From the NCBI GenBank assembly GCA_949317995.1, contig OX439036.1, forward strand, positions 108,665,669 to 108,729,668: DNA of 64,000 nt. Direction: 5' to 3'. The position numbers and the translations under genes were made by a program. Under the pieces are notes generated by a model, which made no database searches, had not been told where the DNA came from, and saw only the letters and a list, made by a program, of their open reading frames with translations. Source of the DNA: Acholoe squamosa. Its lineage: Eukaryota; Annelida; Polychaeta; Phyllodocida; Polynoidae. The stretch's first letter is position 1. The number at the start of each line of letters is the position of its first letter. This document shows positions 1 to 64,000 of this stretch, in pieces.

Positions 1-1011
1 TAAGAGCCCTCAAGGACACTCAGCAAACGTCCTCCCTCCCCTCTTTATGTATGCAGCAGGCTATTCACTCTTTCAATCAGGAGTGTTCCCTGTAAGTGCT
101 CTTGTACCCTGGTGAAACCACTATGCATTTCTTTCACTAAGATCGCAGTGATCTTAGTGGTGGAAATGGAATAGTGAAGTGATCCCAGGACTAGCTATTC
201 TGGACAGGCCTGCAACCACTGCATTACATAGGGTAGACCAGCCAGGTCTTATGATATGTGCCTACACTAAGATCGCTGGGTTTGCGATCCCAGGATCTTT
301 TGAATTAAGCTCCAGACAGGTGCCCTTCACTTGGTCACGTCTAGTACATATTGCTGATACTGCTGATATCTAATAAGTAAGCATTACTGCAAACAGAAAT
401 TGTGTTTTCTCCTTATGCTGCTACAGTAATAGATTCATTGTACTATCTTAGCTAAAGTCAAATGCTGAGCTATGTTATGTGATATATCTATCATGCTATA
501 ACATGAATAAATTGAGGAAATACATACACTATTGGATAGTGGTAATTCTATCTTACAGAATTCGATTTGTCAAGATTTCACCCCTTCCCACTGCACAAGG
601 GTTTTTGCAGATGGAAATGAGCAGAATAGCATGCGGAAATTGGCAATGCTATTGGTACAGCTTCAGCCTTTTCCCATAATCCAATAATATTCTCATATCT
701 GTAGATAATAAAGTGGAGATAGTGAAGGCTCAGCTGCATTTTACTTAGGCGCTCTTAATCCTTTGCCTTCCAATGTTTCCACTTCCACTTAGGACATTTC
801 CCTTTTGAATGCTTTTTTTTTCTCTTTTCTCTCCCTTGCCTTTCAATATAATACATCGTAAATTATTTTCTAGATTGAATGTCTATCAAATGCTTGGCAG
901 AAAAAGAGCCATGTTTATTCTGGATTGGTGAGGGTTGTTCCTAATTTGTAAGTGTACAGAACCATTTCTCGGTACCCATATCGGTATTTGCAAAGCATCT
1001 TTAAGAGAACA
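1..1011. other. AT-rich non-coding stretch
   Basis: No convincing gene is seen; open frames are short and have no recognisable domain. Parts of 560-770 resemble 7580-7760 (a shared 'gagatagtg.aggctc' stretch and a nearby 'cagctgca..cctttgc' stretch), so this appears to be the edge of the first of several diverged duplicated blocks. Confidence 0.5.
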
Positions 1012-1373
1012 GGAGGGTGTTGCTCCTATTATAAAAAGAGTTGTAAGTATGTGCCCTCTTTTCTAAACAAGTCGTGCGCTGCTTCACCTAAGTACTTGCA
1101 CTCCCCACATTCGTCTGAAAAGTCACCTGCCTTGTTTAAAATAGAGAGAGCTGCACTACCAGGTACATACTCATGTCACATGCTCTATAGTTTATTATAC
1201 TGACTGACTTCTCCCAACTAGGTACCTACTCAAATCCCCCTTTTTTAGCACCGTACTTGAATGACCACTTGTGAGCAACAAAAGGGACAAGTCATAGCTA
1301 CATTAAAAGAAAGGACTGGAAACAAGGGCATTTTTAGCCAGCTCTTCCTTTTACTATAGGAGCAACACCCTCC
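1012..1373 (+). mobile_element. MITE family 1, copy 1 (362 bp)
   Basis: Both ends carry an 18-bp terminal inverted repeat: GGAGGGTGTTGCTCCTAT at the left and its complement at the right. The interior has no transposase-like ORF. A full-length copy lies in opposite orientation at 5922-6282 and is alignable along its whole length, which sets the boundaries. This is a non-autonomous DNA transposon; the superfamily is unassigned because no clear target-site duplication is visible. Confidence 0.8.
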
Positions 1374-1678
1374 AGTACTCTCAGGGTTCCTCCTTTATTC
1401 TCTGGTAGTAATAATTATCAGCAATGATTGACGTATATAATTCTGACGGCCTGGTTTGACCAGCCGTCAGTCTGGCCATGAGCCCATCACCCATAATTGT
1501 TAGCTGAACATAGGCTGCTCAGAATGTAAGGCCTCATAATTACAAGCCTTAGCCCCCATCAGGTTACCAAGATTGGTGCATCACGCTAACCTTTCAGAAT
1601 CATATGTGGCATCTGCAGTCTAGATAGTATACATTATAGGGCTAATAGAATACTGCACTGAAAAGATAAGGCTTAAAA

Positions 1679-1793
1679 AGGTACTCTGTAGTGATTACTT
1701 TTTGTCATCTTATTGATGGTCCCGAGGGGAAGTACCCCATGATCTTTAAGGTGATCACATGTGATCACCCTGGGTGATCACTACAGAGTACCT
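1679..1793. repeat. Short inverted-repeat element (115 bp)
   Basis: A perfect 17-bp inverted repeat (AGGTACTCTGTAGTGAT) bounds a 115-bp unit. Inside it a second set of palindromic GTGATCAC motifs (around 1751-1780) could also fold. It resembles a small foldback MITE or a structured RNA. No flanking duplication is obvious. Confidence 0.6.
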
Positions 1794-4370
1794 GTCTGAA
1801 CTGTTTAGAGAGGTGTTTGTGAATGATTACGTTGTCATTAATTATGATTTTTGCATAGATTTGCATAATTATCCCCTTCCCTCCCCACAACCAAGCATCC
1901 TTTGAGGGCACTTACAGCTGACTTATGATGCCTTGGTGGGGCATATAGTAGTTGTTTGTATAAGGCATATTAGCCATTCCCCATGGTTGTAGTTATGGTT
2001 TGAGTGACAAAAGTGGTGTCAATCATTTAGCATGCTTTTGTCTTTGATAATTTTAACCAAATGACTTTTTTGATCAATTAACATTCCCTTGTGATGAAAT
2101 CTTTCACACCACCCATCTTATAGACACTGATGATCAAGAGTATTGTAGATAAAAGAAAAATCAGTAGCTCACATAGTGAGCACTGCATATCCTATTGTTG
2201 TATACTAGGGCCCCCTGGTGGTAGAAAAATATCATCAAAGTGATGACCTTGGGTGATCATCATGATTACCTTAGGTCATCAATAGGGAAAGAGGACATTA
2301 ACTCATCAATAGTGATCACCTTAATAGAAGCCCATATTTTCCATTTGGTGAATTTCCAGCTGCTGTTACATTATATGATCATGTTTATAAAGCGGAATGA
2401 ATCTAGAGTGAATTCATGACAGTATCATTGTATAAGGAGGATTGATTTCAATGTGGAACTTGCTGGGTATTCTTGGGCGATAGATTGGAAAAAGGAGGCG
2501 ATCCTATCCTAATTTCTTTACAGAGACGAAAGAAATTTTGGTGTGTTTGAGTACAATTAGGATGTTGAAGCTAAGGGGCAAAATGGGACTAAACATGAAG
2601 CATAGATAAAAGGTGTAATCCTGCATTCTTATTTTTTCTTCTGTTTGCCGTAATAGAAATACACAACTTATGAGAGGTCGACTGGGAGAATTAATGCATA
2701 AATCCTCCGTGATGAATCCTGCAGAATGCTACAATATGGTTTATGGATGGCCTTATTGAGTATGTGGAAGAAAAAAAAAAAACAGCTCCCAAAGCAGATC
2801 CCTGTGGTAATCTGTACAAACATAGTTTGCTATACAGTCTACTACAACCTATTGGACTACTATAAGAAGCTGGATAATAGAGCAAGGCAGGAAACATAAG
2901 ATTTAATGAGAATGTGTCTTCAATATTACACGTTTAATGCATCATTGCATTAGGCCACCTGTCCCCTTGTGCTTGGGCTGACTAGTTGAATTGAACAGGT
3001 TTTAACTTGTATGTTTTATGGTACTTACTCTGGAGACTTTTGTGCCCTACAAGTGTTGTGTGTATTCAACATTTGTGTATCTTCAACTATATGTTCAAGG
3101 TCTGGTTTAGCCCACTGCCTACTGCTTCTGAAAGAGCCACATCATTATAGATACTGCCATGAATTTAAGGCAACAAACTATTTTTGCTGAAACTCATTAC
3201 AAGGGCCCTTTGGCTACATATCCCTGCCAGAACTGACATGCTCACAAGTTTGTAAGGGAGACGTATGGTTTATGTGTGCATGGTTGTTATAATGCACCAA
3301 TTCAGTGCCAAAAAAATCTTTTGACATTCATTTAAAGATTGATACATAAAGACCATGCATGCATGGCATACCATACATTTATTTGATGTTTTTTACATTA
3401 AGATTTATACATTTGCTTGCATAAACAAACAAAAAAACAGCCCAATGCTTTAAAAGTCATGTTGTGACCAAAGAGCTAGGCCTTATTACTGTACATCCCT
3501 TACTTGATGAGCAGCCTATATGCAGCTGTCACTTATTGGCCAAGGGTTCACTGACAGACTGACAGCTGGGGCAGCCAGGCTGTTAGAATACCTGTCAACT
3601 GTCACTGATTGTCATTACCAAGGGAGTACTGTCAGGACTGCCATCTTAGTTTGATGATGGTGGGAGTTGTAACCTCATGCATTGGAGTCGGGAGAAGGTG
3701 AAGATTACCTCCTCGCTTACTCTTGGGATACTCATGTATTAGCATATTTTGTGAAAGGCATGTATGTACTGTTTCTACCTATAATACCCTACAATCTGAA
3801 AAAAATAGCTTCAATGGTAATAGCTGTTTTGGACATTATACAGCACAGAAGATAGGTTCTTCAGATGAAAATAGCATAAATCAATCAGTAGCTTTAGGTG
3901 CAGTGACGTATCAATATAAGTGCTGAGCGCCGAAAGTGAGACGAGAAGAAGACACCAAATAAAGGTGCCTAAGTGAATTGAAACTGAAGTTGTGCAATCT
4001 TCATTACCTTCATTTTATTATTGATGTCAACTGCAGGAGATTAGTCATATAAAGACTGTATAGAGCCGGACATTAAAAGCGTGGCTGATAGAAGGCCTAA
4101 GGGGAGCAATCTCCAGTAGCATTTTAACTACTCATATGTCTTCATAATGGGATGATTTTACCCAATGTGTCTTCTTTCCGAATGGGCAGTGGAAGTTAGC
4201 CATAGCTGTACTGATTGACACTGGTTAACTTCCCCTTTAAATGCGCATTTATAACTGGAGGACTAGAGGGATAGATATTATTATTATTATGGTGGAAAAC
4301 TCGGTCGACAAACATTTGCATTTTTAACCGTCGGGCCACCCATTGGTAAGCCTGTTGGATTATCTGTCAA
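1794..4370. repeat. Duplicated non-coding block D1, copy 1
   Basis: No gene. Several sub-segments recur in the same order at about 7860-9880: 2330-2400 with 7865-7920, 2695-2870 with 8095-8250, 3470-3680 with 8935-9135, and 3940-4060 with 9750-9880. A third partial copy of the 3470-3680 piece is at 18105-18310. Divergence by eye is substantial, so these are old duplications or a long interspersed repeat without coding capacity. At 2220-2330 there are several TGATCA/TGATGA-type palindromic motifs. Confidence 0.6.
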
Positions 4371-4703
4371 TGTGACACCAATACCAGGGACAACAACACA
4401 AGGAACTTAGGGTTTCCGAAGCTTTATTAATGAGGGGAACATAGATCACTTGGTTTGATAATAGGATGCTCACTAGGAACATGTTGTCCCTTATATAGTG
4501 GGTTTAATTAACACGTGACATCATTAGTGTATTGATTGCAATTAGAAACGGCGGGAACCTTACAGGTATCCCTCGGCAAATACTAATCCTCTTACATCAC
4601 AGGCTTAGCGCCTAATTGGTGGTTAAACATATGTTACCGGTTGGTAGTGATAAGTACCTTTTTATAGTTATGCTAGTGGCTTTGCTACTAGGTAGTGGGG
4701 ACA
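4371..4703 (-). mobile_element. LTR of a truncated LTR retrotransposon (minus strand)
   Basis: Read on the minus strand the segment starts TGTCCCC and ends GTGTCACA, that is TGT...ACA boundaries. It contains a TATA-like ACTATAAAAAGG (4657-4668) and an AATAAAG polyadenylation-like signal (4422-4428) in the right order. Just outside its 5' edge lies a purine-rich run on the minus strand (4705-4721), expected of a polypurine tract, so this looks like the 3' LTR of an element whose body pointed toward higher coordinates. No coding remains are seen beyond it, so the rest is deleted or decayed. Confidence 0.5.
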
Positions 4704-5921
4704 ACCTGCCCTCCCCCCTTTAACAGCCCCCATGTGTGTTCATCAGTGCTGCCCCCTGGTGTGTTACATGATAAGAGCGTCAGTTAGCGAAGCGTAACAA
4801 TGCAACAACGCGTAACATAGCAAACATTAAACAAATCTTTTCTCCAAAGCAGATCCTCTCGGCGGTCTATTTTTGTACTTTTCTCTGGAAGTACTCATTA
4901 GATCTTAACAAATAACCTATCAAATTAAAGATCTCAGTGCGTACAATACGGATCTCTAGTCGACAAGCAGCTAACCCGTAAATAGGATCGGGAAGAGTGC
5001 CAATATCTTTGAATCAAGATCCAAGATGGCGGACATTGCAGAAAAAAAAAACAAAAAAAAACAAATAGCTACGATGATCTTGAGGCCAGAAAATTATTGT
5101 GTTTAATGCCATTTGTTTTTCTGACCCCATGATTAGTTTGATGAAAAGAAGTCTTATTGTATAAGGATACCTCAAAATAATAAAATCCTTGAAGTTTTGG
5201 AGAAAAATTGTGTTACCTTTGAAAAAAGTACATACTTCTATATAGCCTCTTTTGGTTTATCTGTTCCTAGCAAGCAGTCAAGCTTATTTTAATGGGATAG
5301 GGACCAGCGATGAACTAATGCCTTTTTATATATAGGGTAATTACTGGTTGATAAGATATATCGATAGAAACACATTTTAATTTATAAAACGACAAGGCAG
5401 CGCATAAGCTTGCCTGTTACACATTATAAAAACCCCTAGCTATACCACATCAAACCTCTCAGTCCCCTCTGCGTGTAATAGTCTAGTGGGTTTATCACTT
5501 TCTAATCTCTTTACCAGTTTTATGCAATCTTAAGATCATATTGCAAATATCATTTGCATACATTAGGTTAGGTGTAAGTGTAGTAAGGCCTGTACTGTTC
5601 CTTATGGTGTTTCTCGTGTATGGAAAACAGAGTTTGCATATAAATTGAATACAGGAAATCCAGCCTATTCAGCTCCAGTAATAAAGGATGTTATTAATCC
5701 TGAAGCTTCTACATTTAACCTGGTTATCTACATTTCAGTGCCATCCTTTAACCCTGTAATGGCCTCAAATACAGGAGTGTATCATGCCCATTTGCCTTTT
5801 TCCCATGATGCATCACTGACATGCTAGCTATAGTCTGCTTGCCAACACTTCATTGGAGCATCATGACGACCCTTTGTGTATTAACCCTGTATGGTTGGTG
5901 TGATGCGTTAAATGTAGCCCT
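4704..5921. other. Non-coding stretch next to LTR remnant
   Basis: The first few hundred bases may be residual 3' internal sequence of the LTR element. An A-rich tract (5040-5066) follows a CAAGATGGCGG motif. Nothing else recognisable. Confidence 0.4.
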
Positions 5922-6282
5922 GGTGAGTGTTGCTCCTATAGTGAAAGGAAGAGCTGGCTAAAAATGCCCTTGTTTCCAGTCCTTTCTTTTCATGTAGCTA
6001 TAACTTGTCCATTTTGTTGCTCACAAGTGGTCATCCAAGTACAGTGCTAAAAAAGGGGATTTGAGTAGGTACCTAGTTGGGAGAAGTCAGTCAGTATAAT
6101 AAACTATAGAGCTTGTGACATAAGTAGGTACCTGGTAGTGCAGCTCTCTCTATTTTAAACAAGGCAGGTGACCTTTTAGACTAATGTGGTGAGTGCAAGT
6201 ACTTAGGTGAAGCAGTGCACGACTTGTTTAGAAAAGAGGGCACATACTCACAGCTCTTTTTACAATAGGAGCAACACCCTCC
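5922..6282 (-). mobile_element. MITE family 1, copy 2 (361 bp, inverted)
   Basis: Reverse-complement relative of 1012-1373 over its full length, ending in the same GGAGGGTGTTGCTCC-type inverted repeats (the left terminus here has substitutions). The two copies are 4.5 kb apart in opposite orientation, so this interval could fold back or invert by recombination. Confidence 0.8.
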
Positions 6283-7860
6283 TGGTGAGTTACTCATGCG
6301 TTACTCACCAATGAACATGACGTGCATTGATGCTTCTGTGCTCTTTAGAGGGTTAAGGGAGATGACACCTTGAATAATGACAGGCATACCCGTTGCTTTA
6401 GTGGCCCGATGGTATGAATATGTAATTCTACTGCCAAAGTACACATCCACCTGCTTATTTATGTAATGCTATTTGTATTTCATCTATTGCAAAAACATTC
6501 CGTTGAATTGAATAGTGTCCACCATCACTATTTTAGCTATAATAATTACATTAGCTACATGTAAAATTTATCATAACATAGAAATACAACTTCATATTCC
6601 TGCAGGAATTCCATAAACATTTCTCTGTCATGCCTCATATTTATGAGCCTTACGCTTATGATTTATTAGAGAATATACACAGGAGCGATCTAGCTGATTA
6701 ATAGTTTGTTATTGCCTAATACATAATCAATATAAGGAGACAAACGAAACGACAGGTTGAATGAGAAAATTTGGAGTTTAGTTCTCCATAAGATCTCCCA
6801 AAGATATCCTATTCTATCACTAAATGCCAGACAAGGCTGTCTACTGAATTGGAGTATCCCATGTACCACCATACTACATTGAACTTCCTGAATTGACATC
6901 AAATTGTTTTAGCATTATCATAATTGGGATGAAATAAAAGAAAGTGGATTGAATTGCACAATATGGATTGAAAGTGTTCCTCATACCTGCTAGACAGGTG
7001 ACCTTCACCTACACCCAGCAACATCTTATACCCAGGATATTATCATTCACTACGGAATGAACAAATAGCAAACCCCTTACCTATTTTCGTGATAGCATAT
7101 TTTGATAGCCTTTATATTAAATAAACAGATTCTGGTGTGATTATTGGAATATGTGTCACTATACAGGAGGGCAGCAGGTTTATCCGATGCAGCCGATGAT
7201 GTCATGATTGCCGCAATGCATCCCATTTGTGCCTGCCTAACACTGTAATGAAACAAGTAGATGTTCCTTCTAGCTTATTCTCAGGCATGCATTGTTATTT
7301 CCCTTGAATAATATAAATATCTAACCTAAAATAACCTCCCTGTGTAGCATACTATCCTAGGCACATCTTCTAATACCTTTCATGCTTAAACAATGCAGAA
7401 TCTGATGCATTTTTGTCAATCATGAGATCATCAGATGCAGCAGATAAACCCACTTATCTCCTGTCTTATGACATATATTTCAATAACTCTGCCACAATTG
7501 TTTTTATTTTATTTGATAGGCCATCATGAACACAGGGTAGTGTTTTTTCTTTAACATTGCAGAACTGTATGCAGACATTGGTAACATGTGCATGTAGAGG
7601 AAATTGCCAATGCAGATTCAGTTTTCTGCCATGATCCTCCCTTAATATTGTCATCTCTGTTCAATATATGTAGGACTTACCTCTCTCAGGTCAATGATAA
7701 AATAGAGATAGTGGAGGCTCTGGGATCCCAGCTGCAATCCTTTGCTCTCCTGTGTTTTATACCCCCTTAGGATTTCTTTCCTGTTATAGCAGAAAAGGAC
7801 GAGTAGGAGAAGAAAACTTCCTGTTAAATTACATTTCATGTGTTTGTGTAAGTCTAATAG
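6283..7860. other. Non-coding stretch
   Basis: No gene or element with clear ends is seen. 7580-7760 shares short patches with 560-770. Confidence 0.4.
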
Positions 7861-9880
7861 AGTACTGGTGAATTTCCAGCTTCTGTACTTTCTATCATAA
7901 TGTTTATGAAGCTTAATATTAATAAGAGGGGGTGAATTCGGGGTGAGGTTTATCTTTCTTTTTAATAGTTCTTTGTGACAATGCCTGGCAATAGTTCCTT
8001 TCTATTCTGATCAATGTGTTTTACATAATCCCAATCTACAATGTATGAGTTGATCCATGAGGGGGTACATATATGGAGAGCTATAACATAAAACCTCCTT
8101 GATGAAATCCCGCAGAATGCGACAGTATGGTTTATGGATGCCCTTATTGAATATACAGACACAATGGAGGAAAGGAGGGTGTCCCAGAGCAGATCCCTTT
8201 GGTAATCTGTGCAAACATAGTTTACTATTCTATACATTGCTGTGTGTGTCTACATTATGTCTGCAGGCAAGGAGACACTGCATTGGTCCATATTCCATAA
8301 CATCCAGTCTACTACAACCAATTGGACTGTTTACACTTGTGCCCTTGGCAAAAAGAAACATTGTGTGTTTCCAGTAACATGGGCCAAAGAGTACTGTCAG
8401 GACTGTTGGTGATGGAAATATAAGTGTCTTTCATGAAATTCATGAAAATGGTACTTCTAATTGATCAATGCATCTTAGTGTGCTAAAGTCAGAGTGTATT
8501 GACTGGGGGACCTGTCTACATACCACTGCCATAATCTACCTACACCAAGATGTTCCACTGTAAAAGTCAGATAATCTCTAGTCTTTGACACCTGAAGTTT
8601 GATGGGATAAGGGCTTGTAAAATGATTGTGAGCCCCTTCTTCTTTACCTATTCCCAAGGGATATCCATTCTCTTAGGTTCCCTACTGCAGCCTTATTTAG
8701 CTCGATGTAACCATTTGAAAGCAGGATTCTGCAGTAAGATGCGATGCAGTGATTGACTCAGTGCGGTTCGTTATAGGCAATAAAATTGGCAGTCAGTAAA
8801 GGTGCTTGTACAATTTGAGCATGTGGGGTCCTTTTGAAGCACTAATTGAGTGTTAGCGAATGACTATTCATCTAATATAGAGCAAACAAATAAATAGACA
8901 GGCTACAGGTATCATGTGGTGTTTTTTTTCAAAGGGCTACGGCCTATTTTTGCACATCCCTTACTTGATGAGCAGCCTATATGCAGCTGTCTCCTATGTG
9001 TCAAGGGCTCACTGACAGACGGACAGCAGGGGCAGCCAAGCAGTTAGAACACCTGTCAACTGTCACTGATTGTCATTACCAAAGGGATTCAGGAATGGAG
9101 TACTGTCATGACTGTCATCTTAGTTTGTTAGGTGTTGTACTATCCTCCCTAATAGAGTGCAGGGTAGTGGGACAAGGGTGAAAACATTTTCTTCCTTTCT
9201 CTGGGGACACTCATGTATTGAGATAGTCTTAATGATTAATTTGATTGAATTGTAATTCCAGAAGGTTTTTACTATGAATTGACTAGATTGATATCAACAT
9301 GTTAGAATTGCATGCTTGGTAACAGCGTCATCAAGCTGTTCTGGCACAATCTTTATCCCTCCAATCGTGCATATGATTATTCTACAATCTAAAAACACTC
9401 TAATGTGGTGACTCTTTGTGAACATCCTAATCTACCCTGTAAAAGATGTATCATTGAAATAACGAAGGTTCATCATCCCAAAGTTGTCAGGGATCCATCG
9501 TTATTTTCACAGACATGTAGTTATTTTTACATAGATTCCTTGTACCACCACACTGCCACCTGGAGCTTCTTGTAAAAACTACACTGGCTTCCTGTTGTAC
9601 AATTAGGGAAGTTCACTTTTCAATTTGATAAGGATCTATGGAAGATTCAACAGTTATTTTTACAGTGTACAGCACAGAGGAGAAACATACAAAAAATGTA
9701 AGAGAATCAGTAGCTTCAGGTACAGGGGGAATCAATAAATAATGAGTGCAGAAAGCTAGATGAAAAGAAGACAGTAAGTTGAGGTGTAAGTGAACTGCAG
9801 CTGATGTCCTGCAATCTTCATTTCCTCGATTTTATTATTCATGTCATCTGCAGGAGACGAGTCATATGTAGACTGTGCCA
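7861..9880. repeat. Duplicated non-coding block D1, copy 2
   Basis: Diverged copy of parts of 2330-4060. In addition, 8505-8925 matches 17690-18095 over about 400 bp, and 8935-9135 matches 18105-18310, so a third copy of this part lies near 18 kb. Segment 9470-9660 also resembles 29615-29770 and 63525-63700. No coding capacity is evident in any copy. Confidence 0.6.
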
Positions 9881-11288
9881 TGACTTGGATATCAAAGGGG
9901 TTGTGAGCTAATGCTAAAAAGCATTAAACTACAGATAGCTACATCCATATTCCAGTAACATTTCCTTTTTGCCTGATATAACATCACTTATTTTTTTAGT
10001 TCGCTCTGAATTATTCCTTCTAGTTCCAAGCTGCCTTTACTCATTATCGATTATGGAATATGAAGCATGAGACTGAATTGCTCTCTATGTTGAAATACAC
10101 AACATACAACTGTTCAAAATACTTGTTGAATGTACAAGGTAAATCTGGACAATTATATTGTGGTGAAGTAGTGAGGTTTCTACAATAAAGCCCCAGATGG
10201 TAGTGGTAAAAATAATGAAAATAACTTTGGGACATGCGTTTCGCCATAAGTTTCTGTGCACTGCAGTACCACCACTAGGACCCGTTCTTCTGCTGGATCC
10301 TAGTGTTATACTGGTATGTTGGTATGGCATGATGTTTATGTACTTCAGTGTAATAAGGTCTTAGAACAAGCTTGCTACAACTATAACCTCAAGGGAGGGG
10401 GTTGATGATGAGATGAGATAAGATGAGATGTTGGGGTGTTTGTGTGTGTCATTATCTTACATCTAGCTACTTATTCAATTATACAAAGCAATTATAATGT
10501 TTCTTAATTAACAGTTTAAAAGTGGCCAGGTTCTCTATGAGAGGGTATGAGGCTTTTGAGCTATCCTAGGTGGTTATTGTTCTATAAAAGGTACTTCTGG
10601 TGACAAAAGGTTTTAGGGAACGGGGCACAAGAAGTCTTTTACCTACATGCATCTGCCTCCAGATTGCACTATGGCACTATGGCAATATGACACAATGCTA
10701 TATAGTGATCACATGATTATTTAGTCTCTCACCTTTCTATTTCTATGCTACATTAGTTCATATTTGCACAGTAAAATTTATGTGAGACATAGTGTATGTG
10801 TATGAATTAAACACAAAGGAGTAGTACAGAGACAAGCAAATCGATGCGATAAAACACCAACAGTGAAGCCATTAGTGGTAGTAGAAACACATATAAATAA
10901 GATCAGGGTTTTAATGCAATGGGTATGCTTACTTTCATTTTGTGTTACCCGTTCCCTAGATCAATATAAAATGAAATAAGTAAAAGCATATACAGCTGTC
11001 TAGACTAGATAATAGATATAGATTCAAACAGTACTTTGGATACCTGATTAATACAATTAGGCAAAATATAAGCTGTTTTTACATTCACAAATGTATTTTT
11101 CAACATAATACTGTTTCAACAGAAATGCATAGATTTGTAGGGGCCAGCTCTGGCTGTAAGTCCATGGCAGTAGGCCATCTGCCCCGTTCCGGTTGCACCA
11201 GCCCTCAGGGGCTGGTCAGCCGGTATAAGCTGCCCCCCTTGTGTATTATACCGATCCAGATGTAGGTGAAAGGTAGAGAATGTCAGAA
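9881..11288. other. Non-coding stretch with small repeats
   Basis: Contains a short GATGA/GATAAGA-type low-complexity run (10406-10432). A GC-rich patch at 11140-11240 includes a small hairpin, CCAGCCC-tcag-GGGCTGG. No gene seen. Confidence 0.4.
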
Positions 11289-11361
11289 GGGGAAGTAGCT
11301 CAGTGGTAGAGCTTCCGCCTGCAGGTTGAAGGGTCCCGCATTTGACTCCGCCGACCTCTAC
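11289..11361 (+). repeat. tRNA-Cys-like SINE head or tRNA pseudogene
   Basis: The segment has a good pol III A box (TAGCTCAGTGG) and a degenerate B box (GCATTTGACTCC instead of GGTTCGAnTCC). The putative anticodon loop CTGCAGG reads GCA (Cys). The anticodon stem halves TCCGC and TTGAA do not pair, so a functional tRNA is unlikely. Best read as a decayed tRNA pseudogene or the head of a tRNA-derived SINE. Confidence 0.6.
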
Positions 11362-11599
11362 ACAAGTATCGTAAATATTTAACTCTGAATGTCAGAGCCC
11401 TTTAAATGCAATATCCTCATCCATGCCGCAGCCTTAATGCTATAGCATCACTACAACATCCAAGGTGTGCTATTAGAGGTCTGCCAGACAATTCTCAACA
11501 ATGTAAAATAACACTATTGAGAAATGCTCTTAAAAACTACTTGCTTGCTGCATTACAAAATGGCAAATGAACAGAAGGCCTTTGGCACATTTCTGTTGG

Positions 11600-13420
11600 A
11601 AAAACATTAGCAAAAGAATTTATATTATATTTCAAAATTAAGCTGCCGTGCTATCATTTAACAAAAAAAAGGATTAGCCGATTACAAAATGCATAAGGGA
11701 TCAAGAAAATATACCTATTCTCTAAGTTGACAGGGACTGAACTTATGGTGGTTCAATGTTCAGTTTCACAAGGATTCCTGGTAGAAATATAAAGCATAAC
11801 AAATATAGGTCCCTTTTTACATAGCTTTACAACTGTGCAAACCCAGGGTGTTTTTGTTATATTTTAATGATAAATTTATAATGGTGACTAAATGGGAACC
11901 CTGGTTTGATTCATCAATCTGTTATATCTTCACTGGAATAATAACATGATCTATCTATATATATATATCAATGAAAACATGTGCATTTCTGCTGATAATT
12001 TAACTTGGCAAACCTGAAAACATACCTCACATTACATTGTGGGAGTTATTCTTATATTGCCTTCAGACTACCCCTACAGACAGACATCGATTACACCCTG
12101 TCTGGGACACAATTATATCATGATTCATAAACCTTTGCAATAGATACTTCCTCATAACGAAAATCTTTTGTGATATACCGTTTTCTCAGATATGGATGTT
12201 TAATCCATCTTTGGTTTTTACCCATATCTAACACCTAAACTCAATCACCACTCCATCTGCCCATGGTAGTCATGTGCAATTGGGCCTGCAGTTCGCCCTG
12301 TTAGAGGTATGCAAAAAAAAACACATTTGAGAGTTTTCTGGAGAGGAGTATTGTATTAGTTAGTATTCCCTATACTGTTCCGCTACATGTCCCTGTAATA
12401 GTTCACATACAGTGGCCAATTGTGTCTGTACCAATTAGATTACATAGTGTCTGACTCTAGGGTCATTTCTGCCATTTACTGTCCGACTTTAGAGGCAATT
12501 TGATGTTGAAGAGGCAAAATATATATATGGTTCATTTATTAATATGTATACGAGAGATTTATCAAAACGTCTTCATGGATATTGATGACTAAGTATCATG
12601 TATCAACTGATGCAATGGAAAGCAGAATTAACCACAGTTGAAGGTAGAGGATTTGCATATCAAATATGGTCACCTCGTGTGTGGCCAGGAGCGTCCGAAA
12701 TGGGTGCCTTTAACATACAGGGAAAAATACCATAGAATTACTAGAAATAGTGTACCAGAGTACCTCAACGACACTGCTATCTGACCCCTGACATCGACAC
12801 TAAAATGTGGTTTACACATGGTCCTATTCAATAGATGGACACAAAATAAGAAGGGAATGGGCCCAAGTACAGAAATCCACAATAACCCTCACAAACTTAG
12901 TTTTCTATTGCATACCGTGTACCATGTATTGTCTATTCTGCATTCGCCCTCTCTGCATGTGAGGAGGTACTTCATTTATAAATCCACATTCAATAGAATG
13001 TTTTCTACAAGCTATTGCTATGTCTGGGCTGTTAATAGTCCATACAACCTTTTATCTATGTTGAGAATGTAGAACAGGGACACAAGTGGACAGAAACTAG
13101 TACAAAGCAAATCTCTATGTGTGTTTTTTTTTTCTCTCAAATAACTATATAAGCCACAGGAACTGAAAACAGAGGGAATGCTTACTGCTTTCAACCTTTT
13201 TTTTTAAACAAAATATTAATAAGAGAGGCGCATATTAAACAATCAGCTCATTTAAAGAACAGAAAAAAAGAACCTTCAGTCAGGTAACATGATATGGTGT
13301 TTTGAAATCATCAATGTCTTTTAATTTGCAAGGTAGGATAGAGGCCTTTGAATATTAGATTAAGAAATTATTTCAGGATTGTGCTTACTCATCCCATGCA
13401 GTGAGTCAAGTAATAATTTA
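11600..13420. repeat. Duplicated non-coding block D2, copy 1
   Basis: Recurs in the same order at about 19005-20005: 11610-11720 with 19008-19110, 12720-13070 with 19190-19540, 13080-13200 with 19550-19680, and 13265-13420 with 19860-20005. In copy 2 roughly a kilobase present here (11800-12700) is absent or unrecognisable. Small open frames in both copies (12818-13072 and 19291-19530) keep some similarity but carry no recognised domain and differ by indels, so they are not called as genes. Confidence 0.6.
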
Positions 13421-13754
13421 AGTACAATACAAGACTATATCATTCATGATATTGGGAGAAACAAGGGCAGGCTGCTTTTATGCTTATGCATCATATTTAT
13501 GGCAGAAACCTTCTAGTCATTCATCAGAAGTCTTTTTTCGACTGCTCAAATTTTATATAACAGAAATATGAGAAGGAGAAAATGATAACTTAGTACTAAG
13601 CCTACAATAGTAATCAACAATAAATCTTTTCCTATATAATCATGGTGCAAAAAAAGACAGTGAGTAGTTTCTTGCTGACGAAAAGGGTACATGAGCTAGC
13701 CTAAATTCTTCATCAAGTGAGATTCTTTAAATCATCAGCGATAATATCAGTACA

Positions 13755-14321
13755 AGTAGGGTAAACAGAAAATGTACATAGGTGTCTAACCTAATATGGA
13801 TAGACCCCATAACTATACTGAAGGCCCTTTGGCAGATACAAGTCTGATTGCATTTACTGTCTAAAGAAATCTCTGCTTCCTCTCTCTCTATTTCTCTTTT
13901 GTGCACTTCCTTTTTCTCTCACTCTATATTTTGATTAAAATGCTTTCATTTATTGCAAAAACCTTTAGCTAACATTACAATCGCTCCTTTCCGAAATGGG
14001 TGTTTCAGATATCCACATCACACAAATCTACCTGTGAAATAAGACTACTCCTTTTACCAGCTTACTAGCAAAACTCTCTCAGACACTCCCACACCACAAC
14101 AGTAGCAACCCGTTTCTAGCAGTAGAGAACAGAAGCTTTTATCAAAGGCAAATAGTAACACAGCAGAAATCAATCCTGCCGACTTAAACAGCATGTTTCA
14201 TGTCAAAATGCAATCCCCTCGACAACCAAAGTTCTTTTCATCTTAAGTGTGAATTTGGCAGCTGCTGCCTCTCCTACAAGATGTAATTATAATATAAGGT
14301 GTAACTGGTGGGAAGCCTATA
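13755..14321. repeat. Duplicated block D3, copy 1, left part
   Basis: Matches 27667-28227 nearly end to end. The match is then interrupted here by the transposon at 14322-16294 and resumes at 16295, giving a natural filled-site/empty-site pair. Confidence 0.7.
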
Positions 14322-14671
14322 GGGTAGATTAACCTAAAGACGACCACATAACTTGAGTCGACCACCTAATGGCCTGTATTCTCACTTCTACTTGCATCCT
14401 ATGGACAAAACCCCTATTGAATTTAAAGTAGAGGTGTTTTTGTACCCCATAGATTATTTAGAATTTGTTACAAGTGGTTATCATTGTGTAAAGATTGTGT
14501 CCATAAGTGCCCCTGTTTGACCTGTTAAGAACAAAGAGCTCTAACTGATGGTTTTTTTTCCATAACTCAGAGACTTTAGTTGTATATTCTGCATATACCA
14601 CTCTGAGGTGACGTATTATTGCACCTAACTTGAGATGTATCCCTTTGCTATACTGTAGTGGAAAAAATATT

Positions 14672-14674
<3 letters not shown>

Positions 14675-14740
<66 letters not shown>
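14675..14740. repeat. (AT)n microsatellite
   Basis: About 66 bp of uninterrupted AT dinucleotide inside the TA-flanked transposon. Confidence 0.95.
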
Positions 14741-14745
<5 letters not shown>

Positions 14746-15132
14746 TTATTTACCATTCAATTTTTAGTACACACCATTTTCACCTTGAGACAACCATAGT
14801 TTCACCTTGAGACGACCACATCATCCCTTGAGATGACCACCTGTCCTTATGGGCTAGTACTCATGTACATCCTGATACAGAAGGAACCCATATACATCTT
14901 CAAATGAAATATCGGTAGCCCAGATCCACAGGTCACCCTAACCAGCACATTACGTTTAACAGGTAATTATAGCTTGCAGACTGTTCCTGACTATATGGAT
15001 TAGGCCTATACATAAGCCTGCCCCATTATGTGCTACAGCACTCAGAATTCAGGTTAGGCATTATTACACCAGATGTCCTCAGGTTAGCTATCTAATGGGC
15101 CTTGCACTTAATTTAATTCCCATTTCGTTACA

Positions 15133-15395
15133 GGAGGCCATTTCTTAACACACTACGACTACTGTCCTTTAAATCGTAGTGAGAACCTAATAATTTGGCC
15201 ATAACAGTACCATGCACCTGTAGTCCCTAATGTCTGCACCAGTACGACTGCCCTACTAAACCTTATGTAATTACTGCATAGCTGCTTATCATAGTGAGCA
15301 GTCGTAGGGCAGTTCCTACGATAGCCTGGCTTATTCTTGGCATTTTTAACTTGTAGTGGCTGTGTGCAGTCGTAGTACGTTGAGAATTGGCCTCC
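15133..15395. mobile_element. MITE family 2, copy 1 (263 bp), nested
   Basis: Ends are inverted GGAGGCCATTTCTTAA-like repeats, with repeated TACGAC/GTCGTA motifs inside. A copy of exactly the same length lies at 38984-39246. It sits inside the larger TA-flanked transposon, so it inserted later or was carried by it. Possible outer CA/TG bases (15131-15397) leave the exact boundary uncertain. Confidence 0.75.
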
Positions 15396-15430
15396 TGACC
15401 AAACTTAAGCTATGTCGTGACAGGTCACAA

Positions 15431-15734
15431 AAGTATGTGATCCTCACATCAGAGGAGGCATATCAAGAGAAGCTGGAAAAAAAGGGTAAAAGTCGAGATG
15501 GAAACTAAAAAAGCTGAGACCCATAGAAAACGTGTGGAGCGTGCTGCTCTGAAAGCTGAAAATGAGAAGGCCAAAGAGCTGAAGAAGCTGCACCAAACAA
15601 CCAAACAACAGAACACTAAACAGCTCAAAATTGCCAAGAACCATGACAGCCGCAAAGAGCAGAAGAAGACAGAAGAGCAGCAAAGGACCAAGCAACAGAA
15701 AGCTGCAGAGAAGCAGCAGAAGGCCAAACACTAG
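15431..15734 (+). pseudogene. Lys/Glu/Gln-rich tail, possible remnant of a pogo-like transposase C-terminus
   Basis: One frame (15431-15508) reads a short 'LTSEEAYQEKLEKK' stretch and then stops. A +1 shift enters a 78-codon ORF (ATG 15498, stop 15732-15734) rich in K, E, Q and A, with coiled-coil character and the motif HRKRVERAALKAENEKAKE. Basic charged tails after a '(V/I)LTSEE' motif are familiar from the C-termini of pogo/Tigger-like DDE transposases. That, the TA target and the position inside an element with terminal inverted repeats support a transposase remnant. This is inference: no catalytic domain is present, and the ORF could instead be a small unrelated frame. Confidence 0.4.
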
Positions 15735-16294
15735 AAGCCCACACAGAAACAGAATCCCATACAGAAGCAGAATCGCACACAGGAACAGAAGCGACATACA
15801 CGCAGGCAACAGACAGATATGCAAATATAGATATCATGATGTCTTTTGTAACATTACTGTACACTCTCAAACTGTGTTGATAAAGGAGGTTTAGATAATA
15901 CATTTCTTGTTGTTTTTTCATCAATTTAATCCATTTCCCTGCTATGTCAAGTCGTGAACCTAAAGTTTATCTATCAAAGATAACAAAAATAAAGTTGACT
16001 TCTCTCTGATGACATTAGAACTATTAAATGGTCATGAATACCATCAATTCACTGTCCTGGATGAAGTGGTCGTCTCAAGGTGAAAATATGATATTTGGAA
16101 TGTTTCCACACGAGTTGAAATATGACAAAATACTCGATCATAGAAGACGAATAGTCAAAATGTCCCTCTAATAATGCCCTGTACAATGGTACCATCAGCA
16201 AAGTGAAGGTTCTACTGGTTATTGAGTTATAAGCTACCAAAGATTGGTCATGGAAAATGTGCCCAGGAACGGTCGTCTTTAGGTAAATCTACCC

Positions 16295-16680
16295 TAATGA
16301 AGGAGGGAAGGTTTGCATGGGGCTAATTATATCAGCTGATGGCAATTCTAAAGGGGCAACAACTTTTAGTAATAGGAATTATATGTTTGATACAATGAAA
16401 ATGAATAGAGAATCAGATCTTCAAATAAAGAAGAGGAATCCACTAGGAGTCCATCAAGGAGTTTATCAATGATATCCCCTCTCTAGAACCGAGAATACAA
16501 AGAAATAGAAATAAACAATAAAAAATGTCTGTCGTTGGAAATTTTATCAATACACAGATGTGGGCATGGAAGCAAAGAAGATAGTCCATGAGAGGGTGCA
16601 CTGGCTATCATTTCTGCCCACCTGTTCACAGATGTGCACCTCCTGCTGGTTCTCGTTGGAATTCTTTATGTCAGTGGCTG
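16295..16680. repeat. Duplicated block D3, copy 1, right part
   Basis: Continues the match to 28228-28600 after the transposon interruption. Confidence 0.6.
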
Positions 16681-16778
16681 TTTCTTTTTCTTTAAGGGCT
16701 AACAGTGCAAGGTGAAAGATGCATACGTGTTGTCAGGATTGTATGTATGCATCATGTTGGCCAACAGGTATATAGAGA

Positions 16779-16884
16779 GAACTAAATGACCGTGGTGTAC
16801 AAGGTGGCCAATCTACCATGAGGGGTAGACACCCCCCGAGGGGTTGATCGGCCACCAAGGACACCAGGGGAGTTTAGTTCTCTA
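16779..16884. repeat. Foldback element (about 106 bp)
   Basis: The left arm starts AGAGAACTAAA and the right arm ends TTTAGTTCTCT. The arms pair imperfectly over about 40 positions, including a GGTGGCC core. A related TGGATCGGCC-type motif recurs just downstream (17012-17035). Probably a small MITE or a structured repeat. Confidence 0.6.
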
Positions 16885-17690
16885 ATTATTTTATGTTTTA
16901 GAGGGTTTAGATAAGGAAAAATCAGCAAAATCCGGTACCATAGTTCCCCGTATGAGCGGCGGTCTGCCATTTTGAATGATTACATGCGCCTGGAACGAGG
17001 CTGCAGTGGTGGATCGGCCGCTGTGGTGGATCGGCACACGTTATGCCACCGGGGGTGTGGCGATTGGCTCCGCAATGCTATTTCTACGGGAAGAAGTTAT
17101 TCACATAAAATAAATATGCAGTAATGCACTCGTAGGTCCTAGAAGATTAGGTCATCGACAAGTTCAGCGTGCCAGCTTGTAAGAGTGGGTGGAGAAGGCT
17201 TCTTTTAGCAGTTGCAAGGTATTTAGGTCTGAAGTGATGCAGAAAGTTTTAGAACTTTGTTGTCTGGCTTCACAAGCCTTATAGGATTCTCCAGCCCTGA
17301 AGATTGTTAGTAAACGGGGGCAGGAACGAATGGAAACACAATTTGTCTTGTTATAATGTTATTTTCTTTGTATATGTCAAACCTTTTATGTATCCACTTT
17401 TTCCAGAAATCAAATCATTTGAAAGCCATAACTTTAAAGACCCCTCCTGAACTCAAAATTAAACCACTGTATACTCTGACAATTTCCAATTGGCACAAAT
17501 CAGAAGCTACCTAGAACAACAGATGAGGGGAGACCGGGCTTTGTGGGACACTTTAGTATTGCCAGACAGCTTCTGTTTCTGAAATACTCACACCATTGTG
17601 TACTGAAGATTAAGAGCAGATATAATCTTCATCTTTATATAGAGTTCTTTATCTAGAAAGCATGCTGCCTGAGTTTTTTCTCTAATATTG
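16885..17690. other. Non-coding stretch
   Basis: Nothing with domain support. There is a G9 run at 17691-17699. Confidence 0.4.
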
Positions 17691-18310
17691 GGGGGGGGGA
17701 TTGTCTATACCACCATAATCTACACACACCAAAAGGTTTCACCAAAAGTTTAATGATTTGTAGTCACTGGCACCTGAAGTGCGATGGGAACAGAGCTTGT
17801 AAAAAGAAGAACAAACATGGACAAGACCGTGAGCCACATTTACTTTCCCGGTTCCCACGGGACATTCAGTCTCTTAGGTTCATACTGTAGCCTCATCTAG
17901 CTTCACCTAACCCTTTGAGAGCAGGATTCTGCAGTAAGAAGCAGACCGTTATAGGCAATTAAATTGGCAGCCCGTAAACACGCTTGTATAATTCCAGCAT
18001 GTGGGGTCCTTATGAAGCACATATTGAGTCTTAGGGAATGATAAGTCATCTAATATAGTGCTAAGAAAAGGATTTACAGGTTATAAGTATCATGCTTTTT
18101 TCAAAGGGGTACGGACTATTTTTGCACAGCCCTTGCTTGATGGGCAGCCTATATACAGCTGTCTCCTATGGGCCAGTGGTTCACTGACAGACTGACAGCT
18201 GGGTCAGCCAGGCTGTTAGAATACCTGTCAACTGTCACTGATTGTCATTACCAAGGGAGATTTAGGAATGGAGTACTGTCAGGACTTCCATCTTAGTTTG
18301 ATGTTGGTTT
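17690..18310. repeat. Duplicated block D1, copy 3 (partial)
   Basis: Aligns with 8505-9135, and its right third also with 3470-3680. The shared piece includes the 'gacagctgggg.cagccaggctgtt' region near 18200. Confidence 0.6.
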
Positions 18311-19004
18311 GGGTCGGTGCCGTCATTTCAAATATAGTGAGGGGAGTGAAAAAAGGGTCAAGATCACTACTTGCTTGCTGTGGATTTTCTGTGTCAACAC
18401 TCATGTATTGAGACAATCCAAATGATCCTCTATTCCCAATGAAGTCAGTTATAAGTCTTTCTTTTTCCTTCATTGCAGATTCTGGGAGGCTAGTACTAAA
18501 TTGAAGTATTCGATTTCATCAAATGATATATTTAACCTCTACTGATGTATTAACAAGTGATGGACATAAGTGACAAAATTACCAGCTACTAACACCACAA
18601 TTTGCTTTGCTCTTCCATGAATGCTGCTATTTCACACAGGTTCACCTTTATTCTAATGACATATTCCTTGAGATTGTACCAACTCCTGAGGGCTAACATA
18701 ACACATAAAAGCACCTGAAGGTTAGCTGGTCACAACTTGACTTGGATATTAAATATTAAAGCATTGCAATGTCCTCGGAAGCCTAACTTTTGCATTGCGT
18801 GGAATTGTATTGCTGTAATCTCTCACTGATAGGGAATTTGGAATTATTAAAGCTGATTCTGATTTCAATTTGCTCTTTTAGCTCGGAAATGATAGGGAAT
18901 CAGTCAGCTTCAGAATGAAAATTGAAGTCTGGAATCATCTGATTTGCATTTTGTACCATAATTATTATGGCTGAATCATAGTATTTGCTCTAGTATTTGA
19001 ACAT
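18311..19004. other. Non-coding stretch
   Basis: No gene or bounded repeat seen. Confidence 0.4.
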
Positions 19005-20005
19005 TATCAAAAGAATTTATATTATATTTTAAAATTAAGCTGCCTTGCTATCATGAAACAATTTAAGAAGATTAGCTGATTACAAAATGCATAACGGATC
19101 GTGAAAATAATAAGTCGACAGGGACTGAAACTATGGTGGTTCAATGTTCAGTTTTACAAGGATTCCTTTTAGGAAATCTTTATATTGTATATAGGGAAAA
19201 TACCATAGAAATACTAGAAATAGTGTACCAGAGCACCTCAATGACACTGCTACCCGACCCCTGACATCGACACTAAAACGTGGTATACAGATGGTCCTTA
19301 TCAACAGATGGACACAAAATAAGAACGGAATGGGCCCAAATACAGAACTCCATAATAACCCTCACAATCTTAGTTTTCTATTGCATACATGGTCCATGCT
19401 ACCTTCGCCCTCTCTGCATGTGAGGAGGGACTTCATTTATCTACATTCAATAGAATGCTTTCTGCAAGCTATCGCTATGTCTGGGCCGCTAATAGTCCAT
19501 CGAAACCTTTTATCTATGTTGGGAATGTAGTATTGGGACACAAGTGGGCAGAAACTAGTACAAAGCAAACTACATAAGACCTTTCAGCAAATCTCTATGT
19601 GTGTTTTTTCTCAAATAATTATATAAGCCACAGGAACTCAAAGCAGAGGGAATGCTTACTGCTTTTAACCTTTTACTTTTTTTTTTTTTTTTACAAAAAA
19701 GTTTATAAGGGAAGTGCATATTAAATGATCAGTTTGCCAATAATCACAGTAACTCTACCTCACTGATGGCTAGAGGATTTCTAAGGCGGGGGCCATATGA
19801 ACAAAGTTGATTACTTAAAGTCAGTGCTGCTGTCAAGAAATGTATCCACTGGGTATAGATCTAGCTTTAGTCAGGTAACATGATGTGGTGTTTTGAAGTC
19901 ATCAATGTCTTTTAATTTGTAAGGGAGGAGAGAGGCCTTTGAATATTAGGTTAAGAAATTATTTCACGATTGTGCTTACTAATCCCATGCAGTGAGTCAA
20001 ATCAT
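19005..20005. repeat. Duplicated block D2, copy 2
   Basis: Diverged, shorter copy of 11610-13420 in the same orientation (see there for the paired segments). Confidence 0.6.
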
Positions 20006-21019
20006 GGGTTACAAACAGAAGCAATGAAGTAGACCTGTATAGTGGTGGACCCTATAATTATCCAGGTATAAAATATATGTATAAACACATTCAAAACAAA
20101 GTTGTATACGATGAGATATGCTGCAGTTACTGTATCAAAATAATTTCAAATCATGCATTTTCTGTAGACTCCATACCCCCTCCCTCACCTCCCCACCTGC
20201 ATTCCCCCCACTGTTAGAGGATAGTCCAACACCTGCACTAGTCTCTTATCAGCCATCGCTATGGCAACCAGGAGATAAGAACACTTACTGAGGGCCAGTG
20301 TCCAACAGTGGGGAGTTGTCCAACAGTAGAGACTTGTCCAACGGTGGCTCAGGGTTCTCCATATACAGTTTTAATAGTGGATATATGGCCAATGTTTTTC
20401 CCCAGTCCACTGTTGGCATTGTATTACCTTTTCCAAAGCTTGATAGGCTTTGAGGGCCTTTTATCCGCTCCATTCCCTGAGGCACAGTAGAACATACTGA
20501 TAGGGTATGACGAGTAGGGTAAAATTGAGAAGTATCAGGCACATAGTGAGCAATACTAAGTCTGCTTCAGCTAAAAATATTCTTAAATATGTTGGAAAAT
20601 GTAGCACTAAAGCAAATAAGCATAATTTTAGCTACTAGGGGGCATTAAAAGTGCAAAAAAGTGATTGTACACCAAAATAAAGAGCATGTCTCCTCTTTAA
20701 AAGAAATCATACTTTTATTAAATCCTTTTATATTAACTTCTGGTTGCACAAAAGACCTAAGAACATTCATTTGGGTAAGATATTGTCAAAATACACAGTC
20801 AGACATTGTCCAAAATTTCCTGACTAGATTTTGCTAGAATGCCCTTAAATTATCACATGTGATAATGCCACCTAGTGTTTGTGATATAGACGAAACCCCT
20901 TTGATGATGCAATTTAAAAAATATTGTCAAATTATTTTTAAAATATTTATTTGAATATTCTCTACCATATTGATACTTCAAAGTTGATGAATATTGAGTT
21001 GACATTCAGAAATGCCTCC
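20006..21019. other. Non-coding stretch with short tandem repeat
   Basis: Contains three imperfect copies of an 18-bp unit built around TTGTCCAACAGT (20299-20353). No supported gene. Confidence 0.45.
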
Positions 21020-21163
21020 CAGCCAGCATGCCCGCAAGGGCAAGAGATGGGATTCCTGTGGGCTTCTGGGCTAGCCCAGACATTGGGTCAAGTTGGTAAA
21101 TGTCTGAGCTGACAGATTGGGCTGAGGTGGGCTAGTCCGGAACCCTCTTTTCACTATATATGT
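21020..21163 (+). repeat. GGGCTAGCCC repeat, left inverted copy
   Basis: About 145 bp that recurs, reverse-complemented, at 26312-26457. Shared landmarks in order are a GCCAGCA start, a GGGCTAGCCCA palindrome, ATGTCTGAGCTG, and a TCTTTTC[AG]CTATATA end. The two copies face each other across 5.1 kb that includes the whole Ngaro-like element. Confidence 0.65.
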
Positions 21164-21633
21164 ACTTTTTTTAAGGTTTTGCACTGTTTATATGTGTAGG
21201 GGTATGAAATTATATAAGCAACACTCATTACATTCATCCCCCCATGGGATTCAGACCCAGGTCTCAGGGTGTGATGGAGGGATCTGGATGGCAGGTGGCA
21301 GCACCTGCCTTCGGGTTCATATCAAATACACAAGGGGGCCCACAACTCGTGTGTCACACGTCACGTGACGAGTCTGAGTTTAGCGGGCTTGTCCCATTTC
21401 AGTAGTGGTCAAGACCACTGCTCACATCCTAAGGTTGTTACCATAAGGGTAACCAGATGACATGAGCATGTAGCCTGTAGAGGCTGGATGGTATTTAATA
21501 AACTGGGTTGCTTACCCAGAACTTCTTCTATTTTTGTTATTTCTGAGCCTGACTGAAAAGTTGAACCACTACAGAGATGCATCTCTCTCAGCTATCTCTC
21601 TACCATTTCAAATACAGCCATCACAGCAACCAA

Positions 21634-21700
21634 GTTAGATCAGTAGGAAGAGCACTGGACTCCATATCCAAAGGTTGATGGTTCTAGTCCAGAGAGGTCC
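21634..21700 (+). repeat. tRNA-Trp-like SINE head or pseudogene
   Basis: An A-box-like TTAGATCAGTAGG and a B-box-like GGTTCTAGTCC (21680-21690) surround an anticodon-like loop CTCCATA (CCA, Trp). Acceptor arms do not pair, so it is not a working tRNA. Confidence 0.5.
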
Positions 21701-21886
21701 TCACCATTTTGCAGGAGGAAACCCAAGCTTACGTTTTAGAGAATGCGAACTGAATTATATGCTTTTATTTATGTTATTGTCAAGTAGAATGGTATTGATA
21801 GACTTAATTAGGAATATTGCTGATGGCATGGGAGGAGGGGAAGAGCTGTCATTGCATATAAACAGTGTAAAACCTTCCAAAAATAA

Positions 21887-21887
21887 T

Positions 21888-21920
<33 letters not shown>
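21887..21920. repeat. (CA)n-(TA)n microsatellite
   Basis: CA repeats grade into TA repeats directly against the left end of the Ngaro-like element, apparently its insertion site. Confidence 0.9.
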
Positions 21921-22087
21921 AGTTATCTCGCTACCAGGGAATAATTAATACCGGTAATAACGATAATAATAATGTTGATATATACGGTAATAATAATATA
22001 TGATACAGTAGTATAATAAATGATCATATCACAGACACATGAGTTTGGTGGGTTGCTGACCTTGGGGCTATCAGCACCATACATGCC
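21921..22087 (-). repeat. Split direct repeat B2 of the Ngaro-like element
   Basis: 167 bp, identical to 22417-22583 except for two transitions. Marks the 3' end of the element on the minus strand. Confidence 0.9.
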
Positions 22088-22274
22088 TTTATTTAAACAA
22101 CTATAATAATTAGTTGACAATAAGCATAGTCAGTAAAATGCCTAATATCATAACAGTAGTATAGTAATAGAAACAGTAATAACAATAGTAAAAACAATAG
22201 TAAAATTTAAAAATCAAGGAAACACCCAGTGTGGTGTTACCTGTACAGGTGAATCGAGCCAATTGACGGTTACA

Positions 22275-22416
22275 TTGAAAACTCCCTCTTATATACTGGA
22301 GGAGTGTTTACCATGACGTCATGCTATGACATCATAGATACCAATGCGCGCTGCAAGTAGCCCCTAACCGTCCGCGGCTAATTATATAAATATACACAAG
22401 TGTATATAGTTCCATA
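22275..22416 (-). repeat. Split direct repeat A2 of the Ngaro-like element
   Basis: 142 bp matching 26107-26248. Abuts B1 directly, as expected for the split-repeat design. It contains the palindrome TGACGTCA (22314-22321) and a TATATAAG box on the minus strand. Confidence 0.9.
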
Positions 22417-22583
22417 AGTTATCTCGCTACCAGGGAATAATTAATACTGGTAATAACGATAATAATAATGTTGATATATACGGTAATAATAATATATGAT
22501 ACAGTAATATAATAAATGATCATATCACAGACACATGAGTTTGGTGGGTTGCTGACCTTGGGGCTATCAGCACCATACATGCC
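22417..22583 (-). repeat. Split direct repeat B1 of the Ngaro-like element
   Basis: 167 bp, the internal partner of 21921-22087. Confidence 0.9.
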
Positions 22584-22627
22584 AAAGACCTAAACACGCC
22601 AAACACATGTGAACACACACATACCAA

Positions 22628-23581
22628 TCAGCAATGCAATTGAGATTGGCAAAGTCTATCTAATTCCAAAAGTTCATTTTTATAGTTATGTAAATATGTA
22701 AAAACAGAATTAGATTTCCAATTCACCTTCTTTTTAATAGAATCTATACTAAGTGCTGCATCCTTTAACATAGTAGCACCACCATGCCTAAGTGAGTGAG
22801 TGGAGACTGAACCTTTGATACCAGCACGTAGAGATAAAGATTTCAACCTTGAATTAATATATTGATACTGTAGAGGAACATCATTAATTTTGAATAACAA
22901 ATCACTCACACCCCTACCTGTGCAGAATTTTCCTAAGTCTTTACAAGGACATAACAGTGAGGTATCGTTCCTACATAAGTATACGTTAAAAGAATGGCTA
23001 CCAAGCTGGCCAGTTTTAGAAGTTTTAATGCGCATAGTAGCATAACTTTTAAATATTTTAACATCTCCTACCCTTAGTGTATGGGGAGAAGATACAACAT
23101 GTCCTATCCTGAGGACACCTCTATAACATAAGAGAATAGCTAACCAAAATTTCAATTCAGCCCTATTGGAGAGATCCAAATATGATCTAATACATAACAT
23201 TTCTTTAGGACTCAAAAGGTGAATAACCTTAGTAGGAACAGCATAATTTCTATCAATACCATCCAACACCTTTTTTAACATGAAATTACCGCTATGGTCT
23301 AAGCCACCTCTAAGTTTTTGATGATACGAAATAGACGATAAATAATTTCTTACAGAAGAAGGTTTCATATATTCAGATAAATATACTGCATATGTAGCAG
23401 CCTGTGAGGGAGAACAAGGAAAAATTGATAAACTAAATTTTTTACAAAATTTTTTATACCTGTTAAGTTGTTGTTTCCTTGTTCTCCTTGTATTTTCTGA
23501 TACACCCTTCGTCAAAAGACACCTTTTTCTTTTTTGTAACCTTTTCCATTCTGGAAGTAAAGCAACACATATCATTTTCAT
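22628..23581 (-). CDS. Tyrosine recombinase (integrase) of the Ngaro-like element
   Basis: 317 codons, apparently intact. It is a tyrosine-recombinase-fold enzyme that would join the element's circular DNA to the chromosome in the nucleus. The N-terminal half (about residues 25-110) is a helical, basic core-binding-like region. The catalytic half has the box I arginine in VLRIG (R158), the box II signature HSLRHGG (H262, R265), W288 and the nucleophile Y296 in FTYLHN. The full R...HxxR...Y set is present, so the enzyme looks competent. Its 5' end overlaps the RNase H frame by about 119 bp in another frame, so it is probably made by frameshift or from its own start. Confidence 0.85.
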   Translation of the reverse strand: MKMICVALLPEWKRLQKRKRCLLTKGVSENTRRTRKQQLNRYKKFCKKFSLSIFPCSPSQAATYAVYLSEYMKPSSVRNYLSSISYHQKLRGGLDHSGNFMLKKVLDGIDRNYAVPTKVIHLLSPKEMLCIRSYLDLSNRAELKFWLAILLCYRGVLRIGHVVSSPHTLRVGDVKIFKSYATMRIKTSKTGQLGSHSFNVYLCRNDTSLLCPCKDLGKFCTGRGVSDLLFKINDVPLQYQYINSRLKSLSLRAGIKGSVSTHSLRHGGATMLKDAALSIDSIKKKVNWKSNSVFTYLHNYKNELLELDRLCQSQLHC

Positions 23582-23867
23582 GGAGAGAGTTTATACATTT
23601 GCTTGGAATACCCTTATAAGCAAGTCTAGATAGTTGGTCAGCCAGGATATTGTCCTCTGACTTAATATAGGTTGCATATACCTCCACATTGTTAATGAAG
23701 CAAAACCAGAAGATCTCTCTTAACCACTCCATACATAACTTATTCCTGGACCTACCAGTATTTATCATAGCTAGAACTTGCATATTATCAGTAATACAGT
23801 GTATTTTTTTATTTTTACAACTTGAAATCCAACGCTTCAAACCAACCATCACCGGGTATAACTCCAC
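23463..23867 (-). pseudogene. RNase H domain of the Ngaro-like element, 5'-truncated
   Basis: The frame opens with a VELYPVMVGLKRW stretch, continues with TDNMQVLAMINTG and ends its domain at NILADQLSR. These are the second half of the DIRS/Ngaro-type RNase H (DN and AD.LSR motifs), which would degrade the RNA template strand. The first half of RNase H and the RT connection are missing: only a few codons separate it from the end of the RT finger/palm region, in a different frame. Its last codons overlap the recombinase ORF. No good ATG exists, so it belonged to a longer polyprotein. Confidence 0.75.
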
Positions 23868-25017
23868 TGAATGTCCCGTTTGGTAGAGTTAACTGCAGTT
23901 CAACAGAATTAATCAGAATACCTAAAAATTTGCACTCCTGTGCTGGGTCGGTTACCTTTTCCTTGGAGATGACAAAACCCATATATTCCATACATTCTGT
24001 TAGTAAATTTCTCTGTCTGAGGCATTCTTCATAAGAAGTTGCGATAATTATAAAATCATCTAGATAATTTACAATTCTTTCTACACCGTAGAATTTTGCT
24101 ACCTCTACAATAAAATCAGAGATCCTATTAAAAATATATGGAGCACATTTCAGGCCAAAAGTTAACCTGTTGCTTACATAATAATCCTCGCCATGCCCAA
24201 AATCCCATCTGAAACCCTGCATGGTCGTGTGAGGTGCATACACATTTATAGACCTGTAAGCTGACTTTAAATCCACCACACTCATGAAATCGTTCTTATT
24301 CAACTGAGCAGTCACCGTGCTAATATTATTATAAGAAAAAGTCGAGCTAGTGGTACCCATAAAATTATTAATAGATATTCTATCCGGCATACTGCAGTCA
24401 GTTATGGGTCTTAACTTGCCATTAGATTTTTCTACACCACCTAGAGCATGGATACAATGAGGTTTACTATCACTCTTTGAGACTAGACCCGCTTCCAACT
24501 CGTCTAACAATATACCACAATATTCATTATAGAACCTCCCCTCGAGGATTGACTTACAATTTTTACAATCATAAGTAGTTTGACAGTCCGGATCCACAAT
24601 TTTAAACCCTTGAACAATACCATGCCATAGAAAATCAGCCTCTGTGCCACTAATATCAATAAGACCGTTTTGTTGAAGGAAAGAAGCTACTCTACATGGT
24701 AAAATTTGAGCTCTCTCACCATCAATGTAATGAACACAAGTACATACACCTTTTATACACTCGTCATATACCCTGATGCTAGGCAAATCTGCAACACTAA
24801 CAGTAAAAAGGGGTTCATTACCAACCTGTATTAGACTATTACAAGTAACATCTATATCATTTCCTAAAGAATTAAATTCTTGGAAAATATTTTGTTCCGC
24901 TACGGACTAAGTCGAAAGAATACAATCCCCAACCATCTCCGTATCATTCACCTCCTGTACTGGAGTTTGTGAAGGCAAGTCGACATCTACCACACCTACC
25001 ATAACTTGGTCAGGCAT
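23815..25017 (-). pseudogene. Reverse transcriptase of the Ngaro-like element, interrupted
   Basis: A DIRS/Ngaro-type RT that would copy the element RNA. From the second codon block (24786 on) it carries KLRPITD, VDLKSAYRSI (catalytic D172, counting from 24786), LTFGLKCAPYIFN and the active site YLDDF (241-245). It ends soon after CKFLGILI. The frame is open from an ATG at 25017 but has an in-frame UAG at 24907-24909, 36 codons in. At its 3' end the thumb/connection region is missing and the frame runs into a stop at 23815. It shares its reading frame with the upstream Gag, separated only by the Gag UAG. Domain identity is firm, activity doubtful. Confidence 0.8.
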
Positions 25018-25065
25018 CAAACAAAAATCATTACCAGCTATGGGACATCGACCACCTGCAGTTTC

Positions 25066-26100
25066 CTATTCATTTCTGGATTTTTGGCATTCAGTTTTAC
25101 CATGTCCAGAGGAACTGCAACCACTGCAAACATGTCTATACTTACAGGGATCCCTTACACAACCTTCTGCTCTATTAAAAGCATTGCAAGAGTTATTTGA
25201 GATTTTTTGTTTGATACCTTTCCTAGTCTTGGTGGCGTATGCCTTCTGTGCCTGAGCAGTACCATCATAAGATAGGTGTCTAAGAATGTCAGAGTTGTCT
25301 ATAACCCCAAAAGCTTCTATCCCATCCTTATTTGCCCTGGTTCTAACCGATTTATCGTAAGCCAATAGGGCTGACACTGTATGCATCTTTGTTCCAGCTT
25401 TCTCCACTAGAACTTGGAGATGTTTTGACATGCCTTCTACATCACTGCTGTCTTTATAATAATCCAGAACAAAATTCAAATTGACAAGTACCAATTTCTC
25501 TACGGTGTCGACCTTTTCCCTCTTTTTTACATATATCTCATGGTCAAACTCACCACATTTGGTATTGGTGTGAAGCTTGGATGTAGAGGAATCCATTGAC
25601 GACCCTCTTGACGACGACCGCGGTCGGTGACGAGCGGAAAACGGAGATTTTGATCTCCGGCGACGACCACGAGCTGCATCTTCGTCCCACCTCGATCCGT
25701 TGCTAACGACGCTGGGAGACCGCTGCCTAGATACGCGGCTGCACCCTTGGTGATATGCCGTCACTGGTCGTTGACAAACATTCGCATGTGCATGCTGCCA
25801 CGCCCCCTCGGTTAATTTCGTCTCGTCTTTCTTGTCCTTTCCAGCCACCAGCTCCTGCAGCAAGCCTTTGATACTGCACAATTCGTCCTCCAACGATTCT
25901 AACCTCTCCGTCTGGTCAATGAATTGGTCGTCTTCTAACCCCTTAGCATGGTTGGGTGGTGTAGACCTCTGATCCACACAAGACGAATCCAACTCACTCG
26001 CAAATCCCGAATTGGCCGATTCTACTGATTTCTTTGCCGATTTGGCCGATTTTTTAGAAGTAATAGCCGCCTTGGCACCTCTAGTTGATTTTCTCCCCAT
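25066..26100 (-). CDS. Gag-like ORF1 of the Ngaro-like element
   Basis: 344 codons, intact. A nucleic-acid-binding structural protein for the element's particle. The N-terminus is basic (K/A/S-rich, 1-30), followed by a short coiled-coil-like segment (60-88) and an Arg/Ser-rich tract (about 123-172). A conserved-looking globular part spans 180-290. The C-terminus carries two zinc-binding motifs: C-X8-C-X4-C-X3-H (305-323) and a classical knuckle C-X2-C-X4-H-X4-C (325-338). It starts 7 bp inside repeat A1, whose TATATAAG box and CRE palindrome lie just upstream. It ends in UAG with the RT frame continuing in phase. Function is inferred from the zinc motifs and position. Confidence 0.8.
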   Translation of the reverse strand: MGRKSTRGAKAAITSKKSAKSAKKSVESANSGFASELDSSCVDQRSTPPNHAKGLEDDQFIDQTERLESLEDELCSIKGLLQELVAGKDKKDETKLTEGAWQHAHANVCQRPVTAYHQGCSRVSRQRSPSVVSNGSRWDEDAARGRRRRSKSPFSARHRPRSSSRGSSMDSSTSKLHTNTKCGEFDHEIYVKKREKVDTVEKLVLVNLNFVLDYYKDSSDVEGMSKHLQVLVEKAGTKMHTVSALLAYDKSVRTRANKDGIEAFGVIDNSDILRHLSYDGTAQAQKAYATKTRKGIKQKISNNSCNAFNRAEGCVRDPCKYRHVCSGCSSSGHGKTECQKSRNE

Positions 26101-26106
26101 CTTGAT

Positions 26107-26248
26107 TTGAAAACTCCCTCTTATATACTGGAGAAGTGTTTACCATGACGTCATGCTATGACATCATAGATACCAATGCGCGCTGCAAGTAGTCCCTAAC
26201 CGTCCGCGGCTAATTATATAAATATACACAAGTGTATATAGTTCCATA
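26107..26248 (-). promoter_or_regulatory. Split direct repeat A1 and probable promoter of the Ngaro-like element
   Basis: 142 bp at the 5' end of the element on the minus strand. It contains a perfect cAMP-response-type palindrome TGACGTCA (26146-26153) and, 19 bp further along the minus strand, TATATAAG (26127-26120). With usual spacing, transcription from this TATA box would begin near the ATG at 26100, so either a slightly upstream start or a very short leader is used. The same sites are repeated in A2. Confidence 0.55.
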
Positions 26249-26252
26249 TATA

Positions 26253-26310
<58 letters not shown>
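26246..26310. repeat. (TA)n microsatellite
   Basis: About 60 bp of TA repeats adjoining the right end of the Ngaro-like element. Confidence 0.95.
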
Positions 26311-26311
<1 letters not shown>

Positions 26312-26457
26312 CGAAAAGAGCTTTCTGGGCTAGCCCACCTGAGCCCCATGTGGCAGCTCAGACATTATTTTACCAGCTTTAGCCCACATTTGGGCTAGCC
26401 CAGAGGACCAGAGGAATCACATCTGCAACCCTTGTGGATGTGCTGGCTGGGCTTATA
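26312..26457 (-). repeat. GGGCTAGCCC repeat, right inverted copy
   Basis: Reverse-complement partner of 21020-21163; both copies end in CTATATA next to TA-rich sequence. Confidence 0.65.
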
Positions 26458-27666
26458 TTTGAGAATAAATGAAATAATTTGAGTCATATGGCATTGATTT
26501 TTATTAAATACATATTCATACACAGTTTTCCAATCGACTTTTACAAACTACTTTCTTCCATGGGATAAGACCTAACCCCCTTGCCCCAGTGAAACCCGTG
26601 AACATTTCTCCACCATAAGGGCTGAGTCATTTATTGCCAGCTGGGGAAGGGGTCTTGATTGATTTTAGTGGATCGGCAATTATTTTCCAAGCCCCCACCA
26701 ATATGGTGAAAGTTATTGTGACCCCCCTACTGAGAACCAATTTTGCAAAATGGCCCACTCCAAAATGCAAATGGAATGATGTGTTGCAATGAGTACTTGG
26801 ATTTGCCCATTAAGTTTTGAATTCCCCTCCCAATATTAGGGTTTATTGGGTGTTGTCCCCCCACCAAGAAATTCCCATTTTAAGTGACACCCACCCCATA
26901 TCTAGCAACCCAACCCCCTCCCCACCTGGAAATAAATGACTTGACCCTAAGGAGCCGTGATTATTCACAACTCCTATAACCTTTTTCTGGACCATGAATT
27001 GTATAATCCACTTTACATATATTACACCACAAAATTACCCAGTATCTCCTACTTCTGATGAGGTCATCTGGCCAAAACCTGCTCACAGAGTGACAAAACT
27101 GTAAGATATTGGGTTGCTGTACAGCTGACTGCACACATGGACCTTTATCAATAGTCACTTAATCATGGGAGACCACATATGTAGGCTGGGGTTCCCAAGT
27201 CTACATATAGACATCATGACAGCTGGTTTCCACATTTTCTGATACACAGAAAGTGACCAGCAGCACTGGGGAATCCCAATGAGGTCATACTTCATGGTTG
27301 ACCAGTCATGAGGGGTGGGGGTTTCCCAATATCCATCTGAAATTATGACATCATAGCTGGTGCGTTCGACTATAGAATATGGTACAACAAGGGATTCCCC
27401 TCTTTCCCATGGTGTTCAGTATAAATATGAAATTCATGGTCACAGTTACATACTTTTTATTTAACATTTTACTGAAGATGTAAAATTAATACCATCTATA
27501 ATTGCCCTCACCATGTATTTGGATTCATGTTCACTGAGTGTTAAATGTGCTCAGAATTATTCAGTGAACATGACATTGAACACAACATTCATACTGAAAA
27601 AAAATCCATGTCTTACCAGTTACATGGTCAAGCAGATACATGTTGAATTTTTATGAATCACCCTCC
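26458..27666. other. Non-coding stretch
   Basis: Includes C-run-rich patches (26570-26940) but no supported gene or bounded repeat. Confidence 0.4.
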
Positions 27667-28600
27667 AGTAGAAGTAGGGTAAACAGAACATGTATAGGTG
27701 TCTAACCTAAAATGGATAGGCCCCATGACTATACTGAAGCCCCTTTGGCAGATACAAGTCTGATTGCATTTACTGTCTAAAGAAATCTCTGCTTCCTCTC
27801 TCTTTATTTCTCTTTTGTACCCTTGCCTTTTCTCTCACTCCAAGTTTTATTTATATGCTTTCATTTAGTGCAAAAACCTTTAGCTAACATTACAATCTCC
27901 CCTTTCCCAAATGAGTGTTTTAGATATACACATCAAACAAATCTACCTGTGGAATAAGACTACTTCTTTTACAGTTTATTAGGAAAATGCTCTCAGACAC
28001 CTCACTCCATAACAGGAGCAACGCCTTTCTAGTAGTAGAGAACAGAGGGTTTCAACAGGGAGACAAACATCACAGATCGATTCTGCCTACTAAAACAGCA
28101 TGTTTCATGTCAAAATGCAATCTCCTCGACAACCAAAGTGCTTTTCCTCTAAAGTGTGGATTTGGGAGCTGCCGCCTCTCCTACAAGATGTAATTATAAC
28201 ATTAGGTGTAACTGGTTAGAAGCCTATAATGAAGGAGGGAAGGTTTGCATGGGGGTTAATTGTATTAGCTGATGACCTTTCTAAAGGGGCAACAATCTTT
28301 AGGACTTACTTGTTTGATGCAAGGGATATGATTAGAGAATCAGATCGTCAGATAAAGAGGAATCCACTAGGAGTGCATGCTTATCAACGATTACTGTAGG
28401 AAATAGAAATTACCAATATCTGTTGAGGGTAATTGCAACAATGCAGTGATGTTAGCAAGAAAACAAAGAAGATAAGAGGGTGCACTGGCTGTCCCTTTTG
28501 CCTGCCTACTCACAGATGTGCACCTCCTGCTGGTTAATGTCAGTAGCTGTTTTGATCCTTGAAGCGCTAACAGAACAAAGCATCCATGAAAGATGCCCAT
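27667..28600. repeat. Duplicated block D3, copy 2 (empty site)
   Basis: Paralogue of 13755-14321 plus 16295-16680. At about 28226-28230 it reads CCTATAATGAAGG without the transposon, giving the pre-insertion sequence. Confidence 0.75.
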
Positions 28601-31260
28601 GGAGTGTTATTATGCATAAATCCACCAGAATTATGTAAATCAATTCAGTTCACAGCCTCTAACTCATTTGCAAATCAGTAAATATGCAATTGAGTGTGGG
28701 CAAATTGAGCTCTTTTATCTTTCTTTTCTTCTTCTTACGATTTCCATTTTTCACAAGTGAGTGCAATACGGCCCAAGAAAAGAGTAGAGTACACGTAAAG
28801 CACTGTGATAAGAGGAATCTCTTTGAGAATAATGGTAAAAGCTTATGTAAATCCTCGCGTATGAGACATGGCTTATAGTCTGGAATTACATCAGCTGCCA
28901 CCTAGGATTTAGGGTGCGTTCTATAGATGGGGATTTTTCACTATATAACAGTATTCAAATCCTGACAATTGAACACATGGTGGATCCGAGAGGATTTATC
29001 CTAAATACTATATGTGAGGGGCATCCTATACGAGATGATTTATTGTATTTCCAAGTTATTTCGACCACCTTTTTAAATGAGGTTCTTCCTGATCTCAGTC
29101 TTACATCAGTAGCACATTAACCCATCCAGACTCCCAAGACCATTTCTCCTCATCAAGACCAGCAGTCCAGTTTTAGTACAAGCCTTGTCACTTTACCAGT
29201 ACCTTCATAATTTGGTTGTATAGGTGTGGGCTGCCAACAAATGTTTCAAAACATGTCACCTTATAACACCTTATTACGTGGTGACATTCTATTTAGCAAT
29301 GCAGTGGGAACGATATATGTAAGTTGGGGTCGAACTGTGGGGAGGGTAAGAAAGCAGCTTAATTTGTAAGATATAGCATGATTGTTAGCACATCAAAGGA
29401 CTAGACTAAGAAAAGAAAACAACACCAAAGAGGGCATAATCAATAGGAGGTAAAAATAGTCACGGAATTCGAAGTTGAAACTAAAGAGATTCTTGGCCCA
29501 CCTAAATAACAGAGATGCCTTGGACATTTTGCTCTTCAAAACAAAATGGTGTCTTAACACAGCTGCAAGCTCTCACTGTAAAAAAAAAAGACCCGTCGAA
29601 ATATCAACAGAATCCTCATCCCAAATTTGCCAGTCGTTATTTTCAAAGAGATACCTTTACCACCTTACTGCCACCTGGGGCTACTTGCCAAAACTACAGG
29701 GGTTTACACATCCTTTTTACAAGGATCCATTGTAGATTCAATAATACATTTTCTACAGTGCATGGCAACATACAGGGTAGACGGAGATGATAGATTTGAT
29801 GAGAGGAAAAGAAGGAGAAATGAGCAGTGGTAATTTGTACACATAGGAAAGGGCCGGAAGTTAGAAAGGGAACTAGGTGTAACAAGAGGTAGGACAATTA
29901 GTGATAGGGGCTCGAAAAGGCAGTAAGCAATTACCATAATAACACATATTTGAGGAAAAGAGGGAATGGAAGTCTGAGGCTTTGCAGTAAGCAAACATTC
30001 CTGATCACAAAAGTTCTGTATGAAATTCCAATCTATACCCGGTTTCCAATTACCATCAACCACCGACTCTTTTACCAAGAGCCATGCATACCCTCAAGGT
30101 CTCACCAAAACTATGATTGAACTGTCTCATGCATGTCCAGAGTCATAAGCTACGGTGACCCGAGTCATCAACTGGCTATTTATGCTTGATGGATATCGGA
30201 ATAAGGCAAAGGTTCTCCTTCCCCCAGTGTATACGGAAAGTTTTACCCCTCGCAGGCCATTTGGTCATGCAGATTCTATTGTTCTGCAGGCCCTGATTGA
30301 TCCTATCCAATGCATTTCTCCTTACTTCCTTCCTCTGAAATTCAGTGAATCAGGTTGTTGCTGCCTACAATACATGCTTTTACTATAACTAAAATAGTAC
30401 ACCACATACCTTTCCTTGTACCCGCCACGTTGCCATATTAATATACAGGGGATATTAGAGAAGTCGAGACTCTAGCTCATTAAAATGGATATGCTATGTC
30501 TTAGCTCAATCCTAGCAGGCACTGTTCCATTTGCTGTCTCATTCCTGTTGTGCAGTTGATGCACAAATATAGTGACCAATCGGGGTCAGACTTGTTCCCG
30601 GGAACAACATGTGCATGCTGACATCAGCCACTTCCTGCCCTATTTTCGCAAGCACGCTTGTTCACGACACGTCACACAGTCTTGAACTTTGGTACTCAAG
30701 TGATTGATGAGAGAGGTTCCGAGATTGGAACTGTGATGGCCGCACACACAGAGAAATATCGCTTTTGTCTTAATTATATGCGGTATCTCATGCATATTAC
30801 CTTGATTTGTATGATGACCATAATTACTCTACTGTAAATTGTGTGATTGTTTCCCATTGACGTTCTACTAAAAAATAAAAAGTTATAAAAAAATGTCCCT
30901 GCATTGCATGATAAATCCTTGCTGGAATGTCTCCTCTGCTACAACATTGCAGCAATGTAGCACTATATCATAGACAACTCAGTGAAATACACTAAGCAAT
31001 ATTTATAAGAACCCATTTGTAAAGTGGCTGTAACATCAGTGTAGAGGCCGGCCTCCTACCCAATCTGTCTCTACCCCTTCTCTACCATCACCAGAGTCCC
31101 TTCTTCCCTTGTTTGATGGTATCTCTGTGACTCCCTCTTGTCAGTGCATTTCTGCGTGATATGAGGAACAGTGCTTGTCTCCTAGCTCATTGGTCTTCTG
31201 GATTGTCAGTGTCACTAATCTGCATTTTGTTGCTATTGTATATTTTGCTCCTTTCAAACC
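28601..31260. other. Non-coding stretch with scattered old repeats
   Basis: 29615-29770 resembles 9470-9660 and 63525-63700 ('ccaccttactgccacctgg' motif), another dispersed family. Open frames (up to 124 codons on the minus strand at 29704-30078) lack recognisable domains. Confidence 0.45.
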
Positions 31261-31261
31261 T

Positions 31262-31569
31262 GTCCACTTTTCATGTATATCTGTCCATGTCTGTATACCT
31301 CTGCCTTTCTGTCTGTCTCTGCCTGGCTCTCTGTGTCCCTCATCATCTCTAACGCCCTTTGTCTATCTGTCTCTGTCTGCCTGTATGGCTGTCTGCCTCT
31401 GTCACTGTTTGTCTGTTTGTCTCTGTCTGACTCTGTCTGTCTGTCTGTCTCAGTCTGTCTGCCTCTGTCTCTGTCTGTCTCTGTCTCTCTTTCTCTCTTT
31501 CTCTCTGTCTCTCTCTGTCTCTGTCTCTCTCTGTCTCTCTCTGTCTCTCTCGCTCTCTCTGTCTGTCTG

Positions 31570-31636
<67 letters not shown>

Positions 31637-31646
31637 TTCTCTCTTG
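31262..31646. repeat. Long (CTGT)n/(CT)n polypyrimidine array
   Basis: CTGT and CTCTGT units grade into a pure CT run (31580-31634). It produces long Cys/Leu/Ser and Arg/Glu reading frames that are artefacts. Mirror-repeat polypyrimidine of this length can adopt triplex DNA. Confidence 0.95.
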
Positions 31647-32916
31647 CCCTGTATTTTTCTCATATATGACCAAGCCTTACAAATGTACTCTGATCCATGA
31701 AAATTCTCCGGTAACAGTTTGGGAGCAATGGATCACTTTAAGGTGAAACATCTGGGGACTGGGATTTGATGGGCTAGTTCTAATCTATAGCAGTAAATGT
31801 CTACCTCTATGTCTAAGCCACACCTAGACTTTAGCAATATTCTGCACGCCCTAGGGAGCCTCTGGTTTGCGGCTTCACAAATGAACACTTCTGAACAACA
31901 CTGTGTCAGAGAAGAGCCTCTTTGAATTACATTGAATGTTACCTTTATCCTACTTCACGCAAGCGAGAACTCTTCACAGAATTCGCTGGCCCTTAGCAAT
32001 GCCCCGGCAGCTTCCTAATCAAACTAGACAGGATTATGAGGAAACAAGAGAACTTTATCTTTTATGTTGCTGTCTGGGTCTACTGCCACTAATGCTGCTA
32101 ATGCTGCAGGATTAGCTTATAGCTTGTTGTTGTTAGATTGTTAATGTCGGCCTAAATCTAGCAGACAGACTGAGTGATTTAAGCAATCATTCATTAACTA
32201 TTCCTGAAAGAGAAAAGCTTTTTCTAAACCATGAGACAGTAAGGGAAAAGATGATCAAACGCATGTCCTTGTCATTCATATCTAATTCACCAACCTTTCT
32301 GGGTGTGTGTAGTGGTAGTATTTTAGGAAATGGCAATCAGTGGAGCCAACATATGCCATTTTTTTCCACTGCTGGTGTCTGGAAGGCATTACTTAATGTA
32401 CTTTGAATACTCAGAGCAATTGTGATTTGAAACCCTCAATTAGAATTATTGTCATTCATCATAGGCACTATCCTATGACTGCTCTGTATGATTTGAACTT
32501 ACGTAGTAATTACATAGGGTTTAGTAGAGCAGCCATACTAGGCACTGCAGGCACCTGTGCTAGGAAGATGACAAAGCTTCAGCAGATCAATTCTTGTTGA
32601 AGCAGGATCAGTCTCCATCATAGGTTTCCTGGTTCGACAGTGTATCCTAAATACGATGCATGGTGGGCTCCTGCCATGTTATAAAAAGAAAGCTATAATT
32701 TTCCTGAACAGCTGCATCCAGATTTAAATGTCGTTTATCAAATGCCTCAGCCATAGTACATCTACTGGAGGGGACCGGAGTGAAGAACGAAGCACCGCTG
32801 CTGTTTTATATTCACCTATATTCTGGTTATTCCCCATTGAGGGAAGCTATTATTATAATGTCCAGTCTATGCGGTGGCCATTTTATTTAGGTCTGTCTAC
32901 AAAAGATGGCTTGAGG

Positions 32917-32920
<4 letters not shown>
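31647..32920. other. Non-coding stretch
   Basis: No supported gene. Confidence 0.4.
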
Positions 32921-32993
<73 letters not shown>

Positions 32994-33020
32994 GAGACAG
33001 AGAGAGAGACAAAGAGAGAA

Positions 33021-33052
<32 letters not shown>

Positions 33053-33071
33053 CGAGAGAGAGAGAGAGAAA
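32921..33071. repeat. (TA)n-(GA)n compound microsatellite
   Basis: About 66 bp of TA, a short CACACAGAGACAG bridge, then about 80 bp of GA-rich repeat. Confidence 0.95.
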
Positions 33072-33812
33072 GGGTATCAGGTATAATATGAGGCAATGTA
33101 TATCTCAATAACTGTTCTGGTAAGGTTATATTTTGGTGCACCTACCAACACTTTGCTAACATTGATGGGTTATGCTTCAATCTCTATCTTGCACCTCCTA
33201 ATCTAATTTCAACAAGAGGTTCCGGTTTCGGGGTCACAAGGAAACAAGGAGTTCTCAGGATAATCATGTTAACCTTACTCCTATGCTGATGGATGTGTTG
33301 GGCCTTAAGATGAAAGTACAATAGTCTGCCTTTTGCTAATCACTTAAAGTCAGCTTTCTTATCACAGCTAGCCTCTGGTTATATCGGTCATTTTAAGCAA
33401 TAAGAAAGTGGCCTCAGTCTTGATAATGCTATCTGGAGTTACCATATAATATACCTATGATGCAAGGCACGGCTTGTATGTGTTGAAGAGCCCTGCTATG
33501 GGGATAATTCTAATGATTTGTGACAGAGTTATTGAATAATTTCTGTTAAAATAGGATTATGCCCATGACATTTATCCCCTTCTCGACTGTTTCTAGTTCA
33601 TGAAATTCCCCAAATCCAGTACAAAATGGCCATTTGTGTCCCAAGTTATATTCCGATTTACAAGATTCCAAAAGTGTTACGCTCTGTTGATCTAGATCTA
33701 TCAGAAGTGCACCTTACACAGATTTATTGAATATTAAAATTTTCAATTCACGTAGCTACTTTATAGGATCAGCAATTTTAACACTGAAAACGGAAACTAA
33801 TCCAAAACTAAT
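33072..33812. other. Non-coding stretch
   Basis: No supported gene. Confidence 0.4.
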
Positions 33813-34100
33813 CAGTAGTGATGAGTTTTGCCTCATCATTTTGATGGTGCACCGAGACAGTAATTTGGCCTCATCAAATTGATGAGGACTCATCACAGAC
33901 TAATCAGAATGATGAGGCTAAGCTCATGACTTCAATTACACTGGGTGATTAGTTACACCTCATCAGAATGATGAGGACATCATCATAGACTAGTCAAAGT
34001 GATGAGCCTAGGATCATCATTTCTACCACACTGGGTGAGTAGTTCTGCCTCATCAGAATAATAAGGATGTCATCACTTGCTAATCGAAATTATGACTCTA
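33813..34100. repeat. gatgag-palindrome tandem repeat (about 88-bp units)
   Basis: Three imperfect units, each with CCTCATCA-nnn-TGATGAGG-type inverted repeats and a shared 'cactgggtga.tagtt' segment (33943-33957, 34029-34043). Every unit could form one or two small hairpins. Confidence 0.7.
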
Positions 34101-35820
34101 TCATGAGGCATATGGCATAAACACTTTTGCTTTTTGCTCTTTGATACATTCATGAACCTTGAACACCCTTTCTGTGACTGCTACTCTTTGTGTAGTATAT
34201 AAAGCCAGGAGCTGGGTTTCTGCTATATAGGCTTCTATCCCTTTACCATTTGAAGGCCTGCTGATGTAAATGTAAACAGAGGATCAGGCTGGATGAATTC
34301 AGGAATTACCTGTTTTGTGTGCAGCGTTCCTGCCATTGTTTACCAAAACATATCTCATGAATAATCCAACGTAATTTCATAACATGTTCTGAAACCCGTC
34401 TTCAATATATATATACATTTTGAGATTTAGTAATCATGGATTTTATACATTTGCTAAATTTCTTCTTCTAAATTGTGATTCACTCAAATATATTCTCTGG
34501 TTTTATGTTACTCGAAACCTCAGCTGAAGCTTTTCTCATATTAGCGGTGGTCTATAAAAGATTCGTGTAGAACATCAACATAATCAATCGGCTAGGCACC
34601 TCCAATTTTATCTTATGATCATCCATCAAGAAGCATTTGCTTGATACCTGAGAATCAAATTCAATAGAATGGATGGATATAGTGTATCAAAATGCAGAGG
34701 TAAAGAGAGTGTGAAACATTAAATCCTGGCAAAAGATTAAAATCTTCATGAGATTCATTATAAGATTACACCATCAAGGTGATCTTAAGTTGGTTTGTAT
34801 GATATCATTCTCTATATCAAACCTTCTGGTGTAGGGAAAAAAGATATACACTCCGATAAAAGGAGGTTTTATAATTTCTTAAGAGCCTCAGAGATTGGAT
34901 GTAATGTGTTAAGAGCATTAGCACAGATATCTCTATACCCTGCTAGCACAACTCATCCAAATGATGTCTTTTTAACGTAAATAATAGGAGTTTTCACGTA
35001 AAAATGATGTAAATTGTACGAGTAGTGCTAGCTGGGTATCTGGGTTTTACTGGCAAGTGTAACCATGAGACAACCTCTTCTCTCAAACCTCTGATCAAAA
35101 TCTCAAGTTCCACTTTTTATTTTCATTTTGTTCTATTTCAGATCTTAACGTTGATGGTGAGCTACCTAGGAGTGAACAAGGTTAGGATGCAATCTTGATG
35201 TACTCTCGCAAATGAAGCTAATGACTTAATTTGTGAAAAAATCAGGGAAATCCCTAAACCATAGTAGCATGACATTATCTGACATTTTATGGTAGTAGTA
35301 CTCAAGAGCTGCTTTTGTGATTGCTACAGTCATGTCACATTCCCCAGTGTAACTTCAAAAAGACAGGGAAGTAGTTGGCTTCATTAAGCTTAAAATCGGA
35401 ATAATTTGATTTGCCTTATTTGTAGTACAGAGCCAATTATAGCAATACCGCCATCTCTGCAAATCTTCTGTGTCTCTTAACTATTGAAGGATTGTCTGCA
35501 GGTATCATATCATAGATCCCACTGTATTTATAGTCCTGTAAGGGTTGCTGATGCAGCAGTGCATCGTGCCCATTGATCGTCATGGTGCACATATGAAGTG
35601 CTTGTGAGACTGCTCGCCAGCACTTCATTGGTGCATCATTCCAACACCCTGGGGAGAGTATCAACCCTGTAGACTAGTGGTTATAATGTGAAAGAATATC
35701 AAGCTGTTATATAGATTCCAGTTATCACTGGTTTATTCAAGGTTTAGGCAGTAGTTATGTATCAGTAATACAAATGTCAATATACATGTAGTTCACACAC
35801 AGTAATCATAATAAGCGTCC

Positions 35821-35828
<8 letters not shown>
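34101..35828. other. Non-coding stretch
   Basis: No supported gene. The small ORF 34795-34980 has no recognisable domain. Confidence 0.4.

Positions 35829-35899
<71 letters not shown>
35829..35899. repeat. (TA)n microsatellite
   Basis: About 70 bp of TA repeat preceded by CACACACA. Confidence 0.95.
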
Positions 35900-35902
<3 letters not shown>

Positions 35903-36612
35903 AATAATAAGACACTGTCCAATAATATACGGGACAGAGCCATTGCTAGTACCAAACAAATTAACTAGGTGGCTCATGAAGTCAGGGGCTAGATCAGCAG
36001 TTGGCCTCTATGTACAGTTTACTTTGGTTGGCTCTTCCCAATAGTTTAAATGAAGCTATATTCTAAAAATCTATACCTTTGGATAGAAAATAATTTAAAC
36101 TTAAACATTATCAGATTTATGTAGACATAGTACTTCAAATACAAGAGCAATTTAACTTTAAAGGTTTTCTTAGAGGGCACATATAATCCAGGCTGAGTAA
36201 AACCAAGCCATTGTCTTCCTATCAGGCTGTTCCCCTCCATTCACACCTAAAACAATGGACAGGTACTTAAGGTGATTAAGATAGAGGCAGGGGCATCTAT
36301 ACCAGTCTTTTCTATTCCCATTGTTTTCAATGGGTGGAGGGGATGATAAGAGATTACCCACAATCCTCTGCCAGATCCAAGATGGCCGTCGGGAGTCAGT
36401 TACATAACTGATTTCAAGATGGCCACCTCCATACAGAAAAGGCTCTGTTCCCTACAGGTTCTAGGTGGGTTCCCACAGCCTAGCTCAGCAGGGCTACATG
36501 CATTATGCTGACCAATGGGCATGATGCATTAATGCATGAGGGCCCCTTAAAGGGTTAATAGCTTCACATCATGGTGTGAATAGCATATTGTAGTGTTCGG
36601 TGAAAAGGGTCT

Positions 36613-36688
36613 AGTCAAGCAGGGAATCGAACCCCGGTCGCTGACTTCAAAGTGCAGAATGCTAACCAGTACACCACGGGACTGCTCC
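36613..36688 (-). repeat. tRNA-Gln-like SINE head or pseudogene
   Basis: On the minus strand it has an A box TGGTGTACTGGTTAGC (36676-36661), an anticodon-like loop within CACTTTGAAG (UUG, Gln) and a perfect B box GGTTCGATTCC (36633-36623). The acceptor halves pair poorly, so a working tRNA is unlikely, but internal pol III promoters look usable. Confidence 0.65.
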
Positions 36689-38395
36689 TACCCATACCTA
36701 TTAGCTATTTGTCAGTCGGTCTGGTGGCCTAGGGATACCAAAACTCGGTTCTCTAAAATATCATGATATCTCGGATATATAAGGCATAGATGATATGCAA
36801 GCGTACATTCATGCAGTGCCTATAAGATTTCAGCGAGAATTTCATGACTTTAGAAAAACACTTAGATGGTCAAACTTTCGCCCTTGATGTGCCTTATAAG
36901 TTTGCTTATGTTTTACCAGCTGCATTTTGACCTGGCTCCTTTTATCATCTTTCGCTGCACTGACAAAGATATATTCCCTAGCATATACATTATAAATAAG
37001 GATACAGCACCTTTCATAAACGTGTACACTGGCTATCAATTCCAGCAACTCAATATCATATCACCTGTGTACCCTAGGGATGCCTCTATGTGACCCCTGA
37101 CAATGGAATTGGCACCTTTCTACATGCGTGGGCGGAGGGTAGCTACTCTTGTCATATTTTGTCGGCCCTATGTGGTATGCTCTCATGTGTTGAAATAATT
37201 TGCTGAAGACCAGGTTGTTCAACCGGTTGTATACAGGACATTCTACGCAATAAAACAGAGTGCAGGCAACATTATGATGGAGATGGGCATTGTGCACCCA
37301 ATCTGCCACACTATCCCACACCACCAATCATCTCACTGCCTTTGAGCCTTGTATGGTTATATCTCGCTCTGACTGCCTCTATCTCTTTTAATATAATCTT
37401 TAGTCTTTATCTCTCAGTTCATTGCTATGGTGGGTATTTGTTTTCACTAATTCCCTTCTCCATATAATTTAGGTGGATCAGGATAGATTAGTGGGAATCG
37501 GTGAGTCAGATAACTTGCTGGGAGAGTAATACCTTACATGAAAAACCTCTGTATGAATTGGATGAATAAGACGTCAGAAATGTGCATAATGCCCCAAAAA
37601 AAAGTACATACTTCATTTTGTAAATGCTACAAATTTTCTTGGAAATGTTGGGGAAGGCAGATTTGATAAATCTACACTTCTGTAAGCAAATATATAATGT
37701 AGGCGAAACCTTTGAAGAATGTCAGCAAAGAATATCTACTACCTATACATCCTACTCCGCAGATAATTTAACCTTTTGCACAACTCCATGTTCCCCAGCA
37801 GGACTTACTGATCAAAGTAGACATGATTTTAGTGACAGATAAGTATCTTATGTCTAATGGGTTACTGTCCGGCTCTACTGACATTAACGTTAATGATTAG
37901 CTAAGTTTGCTATTCGAGGTGAATAGTACTGCAGATAAATAAAGTCCCTGAAATTCCTGTTCACTCTTCATTGCTGAAAGTAACATAGTAAGAGAGTGAT
38001 GAATGGTCTAAAGGGCACTGAATTCAGTGTATCGTAGGATATTGTAATGAGTGGCCCATTAACCCATTCCTAACTGTCTTTATTACATGATTGATGAATA
38101 AAAAATCGATAAATAATCAATAGAATATCAATAAAATCAAGTTGAAAACAAAAATCCTTCTCCGGGACTCAAAGCCTGCAATAGTGTGTCATACACGACC
38201 GGTACACACAGCTCGGCGCCCGGCAGCGGTTGGTTTGGTCTAAACGCGTCCCGCAGTACCGTATATCCTTGTATTAAGGCCTGGTCAATTTGTCATTTAG
38301 TAAGGAGGTTTAGGTAGTAGACAGTACTAATACAAGCCTGGGTGTATAAAAGGGGAAATATGGTATGTAGCTATCGTTCAGTCAAAAAAAAAAGA
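36689..38395. other. Non-coding stretch
   Basis: No supported gene. A 72-codon Cys-containing frame at 37624-37842 is the most exon-like object but has no recognised domain or convincing splice sites. Confidence 0.35.
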
Positions 38396-38470
38396 TTCGC
38401 CCGGACTGGGACTCATCCCGCCTACCTCTAACGGCTGCGCATAATGCGCTAACCACTAGACCACTGCATC
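38396..38470 (-). repeat. tRNA-like SINE head, minus strand
   Basis: A box CTAGTGGTTAGC (minus strand, complement near 38447-38458) and a degenerate B box GGGATGAGTCCC (38408-38419). No complete cloverleaf. Confidence 0.5.
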
Positions 38471-38700
38471 TCACCCCTTGACTCCTGTCTCGGCTTGGCT
38501 TACTTTGAATGAGTCTCGCTGTTATGGCAGCAGACAGCCCACCGTTATGCGAGCAGTAGCAACAAAGCTGGGGGGTCACAACCCAGACTGCTGGGGATTT
38601 TCACACATTGAATGTATAGTAGTTATATGTAAGTGACCTCCCCAGGCTTTGTATCATATCAAGACCTGGTTCTAGCCAACCACTTCTCGTCAGTCCCTGT

Positions 38701-38766
38701 GGAGCAGTGCATAGGGAGTTGGATTTGGTATCTGAGACTGCAGGTTCGACCCCTACCCTGGCCATG
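38701..38766 (+). repeat. tRNA-like SINE head, plus strand
   Basis: A-box-like TGCATAGGGAGTTGG and a perfect B box AGGTTCGACCCC (38742-38753). It points away from the minus-strand tRNA-like unit 230 bp upstream and is followed directly by a long hairpin. Confidence 0.5.
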
Positions 38767-38808
38767 AAAACTTTGTGGGTTTTAACATGTGACATGTTAC
38801 ATGGACAA

Positions 38809-38872
38809 GGAGTGCTGATATCCTGGATATCGGCACACCTAGGAGTGCGGATATCCAGGATATCAGCACTCC
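38809..38872. repeat. 64-nt near-perfect hairpin
   Basis: Arms of 28 nt (start GGAGTGCTGATATCCTGGAT) pair with one mismatch around an 8-nt loop. The GATATCC/GGATATC motifs are themselves palindromic. It lies 43 bp downstream of the tRNA-like unit. Confidence 0.85.
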
Positions 38873-38983
38873 CAAGACCTGCAATATTGACAGGTATCAG
38901 AATGGGAATATCCAGAAAGAGCACCCAAAATCACAGAGGTCGTGTTATAATGCATTGTAAAAAAGTGTTATCATAATAATGCC

Positions 38984-39246
38984 GGAGGCCATTTCTTAAA
39001 GCACTACGACTACTTACAGCCACTACGACTTCACAACCTAAAAGTTAGTGCCAGTGATCGTAGGTGAGCCCCTACGACTGCTCTGTACGATCAGGCCTTA
39101 TATAGCAATCACATAGCTTTTGGTAGGGCTGTCGTAGTGCTGCAGGTACTACATGACCTTTACTATTGGGCTGTGTTGTCACTAAGTTAAGGCTTCCCAC
39201 TACGACTTGAAAGTGGGCAGTCGTAGCCTGTTAAGAAATGGCCTCC
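38984..39246. mobile_element. MITE family 2, copy 2 (263 bp)
   Basis: Same length and the same GGAGGCCATTTCTTAA terminal inverted repeats as 15133-15395, with several CTACGACT/AGTCGTAG motifs inside. Non-autonomous; the parent transposon is not in this window. Confidence 0.8.
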
Positions 39247-40320
39247 TGATTCGCTAGCAACATTGGGACAATGCACTATTTTGACGGCACTTCTATGTTT
39301 GCCTTCCATGTCCAATTCAAAAACCTGTACTCACACATATAAGGCCACATTGTGAAGCCTTCTCTAGAACAGTTTGTACTTAGAATATGCTGTTATCATA
39401 TATATTGACACTGCTGATTCCCCGGTAATAGAACTTATAAAATGATTATGATAGTACTCTTTTCCCAATATAGTATGCTGAATTCATATTTTAGTGAACG
39501 ATCTGCAAACGAAATGAATGAAAACACATATAAGCTCCTATTGTCAGGAGCATTTCATACATTTCAAGATGAAGCTAGACTGTTTTTACTGAGAAGCCGG
39601 CCTGTTATATTCTATTGATAAATCAAGGTTCATAATTACATGTGTAGTTTGGTTACCATCTAAATCTTAACCATAAGAAAGCTGATTAAATATCTAAAAA
39701 GAATCATTACCCTAATGAAATTAATGGCTGAATGCAAGCAATAAGCAAAACCCCTGACCACAAGGTAGCCGATAATGCCTAATAGACGGGCTTAAGGGAC
39801 AAAGAAACACTGCTGCATGTTGAAATCAACAACAATGCTCTTTTGTTAAATCTTAGACCTTCAAGTTGTTGCAGGGACAAGATGGAGGGGGCGAAGTGCC
39901 AGTGTGTACGAACCCAACACTCTGCTGAAGAAATAGGTGGACAAAGAATATATCAGACCCGGTTTACAGATGGAGTAGGAAAGGCAAGGGAGAGGATAGT
40001 ATAAGCAATTATAGCTAGGCTATAGAAGGAAAATAGACCATCTTAAGGTGAACTAGGGAGGCCTAAATGGGGAGGAAATGAAAGAACAGAGGATGGGGTA
40101 AGAGCAAAGATTCTGCTTTGAGTACTCTAATCCATTTTGTGAAGATTTATACTTTTTAGATGAACTCGTGGCTTCGCCACTAGATTGTGGGTACAACATC
40201 AGGCAGGTTCTTTTGGAGGACGAGGGGGGGGGTCATTACACTCTTCCCCCACCCACCCCCAGCTCCTAAACAGGGCGGGAGAATCTGTGACACCATCTCA
40301 CGATCTGTGGCTGCATCTGT
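39247..40320. other. Non-coding stretch
   Basis: No supported gene. Confidence 0.4.
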
Positions 40321-40376
40321 AGTGATGTGACGTTGCCTAGTGACGTGACGTTGCCTAGTGACGTGACGTTGCCTGG
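40321..40376. repeat. Triplicated 18-bp unit with TGACGT motifs
   Basis: Three near-identical 18-bp copies of TAGTGACGTGACGTTGCC-like sequence, giving a cluster of ATF/CREB-type TGACGT half sites. Surrounded by GC-richer sequence (40180-40440). Whether it is regulatory is unknown. Confidence 0.6.
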
Positions 40377-40561
40377 TAATGCTACACTGACGACACTGTA
40401 TGCTCTCTCCTAGCAGATACTCTCGGAGCTGCCCCATTCAAAAGTTTAGAAATAGATATTTCGACTATTTTAATTTGCATTGATGTCTAATATTTGAGTT
40501 GGACCATGCCATGGGTATTAACTTTCCTTTTCCATCTGAATTGTGTAATACTCTTTTGTAA

Positions 40562-40680
40562 GCAGGCTGATTATAGCTTTAGACTCCATGAGCACATTAC
40601 CACACAAATTACAATTGTCCATTGTCATGAGTTGTGGTCTATACTTCAATTATTACACTTAAACTTCATATCCTGAGCTG
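40562..40680. repeat. Repeat D4, copy 1
   Basis: About 115 bp closely matching 41878-41992. Confidence 0.7.
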
Positions 40681-41130
40681 GCTTCTGTCCCACAGTCATA
40701 ATTGCTTCTGTTTTATTCTACCTATAAGAACAAAGCATATGAAACTCCTATATTAATAACACTGAACTCCGTACGTCCACGGGCGTGGCATACAATATGT
40801 TGTACGCACGCCCCCAATGCAGCAAAAGTACAGCAGATCCTGTCTACTTTGCTCCACGTTCTCAGTTCTAAATCATTTATTTATGGGTGGATTTTCAAAA
40901 TTCAAAAACCTATATGATCGTAGAGCAATGAGACATCAAATGAAATATAGGGGGCCATATTATTTAGATTTGTTCATGACATTTAAAGCCTTGATCAGAA
41001 CTCAATCAGATGAAAATTTACATTTCTGACACTGAATCTACAGTTTCCTGGGTGTAGGGCTTTGAAAATCGCTTGCTGTTGTTCTAATAGGTAGAATAAA
41101 ACAAAAACACAACTTGTGTGGCAAACACAA

Positions 41131-41216
41131 GGGTGCCCGCAGTAGGGTTGCCCCTACTGCGGGCACCCTGGGCAGTAGGGGCAACCCACTCATGGGCATA
41201 CAGCCTCTGTATGCCC
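41131..41216. repeat. Cluster of three overlapping perfect hairpins
   Basis: Hairpin 1: 17-bp arms 41131-41147 and 41152-41168 with loop TTGC. Hairpin 2: 16-bp arms GGGTTGCCCCTACTGC (41145-41160) and 41172-41187, mutually exclusive with hairpin 1. Hairpin 3: GGGCATACAG (41194-41203) and its complement (41207-41216). No coding role is apparent. Confidence 0.9.
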
Positions 41217-44200
41217 CACTCGTTTTTGGTTATTATTATTCATATCATCTAAAAGAGATTACTCACAGATTGACTTCTCAAGGATTGGAATTGATACTGA
41301 CATATATGAGAGATGACTGGAATAAAAATAGAGCCATTCTTTACATTGTCCCAGGAAAGAACGTTAAAATATAGAAGGCATCGAGGCCATTTTGAATCCT
41401 AGAATATAGACCAGAGGAGTAAAAATATCTGCACAATCATCATTAGTTTTCCTAATTGTCAAGAATCCTTTCACTGTTCATTCCAACCTTAAGTTTCCCA
41501 AAACTAGCTTAAAACCTTTTGCACAGAAACTCTGTTATCAGCAGGTCCCTTACCTATGAGTCAAGATAGTCTCCGACAGAAAAAAAGAGGGCCCTGTTTT
41601 GTATGCACCTATCGTGTAGAATATCAGCTTTGGTTTGACAAGAACAGATGCGATGAACAATATCAATTTCATTTTATAAAGTTTGTTGTGAAATATTCAA
41701 GGATATAATTCTAGGATATAGTCCTATTGCTCGCCTTCTTCACCTTTATACTGGAGCAGAGTGCTAATTGTTCTATGGAGGCAAAAACGAATGACATCAA
41801 AATTCATTTACGACAAAATACAAGGGTGGTGTGTCTGTTCTCACTCATATTCCATAGCAGGGCAATCTGGCGGCATAGCAGGTTGATTATAGCTTTAGAC
41901 TCCATGGGCACATTACCACACAAATTACAATTGTCCATTGTCACAAGCTATGGTCTATACTTCAATTATTTCACTTCAACTCCATATCCTGTTGTCAAAA
42001 CTTTTTTCCCAATGAAGAACAGATGTTTCTTGTGCTGTTGGAAACAATTCAACCAGAAAGGCAGAGGATATTAATCAATACTGAAGCATTGACACTGACA
42101 ATGTCCCTCAATGATGACTTGAAGTATAGGTCTCAGTTTGAGGTATTTACCTTCTTTTTACCCTTCAAAGTTCCAACTTAAATATCACCCTGTGTTAAAT
42201 CATGCAGCACAACTAGAATAAAATGAAACACTTTATCAAGAAGATTAATGATTTTTCCCATTTTTCTTCAGGCTGTGATTTGTCAATATCTGGAGATTAT
42301 AAACCTTTTGTCATTTGTGTTACTTTCCAACAATGTTTTGGTTCAGTGCTTTTCAATTAGGGTGGTCAACTGTTGGGTTTTATTAGAATTCCTGGTTAAT
42401 TCTACAGTTACGTTTCACAGTGTGAATCCTTGGTGAACCAGTATGCAAAATAGATCTTTCCAATTGTCTGTTTCAGACCTCAAGCTAATATTTGAGATGC
42501 TGCTATACTGACTGGGTTTGATTCCCTTTTCTTTTCTGAATAAATCTCATCTTATTGAAAATACCAAATAAAAAGTATTATTAGTAAAACCAATATAGGC
42601 ACAGAGTCCCGGCTTGTTGCAATCCTTTATATCAAGAATGATATAAAGAAGTTAACTTCCTCTATTACAATATGTAGTAGAAGGAGAATGTATTTCCCTC
42701 CCTATTCGATCCTACTAGCACTCAGCAGAGCTTGAATTATGATGAAAATACACTATGCAAGTACGGGCAAAACGTTCAATCTATCTTAGCATTGGCCAAT
42801 ATAGCCTGAGCTGCAGACATGAGAATCAATCCAAGATCAATATTTCAAATGTGAAAACAATAGAGCTCAGCAGAGCAGATATAGTTGTCCTGTCCGGGCA
42901 AATCCTGGGATTACATATACCTCATTATGACGAGGTGAAGCATTGTATTACAGGCCCACCCAATATAGGCTATGCTCTAGACATGTCTTATTCTGGTCTA
43001 TATACTCACGCTTTCCCGCCACAATAATGCTCGTGACTGTGCAGACATCAGCTTTTCTGCCATGGGTGCTATTGACAATAGGGCTTTGGTTTCCTAACAG
43101 ATGTCCAACGCAAATAATTGATTGTGTTCACAGAAGTCGGGATGGAATTTGGGTGTGGTATTTTGAGTCAGGACTTGAGGTAAAGGAGAAAGGGGACTGA
43201 TATACAATAAGAGAGGCAGCACAGAAAGTCAGTGTGAGTCCTGTGGGCACTAGGGTTAGAGATATACTGTTAACTATTTCTGTCAGCTCTGTCGAATACT
43301 TAAGTTCAATCATTCTGAAATCTCAGTTAGTGCAATAATACAGAACATTAGAAAATCGTTATATTGCAGTGACTCAGTATAGAGCAGCTGTGAATAAAAT
43401 GTCGTTCAAATTATCAGGATTTTGTATAATATAATAATCTATGTAATCTGTGATAAATATCTATGAATAATCTTTTCAGACCTTTTTTAATCATGTGTTT
43501 TAAGTTCTACATAACATTAATAATAGAATCAATAATGACTTCTATGTTTGGCCCCAGGTCTCCTACCACATAATTAAAGCAATCGCAAGCCAAGAGAAAA
43601 GATACTTTTTGAAAATAGCATTCCTGGAAGATTTAGCTTTATTCTGGCAAGGACAGTTGTTTTGATAGGAGTTGCAAATTCCCTTTAGGTTGTGTACTGA
43701 ACGATGCTCTCCTGTATCACCAACATTTAGATTAAGGCATTAAAAATGTTTCCTGTCTCTTCTCTGTCCTTTATCACATCAAACATTGTTCACTCTGCTT
43801 TTTGATTTTAGACCAGGTTGGAGCACTAGGTCTGACTATAGTCTATGGAGACTTCTGTATTAACAGTTCTTTTCTGCCCACAAGAGAACCTCACATCATA
43901 AACAGCTCAACTCTGGTAGCTATGATGACAATGTTTCATGTCTTACAAGTGGTACCAGAGTATGAAATAATGCTGCCAATTTAGACAACTCCTTTCATGT
44001 AATGAAATAATCTCTCCAACAGGCAGCGTGCTTTTCATCCAAAGTATAGATAAGACAGACCTAGGACATAGTGCAAGGAGTAATTATGACATTATTATGT
44101 GAGTGGTGTGAAGGAAATCCTTGACAGAGGTAGTGTGGGGCTGATAGCAGTGTCCTCAGAGGGATTGGGAACACTGATTGGACTTACCCATTGCCCCTTC

Positions 44201-44353
44201 ATCGTTTCTGTTTTATTACAACACAGATAGCAGTCAAAAGGAGTTGGAACCCCTTAGTCTTTCATAATGTCTATGGCCCCTGCCTGCAGATGAAAGTGAT
44301 TGAAACCATGAGGCATGATAGATGAGAAATAACCCTTTATGGAAGAAGTATAT
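41217..44353. repeat. Non-coding stretch with repeats D4 and D5, copy 1
   Basis: 41878-41992 matches 40562-40680. Parts of 42005-42725 match 63030-64000 in the same orientation, including the last 150 bp to the window edge. These two D5 copies flank the provirus. Nothing else recognised; ORFs at 41727-42074 and 42755-43200 lack domains. Confidence 0.5.
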
Positions 44354-44357
44354 ATAA

Positions 44358-45704
44358 TGATATACCATTTTATTGTTCCATAAATTCTAACATATTTTGT
44401 ATTAATCAAAGAAATATCTATGAAATTAATACATAGGTTGGTTCTAAGAGCTATAAGAGCGCTCAAACTTTACATAAGAGCGTTCATGCCCCACTGCACA
44501 CCAGCCAGGTCAGTTACATACACTCTCTGACATCAAAGGCTCCGACCTAATGGTTCATTGCACAATATAATAAAAATGAGGGTCTCAGTGTGCGACCTCA
44601 TGGTTCAATGCACAAATTAATAACTTGTAAGTGAATGCAACCGGCCGTCACGGGTGCCTGAGCACCGCTGACGCCGTCATGAGTGTCTGAGCACTCTAAG
44701 GACTGAACAATGGGTTACATAAGCACAACGCCATAACCTTCCGGTCGCTCTAGCATCGCTCCTGAGCGACCTAGGTCAAATATCAAAAATTCTATGGAAA
44801 GCCCATAATTAGACGGTCAGAATGAGCCCAAGATCAAGGCGGAACTCCCAGTATTAAGGAAGTTACGCCATGGAGACTGAATCGACCTCCGAGTAAGCTA
44901 CAGACAAACCGGCGGGAGTTACGCGCCTATCCAGCGGGCATTATAAACTTGGCATATTCAACTCCGCGCATGCCCAAAATGGCGGTTATAAACGCATAAA
45001 CGGCCGAGATATGAGGGTCTAAAGATGCAGAACCGACCAAGACAATGGGGGCCATAGCGGCGTCCATGGGGGTCCTTTGTCCCCCTGTGACACTTGAAAG
45101 GGTCCCCTCAAACAATTGTAGAGTTAGGCAGATGCTGCTGGCTCCAGTCAGTCTGGAGGTGCTTTTCCAAGATTTGCTACAAATAGCCTGTCTGCACCTC
45201 CAGGAAGACACATCACCAAGAACCGCTCTAGAGGTAACATCTCCAGTCATCTCCTGCTACCTGCTATACCACTGCACTATGGTGAAACTATGCTAGACAG
45301 GCATTGGTTTCCTACCATTAGTGGCCAGAGGCTATCTTCTTCAAGACTTCCACCAGAGGGTAAAGTTATCCATTATTACATTATTCCTCTAAGCAGCAGG
45401 TCAGGAGCTAGGTGTGGGAACCCACCTAGAAGTATGCTGGACACTGTATTATTAATACCTCACAGGTGGAGTGGAACTGAACATTGTACTTTATAAATTA
45501 CTGTATGTTTACTGTATGTACAAATTACCTACATACTAACTACTGTGTGATTGATATTTCTTACATGTTGCCTAAAGCTGAATAAACCAGTGACAACTGG
45601 AAATAACACTATTTATTATGAGCCTGATGTATTTACTCCATACACCACTAGTCATATGATATTTCTCATATGACAACTTGATCATGCCAATCACTAGTAT
45701 GACA
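44358..45704 (+). repeat. 5' LTR
   Basis: 1347 bp, TG...CA bounded. A TATAAA at 45492-45497 and an AATAAA at 45581-45586 suggest U3 to about 45525, a short R, and U5 to 45704. Internal features: two ~55-bp direct repeats with CCTNATGGTTCA (44540-44625), three stem-loops with a CTGAGC 3' arm (44650-44771), and GTCATATGA/TCATATGAC arms near 45651-45674. Small ORFs shared by both LTRs look fortuitous. Confidence 0.95.
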
Positions 45705-45707
45705 AAG

Positions 45708-45722
45708 TGGTGGAGAACATCC
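45708..45722 (+). promoter_or_regulatory. Primer-binding site
   Basis: TGGTGGAGAACATCC lies three bases after the LTR. Its first nine bases are complementary to the 3' end TCTCCACCA typical of tRNA-Ala. The longer match to a specific tRNA was not tested. Confidence 0.45.
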
Positions 45723-45758
45723 TACTAAGATCCCATCCCTCACAGGCTCATAAAATTT

Positions 45759-45860
45759 AAAGCTGGTAACACAACTAAAAACAGTCATGCACACAGTAAG
45801 TTAAAGCTGGTACCGCAACTGGGAACAATCATGCACACAGTAAATTAAAGCTGGTACCGC
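45759..45860 (+). repeat. 44-bp leader repeat, about 2.3 copies
   Basis: Units start AAAGCTGGTA(A/C)C and include CATGCACACAGTAA. They sit between the primer-binding site and the minisatellite, in the region where packaging signals usually lie. Confidence 0.8.
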
Positions 45861-45930
45861 ATACACACGGTTAGACCCACTCCACCCACCCAGTGACCTT
45901 GACCTTGACACCATACCCACCAAGGTCTCC

Positions 45931-46372
45931 AGTGGAATCTCCCACATACCAGTGAGATCTCCCACACATCAGTGAGGTCCCCCACACATCAATGAGATCT
46001 CCCACACATCAGTGAGATCTCCCACACATCAATGAGATCTCCCACACATCAGTGAGATCTCCCACACATCAATGAGATCTCTCACACAACAGTAAGATCT
46101 CTCATATGTCAGTGAGGTCTCCCAAAACGTCAGTGAGGTCTCCCAAACGTCAGTGAGGTCTCCCAAACGTCAGTGAGGTCTCCCACACGTCAGTGAGGTC
46201 TCCCACACGTCAGAGAGGTCTCCCACACGTCAGTGAGGTCTCCCACACGTCAGTGAGGTCTCCCACACGTCAGAGAGGTCTCCCACACGTCAGTGAGGTC
46301 TCCCACACGTCAGTGAGGTCTCCCACACGTCAGTGAGGTCTCCCACACGTCAGTGAGGTCCACCACACACAT
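45931..46372 (+). repeat. 20-bp minisatellite in the provirus leader (about 22 copies)
   Basis: Unit GTGAGGTCTCCCACACGTCA in the 3' half. The 5' half uses a GAGATCTCCCACACATCA variant with the palindrome GAGATCTC and alternates agt/aat to give a 40-bp higher-order period. The array runs into the first codons of the open gag frame. Because 20 is not a multiple of three and TGA recurs, no frame is open through it. Confidence 0.95.
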
Positions 46373-48374
46373 CAAGGCCTTATCAGTCAAGCTGGCAGAA
46401 CAACACACAAAGACCTTACGTAGTCAGGGGCCTGTTGAAGAGGTCTCCCTCCCACCAAGATCTAGGAGGCCCACAGGAGGCAAACCAGCCTCCAATACAA
46501 CAGACCCACACTCAGTAGACCCCACACCACCCACCCTGTCTACTCAGGGAACAACCAGTTCTCAGGGATCCAACATTTCCCAGGGATCTCTACAGGACGC
46601 CCAACTCACGCTATCTACCTCAGGGGAAGAAGGATCTGCCTCAGGGGGTGGATCCACACCCTCATCTAGATCCTCCACCCCAGCTCCAGCCTTTGACAGC
46701 CACTCCTCCAGAGACACCTCCCCCACACCCTCCATCATGGACACCGATGAAGGCCCCCAACCTAATCAGACAGCTGAGAAGATAAGGGCCTATGAGAAGG
46801 CCATCCAAGATGCAGTTACTGCCCTAGAGACCAACAAGTCCCAGCAGGAGGAAAGGGAGAGGATCCTCAACCAACAACTGGCAGAGAGGAATGCAGCAAT
46901 AGATGCTCAACAGAAGGCCATGGAAGATCAGCGGAAGTCCCTAGAGAGACAACAACAACAGATAGCAGATCTCATGAAGATGGTATCATCCCAGACCCCA
47001 CAACCTCACACACCTGCCATCACACCTGTTGTCACACCATCTGCCTCTGGATCCAAAGATGACATCATAATCTCCATGGTGTCCAACATGACCAAGCTCA
47101 TAGACAATAAACAGCAGGACGACAGAAAGATCAGGATACATGAGGTAACAAAACCCAAAACCTTTTCACACCCATCACCACTCATGTCAACAGCATTATT
47201 CATTGATCACAAATTCCCAGAATATCTGAAGGATAAGTACAAAGTGACAGACAGTGACACCATGGTAACATATTTACCCAAGTACCTCGAAGGACAAGCA
47301 CTAGCTTGGTTTGAATCCTTCAGGGAGAGTGCCACACCTGATATGTTGACATGGACCAATGTAGTGAATAAATTAAAAGAGTATTTTGCTACTCGAGACA
47401 ATATAATCTCAAGGACTGCACTCCGTGCACAAAAGATAGATGAACCTGTTCTAGACTATGCATGCCATCTCAGGAAAGTGTGTAATGCCCAACGCCAGAA
47501 CGATGAAACCCTAAGCAAGGCATTTACCCAAGGCATGAGGCCCTGGATCTCTATAGCTCTTGAGAACAAGAAAATAGACTCTTTTGACCAAGCCCTAGAC
47601 CTAGCCCTAGAGGTTGAGACCCAAGAGAGATCTAGGAAGGTAAGGGATGCAGAAACCAACCCACAGCCTACTAAGAAAAAGGTCCAGGAAATCAGCACTA
47701 GTTCAGATGAAGATGTTAACCTAATGTCTAGTGCCCATGTAAGGCAACAGGAAGCTAAGGTTGCATCAAGAGACCCTACCGGTAGATACAGAGGAAATAA
47801 CTATGACCCCAACTACCAATCCAATAGAGGTAGAGGTAGAGGGGGCAACAACAACAACCGGGGGGGTCACAACAGTAGGAAAGACAACAGCTCTTCCAAC
47901 TCCAACAATGGTAACTCTTCATACAGTGATAGGAGAGACAGAACCCCAAGTAATGGCAGATCCTATAATAATCAAGGATCCAACAGTAGGAGCCAGAGTC
48001 CACATAGGAACTACAACTCTGGATCCTACAACAACAGTAGATCCTACAACAACAGCCAGGGGTCAAACAACTCTGGATCCTATAGTCAAGGATCCAACAG
48101 TAGGGGCCAGAGTCCACATAGGAACTACAACAGTGGATCCTACAACAACAATGGCGCCTACAACAATCAGAGATCCAACAACTCCGGTCAATACAGCAAC
48201 TCTGGTCAATATAACCAGGGTTCCAACCCACGCCAGGAGGATTACAAACCTGACACAAGAGGTTACCAGGGGAACCAACAAAGTAACCCCCAAATACCAC
48301 CTCATGTGATGGATCAAATCTCCAAACTCCTGGTGGCAAGCATCTCAACCACCCCACAGAACCAGGAAAACTAG
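46353..48374 (+). CDS. Gag polyprotein of the provirus
   Basis: Open for 673 codons from the edge of the minisatellite; the first ATG in frame is 46737 (codon 129), so the true start is uncertain (46737, a non-AUG start, or a spliced leader). Segments: a Ser/Thr/Pro-rich N-terminus, a Glu/Gln-rich coiled coil (about 139-215), a Ty3/Gypsy-type retrotransposon gag capsid region (about 264-425, with YLEGQALAWFES and LKEYFATRD), then a long Asn/Ser/Gly/Arg-rich tail (470-655) with RGRGRGG and repeated SPHRNYNSGSYNN units. There is no CCHC zinc knuckle; the RG-rich tail probably binds RNA. The stop UAG (48372-48374) lies 88 bp inside the pol frame. Confidence 0.85.
   Translation: MRSTTHIKALSVKLAEQHTKTLRSQGPVEEVSLPPRSRRPTGGKPASNTTDPHSVDPTPPTLSTQGTTSSQGSNISQGSLQDAQLTLSTSGEEGSASGGGSTPSSRSSTPAPAFDSHSSRDTSPTPSIMDTDEGPQPNQTAEKIRAYEKAIQDAVTALETNKSQQEERERILNQQLAERNAAIDAQQKAMEDQRKSLERQQQQIADLMKMVSSQTPQPHTPAITPVVTPSASGSKDDIIISMVSNMTKLIDNKQQDDRKIRIHEVTKPKTFSHPSPLMSTALFIDHKFPEYLKDKYKVTDSDTMVTYLPKYLEGQALAWFESFRESATPDMLTWTNVVNKLKEYFATRDNIISRTALRAQKIDEPVLDYACHLRKVCNAQRQNDETLSKAFTQGMRPWISIALENKKIDSFDQALDLALEVETQERSRKVRDAETNPQPTKKKVQEISTSSDEDVNLMSSAHVRQQEAKVASRDPTGRYRGNNYDPNYQSNRGRGRGGNNNNRGGHNSRKDNSSSNSNNGNSSYSDRRDRTPSNGRSYNNQGSNSRSQSPHRNYNSGSYNNSRSYNNSQGSNNSGSYSQGSNSRGQSPHRNYNSGSYNNNGAYNNQRSNNSGQYSNSGQYNQGSNPRQEDYKPDTRGYQGNQQSNPQIPPHVMDQISKLLVASISTTPQNQEN
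48287..48374 (+). promoter_or_regulatory. gag-pol overlap, candidate -1 frameshift window
   Basis: Pol is in the -1 frame relative to gag and is open from 48287, so the two overlap by 88 bp. The last gag codons read G GAA AAC UAG. The AAAAC resembles the A-site half of known slippery sites, but the P-site half is not canonical. Frameshift signal position is therefore inference. Confidence 0.4.
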
Positions 48375-48397
48375 GATGTCACAGTGCCGATGGGCCA

Positions 48398-51300
48398 GTG
48401 CACTGTGACACCCCAAATACAAACAATCAATCAGGATTAACAAAGATCCAACCAGAGACAATTGCTAGTGCAAATCTACCATCTAACAGACAGAGACGTC
48501 CATCAGTGATACACATCACCCCACCAGATTCATCATCAAAGGATACAGGTGAGAGTACCAAGCTTTCTATTGTACTTCTTCAAAATGGCTGTATCAATGC
48601 AAATCTATATGATGTTTCAGATGTACAATGTTTGGTTGATACAGGTGCTACTATCACCTGTGTCAGACAATCATTCCTCATGGATCTCCAAAAGAGATTC
48701 CATATCCAACTGAGGAAATCTAAAATCAACATCCACTTGGCAGATGGATCGGTGTGTCATGTTAGACATTCAGCTATGCTGAACTTTAGAATCCAAGGTG
48801 TCAGATTCCAATACCAATTTGCTGTAATACCCAACCTCACACAGCCCATTGTACTCGGCACAGATTTCTTAAGCACTACAAAATCTCAAATTGAATTTAA
48901 TGTTGATCCTGAACAAATTCTCAAACCCATTAGGGCAGTGAGGGATTTTACCATCCCTCCATTCTCTGAACTTGCAGTATTGGGTAAGGTCACATCTACT
49001 CAATCACTGCAAGGCAAAACTGGAGTAGTAGATAACCTCCAAAGAAACAACAATGCCCCATATCTAGTTCAAAGGGCAGCAGTAACCCCCAGGGAAAATA
49101 ACAAACATCCCCTAGTGTTACTCAACACCAGCAGGCGCCCACATAAAATCAAAAAGGGTGCCATCATAGCTCTATTTCAGGAAGTCAAGGAATCTGATTT
49201 AGAAAAACCTCAACAGGTGTCAGACACTACCCCACACACTGATCAATCCATCTCAGCCATACGGCCTGAGGACGTAACTCAATTCAGTGACACAGACTCA
49301 GACTGTGAGTCCACATATGCTGACCCTGAACCCAACTCAATCAGACTCTCTGAAATAGCTGCTATACATAGTGAGGCACATGACCTCGAGCCAGAATTGG
49401 AAGAGAATGTTCCACCAAAATCTGTGCTCACATCCAAAGATCAGCATGATAGATTAAAGTCACTGCTGACCAAGTATGATGATGTATTCGTAGGAAAAGA
49501 TGGAGACATTGGTGCCACACACCTGTATACACACTCAATACATGTAAAACCTGAGGCAGTACCATGTCATTTCCTACCATATAGACAAACACCAGAAAAA
49601 CAGGCCGCAATAGGGGAAGAGTGTGAAAGGCTAGTACAACAGGGCATTCTGAGAGAATGTGCCGAGGGCCCCTGGGCCTCCAGATCCTTTTTAGTACAAA
49701 AATCATCGGGAGGCCATCGGCTCGTCACAGATTTTCGTTATTTGAACCAGAACACGATAAATCAAGCCTTATCTACACCCCGGGCCGATGACACTCTAGA
49801 CATGATAGGGTCACTCAGACCAAGAGTATTCAGTAAGCTAGATGCCCAACAGGGATTTTTTCAAATTCCTATAAGACAGGAGGATCAGCATAAAACCGCA
49901 TTCATAGCAAATGACAAAAAATATGTCTATGAAAGGATGCCGATGGGTTTAGCGACGGCACCGGCGGGATTCTGCCATCTAGTCACATTAATTCTGAACA
50001 AACTCAAGTACAAATGTGCCCTACCATACCTAGATGACATATTGGTATTATCACCATCAATCGAACAACACTTCCATGACCTGGAAGACGTGTTCAACAG
50101 CCTAAGAGTTGGTAAACTCAAACTGAAGAAATCAAAATGTGAATACTTCATAGACAGAATAGACTTCTTGGGAATGAGAGTCACACCCATGGGACTGCAA
50201 CCATCTCCCACAAAGGTGGAGTCAATCAAAACCTTCCCAACACCAAAATCAGTCAAAAATGTCAGATCCTTCACAGGCCTATGCCAATACTTCAAAAAGT
50301 TTATCAAAGGTTATGCCCAAATTGCTAGACCATTATATGATCTACAGACACATCTCAAAGCATTTGTCTGGACAGAAGAGGCAGATAATGCTTTCAAAAC
50401 ATTAAAGCATGCCCTCTGTACCAATGCTCTTCTCAGATATCCAAACTATGAGAAAGAGTTCAGTTTGGCAACTGATGCTTCCAATGTGAGTTTAGGAGCT
50501 GTACTCTCACAGAGAGATAATGAAGGAGTGCTCAGACCAGTAGCCTTTGCAGGTAGAACCCTCTCAAAACATGAGAGAAATTACAATACCACAGAGAGAG
50601 AACTACTGGGAGTAGTGTATGGAGTATTACACTTCAGACACTATCTAGAGACTAGACACTTCCAATTATACACAGACCATGCAGCCCTAATCCCACTACT
50701 AACCAATACAGGACTCACACATAGATGGGCCAGATGGGCTCTAGACATACAACAATTTTCATTCACCATCCAACACGTGAAAGGTGATGATAACACACCA
50801 CCAGATGCTATGTCTAGAAGAGAATACCCAGACTCTGGACCCATGACTAACCCTCCACCCCCACCAAGGAGAGTTAGAGCAGCCAGTAGAACCAAGTTTG
50901 CAAAAGTAACAAAGAAAGTACCATTCAAAAGGGATGATCCACCCAACACCATTGAAAGGCCAGAGACACCCATTAGGGGTATCTTGAAGCAATCTACACA
51001 CTATGTGTTTTGCCACTGTGAGAGAGAATACTCACAACTCTTTCCAGATAATGACTTCGAGCCTATTGAATTCTCATCACTCAATCAGATAGTGAAGGTA
51101 ACTCCTAAGGAGCCACCCTTCACCCCACCTGACTCAGATGATGAAGATCCAGAAGACACAATATATGCTATTACTCAAGCAACTTCTAAATCAGTCAGAT
51201 TCTTTGAACCAATGCAGGGAGAGGAAACATCAAACCATTTGTGTCCTATGACCACACGCTCAAAGACTAGAGAAATGATTCAGGAGGGCACACCAAAACC

Positions 51301-53128
51301 CCCCACACAATCACAAACTATTCTAAATGAGAAAAAGGTCACAGGAAACAAACCTACCAAAACCCCACCTGCCAGGAAAAATGTCACAAAAGACACTGCA
51401 TCTACTAAGTCAAAGAACTCTGAGACAAAGAAGAATGACAAAAAGCAAATTGTGCCTTTAAAGAAAAAGGTTGCCACTCCCATTAAGGCGAGAATAGGCC
51501 CTCCAAAGGAGCCTACACACCAAAAAAAGAGTGACACACCCCAACAAAAGGCACAAGATAGGCCAATAGTCGATGAAAAAGAAAAAGAAAGAGACAGAAT
51601 AAAACAACATGTGCTAGATATAAATCAACTACTGGATCAGATTCCCGACACATCCATCTCAGGTACAAACCTTGGCTTGGAACAAAGGAAAGACAAGGAC
51701 CTATTGCCCCTCATACAATATCTTGAGGATGGGACCTTGCCTGCACCAAAAGCACAAGGAAACAGAATCATCAACCAAGGCCAGACATACACCTTGGTAA
51801 ACGGTACATTAGTCCATATATGCCCCATAAATTGGAGAAAAACCAATACTGTACCACTTCAAATTGTTATACCACAGCAATGGGTAACAAGTACACTACA
51901 GTATTTCCATGACTCACCTACTGGCGGCCATCTTGGTTCAAGTAGGATGCTGTCAGCACTCCGACCTAGGGTATATTGGAAGTCTATGCTAGCAGACACA
52001 ACAAAATATGTTTCCACCTGCCACACATGCCTCACAGCAAAAAGGCAAGTACACTCACACAAAACACCAATGACAGTGAGAGAGTACATGACTTCACCAA
52101 TGAAGTTCCTAAACCTAGACGCGGTGGGACCACTTCCCACAACTGCCAGGGGAAACAAACATATACAAGTCTGCATAGATTATGCTACCAGATATGCAAC
52201 AGCTTGGGCTACTACTGACTTAAAAGCTGAGACAACAGCAGCAGAGTTCTACAAGAATATAATTTGTCATCATGGAACACCAGCCACTCTTCAAACAGAC
52301 AATGGGACATGTTATACAGGTGCAAAGTTCACAAAGTTAACTAAACACCTCAAGATCAAACATAAATTCTCCTCACCATACAGGCCACAATCAAATGGGC
52401 TTGTAGAGAGATTCAATGCTAGCATAGGCACAGCACTCAGAGCATTCTGCTCAAAGCACCAAAACAATTGGGATTCATTTATTGAACCCATAACCTTTGC
52501 ATTAAACAACACTGAATCCCAAACCACAGGATTCACCCCTTTCTTCCTACTCCATGGGAGAAACCCAGCCACCCCAATGGACTTAGGGCTGGGAATACAG
52601 GAAGACATATCCACAGTAGCAGACCATGTAGCTAACATGATAACAAATCAAGATACCTCTAGGAGGAAAGCTATAGAAAGGGTCGCCAAGCTACAAAAGG
52701 AAAGGAAGGATAGATATGATAAGAGACTTACACCACAGGAAATCAAGGTCACCGACATGGTGTACCTTAACATACCAAGAATCCTGACCAACACAGAGTG
52801 TAAGAAACTTCAACCCCTTTTTATGGGACCATATGTTGTAGTAGATAGACCTAGTTTGACAAGTGCCAAACTCAAAAACTTGGACACCAATCTATTGGTG
52901 GCCAGACCAGTGCACATAGACAGACTGAAAAAGGTTGTGGCTGTCAGAAACAATGAATTTGCACACAGGCTTATTCCACATGAGGCCAAATACTACAGCA
53001 AAATTGTAAGGAACAAAAATGATATCACCCTTACAAGAGAAACCACAGGCATAGGCCCTATCAAGCCTAGGCCTGCACACCACATACTAAGAAAGACATC
53101 TAGGTGTGGTGCAGTTTCAAGAAATTAG
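48398..53128 (+). CDS. Pol polyprotein (protease, RT, RNase H, integrase)
   Basis: 1576 codons without a break, counted from a GTG at 48398 although the frame is open from 48287 and no ATG fits, so it is expected as a Gag-Pol fusion. Aspartic protease: LVDTGA (D81) and IVLGTDF. RT: about 378-640, with RLVTDFRYLNQ, KLDAQQGFFQI, MPMGLATAP and the active site YLDD (544-547). RNase H: SLATDASN, TERELL, YTDHAAL, ending at DAMSRR (about 802). A 360-residue Lys/Pro/Thr-rich linker follows. Integrase: HHCC zinc finger from about 1168, catalytic D1241, D1301, E1337 (D-X35-E), and a GPY-type motif (MGPYVVV). No chromodomain seen. All catalytic residues are present. Confidence 0.95.
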   Translation: MHCDTPNTNNQSGLTKIQPETIASANLPSNRQRRPSVIHITPPDSSSKDTGESTKLSIVLLQNGCINANLYDVSDVQCLVDTGATITCVRQSFLMDLQKRFHIQLRKSKINIHLADGSVCHVRHSAMLNFRIQGVRFQYQFAVIPNLTQPIVLGTDFLSTTKSQIEFNVDPEQILKPIRAVRDFTIPPFSELAVLGKVTSTQSLQGKTGVVDNLQRNNNAPYLVQRAAVTPRENNKHPLVLLNTSRRPHKIKKGAIIALFQEVKESDLEKPQQVSDTTPHTDQSISAIRPEDVTQFSDTDSDCESTYADPEPNSIRLSEIAAIHSEAHDLEPELEENVPPKSVLTSKDQHDRLKSLLTKYDDVFVGKDGDIGATHLYTHSIHVKPEAVPCHFLPYRQTPEKQAAIGEECERLVQQGILRECAEGPWASRSFLVQKSSGGHRLVTDFRYLNQNTINQALSTPRADDTLDMIGSLRPRVFSKLDAQQGFFQIPIRQEDQHKTAFIANDKKYVYERMPMGLATAPAGFCHLVTLILNKLKYKCALPYLDDILVLSPSIEQHFHDLEDVFNSLRVGKLKLKKSKCEYFIDRIDFLGMRVTPMGLQPSPTKVESIKTFPTPKSVKNVRSFTGLCQYFKKFIKGYAQIARPLYDLQTHLKAFVWTEEADNAFKTLKHALCTNALLRYPNYEKEFSLATDASNVSLGAVLSQRDNEGVLRPVAFAGRTLSKHERNYNTTERELLGVVYGVLHFRHYLETRHFQLYTDHAALIPLLTNTGLTHRWARWALDIQQFSFTIQHVKGDDNTPPDAMSRREYPDSGPMTNPPPPPRRVRAASRTKFAKVTKKVPFKRDDPPNTIERPETPIRGILKQSTHYVFCHCEREYSQLFPDNDFEPIEFSSLNQIVKVTPKEPPFTPPDSDDEDPEDTIYAITQATSKSVRFFEPMQGEETSNHLCPMTTRSKTREMIQEGTPKPPTQSQTILNEKKVTGNKPTKTPPARKNVTKDTASTKSKNSETKKNDKKQIVPLKKKVATPIKARIGPPKEPTHQKKSDTPQQKAQDRPIVDEKEKERDRIKQHVLDINQLLDQIPDTSISGTNLGLEQRKDKDLLPLIQYLEDGTLPAPKAQGNRIINQGQTYTLVNGTLVHICPINWRKTNTVPLQIVIPQQWVTSTLQYFHDSPTGGHLGSSRMLSALRPRVYWKSMLADTTKYVSTCHTCLTAKRQVHSHKTPMTVREYMTSPMKFLNLDAVGPLPTTARGNKHIQVCIDYATRYATAWATTDLKAETTAAEFYKNIICHHGTPATLQTDNGTCYTGAKFTKLTKHLKIKHKFSSPYRPQSNGLVERFNASIGTALRAFCSKHQNNWDSFIEPITFALNNTESQTTGFTPFFLLHGRNPATPMDLGLGIQEDISTVADHVANMITNQDTSRRKAIERVAKLQKERKDRYDKRLTPQEIKVTDMVYLNIPRILTNTECKKLQPLFMGPYVVVDRPSLTSAKLKNLDTNLLVARPVHIDRLKKVVAVRNNEFAHRLIPHEAKYYSKIVRNKNDITLTRETTGIGPIKPRPAHHILRKTSRCGAVSRN

Positions 53129-53935
53129 AAACAGGATTGAGATACCAAAAGACATAAGATTTTCAAAATGTATTACAAATTCTCTTCATCCACACATAAG
53201 ACATGTGTGACTGATAATGAATTACTATGTATATAAAGCCAATCAAATTTGTAAATATATCAGTAGGTTATTGCCTCTGAAAGGGTCAAAGACTGGGACC
53301 CCCCAAGTAAAGCAGACATGAAGTCTAAGAAGAGTAAGGGTAACACAATGGAGTGTCTAAAGCCTAATCCCCACATGAAAGAGCGCGCTATGCCAACACA
53401 GCAGTCTATAGAGATCAATTGACCTTATAAGCTACCCTCCGACAACTGTCTAGACGGTCATGAATGGCTGTCCTGGATGACAGGAGGAGCTAATTACCAG
53501 TACACAGACTACACAATAGACCCCACAGGTAGCAGACACTGGAGATTAATGCATTGTCTCCAGAGAAACAATACCAGGCCCACAATGGATGTGGGTAGGG
53601 TAGGCTACATAAGAAGCACTGTGGACCATAGCCCACCATCAGTCTTCATCCAGCTGCAGTCTGGAACACAAGTCTACAGGACCCCACTTGGGAATTAGCC
53701 AGCCCACTTCTCCATTAGGAGAGACTGCACTAGGATAAAGAACACACCTACTTCACCTTCAACCTGACCTTACCATTTACTGGTCAACCTCTATAGACTC
53801 ACCGGACATATTGCCAAGACAGCTCAATCTTGCAAAGGTACAGTTTGAACCACTTCATTTAAAGTGTTACACCATACACTTAGACTTTACCAGCACCAAA
53901 TCACTACAAATTTGACAAGACTTTAAACAGCAAAC
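53129..53935 (+). other. pol-env spacer, with a small ORF
   Basis: About 800 bp without a long frame. An ORF of 73 codons (53477-53698) is open from an ATG but has no recognised motif. The acceptor for a spliced env mRNA would be expected here. I cannot assign either with confidence. Confidence 0.4.
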
Positions 53936-53953
53936 TTGCTTTACACAAGCACC

Positions 53954-54718
53954 ATGGGGACACTGAGAGTTTCACCCATACTGCTAACTATGCTGTTATT
54001 ATATACTATTGAACCACTTACTGCAGGTTATACACCTGTGGTGAGACAAAACATAGGAGTAGTATTCAAACCTAGCCCTAAACCATTGGTCAATGGACAT
54101 ACAACCACAACACTGTTGTTAGCTATTCCCTACAAGATACCTCGGGCACCCGTTACCCAAGGATCCATAAGGGATAGAATACTCCATTTGACCACTCCTA
54201 CTCTACAAGATCATACCTCTGGCCAAATTATCCAACAAGCTAAGGAGCTAGACACCTTGCTGGAAATTGCAGACAAGGAGATAAATGAAACACTAGCCTC
54301 CATCAAATTGTTCTTATCCAACCCCATAAACACATTGGACAAGGCCAAAAGAGAGGCCATACTGGGTTTTCTAGCACCCCTGTTTCGCGGTGTGCTAGGT
54401 CTAGCCACAGTAGAAGATGTAAACCAAGTAATGGGACAGCTCAAGAACATAGATGAAATACTAAGAAAATTTGCTAAACAGGATCAGGAAGCAGCTAGTC
54501 TCATTGAAAAGATCACAGACAGACAAGATAAGTTTGTTAAAGCATACATCCAAGACAAGAAGGTACTGGACACCATAGGTGACACGGTCAACCTGTGGGC
54601 CTCTAACATGTCCAGGTCACTTGACTCATATTCAAGGCACGAGAAAACTCAAAGGGAGAAAATGCAAGTATTAAATGATGCACTAATTATCATAGCAGCA
54701 AGAATGAATACAGTTTAA
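53954..54718 (+). pseudogene. Env-like ORF, N-terminal part (F-type), ends in an in-frame stop
   Basis: The ATG at 53954 has an ideal context (CACCATGG). The product starts with a hydrophobic signal-peptide-like segment. A furin-like KAKR (residues 130-133) is followed by a hydrophobic, fusion-peptide-like stretch and an LA-TVEDVNQ region leading to heptad-like helices, the layout of baculovirus F and Gypsy-type envelopes. UAA at codon 255 (54716-54718) stops translation, but the same frame continues open beyond it with family-typical sequence. So it is an interrupted envelope gene. The group assignment is by motif order, not alignment. Confidence 0.7.
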
Positions 54719-54742
54719 TCACTGCAAAGGACAAATGCAGCC

Positions 54743-55699
54743 ATGAGGATGCTATCATCAGGGATCCTAACCCCTGATATAGTACCACCCTCAGACCTTG
54801 CTAGATACCTAATTGACATTAATAACAAACTTAGGATTACACACCCTGGAGCACAAGTCGCAATTAATGACTTAGATTTCTATTATTCACAGAAGCTGAC
54901 TTCATATACTTACTCAGCTCACCATATATATATTCATCTGGACATTATAATTCAATCTACCACCTCAACCTTCAAACTATACCAAATGATTACATCACCC
55001 ATGCCTATAGACACACAGGAGACCCCCACCAGAGGAGTCACCAAACTACAAACCACAACTGAGTTTCTAGCAGTATCTTACGATGAATCATTATTTATCG
55101 AATTGGACTCAGCAGATATGCAGGCATGTGAAGGTACTACAGTAAAGGTATGCAGAGATGTAAATGGTAGAATCTATAAACACAGGCCTACATGCCCTGT
55201 AGCCATTTTTACTAACCAGGCTCAACAGATTAAGGAACATTGCAAGTTTACAGTTTCACCACTGCAAGCACCTACCACCCATGCTATTTCCATTTCTGAA
55301 GATGAGTATCTGGTCACTACTAATGAACCCCATTACTTTATCAACTGCCATGGTAAAACGTCTGAAACTCGGAAGGCCCAGTCCTACTCAATCATAGGTG
55401 TACCCTGTGGGTGCACGATCAGTGTAGGAGAATTTTCTCTTCCAAACACAAGGTTGCCCTGTAACTCAACCTTATCATTTCATTACATTCTCAAGACAAT
55501 TAATTTACCATTCATGGCAGCACTTAACAAAATTTCTGAAACCAAACCAGATGAAAGAGAGAATCTTCCAAATTTCCCAGTAGTAAACCTTTCTAGAACC
55601 TTAGAAAAACTACAGGAAAATCCAATCATGGATGATATTACTCAACTAAATTTAGAGCCCTTTGCCAAAAACAGTATTAAAAGATGCCTCCAACCTTAA
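54743..55699 (+). pseudogene. Env-like ORF, middle part
   Basis: Same frame as the upstream env part, separated by one UAA. It opens with a SGILTPDIVPP segment, which occupies the place of the '(L/I)xPxx(L/I)xPxxL' region after the helices in F-type envelopes. A Cys-rich ectodomain-like part follows, with C-x4-C-x-C spacing (PCGCTISVG) and NxS/T glycosylation sites such as NST. The frame terminates at 55697-55699 before any membrane anchor. Whether it can start on its own (ATG 54743) is unknown. Confidence 0.65.
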
Positions 55700-56567
55700 T
55701 AAGGAAATGGAAACGCGCTACGAGGAATCATACCTACGTCGAATTACAGAGCATCCAATCTTCCAAAGCTTAGCACTCATCCTAGGGATATCAGCTCACA
55801 TTTTTATAGTATACATACTACTCAAATTATACAGACTAGGAGGAACTGTAGCCTACCTGCCTACAGCCAAAGCATTCAGACTAGTCACCGAGCTGCCCCT
55901 ACACAAATTGCTCCCAGATAAGAATCCTACCAAACTAACCCCTACAGAGGAAACCCACACCCCTTTCCTCACAATTCAGGAAACCCACACCCTGATAATT
56001 GCTATATTATTCACCCTGACCATCTACTCAGCCTACAGAATAATGAAGTACCTTAAGAAATTTGCACAGACACACTGTGGCAAGAAAAATGTGGCCAAGC
56101 GCACAAACCCCACAATATATTTTAAAATATATTGTGGAGACTCAAACTTCGCGCTACCCTTGAGGCCAATACCACATGAATTTGATGAGATTAAGTCAGC
56201 AGCTGCCCCTACCTATAAGGATATAGTGGTTAAAACCTTCCCACTACCTAAGGCTATATTTACCTGGAATGGACCAGCAGTTATAACAACACAGAGAGGA
56301 GAATTTGCTTATCACCTCCCTCAGGTGATACACCTACCTTGGCGCACTAGGTTCAGTACTATACCAGCCCTTAAAAACAAAGGGCTGTACTACTCCATGC
56401 TTCTCCAGAATGATTGTGGCACCAGCCCGGTGACCATGACAGCACTGGAAAATACAACAGATATAATTATTGACGAACAACAGGAGGAGACCGCAAGGTC
56501 AAACATGCAGACTATTGCTAATTTTCTAAACCACCAGCCCTCCCCGGTGACTGTGGAAACAGCCTAG
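55662..56567 (+). pseudogene. Env anchor/tail frame or separate ORF with two membrane segments
   Basis: Open in the +1 frame relative to the env middle part, overlapping it by 38 bp; the first ATG is 55707, just after the env stop. A strong hydrophobic segment (codons at about 55761-55835) looks like the missing envelope anchor, and a second (55992-56045) follows. The remaining ~180 residues are a soluble, conserved-looking domain with no recognised family. Either a single-base indel split env, or the anchor is supplied by recoding, or this is an independent membrane protein. A cytoplasmic tail of this size would be unusual for an F-type envelope. Confidence 0.55.
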
Positions 56568-56716
56568 ACTGCCCACAGCCTAGGCTGCCCCCAGTCCACC
56601 ACCAGGAGACAACACATCAGAGACAGTATTCAGAACTTTTCGGACAATTTGCCGGCCCTGAAAAGGGCCTTTGGGATGGCGGGTTTTTACACCCTAGGTT
56701 TCAGTCAGTCGGGATC

Positions 56717-57196
56717 CTACCACAGATCCTCGGGTTCAACATCAATGGGAGAGTCCGGGGCCGAGTCCGAGCCATACATATGGCCGTGATCCTGCTCCCA
56801 CTCAGCGAGCCGGGCCTCCAGCATCCCCAGTCCATACTCGGCAGCCGTGGATGGATTCCCGGATGCCGCAAGATCGAGGAGGGATGCCGCCAACAAATAA
56901 TCCCATAGCACTCGCTCCCGCGGCCCTAGGTTATAATCCATGGGCCAGAAACCCATATTGCCCAAGGCCCTAGTCAGAAGGGCCACAGTGGCCCCCCGAC
57001 GCAAGGCTGAGCCCAGGAAATAATGGCAGGAGTAATTACAGACCACCACATCACCATGCTCAATGATCTCCTTGAAATTACTCACTATGTACCCATAATG
57101 GATGGTCTGGTTAGACTCAACCAGGGCCCTAGCTGGACTCCCCACCTCCATCACCTGGGGGACAGGCAGAGCAAAGAGAGCTTGTAGGTGGGCCAT
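56717..57196 (-). CDS. Antisense ORF in the provirus (159 aa, unknown function)
   Basis: Starts at ATG 57196 in a strong context (ACCATGG) and ends UAG at 56717-56719; the frame is open further upstream to 57349. The reading frame lies in a GC-richer island (56700-57200) with no long frame on the sense strand. The product has a mixed globular composition (HYGYIVSNFKEIIEHGD; WDYLLAASLLDLAASG) and an acidic end (DSPIDVEPEDLW). No zinc, membrane or catalytic motif is recognised. A TATA-like TGTATATAAT sits about 270 bp upstream on the minus strand (57460-57470). Antisense genes exist in some plant Ty3/Gypsy elements and in deltaretroviruses, so a regulatory accessory protein is possible; function unknown. 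Confidence 0.55.
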   Translation of the reverse strand: MAHLQALFALPVPQVMEVGSPARALVESNQTIHYGYIVSNFKEIIEHGDVVVCNYSCHYFLGSALRRGATVALLTRALGNMGFWPMDYNLGPRERVLWDYLLAASLLDLAASGNPSTAAEYGLGMLEARLAEWEQDHGHMYGSDSAPDSPIDVEPEDLW

Positions 57197-58006
57197 GGTA
57201 CTACAGCAGTGACTTCCAGAGAGGAACTGATGCTCCAATACCAGCCACACACTCCTTAAATGGACACACACACACCCCCCCCCCCCACCCTGAACTGTCC
57301 ACTGACACCAAGCTAGGCACTGCCACAGACACATGCCAAAATCTGGCACCTAACACCTCAAGTGCCACCACTGCATGAGCACACCAGGGAGGAGACTCAC
57401 ATCTCACTCCTGACACACCTCCACTGTCAATGAAATTATCAAAGTATTAGAAAAAAAAATTATATACACAGCCACTTGTTGATGTATAATATGAAAATCT
57501 ATGGTATTCTCACAAAAATCAATGATTAATGCGCACATATACGCGCAAAATTGCGAAATTGCAAATTACAAATTGTAAAATTGTACAAATCTAACATTAA
57601 TATACATGAATGCAGGTAGATAACTAAGACAGTTTTTGTACCCACTAGCACTTGTATACTATGCCAAGGTTTACTTAAAGTAACACACTTTAGGTATCCA
57701 AGAAAATTGTTGGAAAAATGAAAAAAAAAAAAAAAAAAAAAAAAATTTGTTGAGAAAATTGTTGACATAAAACATGTTTACTTAAGATACTCACCAAATA
57801 AATCTCTTTCAGGGACACATACTCAAAAGGCTAGGGGAATAGTCAATTAAGCAGCGGCCCACTGCCGAAATTGCCAATTAATACACCCATATAGCAAAAT
57901 CAATGAGTAACTCAGAGACAAACAAGCCTATTGTACATGAAGTGCTTTGTTTTTCCGGCCCTCGGAAAAATTTGTCTCAAATCCCATAAATTGAATAGTG
58001 TAATCT

Positions 58007-58270
58007 AGATTGTACGTTTGTACCCAATTTGCACACAAAAATTGTATGTTTGCACACCAGATTGTACGCTCGTACCCAATTTGCACACTAAAATTGTATA
58101 TTTGCACACCAGATTGTACGCTCGTACCCAATTTGCACACTAAAATTGTATATTTGCACACCAGATTGTACGCTTGTACCCAATTTGCACACTAAAATTG
58201 TATGTTTGCACACCAGATTGTACGCTCGTACCCAATTTGCACACTAAAATTGTATGTTTGCACACTAGAT
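58007..58270 (+). repeat. 52-bp tandem array (about 5 copies)
   Basis: Units begin AGATTGTACGCTCGTACCCA and contain TTTGCACAC twice. Unit starts at 58007, 58059, 58111, 58163 and 58215, with a degraded copy after. CGTAC palindromic cores recur in every unit. Confidence 0.9.
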
Positions 58271-58439
58271 TGTAAGTTGTATCCAATTTACATTTGATTT
58301 ATATGTTGCACATTATACTGTATGTCTGTACCCAATTCATACACTGAAGTCAGATTTTTAGAAAATCAACATTTCTATGTGTATCCAAGCTGTACGCAAA
58401 ATTACATTTGTACATACAGAAACTATCAATTGAACGCAA

Positions 58440-58680
58440 AAATTATGCATTGGCATACTAAAATTGCCAAATGCACGCGAAATTATATATTTGCACACTA
58501 AAATTGCCAAATATACGCGAAAATTATATATTTGCACACTCAAATTGCCAAATGTACGCGAAATTATATATTTGCACACTAAAATTGCCAAATATACGCG
58601 AAAATTATATATTTGCACACTTAAATTGCCAAATGTACGCAAAAATTATATATTTGCATACTGAAATTGTCAATTGAACG
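58440..58680 (+). repeat. 40/41-bp tandem array (about 6 copies)
   Basis: Units alternate between 40 and 41 bp (GCGAAATT versus GCGAAAATT) and contain TTTGCACACTAAAATTGCC. The shared TTTGCACAC..AAATTG core shows common ancestry with the 52-bp array. Confidence 0.85.
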
Positions 58681-59058
58681 CAATTACACGCGAAATTGTA
58701 AATTTGCACACCGAAATTGTCATTTATGTTCAATTTGCACGCTAAATTGAATATTAAATGCCAAAATTGCACACTATTTGCCAAATTGTATGTTGTACAT
58801 AAAAATGGAAAATTGTACCCAATATTGATGTTACATAAGCAAATAAGCTATGGTATGGTAAGATATAGAAACTCGGAAATGTACTTATACCCAGGAGAAA
58901 ATTGTTTATACTGACAAAGCTCTACCACAAAAATTGCATTTGAAGCACTCCCCATCACTTCAAATCCTCTTACAAAACAGTATACAACTCCAAAATAAGG
59001 TAAAAATTGTATAAATTGTACATTCCCTCGGCGAAATGACGGAGTTTCGCATTCTTTC

Positions 59059-59071
59059 GGGGGAGAGGGAG
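59059..59071 (+). promoter_or_regulatory. Polypurine tract
   Basis: Thirteen purines (GGGGGAGAGGGAG) end seven bases before the 3' LTR, the expected site for plus-strand priming. The small gap is a little unusual. Confidence 0.65.
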
Positions 59072-59078
59072 TATTCTA

Positions 59079-60425
59079 TGATATACCATTTTATTGTTCC
59101 ATAAATTCTAACATATTTTGTATTAATCAAAGAAATATCTATGAAATTAATACATAGGTTGGTTCTAAGAGCTATAAGAGCGCTCAAACTTTACATAAGA
59201 GCGTTCATGCCCCACTGCACACCAGCCAGGTCAGTTACATACACTCTCTGACATCAAAGGCTCCGACCTAATGGTTCATTGCACAATATAATAAAAATGA
59301 GGGTCTCAGTGTGCGACCTCATGGTTCAATGCACAAATTAATAACTTGTAAGTGAATGCAACCGGCCGTCACGGGTGCCTGAGCACCGCTGACGCCGTCA
59401 TGAGTGTCTGAGCACTCTAAGGACTGAACAATGGGTTACATAAGCACGACGCCATAACCTTCCGGTCGCTCTAGCGTCGCTCCTGAGCAACCTAGGTCAA
59501 ATATCAAAAATTCTATGGAAAGCCCATAATTAGACGGTCAGAATGAGCCCAAGATCAAGGCGGAACTCCCATTATTAAGGAAATTACGCCATGGAGACTG
59601 AATCGACCTCCGAGTAAGCTACAGACAAACCGGCGGGAGTTACGCGCCTATCCAGCGGGCATTATAAACTTGGCATATTCAACTCCGCGCATGCCCAAAA
59701 TGGCGGTTATAAACGCATAAACGGCCGAGATATGAGGGTCTAAAGATGCAGAACCGACCAAGACAATGGGGGCCATAGCGGCGTCCATGGGGGTCCTTTG
59801 TCCCCCTGTGACACTTGAAAGGGTCCCCTCAAACAATTGTAGAGTTAGGCAGATGCTGCTGGCTCCAGTCAGTCTGGAGGTGCTTTTCCAAGATTTGCTA
59901 CAAATAGCCTGTCTGCACCTCCAGGAAGACACATCACCAAGAACCGCTCTAGAGGTAACATCTCCAGTCATCTCCTGCTACCTGCTATACCACTGCACTA
60001 TGGTGAAACTATGCTAGACAGGCATTGGTTTCCTACCATTAGTGGCCAGAGGCTATCTTCTTCAAGACTTCCACCAGAGGGTAAAGTTATCCATTATTAC
60101 ATTATTCCTCTAAGCAGCAGGTCAGGAGCTAGGTGTGGGAACCCACCTAGAAGTATGCTGGACACTGTATTATTAATACCTCACAGGTGGAGTGGAACTG
60201 AACATTGTACTTTATAAATTACTGTATGTTTACTGTATGTACAAATTACCTACATACTAACTACTGTGTGATTGATATTTCTTACATGTTGCCTAAAGCT
60301 GAATAAACCAGTGACAACTGGAAATAACACTATTTATTATGAGCCTGATGTATTTACTCCATACACCACTAGTCATATGATATTTCTCATATGACAACTT
60401 GATCATGCCAATCACTAGTATGACA
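59079..60425 (+). repeat. 3' LTR
   Basis: 1347 bp. Differs from the 5' LTR at 59448, 59476, 59489, 59572 and 59583 only (by eye). Three of the five are C-G to C-A/T-G type changes at CpG. AATAAA at 60302-60307 should end the element's RNA. Confidence 0.95.
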
Positions 60426-60429
60426 ATAA

Positions 60430-61593
60430 CATACGTCATGTATAAGGCTGTACACCATTTAGATTTCAGGAAGCTCAGTAAATAATGTTGCTAATCAGAT
60501 TTGAATAAGGGTGGCCTGATCGCAGACCATCTTAGCACCATCACTACTACCTGGCATGCCCGCCGTTCATATACATGTTAATACATGTACAGGAAGGTGC
60601 TAGACCCAGGCCCATTCCTCCCCTAGGGAAACCATTCCTATGAACAAATCTTATGCATGGAGGGTATTAATATGGGAATGCAACTACAGCTGGCTCCCCA
60701 GGCTGTATCAGGTGTATGGCATGGATGTGTGAAACTTCCCCACACATCCACTGTAGGTAGATTTCATAGTCACTGCCAGACTCCAGGATGCTGCAGGCAT
60801 AGCTGCAGATTCCATAGAAGCCCTATGGGTACAGAAGTCCTTTTTTGCATTACCTAGAGGTTAGGGTGATGCGATGTATAGACTACCATCTTGTCTTCCA
60901 GATCACTCGTTTATGTTGATAAAACCAAAGGACATGGCTTCAGATGGTCAGAGGAAAAAGGTGGGAAAATCAGGAAGGTAGGAGATATGGAGAGATTCAT
61001 TGACAAAAAGAAAATCTATGTAGATGGCTTACAGAGGGGTCACACCTTCTCCTAGGTCACTGACAGTCCTTACCAAATCAAAGAGAATATATGCATTATG
61101 TCAGAATCTTGGCAGAGGATGATGTGTGCATCTTTACTACCTTATGTATGTGGCCGTTTCCAGATAGATAGTGGGAAGTGTAATGATTCGAGTTCTTATA
61201 TAACTTGGGGTCCGTTCGAAATATATCAATATCAAGCAAAACCAGACAAGTTAGCTTGGGTTAGTGCAACCGGCACATGTTTATTTCGTAGTTACATATG
61301 TTTGAAGTGGTGCTATGAATATAGCTCAGTGCTCTCCAGGTGTTGCCCTGGCCGCAGTCAGAAGCCAACTGAGCTCCCTACGCAGTCCCAGGTAGGGACG
61401 GGAGCAGTGAAGACTAGTGCTGCCACCACCTCATAGTGACCAGAGATCAAAGCGACCTCTGGTCCTACCGGTGGTAACCGCACCGATCGACCTGCCCTCT
61501 CGAATAGGGGGCTAACACTATATATACCGCTCCACGAACCCCTACAGAAGCATGCCTGAAAAGTACTGATCTGATACATTTACATTCCAGATC

Positions 61594-61597
<4 letters not shown>
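60430..61597. other. Non-coding stretch right of the provirus
   Basis: No supported gene. An ORF of 112 codons (61098-61436) has no recognisable domain and no splice context. Confidence 0.4.

Positions 61598-61657
<60 letters not shown>
61598..61657. repeat. (TA)n microsatellite
   Basis: About 60 bp of TA repeat. Confidence 0.95.
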
Positions 61658-61661
<4 letters not shown>

Positions 61662-62164
61662 TTATACATTTGATTGATTGATTGAAATTCTTTTATTTAT
61701 ACTGAAATAATTTAGCCAGATGCGTGCCTGTGGTTACAATCATTCCAGTCAATTGTGTACATGCTTCACTGGTTTGCAATATACTTAGCATGAAGTAATG
61801 AAAAAGAAAAATATAATACTAATACAAAAGGGCTTAAGGCCATGACTTAAGCTAATAGAAAGTGTAAAGGGAAGAGAAGAAAGAATACTGTATTGGGCAG
61901 GCAAGTGCCCTGTTTTAGCTTGAGATGGTCTAGCAAGTCTCCAGTGATATAAAAGGACATGCAGTTTCAAATCAGGATATGTAGCCTTGAGGGATCATGG
62001 GAACTTAATATACAATACGCTGTGTATATTACATCCCTATAACCTATCAAACAAGGTCTATTGAGGAACAGAGCATTGTATGGAAGCCACCACATGTTCT
62101 ACTACCTCCAGCACCACTGCTACAAGCATCCCAAGATGGTGTTGCGAATAGCAGAAAGGATAGC

Positions 62165-62347
62165 TTTGCATAAGAAGAGTCACACAGTAAGGTACCTGCT
62201 GGTGCAATACACACTAATTTTAAACAAGGTGAGTGGTGCTTCAGTGTAATGTCAGGAGTACAGGTTGAATGGTGAAGCAATGCATGATTTTTTAGTGTGA
62301 GAGGCTACCTACTCAGTGCTCTCTTCAGGTTATGTGCAACACCCTGA
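62165..62347 (-). repeat. MITE family 1, degenerate third copy
   Basis: Partial match to the right half of copy 2 (5922-6282): shared GGTACCTG..TG.TGCA, TTTTAAACAAGG, GTGAAGCA.TGCA and a terminal GCAACACCCT. Strongly diverged and truncated. Confidence 0.5.
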
Positions 62348-64000
62348 TGATGAACTGTGTATTGTGTGGAAGCCACCACCTACCACCAGCACCACAGCTA
62401 CCAGTACTTCACGGACACCACTACCTTACCATTCAGATGTCTTCCCCCTCCCTCATCAGATAATTCCCCCAAACCCACTCATCCACCCCCTCTTGTGATT
62501 CTACTGACACAACAGTGTGTTTTCTCACCAGAAATCAGGACAAAATTTACACATTTTACCCATACATATTGCAAAATCCATTGCAGGCATCAGACATTTC
62601 CAAAGGTCCCCATTGGGCATTTTTATACAATATGGAATAAGTGTTTGTTTCAGTGTGTGTTGTGTGAGAGAAGCGAGTACTGTGTGGAGTGGTTATGTTG
62701 AGATTGGAGGAAACAGGGAAAATCATGACAAAAAGTGGATCAACACTTTAAAGTTACGCCCACGAGGGTGTGCTTGGGCATACATTTTACCCTGTTGATC
62801 CACAAATATTGTTATAGCATGTTTTGAATTTAACTGCTTTCAACAGATGTTCAGAAACAAAAATTGTTATTTTATCCTGAAAGCATGTCAATAAAATTGA
62901 AATCCCTGAAATGTGTATCGTGAGAAGCAAACATTGGTTCTGTCATTTCAGAGCATTATGAATGTAAAAAGAGAAAAGAAAGGCATACTGTGAGAGATTA
63001 CTTCACTCCAACACTACTCCTTTTTTCCAATTAAGCACGGATACCTTTTGTGCCATTGGAAATAATTCAACCAGAAAGGCAGAGGATATCAATCAACACT
63101 GAGCACTGTGGCTTTTCTGGCATCCCCAAAACAATTTCCCACATTGAAAACCTAAAGTATGGGTCTTGGTTTGGGGGATTTATCTCCTTTTCATCCTTCA
63201 AAGTCACACTGAGCTATTTATTTGTCTTATTTCATGTTAAATTGTGCAGCACAAATAGAATAAAATGGCACAATTTATCCAGAGTCTTTTAAATGAAGAT
63301 TAAGGATTTCATTATTTCTCTTCAGGCTGTGATGTGTGAATATCTGGACATTATCCTTTTGTCAATAGTGTTACCTTTCAATAAATTTCATATGGTTGCC
63401 TATAGAATGCAAGGCCAACTTCTCTTGGTGCATAGTAGTACCTAAATGATGGGCTTTAACACTTATTTACCTCATCTGGATATGTCACTTAATTGTACAC
63501 TGCAAAAAAATGTCGTAAAATTACAGCATATTCCTCATCCTTAAGTTGCCAGAGATCCGTCATTATATTCACAGAGATATCTTGCATTTTTGTGTACCAC
63601 CTTACTGCCACCTGGGCCTTTTCAAGAAGGGTGGTCAAGTGTTGAACTTTAAGAGGATTCCTGGTTAATTCAACAGTTACTTTTCACAGTCTGTGTCATT
63701 TCTTGAATCCTTGGTGAACATATATAGGCAAAAAATAGATCTTTCTGATTGTTTGTCATGTCTGTTTCAGACCTGAAGCTCATTTCTGAGACCCTGCTAT
63801 ACTATAACTGGGTTTGTTACCTGATTGTTTTATTGTTCTCTTGTCTTATTGAAAATACAATATAAAAAGAATTATTAGTAAACCAATATAGGCGAGTCCC
63901 GGCTTATTGCGATCCTTTATATGAACAATGAAGAAGTGAACCTAGACTATTAGATTATGTAGCAGAAAGAGAATGTATCTCCCTCCCTACTCGATCCTAC
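62348..64000. repeat. Repeat D5, copy 2, runs off the window
   Basis: From about 63030 on, segments match 42005-42725 in order, including the last 130 bp of the window. A piece at 63525-63700 also matches the 9.5-kb and 29.6-kb family. No coding capacity seen. The 62348-63030 part has only short similarity (62355-62420 with 62073-62140). Confidence 0.55.

What the first reader, a model, noticed from the sequence alone, without database searches (positions are those of the whole stretch)
56717..57349. Antisense gene candidate inside an env-bearing Ty3/Gypsy provirus
Seen: a 159-codon minus-strand frame with a strong ATG context, an acidic C-terminus and a local GC rise, in a stretch where the sense strand has no long frame. 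Known: antisense ORFs occur in some plant Ty3/Gypsy lineages and in deltaretroviruses; I know of none as a standard part of animal errantivirus-like elements. Inference: either a captured host gene or an accessory regulator.
Basis: partly seen in the sequence, partly recalled or inferred. Interest (0 to 1): 0.85.

Follow-up and report, generated by a model that had tools for sequence, protein, structure and literature searches.

The report
Antisense gene inside retrovirus-like transposon
A retrovirus-like mobile element present in many copies in its host genome carries a real, selectively conserved protein gene written backwards between its envelope gene and its end repeat, in several sharply different versions, which suggests it controls or protects the element.

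Summary
The 159-codon minus-strand frame (57196-56717) lies in an env-bearing Ty3/Gypsy provirus (44358-60426). Coding-type composition starts at its ATG. The five copies that align over the full length and differ at more than 60 sites have dN/dS 0.21-0.28 against the window at dS about 0.4.

In 60 copies chosen by env alone, 32 hold the gene (23 intact), 21 are classed as one 'empty' type without it, and 7 have other structures.

The gene exists as distinct alleles. In the most diverged one, divergence stops at the gene's edges. Diversity over all 32 copies is 0.072 in the frame against 0.007 and 0.016 in the flanks. Gene dS is 3-4 times pol dS in five copies with diverged alleles. It behaves as an exchangeable, selected module.

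No homologue outside the family was found. Plant Retand/Grande elements share the layout; I saw no animal case in nine paper searches.

Best reading: an antisense accessory gene, probably a trans-acting regulator or specificity factor. Expression and function are untested.

The parts
56717..57196 (-). antisense gene: 159-aa protein with acidic C-terminus, ATG in ACCATGG context
56610..57397 (.). module (about 788 bp) replaced by 11 nt in the 'empty' class of copies
56720..57255 (-). block in which clade B alleles diverge (frame plus a short leader); flanks nearly identical
56600..56625 (+). left copy of an imperfect direct repeat around the module (CACCAGG..AGAC..CACATC)
   Evidence: read by eye
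57382..57407 (+). right copy of the same imperfect direct repeat
   Evidence: read by eye
57149..57176 (-). acceptor-like site (pyrimidine tract, CAG/G; first exon base 57154) and in-frame ATG at codon 16 (57151), a possible start in a spliced form
   Evidence: inference
57789..57797 (-). donor-like site TTG/GTGAGT; its string seen in 12 of 12 copies
   Evidence: inference
57460..57466 (-). TATATAA, possible promoter of the antisense gene; string around it in 11 of 12 window-like copies, altered in 6 of 6 clade B flanks printed
   Evidence: inference
57955..58326 (.). 52-bp tandem array, number of units varies between copies
58391..58760 (.). 41-bp tandem array, CpG not depleted (observed/expected 2.0)
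44358..45705 (+). 5' LTR (TG..CA), 5 differences from the 3' LTR
59079..60426 (+). 3' LTR; ATAA duplicated outside both LTRs (44354-44357 and 60427-60430)
46317..48374 (+). gag frame (Ty3_capsid, Retrotrans_gag)
48287..53128 (+). pol frame (protease, RT, RNase H, integrase)
53927..56567 (+). env, interrupted in this copy (three frames); 85 of 85 listed env matches elsewhere in the genome have no stop inside the match, about 53 of them (counted by eye) in frames of 883 codons

Best explanation
A real accessory gene of the element, encoded antisense between env and the 3' LTR and convergent with env. SHOWN: the frame is coding-like, kept by purifying selection across diverged alleles, and present in 32 of 60 env-chosen copies. 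In the most diverged allele the divergence ends at the gene's own edges, so it looks shuffled as a module on a nearly uniform backbone. INFERRED: it is transcribed from a minus-strand promoter in the AT-rich repeat region or the 3' LTR, perhaps with one intron. Its acidic 17.5-kDa product acts in trans on the element's own expression, or against a host factor. Several allele types may be kept because the product's specificity matters.
For: Codon phase and protein-likeness: (61 of 5000 Markov sequences reach the length, 0 of 5000 reach length and score). Purifying selection: window against L071 dS 0.40, dN 0.084, ratio 0.21, Fisher p 7e-9; within clade B, L071 against L083 dS 0.235, dN 0.042. 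Variants shared by 2 or more of 20 env-chosen gene copies: 52 synonymous, 40 nonsynonymous, 0 stop, against 29/68/3 percent expected. Gaps keep the frame in L061 (18 bp) and, taken together, in L083 (2+4 bp). Diversity by position. Gene dS 3.1-4.3 times pol dS in the same five copies. Empty class. Resident strand bias at third positions.
Against: No transcript or protein evidence. No homologue in any database searched, so the function is not inferable by descent. At least 21 of 60 env-chosen copies lack the module, so it is not needed in cis. One copy with more than 10 differences has ratio 0.59 (L055; 4 synonymous, 7 nonsynonymous), and some close pairs inside clade B have ratios near or above 1 (e.g. 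L071-L072 dS 0.018, dN 0.020), as expected of changes after insertion. In A2 copies the right edge of divergence is not sharp (3/60 in 57320-57379, as in the frame). In the window-like copy L063 the gene has 4 differences while pol dS is 0.038, so there the gene is not in excess. The structure model is unusable (mean pLDDT 41). All copies come from one genome. The TATATAA is altered in clade B.
Confidence: 0.6

Rival explanations
1. A chance open frame in GC-rich noncoding sequence, or the mirror of a decayed sense frame.
For: ATG frames of 159 codons or more arise in 61 of 5000 Markov sequences of this region. The in-register plus frame shares the GC phase by construction (reasoning).
Against: dN/dS about 0.2 at dS 0.4; 52 of 92 shared variants synonymous; the in-register plus frame has 4 stops and a worse protein score, -5.0 against +9.8 bits.
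Confidence: 0.03
2. A host gene captured in reverse orientation, its coding sequence still recognisable as a host paralogue.
For: Local GC rise; near-repeats flank the module, as an insertion might leave; the presence/absence polymorphism.
Against: No hit in Pfam, NCBIfam, PDB or 5.8 billion proteins; element-like bias at third positions; alleles deeply diverged inside the family.
Confidence: 0.15
3. An antagonist of a host defence factor rather than a regulator of the element; allelic diversity reflects an arms race.
For: Discrete diverged alleles; accessory position next to env.
Against: Overall dN/dS is low (0.21-0.28 for five full-length clade B copies); no site-wise test of positive selection was made.
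Confidence: 0.25
4. Allele divergence comes from transfer of the frame from other, unsampled element families (cassette capture), with no balancing selection.
For: Sharp edges in clade B; RT template switching is a known route (recalled); clade B backbones are themselves 2.3-2.8 percent diverged in RT in the three copies that matched.
Against: Both branches of clade B (dS 0.24 apart) have nearly window-like flanks where these were read (L110-L112 left, L133-L138 right), which would need repeated events at one place or an old exchange.
Confidence: 0.4
5. A mutation hot spot limited to the antisense frame.
For: Divergence is local.
Against: Window against L071: 39 transitions, 26 transversions, CpG number 18 and 19; selection against amino acid change is visible.
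Confidence: 0.04

Closest known systems
Retand/Tat-lineage plant Ty3/Gypsy elements with antisense ORFs (Grande gene23, RIRE2, Retand; PMC11963269, PMC7264820, passages seen)
   Same: Antisense ORF between pol and the 3' LTR, long 3' internal region, tandem repeats there in many
   Different: 97 percent of Retand clusters carry TRP28 in the antisense ORF (PMC11963269 abstract); no Pfam family was found here. Here the gene follows an env frame. In the Retand survey no sense ORF of that region had known domains or transmembrane regions (passage)
Deltaretrovirus antisense genes (HBZ, APH-2; recalled, and named in PMC11963269)
   Same: Antisense accessory gene near the 3' end of an env-bearing retroelement; acidic part and spliced form are recalled for HBZ
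   Different: HTLV has an antisense promoter inside the 3' LTR (PMC7264820 passage; overlap with sense genes recalled). This frame overlaps no known coding frame. No PDB chain matched below E 0.07
Bdelloid rotifer LTR elements with captured extra ORFs (PMC5408684, passages seen)
   Same: Extra genes besides gag and pol in LTR elements of an animal
   Different: Described as ORF3 types such as GDSL, DEDDy and env-like; the one 'antisense' in the text concerns small RNAs (passages)
Errantivirus / Metaviridae with env
   Same: gag-pol-env order, Ty3/Gypsy pol, 4-bp target duplication
   Different: No antisense gene is a standard part (recalled); no Pfam fusion-protein family detected in env

Membership tests
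Ty3/Gypsy (Metaviridae) | Ty3-type capsid and pol order protease-RT-RNaseH-integrase | tested here: met
   Ty3_capsid 6e-07 in gag; protease, RVT_1, RNase H, H2C2, rve in that order in pol
Ty3/Gypsy (Metaviridae) | LTRs with TG..CA and a 4-6 bp target duplication | tested here: met
   ATAA on both sides
Errantivirus | env related to baculovirus F protein | tested here: inconclusive
   no such Pfam match, no PDB match below E 0.4; one unnamed relative at 60 percent identity
Errantivirus | pol groups with errantiviruses in a tree | not tested
   no tree was built
Retand-type antisense ORF elements | TRP28 domain in the antisense protein | tested here: not met
   no Pfam family up to E 10
Retand-type antisense ORF elements | antisense ORF between pol and 3' LTR, with tandem repeats | tested here: met
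HBZ-like antisense regulators | minus-strand transcript from the 3' LTR | not testable with these tools
   no RNA data
HBZ-like antisense regulators | bZIP domain (recalled) | tested here: not met
   no Pfam match

The most novel reading that the evidence does not exclude
The antisense gene is a specificity locus of the element population. Several long-diverged allele types, plus a gene-free type, are kept side by side on an otherwise exchangeable backbone by balancing selection, like immunity or superinfection types in phages. The product would act on copies of its own type, or its types would meet different host factors.
Probability: 0.27. Interest if true: 0.88.

Novelty: new variant of a known kind. 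Interest (0 to 1): 0.72.

Why it matters
Antisense genes in Ty3/Gypsy elements are known from plants, where their function is an open question. This is an env-bearing element, apparently outside that lineage (no tree was built), with an antisense protein that matches no known family. Its many nearly identical copies make selection, exchange and presence/absence measurable. If the alleles are balanced types, retroelements would have an immunity-like locus that I have not seen described.

Tried and rejected
Homology: Pfam, NCBIfam, PDB sequences (best E 0.07, taken as chance), 5.8 billion proteins (461 candidates, none at E<=10), IMG/VR with the frame, with an RT piece and with a pol alignment, and GTDB contigs: nothing. 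Structure: AlphaFold2 on one sequence gave mean pLDDT 41 (35), so no fold search was run.

Rejected: noncoding chance frame; hot spot; simple deletion of the present-day module as the origin of the empty class. The empty junction holds 11 nt and a right flank not seen in the window or in the clade B and A2 flanks printed; whether gain or loss came first is open.

Weak: promoter, splice and TATA-like sites are motif matches with recalled weights; short motifs that I thought of in the tail were recalled only and are not used as evidence. The amino-acid score is not unique: of 82 ATG frames of 60 codons or more in the window the best is a 62-codon frame of unknown standing (0.051 per residue), then the first env frame (0.041); the mechanical first ATG of our frame (57334, 205 codons) scores -0.045, and 0.063 holds from the chosen start 57196.

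Bias: the 40 gene-chosen loci (30, 10; 39 copies besides the window's own) are best-scoring matches and lean to intact copies, so the counts (16 synonymous, 4 nonsynonymous, 1 stop) are not main evidence. Of 85 listed env places (107) I read 60 at the gene's place; 25 were not read. The 85 are themselves the best of 5418 first-look candidates, so old copies are under-represented. Variant counts cover the first 40 of the 60.

Changed on re-check: A2 copies do not show a sharp right edge, so I lowered the balanced-types reading from 0.3 to 0.27.

Full report
The element. The window holds one insertion of an env-bearing Ty3/Gypsy element, 44358-60426. Its LTRs are 1348 bp, begin TG and end CA, differ at 5 sites, and are flanked by ATAA on both sides. 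gag and pol match Ty3_capsid, RVT_1, RNase H and integrase families. env follows; in this copy it is interrupted, while 85 of 85 listed env matches in the same genome have no stop inside the matched part, about 53 of them (counted by eye) in frames of 883 codons. The 85 are the best of 5418 first-look candidates. I take it to be an animal; this is inference.

The frame. On the minus strand 57349-56717 is open for 210 codons. From ATG 57196 (ACCATGG) it encodes 159 residues, pI 4.6, with net charge -6 in the last 19. It overlaps no known coding frame: env ends at 56567, 149 bp before its stop. In shuffles, 2 of 1000 reach 210 codons on that strand and 8 of 1000 on either. Order-2 Markov sequences give an ATG frame of 159 or more in 61 of 5000, and in 0 of 5000 with its amino-acid score as well. 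GC by codon position is 0.64/0.42/0.64, base composition differs by position with p 2e-6, and the signal starts at the ATG: 0.063 bits per residue after it, -0.465 in the 51 codons before it. An in-frame ATG further up (57334) gives 205 codons with a poorer score (-0.045). Third positions are T- and G-rich on the gene's strand, that is A- and C-rich on the element's plus strand, as in gag, pol and env. This fits long residence in this orientation.

Selection. With the gene as query the genome gave 1671 first-look candidates; 150 were scored and 149 of 150 had no stop, but these are the best copies. I therefore chose copies by env alone and read the stretch where the gene should lie in 60 of the 85 listed. 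32 of 60 hold the gene. 23 of these 32 are intact by a mechanical test (one with an in-frame 18-bp gap, one with gaps of 2 and 4); 5 have a stop or frameshift; 4 aligned only in part. In the first 40 (20 with the gene), 143 distinct variants from the window were 72 synonymous, 70 nonsynonymous and 1 stop. Those shared by two or more copies were 52, 40 and 0; singletons were 20, 30 and 1, not clearly different from neutral (p 0.076), as expected after insertion. The neutral expectation is 29/68/3 percent. By number of differences the 32 fall into window-like A, intermediates, A2 (4) and B. Window against the five B copies aligned over the full length: dS 0.38-0.46, dN 0.084-0.119, ratio 0.21-0.28 (L069, L071, L072, L081, L083). 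The two partly aligned B copies give 0.19 and 0.22. The eight A2 and intermediate copies give 0.16-0.25, except L055 with 0.59 on 11 changes. Inside B, L071 against L083: dS 0.235, dN 0.042; the closest pairs have ratios near or above 1, on few changes.

Divergence ends at the gene in clade B. Against the window, four B copies differ by 5-13 per 60 sites from 56720 to about 57255, but by 0-1 in 56660-56719 and 1-2 per 60 in 57320-57379. The other B branch (L083, L057) also has nearly window-like flanks where read (L110, L136, L138). Env 3' parts of three B copies differ by 0.8-2.0 percent up to 56570 and RT by 2.3-2.8 percent in three B copies; a fourth gave no match there. In the two A2 copies profiled the left edge is sharp but the right one is not: 3/60 in 57320-57379 against 2-7/60 in the frame. 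Diversity among the 32 copies and the window is 0.072 in the frame, 0.007 left of it and 0.016 right of it, with one right-hand bin at 0.028. In five copies with diverged alleles (L081, L083, L069, L053, L060) gene dS is 0.40, 0.46, 0.40, 0.14 and 0.13 against pol dS 0.093, 0.119, 0.102, 0.045 and 0.037; the window-like copy L063 has pol dS 0.038 and only 4 gene differences, so no excess. Selection on the protein cannot raise synonymous divergence in the frame alone, and the spectrum is ordinary. Exchange of the module between diverged lineages, possibly kept diverse by balancing selection, is the simplest reading.

Presence and absence. 21 of 60 copies are classed as one empty type: the junction was read in 15 (sequence to 56609, an 11-nt stretch, then 57398 onward), and six were classed by string match. 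The module is bracketed by an imperfect direct repeat (CACCAGG..AGAC..CACATC), read by eye. The empty form is not an exact deletion product of today's full form, so whether gain or loss came first is open. Seven of 60 have other structures; one of these (L074, read further as L108) has its own junction at 56581/57403.

Expression signals (inference). Upstream on the minus strand lie TATATAA at 57466-57460 and two tandem arrays whose unit numbers vary between copies (3-8 and 1-5 by string count, 12 copies). In the 41-bp array CpG is not depleted (2.0, against 0.15-0.24 in gag, pol and env). The best acceptor-like site of 56700-60430 on that strand begins its exon at codon 15, and the best donor-like site is at 57794; the donor string is present in 12 of 12 copies. 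In the whole window these sites rank only 42 of 156 and 19 of 186. A spliced form starting at codon 16 is possible. No RNA was available.

Known relatives. No family, structure or protein match was found. The layout matches plant Retand/Grande elements, where antisense ORFs and tandem repeats lie between pol and the 3' LTR and a regulatory role is proposed (PMC11963269: abstract, passages and Discussion; PMC7264820: passages). Their TRP28 domain is absent here. I saw no animal Ty3/Gypsy element with a conserved antisense gene in the searches (two of which returned no paper). The library lacks most subscription papers, and I read no paper in full.

Verdict. Coding status about 0.95; regulator or specificity factor about 0.6; balanced types about 0.27.

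Noticed in passing
22628-26139 (-): A second mobile element with a reverse transcriptase and a tyrosine-recombinase (Phage_integrase) frame, DIRS-like by layout.
   Followed up: partly
45937-46369: A 20-bp unit repeated about 21 times, running from the leader into the start of the gag frame; near a place where Drosophila gypsy has its insulator repeats (recalled).
   Followed up: no
58391-58760: The 41-bp array keeps CpG at twice expectation while gag, pol and env are at 0.15-0.24 of it; perhaps unmethylated or binding sites.
   Followed up: partly
G000: The env query gives 5418 first-look candidates in one 1.48-Gb genome, and the copies compared are nearly identical: a large recent expansion.
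   Followed up: partly
36612-36683 (-): A tRNA-like match in Rfam (36.8 bits) that ARAGORN does not call; possibly a tRNA-derived SINE.
   Followed up: no
L077: An env-chosen copy whose stretch at the gene's place matches nothing in the window.
   Followed up: no
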